A DNA stretch of 64,000 nucleotides from Hirudinaria manillensis (Eukaryota; Annelida; Clitellata; Hirudinida; Hirudinidae): the NCBI GenBank assembly GCA_034509925.1, contig CM067534.1, positions 6,536,001 to 6,600,000 of the forward strand, written 5' to 3'. Numbering within the stretch: position 1 is the first letter of the stretch; each line of letters begins with the position of its first letter. The position numbers and the translations under genes were made by a program. Positions 1 through 64,000 of this stretch are shown in pieces. The notes beneath the pieces were generated by a model. That model saw only the letters and a list, made by a program, of their open reading frames with translations, was not told where the DNA came from and did not search any database.

Positions 1-3000
1 TATAAGTGGATGGTGCTCATTAGCCATTACTGATCAAATAAATTACGGTGGATGTCAACAAGAGTCAGTCATTTTCAGCAAAATTCATAATTTCTTTAAA
101 TAAATACTTATTCATTAAATTTGTTCGCAGAGACGTCATGTGCGGTGCTCTCCAATGTAACACGAACGCAGCTTCTCTAGTCCGCTACACGAACTTTGTT
201 ATGCAAACCAATAAAAATATTGGCGGATTCGAGTGCAAGGGAAGTTTGCTGGATTATGGAAGCCGAGTGGAGAATCCAGGAATGGTGCCGAATGGAGCTT
301 CATGTGGATCTGGAAAGGTTTCTAAATTTTATTTCAAATTTTTTCTGAGTAATTCCAGTCATATTCTGTTTCACTCTATTTTCTGTTTACAAACGCTATA
401 GCAAAATTGTGTAAATGGTCATCAGATGACACTTCATTTTGTTTAGAAAAATAAATCATTAAAAATAAAAATATTAAAGTAATATTATGTATGTTAAATG
501 ACATATGATAATAAGTGATAAATTAGCATTCGTTATGTTAATATCATCATTATGTGTCATAAATCTTGTTATTCATACGTTTTGTTTATTGCTATGTAAA
601 TCAGTTACGTAATAATGATAAAGGAAATTGTCCCTATTTCGAATTTTGATCAGATGTGCGTCTCATCCAAATGTGTATCTGCCCAGTCCAAACTGAATGA
701 AAATCCTTGCCCACCTTGCGTCAATGGGGTTGGTTTAAAAAATGTTGTTATTTATTATTAAACAATTATACTATCAGAATAATTCTCTTTTAATTTATTA
801 GATTTGTGAATTCAATTACGCTGATATTAACGACAATTTAAATACATATACTTTAAAAAAGGTATATTAAACATTGAAACATTTGCTATGCAGTGTTGTG
901 TGGTCATTTATACTCAAACTTGACGATTGAATATTTGGATATAAAAAAATTAAAATTACAAATCCTGAACTGAGTGAATCTGAATTCATAACTTGTTTAA
1001 CAAACATTCAAAATGCAGAGCTGAATGGAAAGCACTTTTCCTTCGTTTAAGGCGTAAACCTCTTGTGACTGGAGTCATATAATAGACAATGTTTAATGAT
1101 ATAATCTCAATTGTAATCAAACGGGTCATATTTTTCCTCTCAAAGTCTAAAAGTCTAAATTGGAAGTATTTAAATTTAATAAATCATATCTTAGGTTTGC
1201 ACCAACGATGGTACATGCCTCTGCGACCCAGGGTACTTTGGCCCTGCATGCGACAATAATGGTAAGTTGTGGAGTGATGTTATATTTATAACTTTTTAAA
1301 TTTAAAATTCTTTTTTTCCAAACTTGTGACCGCATAAATTGGCCGTTTATATTGGTTGTAGTGACATATTTCTAAATAAGTAATATTATTTTAATGTCGA
1401 CCACTAGAAATATCATTTTAAGCCTGCAAATTAAAATTGGGAAGCCTGAAAAATAAAGCATAAATAGTTAAAAGTGTCGTAAAAGTGACACTATAAACTG
1501 AAATTAAAAATTTCGTAATTTTCGTAAAAATTCGTTTAAAAGTTAAATGAAATATTATGCATTATTATTACATCTTTCAATCTTTTGTGAACAACACATT
1601 TTGCATTTCACTAACTCAACAGGCCAAAATACTGGACTTCCAGGTAAATGGCTTATCAGAAGTCACTTCTCTTATGTTCTTTCTAACACGTTCAGCTTGA
1701 TCTAAACAATGGTTTTAATTTTAAGTTTTTTTATTTTAAGCTGGTTTGGTTTTTTTTAGTTTTCGTTTCTATTTTTATTTTAGTTTAGTTTATTTTTTTT
1801 TTTTTAGTTTTTAATCAGTTAAATCGGCACCAGAATTCTTTTCGATCACCATTTTCACTACTAACAAGAGTCTGCACGAATGTTGCTAACAATTAACAAC
1901 ACTTAACACTGGAAAACGTTTAAGTTCATATACGTTAACTCGTACTTTATTAATCAAATCATTTATTTATCAAATCATTTAGGAATCCCCACAAGAGGAA
2001 CCACCATAATGGTGTTGCCAGGTATTACTCGTAGAAATTAATTTTTTTTTGTGGTTAATGTTGTAAATGAGAAACTCATTTGGTCAGTCGCTTAATGTGG
2101 TTGTTTACCACGAACCAACAAATTCCCGTGTGGCAATATGAACAATTGCATATAAAATGTAAATTTAAAAAAAAAAACTAATAATTTTAATAATATTGGA
2201 ATAATTTATACTCAAAATGATTAGAATTTAAAAAAGAAATAAATGCACTTTATTTTGACTAGTTAAGTAAGTTCGTTATTAATGAAATCTAGATACCTCT
2301 ACTTCAACCACCACCACTACAACTACAACTACCACAACTACTACCACTTTATTACCAGGTATTATTAAAAAGAATTGTCCCTTCGTAATTTGCCCGATAT
2401 CGTATGTGGCTTTTCAAAAATGTGGCGCATAATATTTTAAATGCATCTTTATTCACGTCTCAACATGACATGCTCAGCTTATTATATTACTCTTAAAATC
2501 TAGAAACCACTACTAGTACTTCTACCACCACCACAACGACTACAAAATTACCAGGTATTGCTTCCAATATATGTCGTCTTAACTATCGAACATTCGGTTT
2601 TTTTGTTATAAAATCGAAAGAATGCAATTTAAAGAATATAAATTTATTGTCTTTATTCACGTCTCAACATGACATGCTCAGCTTATTATATTACTCGTAA
2701 AATCTAGAAACCACTACTAGTACTCCTACCACCACCACAACAACGACTACAAAATTACCAGGTATTGCTTCTAATATATGTCGTCTTAGCTATCGAATGT
2801 TTATTTATAAAATCGCAAAAATGCAATTTATAGAATATAAATTTATAGTCAAATTTGGTTTTATTTCCCTTATTTCCGTTTCTTAAACTTCTAAAAAAAA
2901 CTGTATTTTAAAATTTATTTCCATCATTTAGAAACCCCTTACCAAATATTCACAGTTCCAGGTATTTTACTGAATCGTCCTTTCAAATGATTATAAAACA

Positions 3001-5348
3001 CAATTTCGTAACCAGACCTTTTGATTTTATTATTGACGTAAAATTCTTATCAAAGTGGCGTTTTTTTAGCGATTTTTTTTATTATCATCACTTAAGGAAC
3101 TCCAAAAAGCAAAACAACAACTACCACCACCACTACTACCACTACTGTACCACCAGGTAGTAATCCCAGACATTCTATTAAAAGCCATTAAAATCAGGCT
3201 CGACTTTTATTTATTTATTTTTTAAATACCAAAACTATAAACATGCAATTAAACAAACAAATTATTTGTAATGTTTAGGACCCGCACCCACGGTTTACGT
3301 TTTGCCTACTCCAGGTATACTTGGCACTGTAAATTTAAATATTTTTACGATTAAGTTTTGTAAAGTATAAATCAATTATCGAAGAACCATTAAGTACTAC
3401 AACGTTAACCACTTTTATAGATAAAATAAGTTAAATAAATAATTTAAAAAAATTGTTAACAAAAAACTAAGAAACGTTTGTAATGTTTAGAATCCACAAC
3501 CGTCGATTCGAAAACTCCACATCCAGGTTCATACATGAATTTGAGCTTACCGAGATTATTCTTTGCTTTCTTAATATTACTCGAAAATGCCACTAATATT
3601 TCAGAAATCATGTTTCACCATAAATCGAATTATTTATAACCCATCGACCCTGCATTTATTCATTAGCTATTGTATTTAAACTAAATAATATTTGAGAATT
3701 ACATTATCGCCTTGAAAAGATGAGGCTATTGTTTAAGGTCGTGTTAAATTAACATGTTACATCTAACGATTCTCATGGATTTGTAAATTGTAAAACGTAC
3801 TCACAAGTTAAAGTTCCATTTTGTGCTGAAATTTAACAAGCACTCAATTGGAAATCAGAACTCACTTCAAGCTTCGTTAACATCTTTCTTAATTTATTCT
3901 TTCAAAAGTATAAAGTTATTATAAGTCTAATAAGTAAGCGTTTTAATGATTTCTAGATATATCAAGAAATGGCACTGCCCCTACTCCAGGTAATAGCAAC
4001 AATAGAAACATTAACTTCCACGGCTGATTAAAATGTTTTTCTAATAATAAGTCATATTTTAGAACTTAAATTTAATAATCCATCTGGATCTAAATAACTG
4101 ATCTAAGCATTTTTGGGTACATCTAACATCAGCAAAACAGGCTTCCCAGTTTCTAACAACGAATGTTTAAGAGTAATAATTTGTATAAGATTACTGCTAA
4201 TGATTCTCATCAGTGGTTTGGAATAGATAGTTAATGTAGATAGTCGGTTAGATAGTATCTTGATTCTACATTGTAGATACAATTTAATAAATTGTAATTC
4301 TATTTGTATATAACATTGTGCATGTGACCATCTGAAACCTCGACATCAATTTTGTTCTTTCAATATTGATATAAAATTTAAATTAATTTATTATTTACAG
4401 TTAAATTGTGAAAAATTGAATGGATTTATTATATCATATTCCCGTAACTTCAAACCTTTCAGAGCCGTCGAAATCACTCTCTCCTGGTGGAATCATTGGA
4501 ATTATATTTGCATTAGTTGTCATTCCAATCATAATAATTGGGATAGTACTCGTCTGCTACAAGAAGAATCTCTTGAAAAAGTACTTAGATCAAATTAGAT
4601 AATAATTTTAAAAGTTTATTAATTAACGTTTATCTTTGTTCTTTGCATAAGAATTCCACGACTGCCGAATAAAGTTGCACCTGGCTATCTAGAGAAAAAT
4701 GCCAACATTGGCAATCGTTCTGGTGAAGAAAACCAAGCCTATACTCCTGATGCCAACATCAGCATCATTTCAGGAAACGATCCGATAATTCTAGAGAAGA
4801 GTGGCCGTAATTCGTATTACCCTCCGAACGAAGAGGATTGTTACGATTGCTACGCCAACATCGATTCCATCAAAATCGTCGCAAATGGCAACGTTAAGAC
4901 TTCTTTCGCACACCTAAAGCCCTCCAATACGCCCTGGAAAATTAATTTCCCTCCAGACGTCATCCCCCCTACCGCCACAGTACTTCCAGTACCGGCCCAG
5001 CATCTGAAACCACGTCTGGAAAATTCCGTAAAGAATGCCTCGAAACCTGCACCGCCATCTCAACGTCTGAAGCCCACCGTTCGAGCCCCTCTGGCCCCGA
5101 GTTCATCGGTCACCAAACCTCCTCTTCCACCAGCCTCTGCGAAGCCACCTTCTAGGCCAAAGTTTCCACCAAAGACTGCTTTGGTTACTCCACCCCTTCC
5201 ACCGACCTTTCCGCCGAAACCCAAACCCGTCAGGCCGGCACCGCCTAAGCCGGCCTCCCAATCGACCAAACCCGATGTCGTCGAAGAGGTGTGTTCTGGT
5301 GACGTGAGAGGCCTGAAAGCGATGTTCGAAAAGGACAGTATAGTCTGA
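1..5348 (+). CDS. ADAM metalloprotease gene 1, 3' part (cysteine-rich, EGF, stalk, TM, tail)
   Basis: The window opens inside this gene, so the prodomain, protease and disintegrin parts are missing. Proposed exons: 1-63, 131-317, 654-728, 1195-1261, then micro-exons 1623-1643, 1983-2021, 2293-2358, 2504-2554, 2708-2761, 2932-2961, 3097-3156, 3279-3314, 3491-3526, 3957-3989, the membrane exon 4463-4580 and the tail exon 4652-5348. All junction phases agree. The first exons encode the ADAM cysteine-rich domain (motif DVMCGALQC) and an EGF-like module (VCTNDGTCLCDPGYFG). The micro-exons encode a Thr/Pro-rich, probably O-glycosylated stalk. One hydrophobic segment follows (GIIGIIFALVVIPIIIIGIV). 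The cytoplasmic tail of about 230 residues is packed with PxxP stretches typical of SH3 ligands in meltrin-type ADAMs. A polyadenylation signal AATAAA lies at 5391. A tandem paralogue follows. Family assignment is firm; the orthology group is not determined. Confidence 0.88.
389..456 (+). repeat. Dispersed repeat copy A, AAAT-tailed
   Basis: An approximately 65-base element containing CAAAATTGT, GGTCATCAGATGA and TTTTGTTTAGAAAAATAAAT lies in the ADAM-1 intron. Two related copies occur at about 13846-13919 (same strand) and 18357-18449 (opposite strand). The A/T-rich end carries an AAAT run. The shape resembles a short non-autonomous element, but no family is recognised and no target-site duplication was defined. 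Confidence 0.65.
1623..3989 (+). other. Array of ten phase-1 micro-exons encoding the ADAM-1 stalk
   Basis: Ten successive exons of 21, 39, 66, 51, 54, 30, 60, 36, 36 and 33 nt lie between the EGF exon and the membrane exon. Each is a multiple of three, starts and ends in phase 1, and ends in CCAG followed by GT. Each begins by completing a split Gly, Glu or Asp codon and mostly holds Thr, Pro and Ser (for example TSTSTTTT). Any subset can therefore be skipped without shifting frame. This is read directly from the sequence; actual use in mRNA is inferred. Confidence 0.82.
2447..2852 (+). repeat. Tandem 204-bp duplication of intron plus stalk micro-exon
   Basis: The unit 2447-2650 is repeated at 2651-2852 with few changes. 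The match covers intron sequence before the exon, the exon itself (2504-2554 and 2708-2761) and intron after it. The second exon has one extra triplet. Both copies keep the splice sites and reading frame, showing how the stalk array grows. Confidence 0.88.
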
Positions 5349-6453
5349 TTCCACTTCGGTTTAATTTATTTAATTTATCCGACGAACTTCAATAAAGTCA
5401 TAATTAATGTTAGGTCTCGTGTCCATACAGAGTCCTAAGGTGACAACCTTCTCCAGCATATAAGTGCCTCTCGTTTTTTAATTATTTCTAAGACATTCCA
5501 CTGTCTTACGTTGCTGCTTGCTTTATTATTTAAGGATCATCCAAGCCTTGGGTCGTACTGTCGTTACAATTTGCAATTTGTAATTCTTGTAATCTTGTAA
5601 CGCGTGCAATTCTCATAACAATATGCAAGTGACGGAAATCAATCAGTTCCATTAGCGCCTTAACAATACATCTATTTGTACGACTTCAGTTTCCATAGCG
5701 ACCGGTTGTTTGAACCATTTGCCTTTTCCAGCAACAGGTCGTCCATTCTAGAAGTATGTAGCAGAATAAATTAAACGTATTAATAAATTCAAGTACTCGA
5801 CGCCATGACGTATTGTGACGAATTTCTATAAACTTTTATAAACCTTGTATTGTATTCGTCGCCTGTTTTATAAAATTATTTCGTTTTTTTTTTAATTTGA
5901 CCAAAATGCAGACAGAATTGCGACATTCCATAACTCTTTAGATTTTTTCCTGATGCTATGAAAACAGGAAAAGGAATGAATTGATGATTCCAGATTTAAT
6001 TCATTCAAATTTTATTACTGTTGATAAGTTTTATTACTTTTGAAAAGTTGGTTTCCCCTTTGTCCATTTTTTGTCGTCTGTGAATTTTTTCATCAATCGA
6101 GAATCGTACTTTCCTCTTGTAATTTATTGCCTGGAAGGATTTGAATTAACATGAATTTGTATTTATATTAATTATACATGATTTTACGTCTAATAAATGA
6201 TATATAAAATGTTATTTTTAACATTGTTCGATGATCGTTGTTCGTTACACGTTGACCTCATAAAGTTTTTACAAAAGTTTGAATAGCTTGCTTAAAATCA
6301 TACAAAATCAGATCTGGAACAAGAGTATAAAAATTTACCTCCAAAAATTCTTGAACCTAGAGTTCATTCCAAGTAAACGAAAGTCACAAAAAATGTCTCT
6401 AATAATGTCAATAATTGAGTGATTTATTTAACATTAATTATGCCACTGCACCT

Positions 6454-6497
<44 letters not shown>

Positions 6498-7277
6498 GGC
6501 TGCCTATCTCTTTCTTACTTAACTTATTAAAACCTTTTCGTGCAGTATATGAGATCAGTGAGTCTGAGATCAGAAAAAAAAAATATAAGGATTAAAATAA
6601 ACTTTATTTTTATTTTATTATTTAATATTAATTTCAGTATTTGGATCGTGAGTAATTCTAGAATTAACTAGAACTTCCTCAAATATACATAAGTTGAGTC
6701 ATGAAAATCACTTGTCACGACAAAAGTCACGACAGTAAAAATATATTTAAAAAATCTTTTGATTTTATTCAATAAAGCGATTGATATGATGACGATTCAT
6801 AATCTGGTTGGTATCGATTGACACTGATTGATGCTCTCATACCTCTTTAACCTGAGTATAAGTATCCACCTCTAGAAATTACCACAGACTACGTAATACT
6901 ATTAGGATTTGAATATCATCTTCACTTTAATAATTATCTAACATTAATTTTAATTTAACTAACAGCTAAAATTAGCTGCCGTGACAGAAATTGTCGGCCG
7001 AAAGAGATTCGCCCAGAAAGGTATATGTCCATATCAACTCATTTCTTGGTATTTCATAGAAATTGATAACAATAATGACACAGTGAGACAATGGAGTAAG
7101 TTTACTTCCGCTCTTAAAATTCCTTTAAAGGAAGGCACATTAAATATCGTGACCACAGAATTAATATTCATTCAGATATACGGTCTTTAAAAATCTTTAA
7201 AAATCAAATTTCCTAGTTCAGTTGTTGCTAACTGGCGCTTCTCAGAAAGGTTATTTGCCTGAGTTAGCGGTAAAAAC
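5349..7277. other. Intergenic region between the two ADAM genes
   Basis: This AT-rich stretch holds the AATAAA signal of ADAM-1 (5391) and a (CT)n microsatellite near 6458-6496. No credible coding exon was seen. A 69-codon frame at 6981-7190 lacks splice or family support. Confidence 0.6.
6458..6496. repeat. (CT)n microsatellite
   Basis: A nearly pure CT dinucleotide run of about 38 bases lies between the two ADAM genes. Nothing indicates a function. Confidence 0.9.
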
Positions 7278-10200
7278 ATGTCAAAGAAATGCAAGATTAA
7301 CAGAATTATATTAGTGCTGGTCTACTCATTGTTCTTAACCATATCATGCTGTCATCGGTTGCACGAGATATCTGACGAAGGTTGGTTCGGGAACTTTTCC
7401 AGGCTAATAATTTCGATAGCATGGAGGTGACTTCATAATTTTTTGAAATGCAATATTTATTTATTCATTTATTTATTTATTATTAAAGTAAATCATAATA
7501 AATGAATCAGAATTTGGTTCTCAGAAGTTTTTTCTAGCGTCATTAAATACAATGTTAAAGATTTCAATTTAGCCGATGACATGAATCATTGTCATCCTCT
7601 TGATTATCCTCTTAGCTTTGCCGATGCTCACTTACTTCTGAAATGTCCAATTATTTTTTGTTTATTTTCTAAATAAATTGCTATTCATTAATCACTCAAA
7701 TATAATTCTAATTATAATAACAATTTACTTTGCTTATCTATTGAAATAAAACGATAATATCATCGGATTACTCGAAATAATCTAAATAAATAAATAATTC
7801 ACGAACGCGAATTTGAATCAATATTGATTTATGTTTTCAAAACTTCCTCTTTATCACTTATTAAACAATTATAATTATTTCAGAACTGAAACGGGAACAT
7901 ACCAGAGATATCAGCGTCCTAGTAAACGGACAAAAGGTTTTTACTACTATAATCAATGTTGGTATATGTTTTAAAAATTCTCAGAATTTTTTAAAATAAT
8001 TATGGCCATAAATATTGTATTATATTATTGCATTAATTATACTATTATTATATTAATTAACTAATTAATCTAATTATTATCAATTATTTGATTAATCATC
8101 CTAGCACCAAAATGAAATTTAATTTTTTCAGGGAGTCCACCAACCTCGCATCAGCATAAATCTGACATTCAGAGACATTTCCTACGTTGTTGAACTTACG
8201 AAGAATAAGTAAGTGTTAATATAAAATTATGTGTATTTGTTAAATATATATAATTTATGATAATTATGAGTTTTTTATTAAATATTATTTGGTCAACGTA
8301 ATTATGAATCGTGTTAAATATTATTTTGAAAGCTATCTCTTGTCACCAAACTACGTGGAAAAGATCATCAATGGAAGCAGAGTCATTTACAGACGCGTCA
8401 ACCAAGTCGGTAAAATCTTTTCATCATAATTTATATTTATTTGTATTTATATTGATTTATATCCATATTAATTTATATTAATTTACATTTATATTCCTAA
8501 GTTTCAGTGCCGGAATTGGTGTTTTTATGATAAGCTTTATGAAAATTTTGGAATATAGATACAATGAAAAGTTTATAAATGCTGGTTTATGCTCAACAAA
8601 CTGTATGGCATGAATTGGTTTTTATTACAATAAATCTTTGACTTATAAAGAATAAGAATTATCAAAACTTAAGATGAGAATAAATATCAAACTGATTAAT
8701 AAATCATTGTCAGAGCCAAGAATTGTGTTATTATCACGGATTGGTACCCAACGCGGTCCATTCAAGTGCAGCCTTCAGTACGTGTGAAGGAATTAAGTAC
8801 GTTCGATTCACGATCGTTGTTAAATCGGTTTAGTCACGACTTCCCATTTTTCAGACAATTGAAATGCATGTATAAAGCACTTAGAAATAGGAGAAGAAGA
8901 AGACGTTATGAATGTATTTGGTGGCATTTTACGAGGGTTCCTTGCCATAACGCAAGATTGGTTTCGAACACGACACCTAACTGCCGCAGAGTTCAGGAAG
9001 GAAACCACATATAGCGACGATCGAATTCTGAGAACCTTCATTCAGTCAGAGAACGAATGCCAAGCTTGATAATGGCTGTTCGATTGTAGGATGTAAATAA
9101 TATAACATGATAAAAAGTAGTAATAATATAATTATAACTCTTATAATTATTCTTCTGAGGCAAAAAAATGCCCCCATTTGTCAATATCGTCATTAATTGA
9201 ATTTTGCTGAGACGCAAACTAAGATCATCGTCAAACATATACATCCAGTTTTACCACTTTGAAATCCTGTTTATACGACAGATTACATTTACCCATATAA
9301 TGATATTAATGGTAATTTTAGACTAAAAACATTATTAATCACGATTTCAAATAATTTATGAATATTTCCAGAGGTTTCTTCGTTCTCAACAACTCGACAT
9401 TCCACATAAAACCTGTTCAACTGGATTCAAATTCCTCTCTCGTTGGATTGTACGAAATCAAAAAAGCAAACAACGACCATTTGTCTCAGTGGATTTGTGG
9501 TGAGTAACTTCATTAAATCCATCACTCCATGTCAACGTCGATGGTGAAAGCTTCCGAGGAAGCCAAAGGTTCTACTAGAATCAATATTTAAATTTGCACA
9601 TTAAAACCATACATTCATAATTCATAATTCATAATTCAGGTGTGAATGAATTAAAAGCCAAGTTCAACGACATAAAACCAAAGAAAAGGGTAAACTGATT
9701 GACTTGCACTGTGTTCCCATTCTTCTTCAAACAGAAATATTATTTAATAAGCGAAATATTATTCAACAATTAATTTCTAATTATAAATTTGATCATGTCT
9801 CATATATTACATATGAGAACATCGTGTTTCTAACTAAGGTAAAACGTCAAATCATTCCTGATTCTCTGGACGGAAAGAATGTTGTTGAATTGTACTTGGC
9901 CAACGACGAACGGAGAGTAAGTGAACCTCACAAATTCACATCACATAAATGTGAATTATGAACACGTAGAAAATATTTTGTAATAAATTATCAAAATTAT
10001 GAAGAAATTAAATGAAGGTAGTAGAAAATAAATGTAATAAATTAATGCTTACAGCATATAAAAATGAATTCAAATAACATGAAACTAATAATTATTACTC
10101 TTACAGCTAAGATACTTCAATAATGATTACAACTCCTTGAGCAGGAGTACAAGAGAAATAGTCAACGCAGCCAACTTGGTACGTGAATCACAAACTAGAA

Positions 10201-13200
10201 ATAAAAAAAAACTGAAATAAAATTTCTTTAAAATAAAATCAAATCATTTTTCTTCCAGTTATACCAACCTGTCGGTTTTTTTATTGTATTGGTGGGTGTT
10301 GAACATTGGCAAACTGATCAGATAGAAGTTGTAACAGATTCATCCAAAACGCTGAGTAATTGGCAGAGCTACAGAACCAAATACGTTCTCAACAACCATT
10401 ACAATGACGTTGGCTTCCTTATCTCGTGAGTTGATGATGAAGGAAAAATGTATGAAAATAATTTTTTTTTTAATTTTTAGACAATTAGTTTTTAACAATT
10501 TCTAGGAGACAATCTTTTGATGCCAGCGTGTTGGGCCTTGCCAGTGTTGGAACAATGTGTAGCAGTAAAAATTCGGGTGGAATTATGACGGTGCATAACA
10601 TTTATTTAAATATATTTCTTTGCGGCATCGTTACCGCTTGTAGCCTCAACTTTGTTATTCAATTTATGAATATGTACGCCCTGTACAGTAATAGTTACGA
10701 TGTTTCAGGCGATATTAGACAAATCGGCCGTTTCTGGTGCCATCTTAGCCCACGAAATAGGACATAACTTTGGTCTTAGCCATGATGCCGCCGATTGTTA
10801 CTGTCAGAGTTCAGATGTTTCATGTATCATGAATGCCAGAGCCTCGTAAGTTTGAAAATGGAATTTAACTCTGGAGGAATTATAACTTAACTACAATTAT
10901 AACTTTAATTGACTGGAATATATCCAATAATTCACATTTTTACATTTGAAGGACAGACAGACCAGCTATGTATTTTTCTGCTTGTTCAAAATCTCAACTG
11001 AGGACATTCATAGACAAAGGTAGATTGAAATATTATTATGTCCATAGACTTTTCAAATCATTAAACTATGAAACATTTTGTATAAATTTTTAAATTTACA
11101 ATTTAAACAAAGGTTTCGACTTATGCCTGAAAGACTTTCCATTGAATCTAAACGAACACTCTCCTGTTTGTGGTAACGGAATCTTGGAACAAGGAGAGGA
11201 TTGTGACTGTGGGAGAATGCCATCAGATGTAATACTTTAAGTTTTGCTTGAAGTATCGAAAGTATTGTACATGTGCATAATTTATCGATGATATATTTTG
11301 AAATAGATAATATCTGGATAAGTTAATGTCTAATTTAAATTTTAATGCTTAGGCCGTCACGCCAAATAAAAAACTTGTTGTAATAATAGCTTTTTCTAAT
11401 AAATGTTAACTGATATTTTTATAACGTCAGCAATGCAATCCATCGTGTTGCAATCCATCCACCTGCAAATTGATTGGTTCAGCCCAATGTGCCAGTGGAT
11501 CATGTTGTGAAGTGAACTCTTGCCAGTTGAAACAAGTCAACAAACAATGCAGGGCATCCATTGGTCCATGCGATCTTCCTGAAACATGCGATGGAAGTTC
11601 AGCCTTTTGTCCAAAGAATGTTTATAAACATGATGGAATGAGTTGTTCTCTTGATGGGGTGAGTAACTGTTTTAATTTAGTTTATTATTTATTTTAAAGT
11701 CTTTTCAGATTTTTTTGTATTGGAGATAGATTAAATATATTAAATAGATTAAATAAATTACATTTTTATATCGAAATACTTTTTCAACTTTAATGTTTTA
11801 AGTATTACAGGGTTTTTTTATAATAAATTCTCTCTTCCACCAGATAGATGCGTATTGTTGGAAAGGTATGTGCAGAACTCACAGGTCACAATGCCAGGAA
11901 TTGTATGGTTCCAGTGTCTCGGAAGGCGATCCCATGTGTTATCAGGTTTACAACCCGTTGGGATCCATATATGGATGGTGCTCATTATCCATTTCTGATC
12001 AAATAAATTACGGTGGATGTCAACAAGAGTCAGTCATTTTCAACAAAATTCATAATTTCGTTAAATAAATACTTATTCATTAAATTTGTTCGCAGAGACG
12101 TCATGTGCGGTGCTCTCCAATGTAACACGAACGCAGCTTCTCTAGTCCGCTACACGAACTTTGTTATGCAAACCAATAAAAAAATTGGCGTATTCGAGTG
12201 CAAGGGAAGTTTGTTGGATTATGGAAGCCGAGTGGAGAATCCAGGAATGGTGCCGAATGGAGCTTCATGTGGACCTGGAAAGGTGATGTTGCAACTTGGC
12301 TCAAATGGATTATTTAGACGATTAGTTCATTGATTTACCTTTCTGAGCTGCTTTGAGTACATCATGGTGTTTCTGTGTTTTACATTTTGAATAGGTGTGC
12401 ATCAACTCCAGGTGTGAATTTGCTCAGTCCATACTTTCTCAAAATCCATGTCCTTCTTGTATGCACGGAGTTAGTACCAACTAAATCATTTGGAGATCTT
12501 ATAATCAAGGACGAATGACCCGTTTATTATAAATCTACATGTATAACATATTTATTTCTAATCAGATAATTTATTTTACGCTTACTCTAGATCATGGTAT
12601 ACAAACGTTTGGATTGACTATCAAATAGCTGTTCGGGTCGTGGTTTGGGGACCCCTGCTCTAGATATTCACTTTTAAGCTTCATTATGTTAAATTAGATG
12701 TAAATGTGAACATTAATGTAATATGCTAAGATTCTTGAATTTCTCTTCAGGTTTGCACTAACCAAGGAACGTGTCATTGCGATCAAGGTTATTGGGGTCA
12801 TTCGTGTGAAAACGGAGGTATTATTGCGCTTACAACTTGTCTTATTCTGGAATTGATATTCCAGAGCTGTTTAAAAATAATTAATTAATAATTATCAATT
12901 CAGATTAAACATGCCTTAAAACGTTATCAAAAGTCACATAACAAATACGGTTTAATTAAATTTATGGAAAAATAAATACTTTAAAAGATGATTACAAAAG
13001 GAAGATTTTTTTTTATTTCAATGTTGCTTCTACTCTTCACCGTATAATTTTCCAACATTGGCGTTTGATTTTTTTAATTTTATTTTACAAAATATTAATT
13101 ATAAGTTATTTTATATATATTCGTAAACTTTGTGTTAAAAGGAGATTCGATATTGAAGCAGATAATACAGAAACGCCAACCACACCTTATCCATCAACAT

Positions 13201-14850
13201 CAACAACCACAGAAACTCTTCCAACATCAACCTCAACATCTCTTCCAACAACCACAACATACTCATCAACAACGACCACAAGAGCTCTCTCATCGTCAAC
13301 AACTGAACCATCTCCTTCATCATCAACATCCACAGGATCACTTTCAACACCGACAACAGCTTCTTCTTCAATAACCACAGAAAGTCGTCCAACATCGACC
13401 ACAACATCTCCAACAACTACAACATATCCTTCCATCTCTCCAACAACTTCAACATCTTCTTCAACATCAACAACTGCAGAAACTCTTCCAACATCAACCA
13501 CAACATTTCCAGGTTTTGCTTGAAATTTTTCTATATTTTTGCTCGTCCAATTTCGTTAAAGCAAAATTGAGCAAGAGCTCCAAAATTAATTTGTAATGTT
13601 GCCATTTGTGCAATTTAGGATCCACTGATTTTAATGCCTTCAACACAAGTACAGACGTAGCATCAGGTATTTTTTCTTATTGTTAAGCGCAATTTTTAGC
13701 CAGTACTAGTACTGCTGATGCAAGTACAACATCCGCATTATCAGGTCTTATCACGCACATTATTATATTATTGTTACATTATTTGATCATGTCTTTAAAT
13801 TAGAATCATCTATAATCTCTATTTTTTGTTGGCAATTGTTATTTGTTATTTTACAAAATTGTATAAGTGGTCATCAGATGAGCCTTCATTTTGTTTAGAA
13901 AAATAAATAAATAAATAATGACACAAAGGTGAATAAAAAACGATGCCTTCTGCCTTCATAGCTATAATTAAGTTGTGCTTCTTCTTTCAGACAACACAAC
14001 TTCCGTTCTAATATTCCCAACCAGAGGTAAATAAATAAATTTAATTTTAATCGTAATAATAATAATAATTAATTTGGACTGAAGTGTATGATATCATATG
14101 TAATTGTAAATATTTGCTGACAGAATCTTTACATTGAACCTACATTGAACGTATAAGGTTTTAAAGGTTGTAATTTAAACAAATTTCAGTTGAAGCGGCA
14201 CAAACCTTTCCAGTAGGTGGGATTGTCGGACTGGTGCTTACTGCAGCGGTGGTCAGCTTGCTTCCGGTAGGCGTGGCTTACTGGTATAAGAAAATCTACC
14301 TGGCAAGATTTGTGAATAGCATGAGGTAATTTACAGTTTTCTATCTCTTAATGACTTCCTGTTTGGCAGTCAACTCGAGTTTTACGTTTTTAATAATAAA
14401 TAATTTTGCTACAAATTATAAAGATATCTATTTTAACACAGATATTCAATCAATAACAGATTAAACAAGGGAGGGTCTATAAAGATTAAACCAAGGTTCA
14501 AAGTCTTCAGTGGCCATCAAAATGGAGCCTATGTTCCCGATGCCTTTCCCAGCAACATGGCTTCCATAAACAATGTTACTGTTCCAAAGAAAGGCATTTC
14601 GAAGATGAGTTCCCCGAATGTTGATAAGTCGCGCAGAGATCTGGGTTCGCCTTTTGAACTCACAGACGAATATAGTCAGACACGTTTTCCAAAACCCTTT
14701 GTACCGGCATCTTCGGATGTGTACCATTCTACCTATGCTCCATTTGATCTTCCACGGGGTTTTAGGCCATACCTTGTCCGTGGTCCAACAACCTTCCTGT
14801 CGCCTCGGGTGCATCCTAATCTTAACTACCAGTTTCCTGGCTTCCGCTAA
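7278..14850 (+). CDS. ADAM metalloprotease gene 2, complete, catalytically intact
   Basis: About 25 exons give a protein near 1015 residues: 7278-7380, 7884-7936, 8132-8208, 8333-8405, 8714-8796, 9372-9499, 9640-9689, 9839-9916, 10107-10178, 10259-10425, 10506-10590, 10709-10845, 10952-11019, 11113-11228, 11431-11658, 11844-12028, 12096-12282, 12395-12469, 12751-12817, 13171-13512, 13619-13666, 13700-13744, 13991-14026, 14190-14325, 14442-14850. A hydrophobic signal peptide starts the protein. The prodomain has CYYHGLV and a cysteine-switch-like WICGVN, followed by a furin-type RVKR. The protease has the zinc site HEIGHNFGLSHD and Met-turn CIMNA, so it should be an active membrane sheddase. 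Disintegrin, cysteine-rich, EGF, Thr/Ser-rich stalk, one TM segment and a 136-residue tail follow. AATAAA is at 15112. Exons 2 to 5 in the prodomain are the least certain. Confidence 0.9.
13171..13512 (+). other. Long mucin-like stalk exon of ADAM-2
   Basis: This 342-nt exon is Thr/Ser/Pro-rich and has the same phase-1 borders as the ADAM-1 micro-exons. Three more small symmetric exons (13619-13666, 13700-13744, 13991-14026) precede the membrane exon. The paralogues thus build equivalent stalks from different exon layouts. The 5' border was chosen for frame and for similarity to ADAM-1 exons; its acceptor is weak. Confidence 0.65.
13846..13919 (+). repeat. Dispersed repeat copy B, AAAT-tailed
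   Basis: This is a second copy of the element at 389-456, in an ADAM-2 stalk intron and in the same orientation. It ends in a run of AAAT units (AAATAAATAAATAA). Confidence 0.68.
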
Positions 14851-15941
14851 TTTATGTGTTTGAAATTCATTTGAATATGTATGCGTTCCCGTTTAATGAA
14901 CTAGGATTATGTAATAATATTAGATTATAAGTCAAATGGGATGTTACCATAGGCAAGGCCGTTTTATTGTTAAATTATTTAAGCTTTACATGCGTAATTT
15001 AAAGATCTTTAGTCTCTCGCTAAAGTTAGCTCAAAGAAACAGTCACTTGACAATAGAAGTAGAATACCACTTGGCGCCAATTTTAAGCGAACATGAATTG
15101 TGATTTAATTGAATAAATGCAGTTTTCTTTTCTGGTGGCAATTTATTTTCTATATTTTCACTTTCACCTTTCATACGTTTTTCATCACGGGATGTGATAA
15201 TCTGACTTTTTTTTTATTATTTCTATTTTGTATCTATTTATGTGCGCCCATAAATAACATTAGTTGCTAGTACAATCCTAATATCCACATTATAATCTAA
15301 ATTACTTAATGTGGCCCATCAGCACTTTTTAAATTTGTGTTATTCCTAAGTACCAATATCATCGTTTTGTAATTTTGCTCAAATTTCAATGCAATTCTAG
15401 CCAATTTTGCGTTCGATAAGTTCCATCGATAATATGTGAAAGTGTTTAGAGATAACTGTGATATATTTTATAATAATTATGCCATTTGCATGGCAACCAC
15501 GTAAAGCCATGGACTCCATCTCTGGATTTAATAAAATTAAAATTTATCAGCTTACTTGACGAAATCAGAATTGTCATCAAAATAGGAAAACATTTGATGT
15601 TCAAAAAGTTATTTTTTCTCACACAATAATCGATTGCAATGGGTAGGATTGCAGGATTTTTGCTTTATGCAATTGAGTGTGCGTTAATAACTTTTTAAAA
15701 TAATTATTAAAAAGAATTTAGTCTTTTCATCTATAACTGCATTCAGAAATGATAAAACGAAGCTATCAATTCAACTATTAGGGTTAAAGGACCACTACTT
15801 TAGAGAGTACATCACTTGTTTATAAACCAATCAGTTGGAGGGGGCGTGGCTTAATTTATTTACTTGGGGACGATATTGAGCGGGTGGGATATCCTGCAGT
15901 ATTTCTTTCCTAACTCTGTCTCACTCCGCACTTTATCTAAG
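14851..15941. other. Intergenic region, ADAM-2 to Deltex
   Basis: This holds the ADAM-2 3' UTR with AATAAA at 15112 and the Deltex upstream region. No coding or structured element was recognised. Confidence 0.6.
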
Positions 15942-17993
15942 ATGGTTACCGCCGTCATAGTTTGGGAATATTGTAGGGATGATAACTGGATAAATTTTGA
16001 GAGGTCTATATCTGATATGGTTGAGGATCACTTCTCTAAAGGTTATCGGGACCTGCTTATGCTTGCAGAACATCAGAGTTCCGCCACAAAGTTTTACGTT
16101 AATTTGTTTGACATGACCTTCATTACTGTCTCCAACAGAGATACTAGTTAGTACATCCTTTGGGATTTGTTTTTACACTTTGTTATTCATTCAGCTGATT
16201 TGTCAGCTAAAGAGATCCAGGAAATTAAGGCACTTTAACCCAGATTCTTAATATTTGCTGAATAATATAAGTTTAGTAAATGTATGAATAAAAGATGTAT
16301 AAATTTAGTTTCTTAGGACGTTGAAGTTCCTGGCCCATCTAATATGTGTTTAAATTCTAATTTTGTTTGATTTAGGAGCTTTTTTCATTCGGAGGAATGT
16401 TTATAAAGAAGTCAGTCTGCCTGGTAAAGGTATCTATTGGCAATGGCTCTGCAAGACAACGAAGAGTTGGAAAGATTACGATTTATCCGTGGCCACCATT
16501 ATGGAAGAAGTTTCAACGAGTGAAAAGGCAGATTATCGAGTGGACATGTCACTGCACTCTCCGAAATACAATGTCATAGTTGACTTGAAAACTATGACTC
16601 AGCAAGACAAAACGACGGGTCTGTTCACGTCGATCCAGAGGATCGTCGCACAGCCATACATCTCTAAACAAGTCTCGACAACTCCTGTACAATATTCACC
16701 TCAACAAACACCAGCCAACTTTAGTGCTGTACCACAACAGCAGCTGTTCAATCAGCCCATGCAAGCCTATTCTCACGTACCTCCCAATGCGGTCGGAGCT
16801 CCGATCATGGGCGGTCTCCTTCAACAGGGATTCATCAGTCCTTCTATTCCTAGTCACCAACGAATGTGTACTGCAAATCACAATAAGTGAGAATTGTTAT
16901 TCAAATTTGAATCGACATTATGATTACTTTAATGGTTGGAAAGTTACTGACGTTCCATTAATGAGCATTGCCTTGGCAGTACAAACTTGTAAACATGCAT
17001 AGATTATACGTTCTGGTGCATTACATTATAAAATTAGCAAACAATCTTGTAATTGGTCAACCTTTTACAGCCTGCCCGTAGATGCCACATTAGGTATGCC
17101 TCATGCCAAGAGCAGTCGCAAGCATGGCCATGGTAAATTTCTTTTTTTTTTTACATTGTTTTAAAAATTATAATTATGGATATTCTAGGCTCATCAAACT
17201 GCTCTCATGAGCATTGGCTAGTACTCTTAATTCTGTATGTTTTCTTAACTCTAAAATCCCCAAATTAATTAAATTATTTATTATTTAATTATTAATATTT
17301 AAAGCAGACGTGTCCCCGTTGAACTACGGATACGACATCGGCTATCCAAACAACGGCAACAACAACAACCCGAACTATTACTCGTTCAAAGGACCCCCAA
17401 TTCTCGACGCGAGTCACGTGCCGCAGGCTCGGTGCAGGATGCCAGACTCGCAGTCGAATGCTCAGTCGTTCCAGGTCCTCCCGTCTTACGCTCCGAACTC
17501 CGTTCAACAGCCGAGCCAGCACAGCTCCAGGAAGCAGCAGCAGGTTCCGTCAGGGAGTAGGAAGAGGGGACGAGATGGATTCTCGGCTGCATTTCCTTCT
17601 GCCGGAGGAGAACAAAGAAACATCATAAAAGCTGAAAATTGTGAGTGTGGATTTAACAACTGGTTTATTGAATCTGTTGAGATTGCATTGCAATGTTGTG
17701 ATGTTGTGATGTAATGTTTTCTTATGGTAATTCTGATGATCATGACATGAATTAGAATGTCCTGGCGAGAGGCTTGGTAAACATTTTGGATGACTGAAGG
17801 CTTCCTTATGAAGAGCAATTAATTAATTATTATTTATTAACTATTATGAATGGTATATTATATATGTAATAATATTATTAATAACATTTGCTCCCATTTA
17901 TATCTTAGTTTCCACAACGTTCAACAGCCTGATAGACCAGGGTTTCATCATTTGCACTCTTGGATACCCAGCTGAGGTTCTTGTTATTTATTA

Positions 17994-18033
<40 letters not shown>

Positions 18034-19491
18034 TAAATTATACAACATCATATAATAGTTATATATTACATAAAAATATGACAATATTATTGATGTTGTT
18101 GTTGTGGTTGTTACTTTGTAGCTGCTTTAACTATTATCTTTAGCCTTAATCCAATTCCAGGACTGCACAATCTGTTTCAACAATCTGCACGAAAAGTCTT
18201 CTTACGGCCAAAGCAATCCTTCCGCGACATCAGATGCTTCTAACGTCGTTTACTTCAAGAAGTGTCGTCATCACTTCCATCTTGACTGTCTCAAGGCCAT
18301 GTACGAGGCCGGAATCAAGGTATCGATTTTCTTTTCATTTACTTATTTATTTATTTATTAACTTCTTTATTTATTTATTTATTTATTTTTCTAAACAAAA
18401 CGAAGGGTCATCTGATGACCACTTACACAATTTTGTAATAACGTTTGTCCATAGAAAATTTGACAAGTTCTCGAATTGCTGGATGTTGATTTTGTTGTTG
18501 TTGTTGTCTGAATTTATAATTTATCTTATTAACATGTTATTACCATGTGCAATGATAAATGATCGATGAGGTTTTATTTTTAAATACATTTTTAAGTTTT
18601 GCGTTGCATTAAGGCATATTTATTACTTTAAAATTCCATGTGGTCATTGTTGCCTGCCCAGAAGTTATTGCCTAACATTTGCATTTCATTTGACGTATAC
18701 TGGTAGTGATTGAAGAGTTTCTACAATGCAGAATGGCAGTATCCAATGTCCTCATTGCAAAACCATCTATGGCATTAAGAGAGGTAATTGTCCCCCTGGT
18801 GAAATGTCTTTTGAGTTTTGGTCTTCATCCCTACCTGGATATGAGAACTGTGGGACCATCTTCTTAAAGTATCATGTTTCTGGTGGAATACAGGTAAATT
18901 TTCAATGCATCATTTAGGGTTTTGCCATCACTTGTTCAAAATTATGTTAATCACAATTATTTGTCATACTTCTCATTAGTCAACCATTTATTATTCACTT
19001 TTGGAATGTTGTGGATATGATTGTTATTGATGTTTGATACAAAAAATAATTTAAATTGGTTTCGTTGCAGAGTCAAGAGCATCCCAACCCTGGAAGACCG
19101 TACAGCACCCGCGGATTCCCGAGGTGCTGCTACTTACCGAACAATCCCGAAGGACAGAAGGTGCACATTCCGTTTCACGAATAATCGTTAAATAACCAAA
19201 AGCTCTGACGACATGCTGTCAAAGGCACCTCCCCTTTACCATGTTTGTAAGCATGTTTGTCATTATTTCCAGGTTCTCAAACTTCTCATCAAGGCTTGGA
19301 AGCGTCGACTGACCTTCACGGTCGGCTGCTCCGTGACGACGGGCGAGTCAGACACCGTCGTCTGGAACGAGATCCACCACAAAACGGAGGAGCGCAACGT
19401 CACGGGCCACGGTTATCCGGACCCAAACTACCTCAAGAACGTCACCGAAGAGCTGGCATCTCACGGCGTCTTTGACAGTGACAATGAGTGA
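15942..19491 (+). CDS. DTX: Deltex-family E3 ubiquitin ligase
   Basis: Deltex proteins bind Notch ankyrin repeats through tandem WWE domains and ubiquitinate targets through a RING plus a C-terminal Deltex fold. Proposed exons: 15942-16146, 16376-16886, 17071-17132, 17305-17640, 17909-17976, 18161-18319, 18732-18893, 19071-19160, 19273-19491, about 603 residues. WWE1 is at residues 1-70 ([12 protein letters not shown]), WWE2 at about 75-150 ([17 protein letters not shown]), then a Pro/Gln/Ser-rich linker. The RING ([26 protein letters not shown]) keeps all zinc ligands. The Deltex C-terminal domain has [19 protein letters not shown] and GLL-like VLKLLIKAW, plus [10 protein letters not shown] and GYPD. 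The start is the first ATG before WWE1. AATAAA is at 19786. Member assignment within DTX1/2/4 is open. Confidence 0.93.
18000..18032. repeat. (AAT)n microsatellite
   Basis: A short run of AAT triplets lies in a Deltex intron. Confidence 0.85.
18357..18449 (-). repeat. Dispersed repeat copy C, in a Deltex intron
   Basis: This is the reverse complement of the elements at 389-456 and 13846-13919. A TTTA run is followed by TTTCTAAACAAAACGAAGG and TCATCTGATGACC. It matches copy A over nearly the whole core, including the ACAAACG segment upstream. Confidence 0.68.
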
Positions 19492-20149
19492 TTCTGAAGT
19501 GTGACTTCTTTCCTCGTCGATCAGCCCTTTCCAGTTTTTCCAGGAGGATATGAAGCGATGGTGAAAATTTCAGATAATAAAATTACTCCTAGAATCTGCA
19601 ACTACTCCCACAAAAGTTTATACTTTATTACACCCTTAGAAATTTATATCTATCACAAAAATCCAGTTTACTCAAATAAATATGTACAGTTCGATTGCGG
19701 TCACAATTCTTTCGTGATGGGGGAATATGAGCAGAGTGGTTGTAAATAATAGCTAAAGTTCTCGGTGAAATGTTATTGAGCGGGCAATAAATGTTGGAAT
19801 ACTTTGAGTAGGTTTTATTGTTAGGGTTTGTTCATCAGGTGTAACGGACAGAAGATAAATCGAGATTCGTTTGAAATGCTTTGGTCTTTCGTGGGAGCGT
19901 TCCAAAAGTTTTGACTTAAAGGCACTTCAAAGCATCACATTTTATGCCAAATAACCTAACAGCAATTTAATAAATTTGAACTACTAAATCAATATTAAGC
20001 AACAAATAGAAAATAAATAATTTAAAAAATTGAAAATAACAGAACATTACATGGTAGCGTTACCATAGAACTGACTGAAATAAATAAACAATTGGTTCGC
20101 TTTCGTACTAGTCGTGAATGAAATAGAAGGAAATACAAAGAACATAAGG
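19492..20149. other. Deltex 3' UTR and TMEM107 upstream region
   Basis: AATAAA at 19786 probably ends the Deltex transcript. No gene was recognised in the rest of this 658-base stretch. Confidence 0.6.
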
Positions 20150-21373
20150 ATGCAAAAGGACCGCTTCATTCCTATAAGATTTTTATCATTAACCATTCAA
20201 ACAATTCTTACAATACTCATCTTTACGGTTCTGGTAGGTGTCTATATTACTTTCTAGATGCATGTTCTTCTAGTGTATAAGGTTATATAAGGATTTTTAA
20301 ATTTAAAAAAAGCTATTCTTGAAGGATATATTAGCTGAGTCTGTCAATGATAATATTATTTTATTTGTTGCGATGTAAATATTCTAGAGATTCCTTAGGA
20401 ACATTATCTTCGTATTTGTGAGTTAACAAAACATTTCTCTTAAAGTATGGATATATTAGAATTGTTTGTTACTGGAGTTGCTAACCTAATTTATTGGCAT
20501 TGTGTTAGAAATGGGTATATTTTAAAACTAGCATCAAAAATCATTTTGAAATAGGGTAGCAGCTAAGTTAATGATTATTTAACGTACTCTTATATAAAAA
20601 TTCTTCGATAGGACAAACATGTAGAAGCAGCTTCGTGGCAAGAAAGACAAATGTCACCAAATCTCCAGTTCCAACTCAGAGTTCAGTATGTTTCATTTTG
20701 AGCTTGAAATTATTCCTTCACCTAATTATTTTATTTATTACTTTATTAAACTAGTTACCATAACGTCAGCTATTACTTTAATTCAGACTCATTGTGTCTT
20801 TATCTCTGTCACTGTTCTTCAATCTTATTGAGTATTTTGGAATGTTTTCTGGAATCTCAACATTTGCCTACTCCCAGGTTGTCATTTGTATCCTTGAAGT
20901 ATTTATTGAACTAAGTGTATCTTAGAAAATTGTGGGACTTTATTAATATTTTACAAGCCATTCAGCATTATAAATACAGTATAAATATTATAAATATTGA
21001 AAGCTTTAAATTTTTAAGGATTCAGAGATTTGCTTGTCATAAATTAGCAAAATAGTTATTATAATATTGATTAACTTAATAAGTATGATTATTTGACTAT
21101 GTCTATTTCATAGTTCATTTCAATGAAAGGAAGTGATAATGCAATTATAAAAATGAATCACAGTATAACTTATATCCTTAACTCCACCAATGACCAGCTT
21201 CACTGTGCCACTGCACAGGATCAGTTCTTGTCATTCTTTTCCATCTGGAACAATGGTCTTCCAATTATTTCTGGTTTATCTTTGGTTTCTGCTCCCTGCT
21301 CCCATTTTTGACAGAATGTCTTATATGGTTAAAGGTGCTAGTCTTCCACAGGAATGTTTACCTTTTGGGTTAA
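20150..21373 (+). CDS. TMEM107: TMEM107, ciliary transition-zone membrane protein
   Basis: TMEM107 is a four-pass protein of the MKS module at the ciliary transition zone, controlling ciliary membrane composition. Four exons fit: 20150-20233, 20612-20685, 20787-20887 and 21198-21373, in matching phases, giving 144 residues (the human protein is about 140). The N-terminus has RFLSLTIQTILTILIF (TM1). The third exon carries SLSLFFNLIEYFGMFSG. The last two exons join as SQVVISSLCHCTGSV, which lines up without gaps with the human TQSLISIGAHCSASV region, then HLEQWSSNYFWFIFGFC matches FERWECTTYWYIFVFC. The C-terminal VFHRN replaces the human KKK end. AATAAA at 21460 follows. The ends of exon 3 and start of exon 4 were set by this alignment. 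Confidence 0.88.
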
Positions 21374-22571
21374 CGATTGCTAAATATTGGCCAGTAGTAT
21401 GACGATTAATGAACATGGTGATTGTATCCCAGAAAATAGTTCAAAATAATCATTATTCGAATAAAAGGAATCAAAAAGTCACATAAGCAATTTGTTTCAA
21501 ATTTATTTTTTAATTTATTATTTATGCAACGGAGCTAGTAACGACGTTAATCTAAGGACGATCATATTAGTCATTAATGATGATGATAATAATAACAACG
21601 ATGGCAAGTAAACAGTAACTGTAAGGACAATGAACATGGCTACGAGTTATTACTAAAGTAATATTAATAAGAATTATAAAGTTGCAGATAACTTTTTTTA
21701 AATGTCACCTTTCAACGTGTCACTCCCTGGTGACCCACTTCTTTTTGAGAAAATGCAATTAAAAACTTACATAAATAAAAAATTTATGAGTTTTTAAAAA
21801 AAATTCTTCGAATATCTCTTCTTAGTCGTCGTCAAAACAATGTCTCAATAGATTTCAAACTCTGAATATACGTAAATTATGACATGTAAATTATTTGTTA
21901 AAATTATTAGAGTTAAATTTCATTTATAACTATAGTTACTTATCCCTCTGTTGCAATGGATAATGGTTCATTACTCGTTTGATGTGTTATGCATTGCTTT
22001 CTATGGTGCACTTGTACAATTGCCTTTTTTATTTAAAAATTATATTTGCATGTAAATTGTACAAGTTCACCATAGAAAGCACAATCCATCAAAAAGGCAA
22101 TTTCCTTGCAAATAAGAAACAAACCCATTATCGCCCACGACCTCCATAGCGACGTGTGACAAAATAATGGACAAAACACGGACAAAGAATATTGCATACA
22201 TTTATTCAAATGACTTTGCCACAAGACAACGACGAAAAGGAAGAATTCGCTTGTTTCTTGCACTTAAATTCATGTATCCAATGTACTCCACAATGAGATT
22301 TTCGATTTTGGTTTCGTGTATGTCGATTCGAGCCACAGCGTACTTATAAATGTGCGAATGAAAAAACTATCAAGATGTTTACGTTAGTAATATACGAGCT
22401 TATTTCAAGTATCGCATCACTTCAAGCAACGCAACAGCCGCTTAATACCTTGAAAAAAAAAACAAATTGTAACTAAATCGGCCTATTATGGGCAGGATAA
22501 TCTTTGAAATAGTAATGCAATGCCTAAGAAAAGGGATTATAAAACAGCAATTTGGTTATAAAATAGCATCA
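21374..22571. other. Convergent intergenic region, TMEM107 / CAT-A
   Basis: This contains the 3' ends of both genes and an almost perfect inverted repeat at 21995-22081. No coding exon was recognised. Confidence 0.6.
21995..22081. repeat. Inverted repeat, 27-bp arms, 33-nt loop
   Basis: The left arm 21995-22021 and right arm 22055-22081 are reverse complements with a single mismatch. The transcript of either strand would form a long hairpin. Outside it, TTGCCTTTTT (22019) and AAAAAGGCAA (22091) are also complementary. It could be a degraded foldback element or a small-RNA hairpin. Confidence 0.8.
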
Positions 22572-24962
22572 TCATTTTCCTTTTTCGTCAGTGTCCTTGC
22601 TGGCTTTGTCTTCTGCTACACTTTCGTTTTCTTTGATGGAAGCAGAGCCGTCTCCGGAATAAGAGACCATGGTTTTGTACGAAAGAAGTCTTTCATTTTC
22701 GCTGCTGTGGTGGATCCCATAGCCGAAGTAAATCAGAAAGCCTGTGATTGTACAACATCTCGCATAAATTCGCTGTCGATGAAACTGACCGTGACAGGCA
22801 ATTGCATGTTTCCACAGGTGATGAACAGGTTTTACTACTGATTTATATTAATGAATTTTGAGAACTTCTAGTGTATTTCTTTTTATGTGCCCTTGCATGT
22901 CACCAGGACATCAATAGCGATGTGTTTATTACGAAAACAAGGTAACAGCTTCAGTCAAATTAACATTAACATATTTATGATGCGTTTGATAAAAAGATTG
23001 GTATAAACAGAATCGGTTTATGAACCTATGAAATATTTCTATATATATAATTTTATCAAATGGTGATATTATTTGAAAGAAAGCAACTTAACTACTAGGT
23101 AAACACAATACAACATAATAAGAAAAATAATAACCTATAGCCATCCAGACAGCGAATCGCACCATGGTCCAATGGCTGAGTTTCAGAATGAGACCAATAT
23201 TGATGACCAAACTAACGACTGGTATCAGAGGAACAAATGGTACCTGGATAAGATAAATGGGAAATAATTAAATTGATTTTTTTAAAATAAATATTACCAA
23301 TTGGATTACTAAGCTCCAGACTATTTAGGCAAGTATAATAAATTAGTTTCTCCATGATGAAATTACCTGAAACGTCAAGAAACTGGTGTTTTGTTCGTGG
23401 GTATATAGCAAGAAATAGGACAACAAAAACCCAATGCTTAAGATGATAAGCAATAGGATTATCCACCATGTTTTGTCTATAACCATGTGAGTGGCATGCA
23501 GAAGTATCAGCCAGATGGAGGTACTAAAGATGACCATGAAAAACGTACTGATGAGGGCCATGTTACCGGGAGGGATGGACTTGAGTAAAGGAAAATTCAG
23601 AAATCTTTTCTTTAACTTTCCAATATCATCGTGGCTTTGGGATTCTTTTACTAGTTTCTTTTTATCGGCATCATCCTCACTGATGGAGTAAGTTGAGAGG
23701 TCTGGTTTTAGCTGGAACTGGCAGAGGCTCACAGGCTGATATCGAAGTACGATGACATTTATAGAGACTATTGTGAAGCAGAGCAGAGTGCCTATAGACA
23801 GCAGTTCGACCAACAGTTCTAAATTTGCAATCAATGCCAGCAAGGAACAGATCAATCCAAAGAATATCACTGAAAATATAGGTGTCTGAGTTTTTGGATG
23901 GACGTAACCAAACCATTTAAATAATAAGCCGTCATCGGCCATGGCGTACACAGATCTCGAAAGAGAAAACAGACTGCTTATTATGGCGGAAGACAGTCCA
24001 ATTAGGGTACCGATGGCTATGACACCGGTCGCCCAGTTTGCACCCTGTGCCTGGAGGGCAGCTGGAAAAGGAGCGACGACGTCAACTTGCTTGTAGGGAA
24101 CCATTAAAGTTAGTGAGGTAGACGTGCCAACGTAAAGGATGATGACGAGAAGAACCGAGATGCTCAGAGCAAGGGGAATGTCTCTCGATGGATTTTTAGT
24201 CTCTTCGCTGACGATGGCAATTGATTCGAAGCCGGCAAAAGCAAAGAAACATGTGGCAGATCCTGTCAGAACACCTGAGAAGCCATAAGGAAGAAAGCCT
24301 CCTTCGTGGTCATTTTTCCAATTGGAAATACGGGCAAAGTGGAGACCCAGACTGATGACGAGTAGAAGCACCGCAATGTTAACCACCGTCAGAAGGTTGA
24401 TGAAGGTGGATGATAGCTTAGCACCTCCAGCGATGAAGATGGTCCAAAACAGAACGCAGCCAACTGCCACGAAATCCAAATATTGGAATAAGCCTATAAA
24501 TTCAAGTCTGCCAATGTGTTCGATGGTCCCATTACTTATGGCTCCCTTGACCAGAACGTCGAGAGAACCGCTCCAGGCCTTAGCAACAGACGCACACCCG
24601 ATTATGTTTTCCAGCATCATGTTCCAACCAATGATGAAAGCGGCAAACTCTCCGATTGTGATGTAGGTGTACGTATAAGCTGAACCAGCCTTTGGAACCT
24701 TGGATCCGAACTCTGCGTAGCACAGAGAGGATAGGAAGGCGGCGAATCCAGCAAAGATGAAGCATAGGATAACGCCGGGGCCGGCAACGTCCTTGGTTAC
24801 AGTTCCCGTGACGACGAAGATGCCAGCCCCAATCATGTGCCCTATGCCAAAGAGCACGACGTCGAAAAGGTTCAGACACCTTTTTAGCTGGGTTTCCATA
24901 AGGTTGTCTTCCAGAGTTTTCTTCCTGATTAGCTTTTCCGCGAAAACTTGCAGACGACTCAT
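22572..24962 (-). CDS. SLC7A: Cationic amino acid transporter paralogue A (CAT/SLC7A1-4 type)
   Basis: CAT proteins are 14-TM plasma-membrane carriers for arginine, lysine and ornithine. Reading on the minus strand, exon 1 is 24962-23367 (532 codons), exon 2 is 23243-23135 and exon 3 is 22741-22572, giving 624 residues, the usual family size. The N-terminus has RKKTLEDNLMETQLKRCLNL before TM1, and TM1 contains the APC signature GIGHMIGAGIFVVTG. SVAKAWSGSLD, PYGFSGVLTGSATCFFAFAG and VHPKTQTP are family-typical. The small exons encode the last TM pair (VPFVPLIPVVSLVINIGL, FAVWMAIGFLIYFGYGI) and a hydrophilic tail. Intron positions equal those of paralogue B at 28366-30581. Substrate specificity cannot be read from sequence alone. 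Confidence 0.93.
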
Positions 24963-26127
24963 GTTGAATGTAATAAATAGTTCTCTTGCTTGATTGCAAA
25001 TTCTCGAATGAAATTCTCAGTTCAGTCTTAGTTCCATATGGCAACAAAGATGAATGCAGAACTTGATTCTCAACACATTTATTTAAAATTGTTTCTTAAG
25101 TTTTTAAGCTGAACGTATTGGCGTTAGATTGTTATTATTTAATTTGTTATCCAATCAAGCTTTTCAGCACGATAAACAACTGAATGTGAGCGTTCACAGC
25201 TGTTGAAATGTATTTATTGCTGCGCACGATGCAGCGCTCCTTACGGATGCCCAGAAGGGTCATCCTTTGTACGCTAACAAGCATTCGGGTCACCTCTCCA
25301 ACAGCAATAAGTGTCTGCATAATTACAATATGATAACCGTCACTAATATCGTGTAGAAAAGAAAAAGTTCGGTTCATGTTTTCAAATGACATTTAAAGGC
25401 CTCCGTATATTGGAAATCAGCCCCAACAACCTGCTCTTATTGATCTCTATGCTCGTGACGTCCGTTCGATCAATTTTAACGTTTTCGTTCAAATAGAATT
25501 TTTCTTTTAGATCAACTTGGATGCATCGAAATTTTGCTAAAATTAAAAGATAGTTTCAGGAAGCGTTGAGCATCACAACTACGTGTAATGACTCTAATGA
25601 TGTTTACGCTCAATTAGATTGCACCACAAGATGATTACGGGGTTATGGTTTTTTTTATGACAGCTTCCAAGGTATATTCTACCTTCAGTGACTGATAATG
25701 TGAAAATGTCGCTTTTGGGTAATTCAAAACCATACCTAAAACCTTACTTGATAAAAGCGCGAATAAATACTCTGTCGTAAATATCAAAAATTAAAATCGA
25801 CTAACTACCTCACGGAGACAGGTAATCGAGCGCCGTGCTGAATAGCATTTTGAACTACTTGTCAGATCTACTGAACACGTCTCAATCGATTTCTGCATAT
25901 TTTCTAAATGACGGAATTGCTTAAAATACCATATATTGAAATAATCCATAATGCATAGCATACTTTCTAGACTTTTTGTGTTTCTAACCCAGTCAAATTT
26001 TCTGAATTCTCTAAAACTACATAACTCAGGAAAGTCTTCTCACTCGCTGATGAACTTACAAATTAGAGCACAGATTTTGAGACGATTTAATATCATAATA
26101 CCATAAAATAATTAACATTTTCCACAT
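24963..26127. other. CAT-A upstream region and POLR2M 3' side
   Basis: This is the upstream region of minus-strand CAT-A and the downstream region of POLR2M. Only unsupported short frames are seen (for example 25147-25392). Confidence 0.55.
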
Positions 26128-27348
26128 TCAATCACTATGATCATCATCATCATCATTAGCAGCAGCAGAAGATGATGGTGTATCACTATCAGAATGTCCG
26201 TAATCCTTTTCAACGCCATCATAATCATCATCATCGTCAGAGTCATTCTCTGCTTCCCTGTAACTGCAAATTTGAAACATTATCAAAATATAAATTATGT
26301 AACAAAACTCACAATTCTAAAAGCATAGATGAACATGGGGTTGATGGATACACTAATATTTGATTCAAAAATTTTTTAATTTGAGAATCAGGGTTTAAAA
26401 ATATATATAAAAAAAAAAACAACATAAGATAACATTATCCAAATTGAAAACATACTTGACAAGCTTGTGAGACCCACTGGCAACTTCCTCTTTGCTTGAT
26501 GAAGATTCTTGTTTGACAACTGGAGTTGAGAAGCCTTCCTACAAAGAAAATGTTTATTGGCTGTCAATTGTTGAATTCAAACATATCAGCAAAAAATATT
26601 GAAGTGAGGATAAGCAAATAAAAAAGTTCTAATCCTTTTAAACCAAAAAATCAATTTATAATAAAGCATGAAATATTAACAATCATTCAAATCATATTTT
26701 TGCTGCTGAGTTAGAAATTATGAATCAATACCCTTTCTTGGAAAACTTCCAAAGATTCTGTGCAAGTGAGATTTTTTATAAGTGGAACTGTATGTTTTCT
26801 AGAAAGTAAAAATTTACACACATTTGAATAAAACTGCAAGATTTCATTGTTAGTACATGACAAACTTGTTGGGCGATTTGTTTGTCGACAGTTTGTCAAG
26901 TATTTCTGCTCTTTTGAAGGCAAAATGCCTTTTTGATTCTGAACTCTGTCCAGATTTGTTTGACAAGAATAAATCCTTCATGTTCATAGTGGCTTGATCC
27001 ATGTCTTTTCGAAATTGCAGTTCGTTTAATAATTTCTGACGTGAATTTAAAAGTTTTTCTCCTTTATCTGGCAACTTTTGTACCATCACCTTACTTCACA
27101 AAAAGTTAATAAGTTATACAGAAATCAATTTGACAATCACAATTAACTACGTCATCAACAATAAAAACATTGGTTTCCAAAGCATCTTATTTAAATTATA
27201 TTTAGTACAACTGATTAATTCTCGTGAAAGTTAAATCTTTGAATAAATTTAAGACAATGTTTATAGCCGACTTGCTCAGCAGTTTTTCAGTATTTCGAAG
27301 CAGGTCCTCTATTTCTTTGCGTGACATTTTAGTAACAGAAGATTCCAT
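26128..27348 (-). CDS. POLR2M: POLR2M / GRINL1A (Gdown1)-like RNA polymerase II subunit
   Basis: Gdown1 associates with RNA polymerase II and makes it Mediator-dependent; it also stabilises paused polymerase. Minus-strand exons 27348-27272, 27093-26866, 26798-26732, 26538-26456 and 26263-26128 join in phase to about 196 residues. The first two exons give KEIEDLLRNTEKLL then KVMVQKLPDKGEKLLNS, matching the family's LLRNEKFICKLPDKGKKIF block. The end, NYREAENDSDDDDDYDG, matches the conserved YREV/DDDW acidic C-terminus. The middle is short compared with the vertebrate protein (about 370 residues), so this is a reduced form or a middle exon was missed. The third exon (67 nt) is the least certain. 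Confidence 0.75.
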
Positions 27349-28365
27349 GGTGACTCTTTCCATGCTCTTAATACACTAATTCCGAAAATAATTGTTTTGA
27401 GCGTAAAAGTAAACATTCAAAAGTTTGAAGCACAGCGAATGGACTTTATTAAAATTTATGGAATAACATTTTATGGAGTATTTTCCAATTTTTTTAAATA
27501 CTGAAGTTTTTCAAATCTAAAATAATTTCAACATTTTTATTTTTATTTTTCTGTTTATAAACTGAAAGGCCACCTGGACCACTAACACAAGTCTGTTCGA
27601 TGTGTACACAAAAAAAAACCAATTGAGAAGTTGATCTACAACGCTACCTCAGGTGTAAATTAAATAACGTACATACCCGACTATAAGTAGATCTCGAGCA
27701 CTTTAAAACTGGGATTTATTTATTCATTGAGTTATAAGTCGACCCCAGATTTTACCTATCAAATATTGAAAAAATCTCATTTTATTCTAGAATTCGTAAT
27801 GAAATTGCTTAAATCAAATTCGCGTCAGACGGTGCTTGAGTTTGTTAATTTCGAAAGTTAATGAGTTCCAAGGTTTCTAAGGTTAGGCAATTCTATTGAA
27901 AAATGAATATTTAGCAGTATCTGTGGTAAATTTGTTGCATCTGAGTGTAAAATTGCAGCCTCTTGTGTTTGAGTATTTCTGAAGTGTCAGGATTTTTCAG
28001 TCCACAGAAACATTTAGTAGTTTGAAGCAGATCGAACGTCAGCTAACTAAGTTTACAAAGCGCGTGAGGATAACGAAATGAAATTTATCGCAAATTAATT
28101 ATGTCAGATTTTATTTTTAATCGAAATTTATATTAAGAACGTATTTTGTTGAATTACTAGCAATCAAATGTCAACCGTTCGTACACATTTCGAGAAGCAT
28201 TCGGCGTGCGCCGGCTGCTTAAGGGGTCCTCATGCAGATGTGTTCGCAAGACCTCGTGTATCGTAGTGGACGAAACAACAAAACCAGGACTTAAATAGAA
28301 ATCGCATCGTTTAAGGCGTCCTACTTTAATTTAGAAGATAATTTAAACTCGTTTGCAACGTCAAA
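27349..28365. other. Divergent upstream region, POLR2M / CAT-B
   Basis: A 1.0-kb region between oppositely oriented start codons must hold the promoters of POLR2M and CAT-B. No specific motif or further gene was recognised. Confidence 0.6.
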
Positions 28366-30581
28366 ATGTCCGACATGCATGAAAGTTTTTTCAGAAAGAT
28401 AAGCCGTAAGAAGACTCTGGACAAAGACCTTATGGAAACCAAGTTGAAACGATGTCTTGGCCTCTTCGACCTGGTAATGATCGGAATCGGCAACATGATT
28501 GGAGCGGGTATCTTCGTCGTCACCGGTAATGTCACGAAAAACGTGGCTGGTCCGGGCGTCATAATCTCATTTGCATTGGCCGGTTTTGCTTCCTTTTTGT
28601 CAGCATTGTGTTATGCCGAGTTCGGAGCCAGAGTTCCAAAGGCAGGTTCGTCTTACACTTACACATACGTTTCTATTGGCGAACTGACAGCCTTCATAGT
28701 CGGTTGGAACGTCTTATTGGAAAGTCTGATAGGGGCCTCTTCCGTGGCCAAAGCCTGGAGTGGATCTCTGGACGTCCTCGTGAATGGTTCCATAAGCGAC
28801 TTCACCTTGACCCACATCGGCAGCCTCGACGTTCCCCTTATATCGCCTTATTTAGACCTCGTTGCATTCGCAAGCATCATGTTTTGGGTGATTTTCGTGG
28901 CAGTTGGAGTCAAGTGCTCGTCAGGATTGATTAGCTTTTTCACCTTTATAAACATTGCTGTGCTCATCTTGATCATCTCCTTGGGTTTTTATTTTGCAGA
29001 CTTTTCCTACTGGAAAAAAGATTTTCTACCGTATGGCTTTTCCGGGTCGGTTGCCGGATCGGCATCGTGTTTTTATGCTTATGCCGGCTTCGAAGCTATC
29101 GCAGTAGCTGGCGAGGAGACCAAAAATCCGTCGAGGAACATTCCATTGGCACTAGGCCTATCTGTCTTCGTGGTCACAACGCTATACCTCTTGAGTGCCT
29201 CTGCTCTGACGTTACTGGTTCCATATAAGACGGTCGATATCGTGGCACCTTTTCCGACAGCTATCCAGGCTCACAATGTAAACTGGGCCACCGACATTAT
29301 CGCTATAGGATCGCTCATTGGTTTATCGGCTTGTCTCATCGGTAGCCTCTTCGGGATGCCAAGAGCAGTTTATTCGATGGCTTCTGACGGCTTGCTCTTC
29401 AATTTCTTGGGCTACGTTCATCCCAAAACTCAGACCCCTCTGACCGCCATCATAATATGCAGCATCATTTCCTCTTTCATGGCCCTTCTCATAGACTTGG
29501 AATTTCTGGTAGAACTTTTGTCAATTGGCACGCTACTGTGCTTCATCATCGTATCCGTCAGCGTGGTCATCCTACGATACCAACCGGCCGCAGCGTGTCA
29601 ATTCGAACTGAAAGGCATCGGACAGGTCAAGAACTCCAGCAACCAGGATTTGGAAAACGTCGGAAGAATCAGACGAAAGTATCATCGGTTTCACTTTCTC
29701 GACTCGATACCTCACGGCTATTCGGGACCTGTGGGAATCCTTCTGGTAATGGTTTTCTCCTCTGCGGCCTGGTCTGTAATTCTGTACGGCATGGACCTTT
29801 TGCTACTGAAATCGTGGTGGGCGATCTTATTGCTGGCGATGTCCTGCTTAGGATTCCTGGCATCGTATCTCTTTCTCTATCTGCACGAGGAGAATAGGAG
29901 CTTCACCACATTCCAGGTAAATTCCAGTATTTTCCATAAATATTTCATAATTTGCATTTTAATCGAGACTAAAACTCTTTTAAAATACTAGTACCAAAAC
30001 TATCAATAACTACTATTACTATTACTGTTATTACTAAAAACCCTACAGAATGTTAGTAACAAGACAAAAATTAATCGCATTAGATCCATCATAAGGAACA
30101 TGCTAAAGTGTTAGTAATATAATGTAATCCAATATAATGTAATCGATGTAACTTCCAAGACTCCATTCGTGCCTCTGGTGCCCGTGTGTAGCATCACCGT
30201 GAACATCGGCCTCATGATGAACCTCAAGGGTTGGACGTGGCTCAGACTGGCCATTTGTATCCTCATGGGTGAGATTATATATATATATATCCCTATACCT
30301 CTTGCATTGTATACATTGTGTATATATTTTTGTAACCAACAGGACTTTTCATTTACATCGGTTACGGAATAAAACACAGCAAAGAAAGCGAAACCTTCGA
30401 ATTCTATCATCGGATGGTCACAGATTCTGACGAAGAACGTGACTTCATGACGAAGGAAACGACTGATGATGATGATGATGATGATCGTGGTTGTGGTGCT
30501 GATAATGATAGTGATGGTGGTGGTGGTGGTGATGGCGGCGGTGATGATGGTGATACGAAAGAAAATGAAAATCCAAGTTGA
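28366..30581 (+). CDS. SLC7A: Cationic amino acid transporter paralogue B (CAT/SLC7A1-4 type)
   Basis: Three exons, 28366-29916, 30160-30268 and 30343-30581, encode 632 residues. The first exon holds the N-terminus (KKTLDKDLMETKLKRCLGL), the signature GIGNMIGAGIFVVTG, SSVAKAWSGSLDVL, PYGFSGSVAGSASCFYAYAG and VHPKTQTP. Exons 2 and 3 carry the last TM pair (TPFVPLVPVCSITVNIGL, GLFIYIGYGIKHSKES). The intron positions and the 109-nt middle exon match paralogue A, so the two are duplicates that now lie about 3.4 kb apart in opposite directions. The tail is odd: seven Asp codons (GAT)7 followed by Gly/Asp runs, apparently grown from a microsatellite. The stop is followed five bases later by a long TAA repeat. 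Confidence 0.94.
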
Positions 30582-32290
<1,709 letters not shown>

Positions 32291-35200
32291 ATGGATTCGA
32301 CTGTGAACAGTGATTTCTTACTTCTCAGAGAAACAACATTGAATCCTTACGACAATACGACACCGGTGTTTGGAAGTGCTTATCAGGAGCCGATGCTGAG
32401 CCTCGTGGACATCCTCAACATCTACCTCATTCCTGTCATCATTCTCGTCGGAGTGGCAGGGAATTCGTCCGCCTTTGTCGTGCTTATGGTGACTCCGAGA
32501 TTGTTCTGCCAGAGTTCAAACATGTACCTGGCATTCCTCGCCATGGTGGACAACTTGTCTCTCGTTTTCGTGATGACCGTTTGGCTCGGTTGGGTAGGCA
32601 TCAATTTTTTCCATAAGAACGGGTGGTGTCAGGTCATCAATTACTTTGCCTCAGTCTGTAGTTTTCTCAGCGCTTGGACTGTAATCGGTGGGTTGTTTCT
32701 GACGTGAAATGCTTAAGAGAAAATAAATTGAGATGAAATGAATAGAGGAAATGAATGTATTTATTTCTCAAAGGACGTGATGAATTTCGAATGAATTATT
32801 CCTCCCGTATTATAAATATAGATATAAATTGTCAGTTTAATTTTAAAACGTTGACATTTACATTAAAAACATTGCAACATTCTTTTGGTTTCTAAAAAAA
32901 ACAAATAATAATAATAATATCACGTTTAAAAAATGTATATATATTCAATTTTAAGGTTTCACTTGCGAAAGATGGGTCACCATATTCCATCCCTTGAAGC
33001 GCCACATAATTTGCACGAAAAGGAAAGCATTGATTATCATGACCTGTCTGACCCTAGGCTCGATGACCTTTTACTCTTTTACCCTTTTCATTTACAAGGT
33101 CAAGACTTTTCCTAACGGACGGGAGGTCTGTCTGATGGTCTACAAGTTTTTAATCCTTTCAAAGGTAAGGAATGCCAATTTGTTTTTGCTTTTGTTCTAT
33201 ATTTCAGTGGGTTAGGGTTAGGGTTAGGGTTAAGGATTAGGGGTTATGGTTAGGGGTCAGGGTTAGGGGGTTAATCCAGAGAACTTCTGAAATTTTTAAG
33301 ATTAAAGAAAATGATTTTTAATTCGAGATTTTGTTTGAACGTGGTTTAAACTCAAAAAGCTGAAGAATCAAATTGAAGGCAAATTGCCTGTCATTTTACA
33401 AAAGATGAAGAAAACTTAGAGTTGATTGACGCGATCATCATCAACTGAATCCGTTCCACGGAAGTGAAATGACTACGATGATTACATCACGATGACATCA
33501 TTGCAATCGTGAAAATGAAACTTAGACTTTTTGAGATCTCTAAATAATTCACAGGTGAAAAATCAGCAAATTCCCAACAAAAAAAATAAGGCTGTTGCAA
33601 TTGGATGGAGTAGAGTGATTGTTTATTTAAGCTAATTCATATTTAATACAATTTAGCATTTTAAGCCTGTTTTGATTTTATGAGACCGATTTGATCCAAT
33701 TAAAACATTGGCGAAGATTAAATTAAACATTCTGCCTCTTTTATAATTTATGACCAGAGAACCCTAACACTAAACCTAACCCTAACCCTAACCATAACCC
33801 AAACACTAAACGTAACCCTAACCCTAACCCTAAACCTAACATAACCCTAAGTTATAAGTTAGTTATAAAGCTGTTACTACAAATCCATGGCTTTGAGATG
33901 ATTAATATTAACATTCATTTATCAAAAACGTCGCAATTTTTGCAATTGAATTCATAAAAAAAAAGAAAAACACGTCTCTTTCGAAAGGAATTGTGCACCA
34001 AAACTCAGAAGATTTTTATACGAATTTTTTGTTTAAACAAATTTATCTCAGAATAAATTGAGTTTCTTACTGTAAAGGATAAAACTTGTTGAGATCCGTG
34101 AGCAAAGAATCCACAAAACAGAAAAAACATTTGCGTGTGAAGGACATCTAACTTCACAAAATGAAAGGTGAATAAATTATGAATTAAAAATTAATAAAAG
34201 CTATTTTTCGAAAGCTTAAGAACATCTTCAATGACAAGATTTTAAAATCCCCTAAAAAATCTCTTCCAACAAAAAGAAACCTCGACTTGAAAATTATGAA
34301 TCTGTTGTTTGAAGTCTAAAGATAGGACCACAATTAATGTGTTCTTTCAATAAAATACTTGGAGAAGGATTGAAACGATTTTTCAAAAATCTAAAAATAG
34401 TCGTACGACCGCGTCCACTCGGCATGTAATCCGCAGGAGAGATGGGGATTAATAACTGATTAGGAAATAATTTTAGAACTATACATTAAAAGTTAATTAT
34501 ATGACAATTTAAATATTAATTAAGATCATTATTGTCAAATATTATTATTAATATTAATTATTATTTGAATTTATAAACAAATATTACCACAGAGTAATGT
34601 TATATTTTAACATTGCATTTTAATCCTTATTATTTAAGATAATAATCACTTCACGAGGGTGTCTTCTTACGATATTCTTATTTATTTATTTTTTTGTTAC
34701 ATGGAAAACTCGCCGAAAGTGTAATCAGAATATAATTTAGGGATTTCCATTTCAGATCGCTTTCTCTTTCGATACGTTACTCAACGTCGTCATGCCTCTC
34801 GTCATCATCATCACCATGAATTTCGGAATGGCTTTGAAAATCTGGCTGTACACGAGAAGGAACAGCAAGATCCAATGTATCCTGAGGTCTCAGACGAGTT
34901 TGGCCAAAAGCAAGGAATCGCCCGGCAAAGGCTTGGCTGGAAAATCAGGCGATTCGAACGCGATGAGGGACGGACTCTCTGAATGCGACCACCTGGAATG
35001 TCTCGCACGTGGTCGTGCTTCGATGAAATGCCACTTTCATCGTCGTCTGAACTCAAAGACCTCAAATGTTCAGAGGTGCCCCAAACGTTCAGTGACGAGA
35101 AAAGGTTACTCCCTCGGAAAGGGCAGCCATTTTCAGAGCCAATCAAAGGTGATCACCGCAGACGAGCGAAGATTAAATGCAGTTAAAAATTCTTCGTTAA

Positions 35201-36386
35201 ATTAATTTTATTACCATCGTCATCATAACCATCACTATCATCATCACTACATTGTTAGTATTATTATATCACTATTGTTATTATTGTTATTATTATTATT
35301 ATTATTATTATTTATATAATGTTTATAACCTTAATATATGTTAAATTAAATTAATATCAATAAATTAATATTAACAAGCTTAATAAATTAAGTTAAATTA
35401 AATGTTATAACATTAATAAATAAATAAATAAATAAAAAGTTCCTATAATTTGCACTTTTCGAGAAAACATCGCTTGGAATTAAGTGAAGTAACTTCTCTT
35501 GAAACTTAAAACTTAAGACATGCGTTGACCACTTTTGACGTTTCTAAGCTTCCAAACTCTTTTCGTAATTTTTAGATGTCGCAACGCAATTTATAAGATA
35601 AAATAATGAATTTAATATTTTCCAAACATATTTCTTAAAATATAATTTAAAGAAAAGTCATGTTTTTCATTCGTTTCAAGCAGAAATATGATGGCTGTCG
35701 ATCGGCGAGAAGTGAAAACTGCAAGCCATTCCACGTTGGATATCAAACGTGGTCCTTGGACAGGATGTACGTGAATAACCTTCGCAGTAATCACATAAGA
35801 ACCTCCTCTCCGGCAGAATCAGTCGCAAAGGGAGAGTTCAGTCAGAACGGCCGCCAGACCCAACCCCCGAAATTGATTTCATCTCGACTTGCCTCCGACA
35901 ATTCCTTCAACGTTGGCAACCAAAATTCACAACAGAATCAGGGTTGTCGCGGCGAGAATGCCACGTCTTGGAAGGTCTTGACAAAGAAGCACCACACGCA
36001 GGCGAGCCCCCGTCACAATTTAACCGTCATAGTTTGTTTTCGAATGAATGTCTTAATGTTCTTCCACTACTCAGGTGAGGATCACGAGGACGCTGCTGAG
36101 CATTTCCACCTTCTTTATACTCTTCAACCTCCCAAGCTACGTCTTTCGCATCTACTCTTTCTTCGATTCGGCCAAGAAGCACCAGAACGTCACCTCTCTG
36201 ATCGTTCAATTCCTTCACTTCAGTAACTTCTCCTCCCGCTTTTTCCTCTACAGTGCGTGCTCGAGAAATTTCAGGTACGCCATAAACCGTTTCGTCTGCC
36301 AGAGAAACGAGCGTCACAAAAACGAACGCAGGGCTCGTAGGACCGTTCGGAGGGTACAAGTCGAATCTAACGTTAACTCGCACTGA
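32291..36386 (+). CDS. Class A (rhodopsin-like) GPCR, neuropeptide-receptor type
   Basis: Five exons, 32291-32687, 32956-33164, 34756-35148, 35684-36031 and 36075-36386, join in phase to about 552 residues. An N-glycosylatable N-terminus is followed by TM1 (IILVGVAGNSSAFVVLM with the conserved GN), TM2 with the conserved Asp (LAFLAMVDNLSL), and the TM3 cysteine in GWCQVINYF. The DRY position reads ERW, then VTIFHPLKRH. TM5 has MPLVIIITMNFGMALKIW. The third cytoplasmic loop is very long (over 200 residues, basic). TM6 is ISTFFILFNLPSYVFRIY. TM7 lacks NPxxY and reads NFSSRFFLYSACSRNFR. The layout resembles invertebrate FMRFamide-like or orphan peptide receptors; no ligand can be assigned. Exon 4 lies wholly in the loop and is the least certain. 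Confidence 0.82.
33209..33274 (+). repeat. Interstitial telomere-like tract, TTAGGG strand
   Basis: Several TTAGGG units, some perfect and some degenerate, lie in GPCR intron 2. Together with the opposite-strand tract at 33761-33850 they form an inverted pair about 490 bases apart. Confidence 0.88.
33761..33850 (-). repeat. Interstitial telomere-like tract, CCCTAA strand
   Basis: Degenerate CCCTAA repeats of about 90 bases lie in the same intron as the TTAGGG tract at 33209-33274, in opposite orientation. Confidence 0.88.
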
Positions 36387-37026
36387 TCGTTCAGTTTATA
36401 AATATAAGGCAATCGATGGCCGTGTTTGAACAATCGCGACGAGGTGCGTCGTATAAAAAAATGTTCCGGAGAACGAAGATATCATGCAAGTTTCACGCGC
36501 TAGCACAAAACATGCTCGCTAACAAGATCCAATTAAAAACGTCTCTCATTAATGTAAAGCCATTTCAAACCAATTCAAAGTAAAAAAATATTACAGATTC
36601 GAGCATTTCATTATATAAAAAAAAAAGAATATGACCATAATTCACAAAATTAGCACTAAAGAGAAATAATTCACGATAAGTTGAGAACAACTTCGACGTG
36701 AATATTATCTTCGAGGAGCACATTTTGGTGACCAACGAGTCATGGAAGGAAAAGAACGGAATGCCGGAGAATTCGTGCCGAGTCGGAGAGGATAACATTG
36801 GAATGTTCTCTCGACAACAAACAAAATTCCCAATGAACGATTACAATAGTAAACTCAGGAAAGTGATTAATGCAGAATTTAAAAAAAAAAAGAATAAAAA
36901 ATTAACTTTTAACCAAAAATACAATTCAATTAAAACAATCATAAATGTATAAGTTAAACCTAAGAACTCTGTTATTCAAAAACTCATTGGAACACTGGGA
37001 TTGTATCCTGGACGAGTTGTACGGTT
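36387..37026. other. Convergent intergenic region, GPCR / ADAP
   Basis: The 3' ends of both genes fall here. The 84-codon frame at 36698-36952 ends in a poly-Lys tract and has no family support. Confidence 0.55.
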
Positions 37027-40000
37027 CTAACTCAGGAATAAACTTGAAATCCTTTTGTTGATTCCCTTCGCCCTCCTCTTGGCAATTTCCTCTGAAGGAG
37101 AACAAAGTATGTTGTTGTTTCAGAAGCAGATTTAACTTTGACATAATTTGAGCATAATTTAAGCATTTATAGACTGTACTGCAAGATAAGATACTCTTAG
37201 CTTAGCAGAATAACCTTAGATGATGTCTTGTATCGGAAGGAGTCCAAAAGAAAAGGTTAGGGTTAGCATTAATTAAAGTGAGTGGTGCAAATAGCAACAA
37301 CAAGATAAAACTAAATATACAACTAAAATACACAATAATAGATAATAAGAATAGAAATAAAGTAATAACAATAACAATGATGATGACATTAATAATAATA
37401 ATAATAATAATAACAACGTAACAATGCCAAAAGGACTGACTTTGTTCAAAAGGATGGAGCGGAGTGCTGATGATGGAGCCGATGCTCTCCATCCATTCCT
37501 CCCTCTCCTGCTCTGTTTCAGCCATGAAGGTGTACACCCTGCCGGGCGTGCCCAGCAGGAATATCGGACCCATGGTCTCGGGGTATTCAAAATTATCCGG
37601 GATCTTGATCCAGTACAAGCCCGACTCAAAAGAACCTATGACCAACTCACCCCTCGGAAATGGATCCTGATTTAAAAAAAAAACAGAGGAGAGTTTCATT
37701 TGACTCGATCTAGAGATGAGTTTTCATCGTTTCTGATCGAGACGGCCAACATAAAACGCATAATTAACACGTAAATAATTAACTCTTGATGTCAATCAAT
37801 AATTGTATTAATGAAAGTAAACAAACCAAAGAATCCAGAGAGTAGACCATCTTCCTGTTGAAGAGGGTGACCCACCTGTTGTAGAACCTGTCCGTCTTCT
37901 CAGGACCGCACTTTTTCAGCCATCCCTCCTTCACTATCCTTGGCCACAGCCTTTTGCACAACTGAAGAAAAGGATTTCCAAGTCAAACCTTTTTTGAAGT
38001 CACTTCACATTATAATAATGTTGTAATAATAATATTATAATAATAACATTATAATAATAACAATATAATAATAACAACATTAATAGTACAATAAATTTTA
38101 TGTGGCCCCCCCTATTCAGTGATAGCATAAAAATAATATTTTATTCGACAATATATATCTAACCTCTTCAATAGGAGTGCAGGGAAAGGCTATCTGAAGC
38201 CACTGAAGTTTGGCAGCATAGATGGCTGTGTACCAGCTGATGAGTTCCTAGGAAGAAAATGTGATGTGAGAAGATGGAGAGTTCAATTCCCACTAAGGGC
38301 AACATATTCAAAGGATTTCATTTGTATGGTTGCCAAATATCAACATCCTTTATATAATTAAAAGATTAAGAACAGTGCAGTTATGATGGTTATGAAACAC
38401 TATTGGTCCAACAGTGACGCAAGATCTTTATTGATTGGCATATCGAGAGAATGTATCGAGTGGAATGGCAATTGGTTGCCTACAGAAATGATGGCCCATA
38501 GAAAGAATCATAAACTCAGAGATGAATTCTTGAATTCATTGATCAGTTGAATTACGTAATTAACAAATTATTAAATAAATAATTATTTTAATTATATTAA
38601 ATAAATAATTAAATAAGTAATTATTGAATAAATTAGTAATTAACTCATAATATTTAAATTGAAAAATAGCTTCATAGAAAATAATATTTGAAACTTCTCT
38701 GTCAAATAACCTCGGACGTTTCTGCATAAACAAAAAGGGAGCGAGTAAGTCCTTTGTCTTCAAATATCATCTGCAATATCACAGATGTTCCCAAATTCGA
38801 CAAAATCACAATTTAAACTTTAAAAATTACGCCTAAAATGTCATTTATAAACAATGATAACCTAAAATGTCCTAACAACAAACTCCAATATTGGATCCAA
38901 CACCAGGTCACAGGAGTTAATACTAAATTATCAAATTATGACAGACAATTAAGACCTTGAACAGTTAATTGAGTTCAATTTAATCAGTTAAATTCCCAAA
39001 CATGATCGTTTAAACAAACTTTATAATTCAGCAATCAAAGGAGTAATTATAATAAACAAAATTAATTTCATTAAAAACCATTCTAAAAGGTGACGGACCT
39101 GCATTCCGTTGGGATTTCCAACCTTCTCTGGCACTACAAAAGCATCGATGGTGTCAAGATTCAGTACAGCTTTGGGTGGAATGTTGTGCTTGAAAAGAAT
39201 AAACAGAAAAATTGGGCTCCAAACAAATTTAAATGGAGAAATCAAATGCTATTATTCTTTCAATTGCTGCAATAGTTCTGTAATAACTTTCTGAAGTAAA
39301 CAGGTTAAAAACATATGGGAACAACGGACATCACACACAACGTCACAACACAGCATCCATCTAATGTCCTCAGGTGAAAAATATCCTGAGGCTAGTGACA
39401 CTGGAACAATAGCAAACGCATCGCCTCTTCTGTTAATTAAATATATAATAAGATCTTAATTAGGAATATTAAGGGAAAATTTTTACAAAACTTCAATGGA
39501 ATGTCTGCAAGGCATTCTGTATTGTTAAAAATCACACCAAGATTTTAAGTACAGTATACATTTAAGCATGTCAATGACTTTAGTCTGATTGATCAATGAC
39601 CCACTAAATCATATTTTTACATGTTATTTGCAAATTAAATTAACAAATGATAGAATCATCATCATCATCATCTGAAAGGAATAACCAATAAATTGATCAG
39701 CCAATCAACAATTTTTGTATTAATAATAATTCCACTACTTAGACATAAGTCTTGAATGACAAGCAGCTAAAGCTAGTAGAAAAACAAATGATAATCATGC
39801 AGTCAGTACTCACTCCATCTCTGACAAAGTACTTGAGAGTTTTGGTCTGCTTGCAGAGTACAAACCTCCTCAGTTTAAATTGCTTGTTGTCCTTGCCCCT
39901 TTTCCAGAGGATCCCCTCCTTGGTCTTTTCCAAATACGAGGGATAAGGCATGCCTTCTGTAAACTCTCTCCTCTCATATTTAGCTTTTATCCATTCTCCC

Positions 40001-40915
40001 ATAAAAACTCTGAGCAGAAGAATAATAAAGTAATAAGTAACAAAAACAAAGATTAATGTGCATCATGGTTCCACCTAAGGAAATTAGTTTCATACTGGTG
40101 AACTTTTCAATGCATCATTAAAACTGCATTAAGTTAAGTTCAGGCTGATCTTCAAACCATGAAAACATGATCAGATGAACAAATATTTCGAGCTAAGCAA
40201 TTTCACCAAAATAAAACAAAAATAGTTTAAAATATCCATTTAATGACAAGACCAAGTGAAAATCCAAATTGTTTGCTTTTCTTGGATGGAAAAGCAATTT
40301 TATTTCCCAAAGAAACAAAACAGAACCTACATAGGATCACTATGGGTTGGTCTCCTATAACAAAGAGGCAGCCGTTTCTCGTAAGCATCTCTGCTTCCTT
40401 TATTGCCAATGGTAGTCAGGATCTTGATTTTAGAAAAAAAATTTACTATTGTTAACTAAATTGATTCTAATAATTATTTATTGGATGGAATGGGTAGCCT
40501 GTGCTAATAAGCATTAATATTTTGTTATGTTGAAAGTATATAAGTACCCTGACATCTTCATTAGTGATTTTGCTTGAGTTGATGGGTAAAACTCTATTTA
40601 GTCCAGATGGAAGACTATGATGGAGTTTAGCACAAGAATTGCATATAAATACTCCCAGCATGCAATTTATGTGAGTTACATCTGTAGATGGTAAGATAGC
40701 CAATCTATTTAAAATGTCACTCTAGCCGTTAATGTCAGTTTTCATCTGTGCGTACTTCTACTTGAAATGGCTTAAAAGAGGATGTAAGACTTACCTGGGC
40801 AGTTGCAATCAACGCACTGATTATTTCCCTCTTTTTTTAAAAGATGAGAAATATTCGATTGTATGTCATTAGATATGTTCGAGCTTTCAACATTCTTGAA
40901 ATTTTCACCTTCCAT
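37027..40915 (-). CDS. ADAP: ArfGAP with dual PH domains (ADAP / centaurin-alpha), degenerate GAP site
   Basis: ADAP proteins bind PIP3 through two PH domains and act on Arf6 at the plasma membrane. Minus-strand exons 40915-40795, 40681-40548, 40422-40331, 40009-39814, 39188-39099, 38770-38711, 38247-38164, 37961-37827, 37666-37441 and a tentative 37091-37027 give about 400 residues (human 374-381). The ArfGAP zinc finger keeps C-x2-C-x16-C-x2-C (CVDC, CNSC). However, the motif that normally reads C-x3-HR reads CAKLHHSLP, so the catalytic arginine is His, and the conserved Trp nearby is also missing. PH1 has EGILWKRGKDNKQFKLRRF, then GNPNGMQ; PH2 has VKEGWLKKCGPEKTDRFYN and EREEWMESI. The order matches ADAP1/2. 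The last exon rests on a strong acceptor only. Confidence 0.9.
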
Positions 40916-42452
40916 ATCCAAACTTCGTCGACACAACTACCTCACTATTCAATCAAGGAAGCCCGAGACCACTACTATAGTAAAACCACAACTGTATTGT
41001 TTTTCACTTCGACGTAAACACAGGTTGAAGTGTGGTGAAGTCCCCGTTTGACTCTGGGACGTATTTTATTTCTTTTAAATTATTTTAAAAGATGTTAATT
41101 ATTATGTAAATTATTTTAATATTATCCGAATATATGTGTCGATTGATGAATTAGCAGAGTCGCAACCACATAACATAAAGATACAACTGTAGGGCATCTA
41201 ATGTAACTGACATTACGTAAGGAACCTTATTACGATAGTAGCAGTGGTGGTATCTTTTTAGTGTCTTTACGCATAGCTAACTGGTCCAGAAACAAAGCAA
41301 AACTTTTTCAATCTAATGCGGCTTTTAAGTTTACTAAGACTGCCCACTTACCAAGTTTGCTCCCATAAAATGCCTAAGCCTGAAAGTGTATAGTTAGCAG
41401 GGCCCCACGTTTTTGTTTTTTCAAAAAAAAAAATTTTAAAGTAATTTGCATTAGAGGCCGTAATACATAACTCAACAACGCAACAATTTAGTCTCGCTAT
41501 ATTGGTGCAAAACGCCCAGTCACAATAACCATTGGTATAGGCGCCAGTGGCATGGAAGCAGTCCGTAAACAGCTTTAAGTGACCCTCACTGATTTTTGAC
41601 TGGAAAATCAAGAAAAGGTAGTCGTTAACCGTTTCCCCTCAATCTCAAATGACTATAGATCATCCCGCTAATAGTACCACAAATGACTGCTTTCTAAGTC
41701 CCTTCATGAGCTTTCATAAGTCTTCATGCCTGCATTTTGTACACCAATCTTAGAATCTCAGCAATTTCTAGGCTCCTCCACCACAAAAATCCCAACCCCA
41801 CATTACAGCAACCTTTTTCATAATACAGAAATGTCAATCACTGTTTTCTCCTGCTGATTTGCAGTAATGAATAATACATAGAGCATCCTCATCAGTTCTA
41901 AAAAGTCTTAAATTCATCAGGATTGCAGCAACAAAGTAAAATGTTTAAATGTGATATTCACAACCAGGCCTACACTCTCAGTTAGGGTCACTGCTCAAAT
42001 GGCTCAATCAAGATGTGCACTACTATGATACATCAGGCACTATCAAGATAGGCTAAATCAAAATTAACATCATTTACTATTATATATATTGAGATACAAG
42101 AACATGTTCAACAGCAGACCCAGCACTCAAACCAAAGAAAGATTTAAATTTGGCAGAATGATAAAATCTTCAAACAACTGGGCTAGAAGAACAGAAGTCA
42201 GGACGAGAACACCATAACCATCCATAAGCAATTCAAAGCATTGCCTAGGAAGCTTGATTTACAATTGCTACCAAAGTTATAAATCCCACCCCTAAAGAAA
42301 AGACCATTGCTTTGATGTATGACAAAAATATCAACAAGTTTCAGGTTTGAATTGAAATTAAAGTTTATAAACCAGTTTACATAAATTTATTTAGCACTTC
42401 AAAGGCTTTCCAAAAGTTTCCATAGTGTAATAAAAGATGCTTCATCTCCTTG
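40916..42452. other. ADAP upstream region and COX8 3' side
   Basis: A 1.5-kb region without a recognised gene. An 87-codon minus frame (41611-41348) has many cysteines but no family or splice support. A minus-strand AATAAA (TTTATT on +, 42386) may end COX8. Confidence 0.5.
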
Positions 42453-42817
42453 TTATTTTCCCTCTCTGTAGTGTTTAACATTACACAAAACATATATCGG
42501 ATATGAGTAGAGAGATAGTGCAAGAAATCCCAGGGCAAAAGCCTTTTCCTTTTAATAAAAAAAAATATATTCACAATTCAAGGCTTCTGATACCAATACA
42601 TAATACAGTGTAAATAAAATTAATGTAAAGATACACTTCTCAATAAAAGTCTACAATTCAATTAAGGGATACTCTAATAAACACTATCTGAAAAAATTCG
42701 AACCACTGGCTTCAATGGAAAACGCGGAGGGCCGTAAACAGCCGTAGTGTTCCTTATCTGGTTGGCATTGAAAGCCTTTTTAGCCACTGGGAGACCACGA
42801 GTCAAAAACGAAGACAT
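42453..42817 (-). CDS. COX8: Cytochrome c oxidase subunit 8
   Basis: COX8 is a small single-pass inner-membrane subunit of respiratory complex IV. Two minus-strand exons, 42817-42704 (38 codons) and 42548-42453 (31 codons plus stop), join at phase 0 to 69 residues, the length of the human precursor. The first exon gives a basic, Ser/Thr-containing mitochondrial presequence followed by YGPPRFPLKPV. The second gives EKAFALGFLALSLYSYPIYV then a basic HYREGK end. The layout PPx-(7)-E-A-x-GL, a TM helix with a central Pro, then a short Y-R tail is the COX8 plan. Similarity is weak at residue level, as usual for this fast-evolving subunit, so the call rests on layout, length and location beside UQCRB. 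Confidence 0.68.
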
Positions 42818-43172
42818 TTTGAGCAACGAAACAACCTCTTGCCAACAACAGTAACCCAACGGAAAGTCACCTTGTATTTCAAGATGGAACTTAGCAGTAT
42901 ATTACTTCGTTAAATAAAGGTCAATTATACCATAACAATTTATTTTTATTACTTTTAAAATATTTTTTAGATTTTTCTTTATTTATACAAAATTTAGTTG
43001 ACTACTACGTAACTAATTCATAATAATAAAATTACTTGTAAATACATCGCAAAAATAAAAGCAAATTATATTTTTATGCAAACTAAATTTTCTAAAATTA
43101 AACTAGATATAAAATTGAATAGCTATTGGCTCGACTCATCTTTCGCCGTTCTGATAGCATTTGAAGGTTAAA
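42818..43172. promoter_or_regulatory. Shared upstream region of COX8 and UQCRB
   Basis: Only 355 bases separate the start codons of the divergent COX8 (-) and UQCRB (+) genes, so both promoters must lie here or overlap. No TATA box or named site could be assigned with confidence. Shared control of two respiratory-chain genes is an inference. Confidence 0.55.
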
Positions 43173-43807
43173 ATGGCCGGAGTCGGAGCTGCAAAAACCG
43201 CCCGTGGGTTTTATTAATGTTTTTGTGTTCTGATGGAAAGAATTTCACACATGGATTAATTGCAGTGGCACCGTGGCGCGAAGCTTTCAGGAAATACTTT
43301 TTTAGGAGCAGCGGTTACAACCAGCTGGGTAAAGTCAATAGTTACTTGCTTATTTTTTAAGTATCACCCTAGACAATTCAAACGTGATTTTAGGGTTGTT
43401 ATTTGATGACCTCCGTAAGGAGATCCCCGAAGTAAAGGAGGCTATTAGGCGCATGCCAAAACATCTTCAAGAGGAAAGGCAATTTCGAATGACTAGAGCG
43501 TTATATTTAAGTATGAGAAAAGAAATATTGCCACAAGAAGAGTGGACAACATATGAACAAGTAAGTCCCATAATTTTGCCTAATACACTCCCCTATATTT
43601 CCTGTTTGCTTTCATACACTTCACTCACAAATGTTGCAAAGCACTGGGGCTAAACACTAATCAAGATGCGAGCATCTGCTAAGCTGAAATTGAATAGGAC
43701 TACAATTTATTACAAACTTTTTCTGACAGGACGTTCGTTATATGAGACCATATCTGGATGAGGTTCGAGAAGAATTTAAAGAGAAAAAAGAGTGGAAGAA
43801 GTTGTGA
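43173..43807 (+). CDS. UQCRB: Cytochrome bc1 complex subunit 7 (UQCRB / QCR7)
   Basis: This is the 14-kDa matrix-side subunit of respiratory complex III that sits at the ubiquinone-binding side of cytochrome b. Exons 43173-43203, 43266-43328, 43394-43560 and 43730-43807 give 112 residues (human 111). The sequence has SGYNQLGLLFDDLRKEIP, matching AGFNKLGLMRDDTIYE, then EAIRRMPKHLQEERQFRMTR and ILPQEEWTTYEQDVRYMRPY, and ends in a lysine-rich EEFKEKKEWKKL. There is no cleaved presequence, as expected for the family. AATAAA is at 43842. Introns are very short (62, 65 and 169 bases). Confidence 0.96.
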
Positions 43808-44140
43808 ACACTCTATAATAATATTTGATATTGTTAACCTGAATAAAGTTCTATCTTTATTATAATGGATTTTCTTATTTATGCTCGAGGACTCCCTTCT
43901 GACTTTCCTTTATTTACAATGCATACGAAAATGAACCACAAAAACCAAGAGTCTTTAGCATACAAAAGCACAAGTGCCACTTTCAGTTTATTAGGCTATA
44001 ATTGTCACAACAATGTCAGTTTTCAATTTTTCTTTGTGATCTTGCAGGAACTTTATGACAGACTGCAACAAAAACATAACTCAATATGGGAATAGCCTAG
44101 GTAGGATGCATGGTTACATGGACTTAAATGAACGTTGAGC
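43808..44140. other. Convergent intergenic region, UQCRB / EIF6
   Basis: The 333-base gap holds the AATAAA of UQCRB (43842) and TTTATT (43857) that could serve EIF6 on the minus strand. The frame at 43865-44095 is unsupported. Confidence 0.6.
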
Positions 44141-45551
44141 TCACCTGTCAATGAGTGCCTCACGTGTGGCAGTAGGAGCTCTGTGACCATAGAGGTCTCC
44201 CAGCTTGAACACGCTTTCTATAACTGAGATTTCTGTGCCAGTAGTGGCACTCCCGCAAAATGCAGACCAATCGTTCACCACAAGACCTGCTCCGATCACA
44301 TCACTGCCTCTGTTTACAGTGCCTGCCTACAAATAAAATGAGTTATTTGGAAAAGCCAAATAAAAGGAACAATATCTATGCAGTAATCTAACTGATATAG
44401 TTTGATGATTCCATTACATGGAAAGAAATCAACCTACCACAAGTGGAACCTGGAGGAGGGAAGACAGTTCGTCCTGTTCCTCCATTTTGCATTTTGGGTG
44501 AACCTGAAGTAAAGAGGTCATTTTATTGTACCCATTAGACCAATGGAAGACATAAGAGTGTAATATCTAACCAAGCCTCCCTTGTTTGAGATGGCACAAT
44601 ATGAGCCAACGAGCACGTTGCCAGCAACTGTATTTCTAAAAACCTCCACGTTCAACACGTCAGCAATAAGCTCCTCAGTATCCTGCAATTAATTAAATTA
44701 AATCATTCTTAAACATAATTTTATTTTAAGCAATTTATTGACAATATGCCCAAAGCATGTACACGTGCTCACTCTGTCAAGATCGGGGTGAGCAAGGGCA
44801 ACATAGTCATTGCATGCCACAACATTCCCAAGGGCTGAGAGTCTCTCTTCAATTCTCTGAATTTTGACTTCATCAGGAAGAGAGTTCCTAATGTGTTGAA
44901 GTTCTTGATCAGTTGTGGTGTCTGGCACTAGAAGACCATGCCTGTTTCCTAAGGAATTGTTAAAGTGTATGAGATTTGACTGCAAAATTTTAACATTTTC
45001 AATCAATGACCAAGCTAATTTTAACAACTTGAGGTGTATTTTTGCTACTTGATTGAGTGTTGATCAGCCAGTGTTTATGTAAAGGGAACATCAATTTTGG
45101 GTCAGAAGTTCTTAGTGGAGTTGGTAGTATTGTTAAGTATCATAATGAAATAAATTCCTTACCAACACACAGTCTTCCAATAATCCTGCACCCAGCAATA
45201 GATGAATAAACTACAGGTACTGCATCTGCCAATTCACTCTCAAAAACACTGAAAAGGCAAATCCAACATGTATCTTCATGTTATGTATAGTAATGAGAAT
45301 TTATCCAGACCATGATATATTGGGATTTAGGCCACACTTTTGAGAACAAAAAAATGCAATAATTCAATACTTAGTGGTGATTTATTTCGCTACTTAACAA
45401 TGAAACTATAACTAACACTTGCAAAAATATTTCAGACAACTTGCCTGTAAAAATTGGCTGAACCTCCAATGCCCACGAGACAATATCTATTTGTGAGTTT
45501 AGAAAAAACTCCGACCTCGTTGTTTCCTTCAAATTGTGTTCTCATAGCCAT
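44141..45551 (-). CDS. EIF6: Eukaryotic translation initiation factor 6
   Basis: eIF6 binds the 60S ribosomal subunit, works in its biogenesis and blocks premature joining to 40S. Minus-strand exons 45551-45445, 45248-45163, 44948-44773, 44682-44572, 44503-44438 and 44326-44141 join in phase to 243 residues (human 245). The protein starts [20 protein letters not shown] and has [77 protein letters not shown] and [10 protein letters not shown]. These are nearly identical to the animal family and cover the whole pentein fold. The C-terminus (REALIDR) is slightly shorter than human. Intron 1 starts with GC (CAG|GCAAGT) rather than GT. Confidence 0.97.
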
Positions 45552-47479
45552 CTTGTATCTCTAGTATGTCAAAAACGAAACGCCCAACTTTTTACCAGCT
45601 CCGCTCTCAACGTGGTGATATTTGACGATATTGATTGCGAAACATCGTAGTAAATACTGCAACATAAATAAGTGTTTAGGTTTTAATCTACATATTTTAA
45701 TTAAATCTTTTATTATTAAGACATGAATGTTATATAAATATTTTTAATATTGATTTAATAATTATAAACTGAGATAACTTATGCATTTATCTAGACTACC
45801 TAGACATATAATTAACATAATTTAAAATATTGACAAATTGACAATTGATTAAAATAAAAAAATTCGAGACTTTTCATAGAAATTAAGTGCCAAAAAGTTT
45901 ACCTAGCGGATGTTACGTCACACTTGGCTACTCCAAGGTTTATGTTGACACGGATTGTCACTGATTTTTCGATTGCATTGTGGCCTCATCAGAAAGCTGC
46001 AGGAAGTATAATTATTAGTTTGTAGCACAAGGTAAACAATTAAGAATTTATTTAATTCGTTTTTGAGAATCCAACGATTTCGAATTCGTTGCCGTATTGT
46101 GTTTGTCAAATCCAGGTGTTGCTTTATAAACATATGCATGGAAGGGAGTATGTCATGATGCATTCACATTACTTATTTGAAGGGATCATACTTTTCGTTT
46201 GATTTCGTCAATTTCCCCATTCGTTTAATAACACAATTAATGATTCAGATTCGCACTTTGAAATTTGTGTGAATTCTAAAATAAAATACTAATTTCAAAC
46301 TATTTGAAATATATTATAAAAAAGTTTTCTGTAGAAGGAAGTGTAAATAGAATCATTAAATATTTTAATTTTACATTTAATGCAATCAATTCTTAGAAAC
46401 TTTGGAGGGAACAATTTAAATATGTTGAATAATAAGATGATGTTATTGATTATTGCATATTTTGTCCACCTAGAAATTTTAGAAAGCAAAGGATATTCAT
46501 ATATACATCTGCCACATTTCATGCAACAAAGTTCTGAGATTTCTGTATTGATCTGCTTGAATCAATATCTCATTTGGCTGGGCCAGTTTGGTATACAACT
46601 GCACTGACTGCTTATTTAAGCTAAGGAGATCTTAATAAATGAGTAAGAATAGGTGTAGCTGCCTTGTTCAAAATTGTATTATTTATAGTCTTTTGTTGTT
46701 CTATTTTATTTTATAAAAAAATTACTAGATATCATTTGAAAACAAAATCCAAACATGAACTCCAACGATTACTTGAATTATTTACTCATTAGATGTATTA
46801 TTTTCTTACTTTCTAATCACTTTTATATCTATCACAAGTTTTCTTATTAGGCACAATCAAATATATGATAATTGCAAAAATAAATAAGATCATCTTGAAG
46901 ATTAGTTCTCATCATAATTTTATCAACCCAATGTAAAATGTAAAACAAAGTCATTAAAACTAAGAATAATCAGCAATAAATTGTTTTCAAATATGCTTAT
47001 AGGTAAGTTTTGTTGAAGGAATGTTAGAAATAGAATGTAAATATTTGAACCTAATCATGTGACGGAGTTGAGTAATTCTTTTATCGGACAAAGATGTTTT
47101 ACGTTTTTGGGATTCAGAGGACGTAAGGGCTCAAAGGTTGCAGCTTTAAGTTGTTTTGAAATGAGATCAGTTTGAGAGGTCATTGCATGCCATACACTTC
47201 TAGGTATTTATTCTGGAAATAAGGCACATGAAGATGAATAATTAGAATCATCATAAACCATATGAAATTATTGGTAATGGATGTTACTGATGAAGTGATT
47301 TTCCTACTTTTGGCAAGAAGTTGTTCAAACATTTTGAGATTCTATTAATTGATTATTTAACATTATGAGACCTAAATGCATTTATCGTGACATTTTTCAG
47401 AAATTATAACCAAACATTCTATCACTCCTACAAATTTGGACTTGCTGAAATTGAGACAGAGTCCACTATTGCTGAACAA
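45552..47479. other. Divergent upstream region, EIF6 / KLC
   Basis: A 1.9-kb AT-rich region between opposite start codons. A splice acceptor at about 47400 (TTTTTCAG) suggests the KLC start exon is preceded by a noncoding 5' exon here. Frames at 45918-46163 and 46295-46607 have no support. Confidence 0.55.
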
Positions 47480-53705
<6,226 letters not shown>

Positions 53706-56477
53706 ACGACCGCCATCTTGCTCCTCCTCCTCCGCTTTTTGTTCAGTCGGTTTTAAAATTTGTTTCGAATTTCATTCCAAGTCATATCGAGAGACGGAAG
53801 GATCCGAAGATTTCCACGCGTTCGTCCGCATGCATGTTGTTGTTGATGTCGTTGTTGTTCTGTCCGCCAATGCAAATAGGATATCTGTTAATTTTATCAA
53901 TTTAATTTATAATCTGATTAATGTAATTTGTTTACCATTAAAGTTGTTGCTTCGTAGAAATTAATTATCTATTGTAACATGCATTTTGTTTGGATTTCGC
54001 ATATGAGGACCATACCATGTGATTTGGTGCCTCGAGGTATTTTTTTGCGGCAAATGAAACTGCCGTTGAACTGCTTGTTGGATGACACTCAATAATAATA
54101 CTCTAAGGTGATCATTGGTGGTGGGAGATCTTATCTTGCTTCTACCGCGATGCTCCTTCACACGGACGTTCGTGCACGAGATGCACGTGCGTGTTTCTAT
54201 GCCTATGTTTCATTCCTTCTGATTTTCCATCATTCCATCGAAAGTTTGTTGCTCACTATCTAAGTGATAAGGTTTACGTTGCATCTTTTCCTATTTCCTC
54301 CCTGATTTCAATGGATGCTCATTTACATATGCATGCTTGATCCACATCATCATCATCATCATCAGAATTGTCGAACCATGCATTACAATGATTGTTACGT
54401 CTCATCCCAGATCTCTTATCAAGCATCTTGGTTTTCGGGTCATTGTTGTTGTTATTGATTATTATTTTTGAATTCAATAACCTTTTAATTATTAATCCTG
54501 ATTGTATATTTTTACACGGGGTCTTTCATAGGCCTATATGGTTGTAATTATTATTTTAAGAACTTGTGATGATCCAAGCACAAGTGATGCAACAAGCTGC
54601 TACGATGCCATGCTCAACGTAGTAGGAGAAAGATTCTGCAAGTACTGATTTCAAAATTTTAATGGCAAGGCCAGTCGTTAGCCAGCATTATTCAGTAGTG
54701 GTGGCAGTGGCATTATATTATATTTTAAGCATTCTACCATGTACCTGTGCTTGTTAAGTTTTGGATTGGAATTTTAACCTTGTCGTGCCACGAGGCATGT
54801 TCGTCTGCTTGCTTTAGGAATTTGAGTGCACTTTGAGGTTTCTAGCATGAACAATATTTAAGTAGTTGATTTTTTATTCCCTGAGTTATTTTATTTATAG
54901 GTCTGATTCTGTTAAGATTCTGTTTGGAATTCACTTCGTATCAATTTCACAAGCAGAATACTTACAATATTTGATCGACGTTGGTGTCTCTACGGAATAG
55001 AAAATTCAAGGGGCCGTTGCATGACGGCTACCTGATTTCCTTTCGGATTAAATGCGATTTATTTTGATACTTTCAAAGTTGCATGGCATGATTATGATCC
55101 TGATGACAAAGTTAGGTGGAATGTGCATTCAACTTGGTTGGAATCGCAAGTTTATTAGTTGAACTTTTTATAAAATTTATTCTTTCGGCTGCTCGTGACT
55201 TGGCCTCACACAAGATCTTTCAACTGATTTGTTTTTTTTTTTCTTTATTTTTTTTCGGGAACGAGTTTATTCTTTTTGGGATTGGAGAGCTTCGAATGTG
55301 ACTTGACATTTTCTGTGTCTGTTTCCATTGGTGGCGCTGTGCCTCTGTAATGTATTGTTGACTGACTTAATGGTAATCATTGTATTATTATTACTGAGAT
55401 TCTTTTGTAAGTTTTATTTGAAATGTCACAATGGTTTGTTAAGAGAATATTGTTAACTTGTGATTTAACTTAATGGATTTTTATCTGCGTTGAGTTTCGG
55501 TGATTTGCTTATTAATCCAAACTTCTGGTTTTATGTTTAAGCGTCGTACAATGGCTACAAATTCGACTTGATGCACTATTTCTAAAACTATACAAATGTT
55601 TAGAAATACGTTTGGTGATAACTGCTTGCCTGAATAGATTTAGTGTTTTATTCTTTGTTAGATGTCATTTTCGTCTGCTCGCCTGGCACCGCGCCTGTTG
55701 AGAAGCCTTTACTCATGCCTAAACGCTAAATTAGTTTATTTGTGAACTCGCCTTCGATTCGGCGCGCTGTGCTTTCGATAGTTATTTTACGTATTTTTCA
55801 TGTTCTTTATGATAACATGTGGATTAGAGTTGTTTGCATTTTAAGAGTTTTAAAATTAAATCTACGGCCGTTCAAGAGTTTGTAAACGATTTGTGTAAAG
55901 TTAGCCAGAAAAATTATCGTCTGCTGAGGTTGAAGCGCTCTTACAAGTTGGGATTTACAGGTCCATACTAATCCTCGCAGTAAACTTTCATGATACTAGG
56001 AAAATAGTTCCCATTGTTTGACTTTTTAATCATCGAATACAAGCGATCGAAGAAAGATATCAGAGGCATACGTGGATTTGTGTCCGCTAGAGTTTCCGCT
56101 GAGCTGCTGATTGCATTTTTGGGTAAAACACCTTACATATATAATATATATTATATCTACATTTTCTGAGGCATGCCACGCTCTAGGAGTATATGAAAAG
56201 TAAGTATGAACTTTTCGCACGATGCCAATGTTCTCAAAATCCAACTGGAGAAACCACTGGCGAAATATTACTCAGCGAGATTGCACATCGCCATGGATGA
56301 ATAATAAATTTATAAAATTCGTTTAAAAATTTACAATTTAAATCTTTTAAAATATTATTTTAAACTATAAGTTGAATCTTTAGGCGACCGGTAAAACACA
56401 CGACATAATACAAACAGCAGTGTTGTTGTCGAGCGGTGTTGGAATTATCGTGTAACTGCAGTTTTTGATCGTTCATT
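53706..56477. other. KLC 3' UTR and PSMD11 upstream region
   Basis: This 2.8-kb stretch has an ATTAAA at 53937 and is less AT-rich than the introns. It may be a long KLC 3' UTR. No coding exon was recognised; frames at 55116-55301 and 56026-56244 lack support. Confidence 0.5.
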
Positions 56478-59083
56478 ATGACCGTTGCTGAATTAGAAAG
56501 CGCTCTGGCTTTAAAGACCAGCAAGCAGTCCCAGGCGGCTGAAATGTTGGGAAATATTGGTAAGAATTTTCAGGATGAAGCGATTCGGGATCGTGCATTG
56601 TCATTCTGCCAATCATCATCATCCGCATTAATATTATTTACTATTTGAGTTGAAAGTTTTTAAAACATAGTGGTAATCAAATTGGTGATCTAATATTTGT
56701 GGTTAATATGCATTTTTTTATATGTAATTTTGAGCTTTTGTGCTGCACATAAAAAAATGTAAATTCATAACAGCATTCTGCTTATAAGGATAATTCTTTA
56801 GTTTTGCATTAATTACCTCTCATTAATGGCTTTTTTATTTAAAAGATTTATATACTTTCATGAACAAATTCTGTTGCTCTAACTAACACAAACAATTCAA
56901 AATAAACTGGATTATCTGGATTTTTATTTATTATATTTTTTTTTACCTTAGTCAAGAGGGAATCCAAGAATGATGAAGAAACAATCAAAATTAAAGAACA
57001 GGCCATTACAGAACTGGGAGATTTGTTTGCCAAAATGGGCAAGGCCGATGGTGAGTTATTGAAAGTTCATAAATTGCCATTATTCAGATATATAATTCAA
57101 TCATCAACCACCAAAGAAACTAAATTTAAATTATGTGGATTGTATTTATTATAATAATGTTAATGAAATAAATATCATAGGGTTTAAGAATTGCTTTAAG
57201 TTGATGGTGTACACATAGAATATCATGCTTAATATTCCATCATTTGATGGCTTTATGTGTATTACTGTAGTCTGCCATTAATCATAATTTCATTTATGAG
57301 ACACAAGATGTGTAATAATAGGTAAATTAATTAGAATTGATTGGAGTTGTTATGTTAAAACAGAACTCTGGGCCATGATCAAGTTTACAAGGCCTTTCCT
57401 TGCATTGGTTAGCAAGGCTAAGGCAGCCAAACTAGTTAGAAATCTTGTCGACAAATTCTTGGACATGGAGGCAAAGACCGGAAAGGAGGTTGAGCTGTGC
57501 CAAGAATGCATACAGTGGGCTAAAGAGGAGAATAGGACATTTCTGAGGCAAGCTCTTGAAGCAAGACTCATCGCTCTCTTTTTCGATACTGCAAGATATG
57601 AAGAGGCGCTTCAGCTAGGTTTGTCGTGTGTTACATTAAAGTGATTTCAGTAGACTCGAGGATTTCGTGTTTCAAATCTTTTGCCTTTTAAATATATCTG
57701 ATTATGAAATTTCATCTCCATGAACCATTGTCGACAGGTTCATCGCTATTGAAGGAGCTGAAGAAACTTGATGACAAGGCATTGCTGGTGGAGGTGCAAC
57801 TTCTGGAAAGTAAAACCTACCATGCTCTCAGCAATCTTCCAAGGGCCAGGTAATCATTCAATCACCATTTAGAATATATCCTGACATTTATATGGCTGGA
57901 ATTAATCCATCTAAGACATTTAAAAGGGCTTCTCAAAATAGTTCTAACATGTGGTTCTTCTATTGACAGGGCTGCTCTGACCTCAGCAAGGACCACAGCC
58001 AATGGAATCTACTGCCCTGCCAAGCTGCAGGCAGCTCTTGACACTCAGTCAGGTAAGGCAAATTAATCACAACCAAATATACCTGTACATACAATACTAA
58101 CCGTGTCAGGAATTAATAATTTTAAAATTATTTTGAATTAAGGTATCTTGCATGCTGCCGATGAGAGAGACTTCAAAACGGCCTATTCGTACTTCTACGA
58201 GGCGTTTGAGGGTTATGACTCCATCGACAGTCCAAAGGCCATCACTGCCCTCAAGTATATGCTCTTGAGCAAGATCATGCTTCATTGGTCAGTTGGAATG
58301 TTGAAGTTGACCTGATTTGTGAATATGAATTTATAACAGTATGATCATGATTGTTGCAGCTCAGATGAGGTGCAATCCATAGTCAGTGGCAAGCTGGCCC
58401 TCAAGTATGTTGGACCAGACATAGAGGCCATGAAGTCCATTGCACAGGCCAGTCACAAGAGATCGTTGGCAGACTTCAATGAGGTGAGATTCTAGTTTTT
58501 GATTAATAGTTTGTTGGTTGGGTCATATGCTTACTTAATCTATTCTATTACCACAGACAATAAAGAGGTACAAGTCCCAGTTGGAAGATGATCCGATAGT
58601 TAAAGCCCACCTGGCTTCACTTTACGACAGCCTTTTGGAGCAGAACTTGTGCAGGATTATCGAGCCATATTCCAGGGTACAAGTTCAGCATGTGGCCCAG
58701 CTTATCAACCTCCCCATGGTGAGTTGAGACATTATTATTTAATGACTTTGTCTGATTCTCATGACTTCAAACACAAATTAACACTTTACATTTATGCAGG
58801 ATATAGTGGAAAAGAAGTTGTCCCAGATGATTCTCGATAAGAAATTTCATGGTATGCATTAAGTCTCAATAAATTGATTACGGAGAAGACCAAAATATTT
58901 CAGAGTTTTCATAACAACATGACATTACTTTTAATTTTAGGAATTTTGGACCAAGGCTTTGGAGTGCTGGTAATATTTGATGAGACAACGTCTGACAAAA
59001 CCTACGAGACAGTCCTTGAAACCATCCAAAGCATGGGCAAAGTGGTTGATTCATTGTACAACAAGGCCAAGAAACTCACATAA
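56478..59083 (+). CDS. PSMD11: 26S proteasome non-ATPase subunit 11 (Rpn6)
   Basis: Rpn6 is a lid subunit that clamps the proteasome lid to the core particle through TPR-like helices and a PCI domain. Ten exons, 56478-56559, 56952-57050, 57364-57618, 57738-57849, 57970-58052, 58143-58287, 58360-58483, 58557-58718, 58800-58851 and 58941-59083, give 418 residues (human 422). Key matches are [78 protein letters not shown] and the PCI end [19 protein letters not shown], finishing in [13 protein letters not shown]. The N-terminal 25 residues diverge, as is common. AATAAA is at 59154. Confidence 0.97.
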
Positions 59084-59293
59084 ACAAAGAATCATTTTAT
59101 TAAACAAAACATTGTTCCTTCACTGTCTGAGCATTAAGAGTTGTTGATCTTGAAATAAAGCTCTTTTCCTCCGAGAAGGTAGGATGCATTACCAAGCATC
59201 TAAGTTGTTATCTGCTTTTTATGTTGATCGATTCCTATTCTGCTGATCTCTTTTCTATTTCCACCTAGATGTTTATATTTGAAATGCAAATTA

Positions 59294-59758
59294 TTATGTT
59301 TGCAAAACTTTCAGGATTATGTTTGTTACACTTGCCTGGATTTCACTCGGGAAAGTGTCTAGTTGTTCGTTAGCACATTTTAGACAGAATCGCCTGTTGT
59401 AGAAGATGCTACATTCCTTCAAAATTGTCATAACATTAAAGTAGGCATTGTATTCGAACATATAATAGGTTCTTACGTTTGCCATGCAAAAGACTTTCTT
59501 GCAAGATTGACAGTGGCCTCCCAATAGGATGCAGCTTCGTTCATTAGTGAATGGATCCCTAACAGAATACACATCCTCTTTCACCCTGGAAAAAATCTGG
59601 TACAAGTAATGCTTGTGTCATGTTGCACCCAAAGTCGTTTTTGTAAGAATTGCTAATTCTCACTCTATAAATTTGTAGTGTGGTGGGTTCCTACCAAAGT
59701 AGTCATACTTGCATGACACATGGCAGTTAGAGCATACAAACTTTGCTTCTTGAGACAT
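59294..59758 (-). CDS. CDPF1: CDPF1, cysteine-rich DPF-motif protein
   Basis: CDPF1 is a small conserved cysteine-rich protein of unknown biochemical role. Minus-strand exons 59758-59664, 59585-59477 and 59416-59294 join in phase to 108 residues (human about 123). The sequence has FVCSNCHVSCKYDYFGRNPP, the name-giving DPF in VRDPFTNERS, then GGHCQSCKKVFC and ECSIFYNRRFCLKCANE, matching the family's paired CxxC layout. After the conserved FPSEIQ the frame runs 14 more residues to a stop. The bases CAG|GCAAGT there could instead be a GC-type donor to a further exon, so the C-terminus is uncertain. Confidence 0.88.
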
Positions 59759-60639
59759 GATTGACTTCGATATGTTGCTTCCTCCTGTTCTGGTAATTAC
59801 AACAAACAAATATTGCAAAGCAAAATAGTTTAAAATTTGAAGACATGATCCCAAAGAAATGATACCATCGATATAGCAGCTGGTATCTAAAAAAGTTTAA
59901 ATCTTTCCATTTATATTTGATGTTCTTTATCTCTGTGCTAGTCTAATTTGCTCAAAAAGGTACTTACCTATTCTTGGTTAACGATGCAATGTTTCCCTCG
60001 ATAACAATAACAGAAAGTATGAAATTTGAATTTCTATTATAAGAATTGTTCATCTGTTATTGTAAGAGAATTAAATTAGTAAAAAAATAAATTAAAAATA
60101 TTTTTTTAAATATTTAGTAAAAAAAATTATTATTTATTATATAATTTGTTAAATTATATTTCCCAATACTACTTACATCCGGCATATTATGTGTTTGCCT
60201 TCGTTGATTGTTGTTGGCTAAATAACTTTGTGAGGAGTTTTCATCACACATTTTTGTTTCAATTATGTCTACCCATTTTTGGTAGATTGTGTGTTGGCCA
60301 ATATCGGGATTTGGAATTTCAACTTCAAACAGGTAATCGCCATTATAATGCTTCCACTTTTACGTTGGGACGAAAGTCTTCATTGAAGAGTTCTATTTAA
60401 AAATTTGAGTTATTAAAAATAATGGTTATATAAGTCTTGAACATATACGATTGATGATGATTCATGTAATTGAATCAATGAGCAATTTTTAGAGGATGGA
60501 CACTCGTTTACTTCTAGCTGTCTTTGAGATGAAACATTAAAATGCTATATAATATAAGAGAGATCACACAACAGATTTAAAACCCTGAAATCACTGCGCT
60601 GCAGGTACAAGACATTAATCAATTGATCTTAGAGTTACC
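59759..60639. other. Divergent upstream region, CDPF1 / WIPF
   Basis: A gene-free 880-base AT-rich region between divergent start codons. An acceptor-like GCTGCAG at about 60604 suggests a noncoding 5' exon of WIPF upstream. Confidence 0.5.
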
Positions 60640-62470
60640 ATGCCTCCTCCCCCGCCACCACCTCCACCTGGCCCCTCAGGCCCACCACCTGGTCAACCCA
60701 AAGCATCGAAGAGCAGTGAAAAAGGCAGAACTGCTCTTCTCAGTGATATATGTAAAGGAACCAAGCTAAAGCCATCCTCTCATTTAACAGTGGACAAGAG
60801 TAAGCCTATACTTGGGAGTGAAGGTGGGTTTATTGATGTTTTTTAGTTGTTATTTATTTGTAGCCTGGCAATCTAGATACAAATGTCAATGTGTTTATGT
60901 TTATGTTTGTTGTTCAATTAGATGTTCTGAATAATGGTTATTTTATGTTTTGTCTAAATGTTCTTTTCCTTAATTAAGTATTTTCCCCATTTTTGAACTA
61001 GTGAGTGGCAACTATCATGGTTCTTTTGATTTGAATACAAGGCAATATTTCCAGATATTCAAGATATTTAAAAATATCGGTTTTTTTAAATTATATTCGG
61101 ATATTTTTGAACAACTTTTTTGATAAGTTTTGATGGTGTTTGATTTATCATTATTTTACAATTGGTTAATTCAGTTAAGCTGCTTTTGCCATGTCATCAC
61201 CAATTTTCATCGCATACTTTATTTAGTCCTTGCCAGTCTAGAGGAGTTGAACTGAGTCACATGACTGGCCTTTGACTTGGCCAATGTTAAGCCACTTTCA
61301 TTCCATTTGTAGCATGCATTTATATTCTATATTCTTTTTAATCCACCACTTATTTTTTAAATCTAGGAAATTCTACCTCGAAATTTGACACAGTTTCATC
61401 AAGGGGAGCATATAGAAAAGCAGGTGGTTAAGCAGGATTCATGTAATTTGCAACTTAGAATACTGATCAGCTTAACAACAAATTTCAGCTATTAGATTAC
61501 CTAATATCATCAAAATTCATATTGCTTTTATTCTATTTTTCTTTAAAAGGTACTTTTCATCCACTTTTTTTGGTGTTTTCTAGTTGATTAAATCAGAATT
61601 AAACTTTTTAATTGTCATTTGGGCATTTGAACATAGCCAACATGTTTTGATGTCAACAAACAAATTGATGGTATCTCATGAGTGCTAATACTTTTTATTT
61701 AGGCTTTTAACATTGACCAGGAAGTAGGTAATGTTAAGTTCCTGATTTGAGTCTGACAGCTGCTAATCATTTATTCACTTAATTGGGGAAGATGTCTTTG
61801 ATACAAAATATCCCTCTGATCACCTCCATCTCTTGCCAAAGATTGTTGGACGCCAAAGCCTGGGACTCGTTGATGGAGTTTCATTGGTGGAGGCAGTGAG
61901 GATGACGAGGATGAAGAGATGTCTTTTAATTGCTCTGGCCTATTGAGATCAATCCTAATTGATTTGTTGACTTGTTTTGATAGACTGAGAAGAAGGGTTT
62001 GATTCCATTTTCAGATCCCGTAGGTAGTTTTGGTAGCGAGCTTCAGAAGAAATTGTCATCAAAACAATCAAAAGATGACCCATCCCAATATGGCCATAAG
62101 TATCTGAGGCCAGCACCCATTTACAAACCTCATTCATCGACCGACGACAATTCATCCCAGCTTTCTGATCTCCAATCTGTCGTCTCCCTGACCAAAACCC
62201 AGTGCGGTTCTTCGCAGAGCTTAAGGGATTCGGGTTATGGTCAACAGTGCGATAGTGAGATAGAAAAGAGTTCTTCCAAGCCGTCCTTGTCTCGCGAAGG
62301 ACCCGAAGCAGGGAGGCACAACAGACTTCCCCTCGCTCCAACGCCTTCATTGAGCTGCTATGACATGAGCAATTCAAGGGAGCATCCTAGCAAGGTTGTT
62401 TCAAGGTCCATCTCTATGGTACAGAAGCCCCTCTGTCCGCCTCCGCCCCTACCCAAACCTCTCAACGACG
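60640..62470 (+). CDS. WIPF: WAS/WASL-interacting protein (WIPF/verprolin), 5' part
   Basis: WIP-family proteins bind actin through WH2 motifs and chaperone WASP/N-WASP in actin assembly. Three exons join in phase: 60640-60823, 61367-61423 and 62015-62470. The start is poly-proline (nine Pro after Met) followed by a WH2 motif, KGRTALLSDICKGTKLK, matching the family's GALLSDISKGKKLK. The third exon is Ser/Pro-rich and ends in LCPPPPLPKPLND, a profilin/SH3-type proline stretch. A phase-1 donor follows at 62470. The C-terminal WASP-binding part was not found in the remaining 1.5 kb, so the gene probably continues past the window. Exon 3 lacks residue-level family matches and is supported by frame, phase and composition. 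Confidence 0.78.
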
Positions 62471-64000
62471 GTAGATTTAAGAAGTGCTTTCTGTTTCATT
62501 TTGTTTTTTGTTTACATTTTGCAGTGATCATCAATTCGAATGCTGTTGTTGATTACTAACTTTGCTAGCCGTGATCCTCTCCTCACAAGGAATGTGTAAT
62601 GAGAATGCATGCAATAGCTTGTAACGGCATGATTCACATCTTGGGAAGATATGATTCCAGTCCAAGGATTTGCAACTCCTTGATTGACATGTATTGTTGT
62701 AATCTTCTTTTAACCATTACGCATGCTGTGCTAGTTCAGGGAAAAAGTAAGAAACTTTAACTCCTGACTAAGGCAAGATGTGATTATCCTGGCTAAGAAT
62801 AAATCTCGTTTATTTGGTAGGCTTAGCCATACTTTAAAGAGTCCACAAGAGTTTGTTTATGATGATCCTTATGTTGAGTGACATTGCAGAGCCTCTTACT
62901 ATCACAGGATATCAATATCATTACTGATTGTGAAAGTAGCACAGTACTTTGGGTATAATTTATATCTATTATTATTATTTTTTAGATATTATAAGACTAT
63001 AGAGGATCGTTTATATTTCCAAGGCTGTTGATAGTTAAACTTAGAATTTGAATCAGAAGCTAGACTTTTTGTTTGCTCAACCATTTAAGGCATTGGAGGG
63101 TTACAGAATATATTTCTAAAAGTGCCAAACATATATATATAATATAATGCTTATTCTATTATTATTACAAGTTATAATTTTGTTGTCCATACTCTTTCAT
63201 TTGCATAGGCAACCACAGATATGCATATCCTTCGTTTTGGCCCATTTCGCATTCAGGAAGCTATGGCTTTGAGTTTTGCTTGTTGAATGATCATTTGATC
63301 GTGGAGGCATCATTTGAATTCTTCGGCTATCGGACTGTTGTTAAACAGTTCGGCTCGTTATTATTCTTTGACATTACTTTACTTCATGTCCGGGCGACCT
63401 TCACATGGCCATCTTTATTTCTCAAAGAAATTTATCGTCTCCTATTCTTTCAACTTTCATTTTGGGGCTTCAGTTGTCAACTTCCTGATGTCTCTTTTTA
63501 TGAAAAATAATTTTTTGCTGTTGTTGTTGCAGCTATTATAAAATTTGTCACCACTTGAAGAAGTGTTATTGTTTTTCTTCTTATCTTATTTAAGTCAGAC
63601 ACTCTCACTTTTTAAATGTGCTCTCATTTGAGTAGCATTAGCTTCATCAGCTATCTCTTTGAACTCAAAATTTCCTGGTTTGCAAATTCAGCAGAGGTAC
63701 ACAATTCTAGTAACCTTGGATAAAAGCAATAGTTATGGTATTCTTGTGAACCTTACAGTACTTCAAAGTATCTTTGGGAATTCAGCACTATGTGATTGGT
63801 CTGAAACACTTACAGAGATATAAATGCATTCATTATATTTAATATCTTTAAGTTTTTGTATTTGATATACTTTTATTATTATTATTAGAACATAATCTTC
63901 TAATTGTATGAGATATAATTTTTCAAAATCTTGGCAGAAAAGCACTTAAAAATTTTTTTTTAAATTGGTGATTGGTTGTCAATAATCATGGCCGTTGGTT
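62471..64000. other. Probable WIPF intron to window end
   Basis: No further WIPF exon could be assigned. The frame at 63280-63510 has neither proline-rich nor WASP-binding character. Confidence 0.45.

Follow-up and report, generated by a model that had tools for sequence, protein, structure and literature searches.

Can the membrane-proximal stalk of an ADAM protease be assembled from a series of small exons, and are such exons combined to give stalks of different lengths? The question is raised by the middle one of three ADAM genes (A, B and C) that stand in tandem in the genome of the leech Hirudinaria manillensis, a species for which public RNA reads have been reported. Positions below refer to the forward strand of the window, the whole stretch of 64,000 nucleotides of DNA that was analysed. 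In gene B, ten exon-like blocks separate the EGF exon (1195-1261) from the transmembrane exon (4463-4580). We favour, with a probability of roughly 0.55, a joint model in which the stalk would have grown by the gain of exons with phase 1 at both ends (phase 1-1), all ten would be translated and some skipping would occur.

Domain exons of gene B

Gene B is predicted to be a membrane-anchored ADAM (M12B) protease gene. This part of the original prediction was borne out by Pfam profile matches to Reprolysin (E 1.7e-8, exon L011:8852-8986), Disintegrin (E 4.6e-15), ADAM_CR (E 7.7e-10, C9:6535882-6536085) and EGF families, and the HExxHxxGxxHD zinc site, HEIGHNFGLSHD, is legible in the DNA of gene B as well as in the translation of gene C. 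The family features found in gene B are thus Reprolysin with its zinc site, Disintegrin and ADAM_CR, together with an EGF module, a hydrophobic membrane segment and a proline-rich cytoplasmic tail. Across the exons from the protease to the EGF module, dN/dS between genes B and C is 0.28, and the 14 upstream exons of gene B that were read (1643 nt) contain no stop codon.

Within the window, the cysteine-rich exon (131-317) was transferred from sister gene C and lies inside a stretch of 97.4% identity shared by the two genes; it corresponds to the second half of ADAM_CR, with an E of 0.024 that falls under the Pfam cut-off. The first half of the EGF-like module (654-728) was aligned to a sister exon of equal length, the end bases of which match at 0.67 and 0.63. 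The EGF exon at 1195-1261, which ends in phase 1, passes the Pfam cut-off for EGF_Teneurin (E 7.1e-7) as well as for EGF_2 (E 5.8e-5). On the other side of the array, the transmembrane exon (4463-4580) starts in phase 1, encodes the hydrophobic segment GGIIGIIFALVVIPIIIIGIVLVCY and has a donor score of 4.6 at position 4580. The tail exon (4652-5348) runs through the stop with an open frame of 231 codons, of which 44 specify proline. Its acceptor is weak (0.1) and it gave zero Pfam matches at E 0.1; its NQAYTPDA resembles NGAYVPDA in sister gene C.

Ten small exons between the EGF and transmembrane exons

The ten blocks have precisely the architecture that had been proposed for them. Their lengths lie between 21 and 66 nt (21, 39, 66, 51, 54, 30, 60, 36, 36 and 33 nt) and are all divisible by three, each block is phase 1 at either end, and each ends in CCAG before a GT. 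Together they amount to 426 nt or 142 codons without a single stop, and the frame is kept in 1024 of 1024 exon subsets. The introns of the array measure 122-473 nt. With the usual length limit for micro-exons at about 27-51 nt, the exons of 54, 60 and 66 nt are merely small.

All ten were obtained both by the block criteria and by a chain search. Mini-exon 1 (1623-1643, GQNTGLP) and mini-exon 2 (1983-2021, GIPTRGTTIMVLP) are followed by three exons with threonine tracts, namely mini-exon 3 (2293-2358, DTSTSTT...LLP), the acceptor of which is the weakest of the ten, mini-exon 4 (2504-2554, ETTTSTSTTTTTTTKLP) and mini-exon 5 (2708-2761, ETTTSTPTTTTTTTTKLP), the last two being recent duplicates that differ in length by 3 nt. 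Mini-exon 6 (2932-2961, ETPYQIFTVP) precedes a further threonine-tract exon, mini-exon 7 (3097-3156, GTPKSKTTT...VPP), and the array is completed by mini-exons 8 (3279-3314, GPAPTVYVLPTP), 9 (3491-3526, ESTTVDSKTPHP) and 10 (3957-3989, DISRNGTAPTP).

The motif CCAGGT occurs 10 times in the 3.2-kb interval, as compared with a mean of 0.23 and a maximum of 2 in 500 dinucleotide shuffles, and the ten open in-frame AG...CCAG|GT blocks compare with a mean of 0.064 and a maximum of 1. When 37 further 3.2-kb tiles of the window were scanned on the two strands, none had more than two blocks of the CCAG|GT type. In the chain search, splice and codon scores were taken from outside the array, phase 1 was fixed at the two ends and the inner phases were left free. 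At exon penalties of 8, 10 and 12 it recovered exactly the ten, each time with a doubtful eleventh phase 1-1 block at 4108-4164 (AFLGTSNISKTGFPVSNNE; donor -2.8, without CCAG). A penalty of 15 yielded nine of the ten and no others, and penalties of 0 and 4 yielded eight of them among 18 and 16 exons, respectively. The symmetry of all ten is not forced by this procedure, since only 110 of 316 exons chosen in 34 other tiles are multiples of three. The score of the region was 115.6, against a maximum of 28.3 in 100 shuffles; the total score was nevertheless discarded as proof, because five of the 34 other tiles scored higher, up to 167.8, probably by containing longer exons. What distinguishes the region is the set of ten small symmetric exons and not the summed chain score.

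The stalk had been described as mucin-like, and this holds for its composition: threonine (64), proline (20) and serine (9) make up 93 of the 142 residues, the dense Thr/Ser/Pro content looked for in such a stalk. Threonine tracts occur in four mini-exons, and the other six consist of Thr, Ser or Pro to 29-58%. All four threonine codons are used (ACT 26, ACC 22, ACA 13, ACG 3), a pattern more in keeping with selection for the amino acid than with a simple triplet repeat. A single N-glycosylation sequon is located in mini-exon 10. The 142-residue stalk is probably O-glycosylated and stiff.

Origin and use of the stalk exons

Mini-exons 4 and 5 derive from a recent duplication of an exon together with its introns. 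They are identical at 50 of 51 exon positions, with a 3-nt indel as the only one in the exon, and at 57 of 58 positions of the upstream and 83 of 92 positions of the downstream intron, the latter with 11 additional gap columns. No sign of selection on these two exons was seen, as exon identity (50/51) is not above that of the upstream intron (57/58), a comparison based on few sites. Among 66 pairs of upstream introns, four reached p 0.01 (4/5, 5/6, 2/9 and 3/10), of which 5/6 stems from the duplication of exons 4 and 5, while 2/9 and 3/10 are just at the threshold; among 55 downstream pairs only 4/5 reached it. A single ancestor for all ten exons cannot be deduced from these comparisons, intron similarity being clear for 4/5 only. 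Weaker hints of a common origin are the shared GTATT donors (5 of 10 mini-exons versus 1 of 45 sites elsewhere, Fisher p 4e-4, with exons 4 and 5 non-independent) and the 14 intron bases directly preceding exon 8, which recur unchanged in front of exon 9. A second copy of the whole array was absent from the genome in a search that skipped simple repeats, and degenerate copies of the exon-3 unit, lacking the GT donor, were found on another contig.

Gene C (8714-14850, as far as the frame was traced; exons upstream of 8714 were placed, with an inconsistent frame) is 97% identical to its neighbour gene B over 313 bases just 5' of the stalk. The same type of stalk is nevertheless encoded by ten small exons in gene B and mainly by one long exon in gene C, whose stalk exons were modelled as phase 1-1 at approximately 13162-13512, 13619-13666, 13700-13744 and 13991-14026. 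Across the three genes, 16 of 16 modelled stalk exons are phase 1-1. The six from genes A and C are weaker evidence than the ten of gene B, as their ends were sought near places chosen by eye and frame-keeping candidates were taken; alternative ends exist for the second stalk exon of gene A (56 or 64 nt) and for the long exon of gene C (three starts). Exon gain within a phase-1 intron must yield such symmetry, which for this reason is not evidence for alternative splicing and was dismissed as a sign of it. Elsewhere in the genome, 21 of the 22 ADAM_CR matches listed, a lower bound, have at most two CCAG|GT blocks within the up to 4.3 kb searched 3' of each (three regions were shorter, with 3219, 4233 and 4277 bases); this survey detects CCAG-ending exons, and arrays with other ends could escape it. 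An open Ser/Thr/Pro-rich stretch of at least 45 nt occurs in 9 of the 22 listed regions, including A, B and C, and the six other candidate stretches suggest that mucin-like stalks may extend beyond this cluster.

The splice sites of the mini-exons are weak. Their mean donor score is 3.78, whereas 45 reference donors from the gene cluster average 6.45 (Mann-Whitney p 0.008); for acceptors the means are 2.73 and, over 49 reference sites, 6.59 (p 1.4e-4). In nine of the ten, neither donor nor acceptor exceeds the 31st percentile of the reference; exon 1 is the only one with a donor close to the median (53rd percentile). The acceptor of exon 3 (-2.08) is lower than all 49 reference acceptors, and this could be a poor or dead exon. 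Part of the reference consists of sites carried over from gene C to its two sister genes wherever the match was at least 66%, and three acceptors and two donors of gene B were included after inspection. A small number of reference sites are probably erroneous (lowest donor -4.8), which would understate the weakness of the mini-exons. Such sites would permit skipping and are compatible with regulated inclusion, no more, and they could instead reflect relaxed constraint. Weak sites are not confined to cassette exons, since the donor of the long stalk exon of gene C is likewise weak (-0.54).

A stalk of fixed length, in which all ten exons are always included and their symmetry merely records growth by exon gain without regulated variety, is a real possibility, though we do not hold it to be the probable one. 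The uniform phase of the 16 modelled exons is what gain within phase-1 introns demands, and the weak donor in gene C illustrates that weak sites need not imply skipping. Short introns favour splicing intron by intron, and those of the array would in this way promote the inclusion of small exons. This reading is opposed by the nine exons whose donors and acceptors alike fall in the bottom third of the reference, exon 1 being the exception by its donor. At the other extreme, an annelid mini-exon array evolved independently of its schistosome counterparts and combined randomly or by tissue, acting as a tunable glycan spacer of the protease with reach, substrate choice and shedding varying between cells, appears unlikely to us; the exon subsets would allow 119 stalk lengths from 0 to 142 residues.

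It is very improbable that the blocks are relics or chance occurrences and that the EGF exon is spliced straight to the membrane exon. That direct joint is in frame, the sites are weak in most blocks, and degenerate copies of the exon-3 unit without a donor exist on another contig; but the occurrence of ten CCAG|GT blocks where shuffles gave no more than one, the 142 open codons with synonymously varied threonine codons, and open Thr/Ser-rich stalk exons at the same place in both sister genes are all at odds with it. Rather improbable, too, is an array that mainly sets the ratio of membrane-bound to soluble enzyme, a mucin-tailed protease being freed by retention of a stalk intron or by cleavage of the stalk. 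Translation into any of the 11 array introns would meet a first in-frame stop after 6-48 codons, and a retained intron would thus end the protein ahead of the membrane segment; stops are, however, to be expected in AT-rich introns anyway. The tail of gene A is rich in Thr, and a membrane segment was looked for there and not found. PMC7191736 names metalloproteases of the M12, M13 and M28 families, the M12B/ADAM group included, as the major enzymes that three Hirudo species secrete in their saliva, but nothing in the present sequence marks gene B as salivary. Release of a soluble form can coexist with a stalk built from mini-exons.

In the joint model that we prefer, the stretch between EGF module and membrane would have been enlarged by small phase 1-1 exons, with tandem duplication in at least one case (exons 4 and 5) and probably in others. 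If the gene is transcribed, as we infer, translation of the ten mini-exons would produce a Thr/Pro-rich stalk that raises the protease and disintegrin domains away from the membrane. Because all boundaries have the phase-1 form G|NN, gain or loss of any exon would alter only stalk length and glycan load. Most likely, a main transcript with most exons would be accompanied by a small number of variants lacking some of the weakly spliced ones, and by summed site score exons 3, 5 and 4 would be skipped first. If the exons are combined, ADAM stalk length would be set by splicing and provide a natural series for studying protease standoff, substrate choice and shedding.

Comparison with known systems

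The sequence of protease, disintegrin, Cys-rich and EGF domains, membrane segment and Pro-rich tail in gene B is that of ADAM15 and other Pro-tailed ADAMs. ADAM15 splices small exons alternatively; its variable exons are situated in the cytoplasmic tail and not in the stalk. A stalk-like position is occupied by the variable exons of CD44, which are larger. According to PMC10722200, the variable exons (v2-v10 in man) form a membrane-proximal ectodomain series that confers isoform-specific glycosylation, as gene B might; CD44, however, is an adhesion receptor with demonstrated alternative splicing, whereas gene B is a protease gene whose exons may be combined. Gene B shares the CD44-like placement of in-frame exons, which can be left out in any combination, between the ectodomain and the membrane segment. 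Among the matches listed from the open-licence PMC literature (titles and abstract openings), none dealt with micro-exon arrays of leech genes or of ADAM stalks.

The proposed likeness to schistosome micro-exon genes (MEGs) was confirmed in the run of small symmetric exons (10 of 10, 21-66 nt). As described in PMC4671649, PMC10526429 and PMC4015677, MEGs, especially the membrane-anchored MEG-14, -29 and -32, contain such runs as well, and their chains resemble the gene B stalk in being disordered, rich in Thr, Ser and Pro, predicted to be O-glycosylated, in some cases membrane-anchored, and made by a blood-feeding worm. The same texts describe MEG proteins as mostly small (about 10 kDa on average among head-enriched ones), with micro-exons contributing up to 75% of the coding sequence and introns of up to 5 kb. 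In contrast to MEG products, which are mostly secreted, the array of gene B is one segment of a large, multidomain membrane ADAM in an annelid, its 426 nt standing beside the 1643 nt read upstream and membrane plus tail exons of about 0.8 kb, with introns of 122-473 nt. Like gene B, SmVAL6 of Schistosoma mansoni encodes a conserved domain in exons of normal size, with small exons behind them; according to PMC4015677 it is a secreted venom-allergen-like protein whose small exons are alternatively used to give about 5 isoforms ("at least" and "as many as" 5), whereas the product of gene B is a membrane-anchored protease whose small exons may be used alternatively. Even with fixed splicing, gene B displays exon multiplication relative to gene C, and if its exons are combined, micro-exon arrays that serve O-glycosylated surface proteins would have arisen a second time, independently, in a blood-feeding worm.

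The ten-exon stalk and its standing against chance

Between the EGF exon (1195-1261) and the membrane exon (4463-4580) of gene B, the middle one of three tandem ADAM genes, the original prediction had placed ten consecutive small symmetric exons, and all ten were confirmed with fixed boundaries at 1623-1643, 1983-2021, 2293-2358, 2504-2554, 2708-2761, 2932-2961, 3097-3156, 3279-3314, 3491-3526 and 3957-3989. The structural description was correct: each of the ten is 21 to 66 nt long and a multiple of three, has phase 1 at both ends and terminates in CCAG followed by GT. Together they comprise 426 nt encoding 142 residues, among them 64 Thr, 20 Pro and 9 Ser.

CCAGGT occurs 10 times in 1262-4462; across 500 dinucleotide shuffles the count averaged 0.234 and never exceeded 2. 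Open phase-1 blocks running from AG to CCAG/GT likewise number 10 (shuffle mean 0.064, maximum 1). For 37 tiles of 3.2 kb from elsewhere in the window, scanned on both strands, the CCAG/GT-type count was at most 2 each. A chain search was used in which donor and acceptor scores, derived from splice sites lying outside the array in the three tandem genes, were combined with codon scores from genes A and C, phase 1 being fixed at both ends and inner phases left free. With exon penalties of 8, 10 and 12, it recovered 10/10 blocks with exact ends, each time adding a doubtful block at 4108-4164; a penalty of 15 returned 9/10 and no extra, and penalties of 0 and 4 returned 8/10 among 18 and 16 exons, respectively. 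The real region scored 115.6 and the best of 100 shuffles 28.3; the total score was above that of the array in 5 of 34 other tiles. Since exons divisible by three made up 110 of the 316 picked in these 34 tiles, which is about chance, the symmetry of the array was not imposed by the method. By all sequence tests, the array is a real and uncommon gene structure.

The start of gene B lies upstream of the window, which spans C9:6536001-6600000. Matches to the Reprolysin, Disintegrin and EGF families were obtained for exons of the gene, the cysteine-rich exon matches ADAM_CR, and the tail following the membrane exon comprises 231 codons with 44 prolines, in which NQAYTPDA corresponds to NGAYVPDA in the next gene. 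The proteases of genes B and C look functional because their comparison over 14 exons yielded a dN/dS of 0.28 and no stops. By reading, a retrotransposon-like stretch with a poly-A end was noted in a gene B intron (about 6850-7600 of L011, the locus holding the upstream part of the gene).

Tandem neighbours and origin of the array

Gene A, with its ADAM_CR match at 6520.8 kb on contig C9, has a stalk made of two exons, one Thr-rich (279 nt) and one of 60 nt. Its product may be a secreted, mucin-tailed protease, given a Thr-rich tail with KPTTTT repeats at the end of the gene (6288-7139 of its locus, L010) and a last exon in which no membrane segment was seen. Chromosome-internal telomere-like GGGTTA/AACCCT repeats were found at about 5028-5143 of L010 and at 33209-33269 and 33760-33850 of the window, one such block sitting in a gene A intron. 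Gene C, as modelled at about 8.7-14.85 kb of the window, carries a Ser/Thr exon of about 351 nt, three small exons (48, 45 and 36 nt) and then the membrane exon. The gap within its phase 1-1 pair of 48 and 45 nt (13619-13744) amounts to about 33 nt, less than a normal intron needs, and the two may therefore be mutually exclusive alternatives, or one of them false.

All 16 stalk exons modelled in the three genes are phase 1-1, some ends in A and C having been selected from several possibilities for preserving the frame. This is expected, since the EGF exon ends and the membrane exon starts in phase 1, so that only symmetric exons can be inserted singly between them. The cluster neighbourhood thus accounts for the symmetry of the array. 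Its phase logic is ordinary; what is unusual is that the array was seen in just one of the three genes.

A 313-bp stretch that includes an intron and ends two exons before the EGF exon shows 97.4% identity between genes B and C (7-319 and 11972-12284), while the identity of nine B-C introns ranges from 75.5% to 98.9%. Such a patchy mosaic suggests recent gene conversion. A blastn comparison linked the two stalks by nothing beyond the length of Thr tracts or short repeats, and this, next to near-identity upstream, marks the stalk as a fast-changing part.

A recent tandem duplication within the array gave rise to exons 4 and 5 and their introns: the upstream introns are identical at 57/58 positions, the exons at 50/51 with a 3-nt indel, and the downstream introns at 83/92 with 11 gap columns. 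For the remaining exons we infer a common origin from GTATT donors at exons 2-6 (5/10 versus 1/45 in the reference set, p 4e-4, although these donors are not all independent of one another) and from the 14/14 identical bases before exons 8 and 9. Against it stands the small number of intron pairs reaching p 0.01, namely 4/66 upstream (4/5 and 5/6, from the same duplication, 2/9 and 3/10) and 1/55 downstream (4/5). The search of the genome (148.4 Mb, 23 contigs) revealed no second copy of the whole array region, only short Thr-tract and exon-3 matches, and going by CCAG the array is present at 1 of the 22 ADAM_CR matches listed. Two stretches in L037 (C3:7127176-7127277 and C3:7133619-7133699) resemble the beginning of mini-exon 3 together with its acceptor and intron, at 75-80% identity; a GT donor is absent from both, and they may be decayed copies of this unit or its source.

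Among the ADAM_CR matches listed, six outside the C9 cluster are followed 3' by open Ser/Thr/Pro-rich stretches, putative stalks, at L014, L024, L030, L034 and other loci (C1, C13, C5, C10). Elsewhere in the window, a perfect ATA microsatellite of 60 units (30585-30765) was observed, as were two long, uninterrupted, similar open frames on opposite strands (23343-24962, minus; 28366-29991, plus) that by reading look like amino-acid transporters. A hirudin-family match over the Pfam cut-off (E 5.8e-6, positions 17-42 of 64) was found in the genome and points to a leech.

Variable or fixed splicing of the stalk

The prediction that any combination of exons is usable in frame held for 1024/1024 subsets, all reaching the membrane segment without a stop. 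As G is the last base of the EGF exon and of all ten mini-exons, no junction alters any residue, and the stalks encoded by the subsets could take 119 different lengths, between 0 and 142 residues. The structure, as read from the sequence, permits ALTERNATIVELY splicing of the stalk.

The mini-exon sites are weaker than those in the rest of the cluster, both for donors (3.78 vs 6.45, p 0.008) and for acceptors (2.73 vs 6.59, p 1.4e-4). Only exon 1 has a donor near the reference median, and the lowest summed scores belong to exons 3, 5 and 4, which carry all but one of the four Thr tracts. This pattern is expected of cassette exons and speaks against a fixed stalk in which all mini-exons are kept, but it also fits exons under relaxed constraint, and the long exon of gene C has a weak donor as well (-0.54). 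Short introns usually favour inclusion, so that those of the array (122-473 nt) count against skipping. We assign a fixed stalk a chance of about one in three and a main form accompanied by a few skipped variants a higher one; free combination of the mini-exons is possible, though not the most likely case. Combinatorial stalks, a prediction from the exon structure, would be the exciting part of the array. Public Hirudinaria manillensis RNA reads are quoted in PMC10671345 under SRR15881191-SRR15881251, and that paper also has head RNA of its own.

Likeness to known micro-exon systems

Among the papers listed in the literature searches, none was seen to describe a micro-exon array in an ADAM or a leech. 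The proposed resemblance to schistosome MEG genes is borne out in so far as symmetric small exons and Thr/Ser/Pro-rich products are common to both, the MEG products being predicted to be O-glycosylated and some membrane-anchored according to the available part of PMC4671649. Two MEG features, the coding share and a small product with long introns, are missed by gene B, which is therefore not classed as a MEG. Its nearest structural parallel is SmVAL6, in which a conserved domain is joined to small, alternatively used exons (PMC4015677, in extract). In function, gene B would resemble CD44 with its variable region, as portrayed in passages of PMC10722200.
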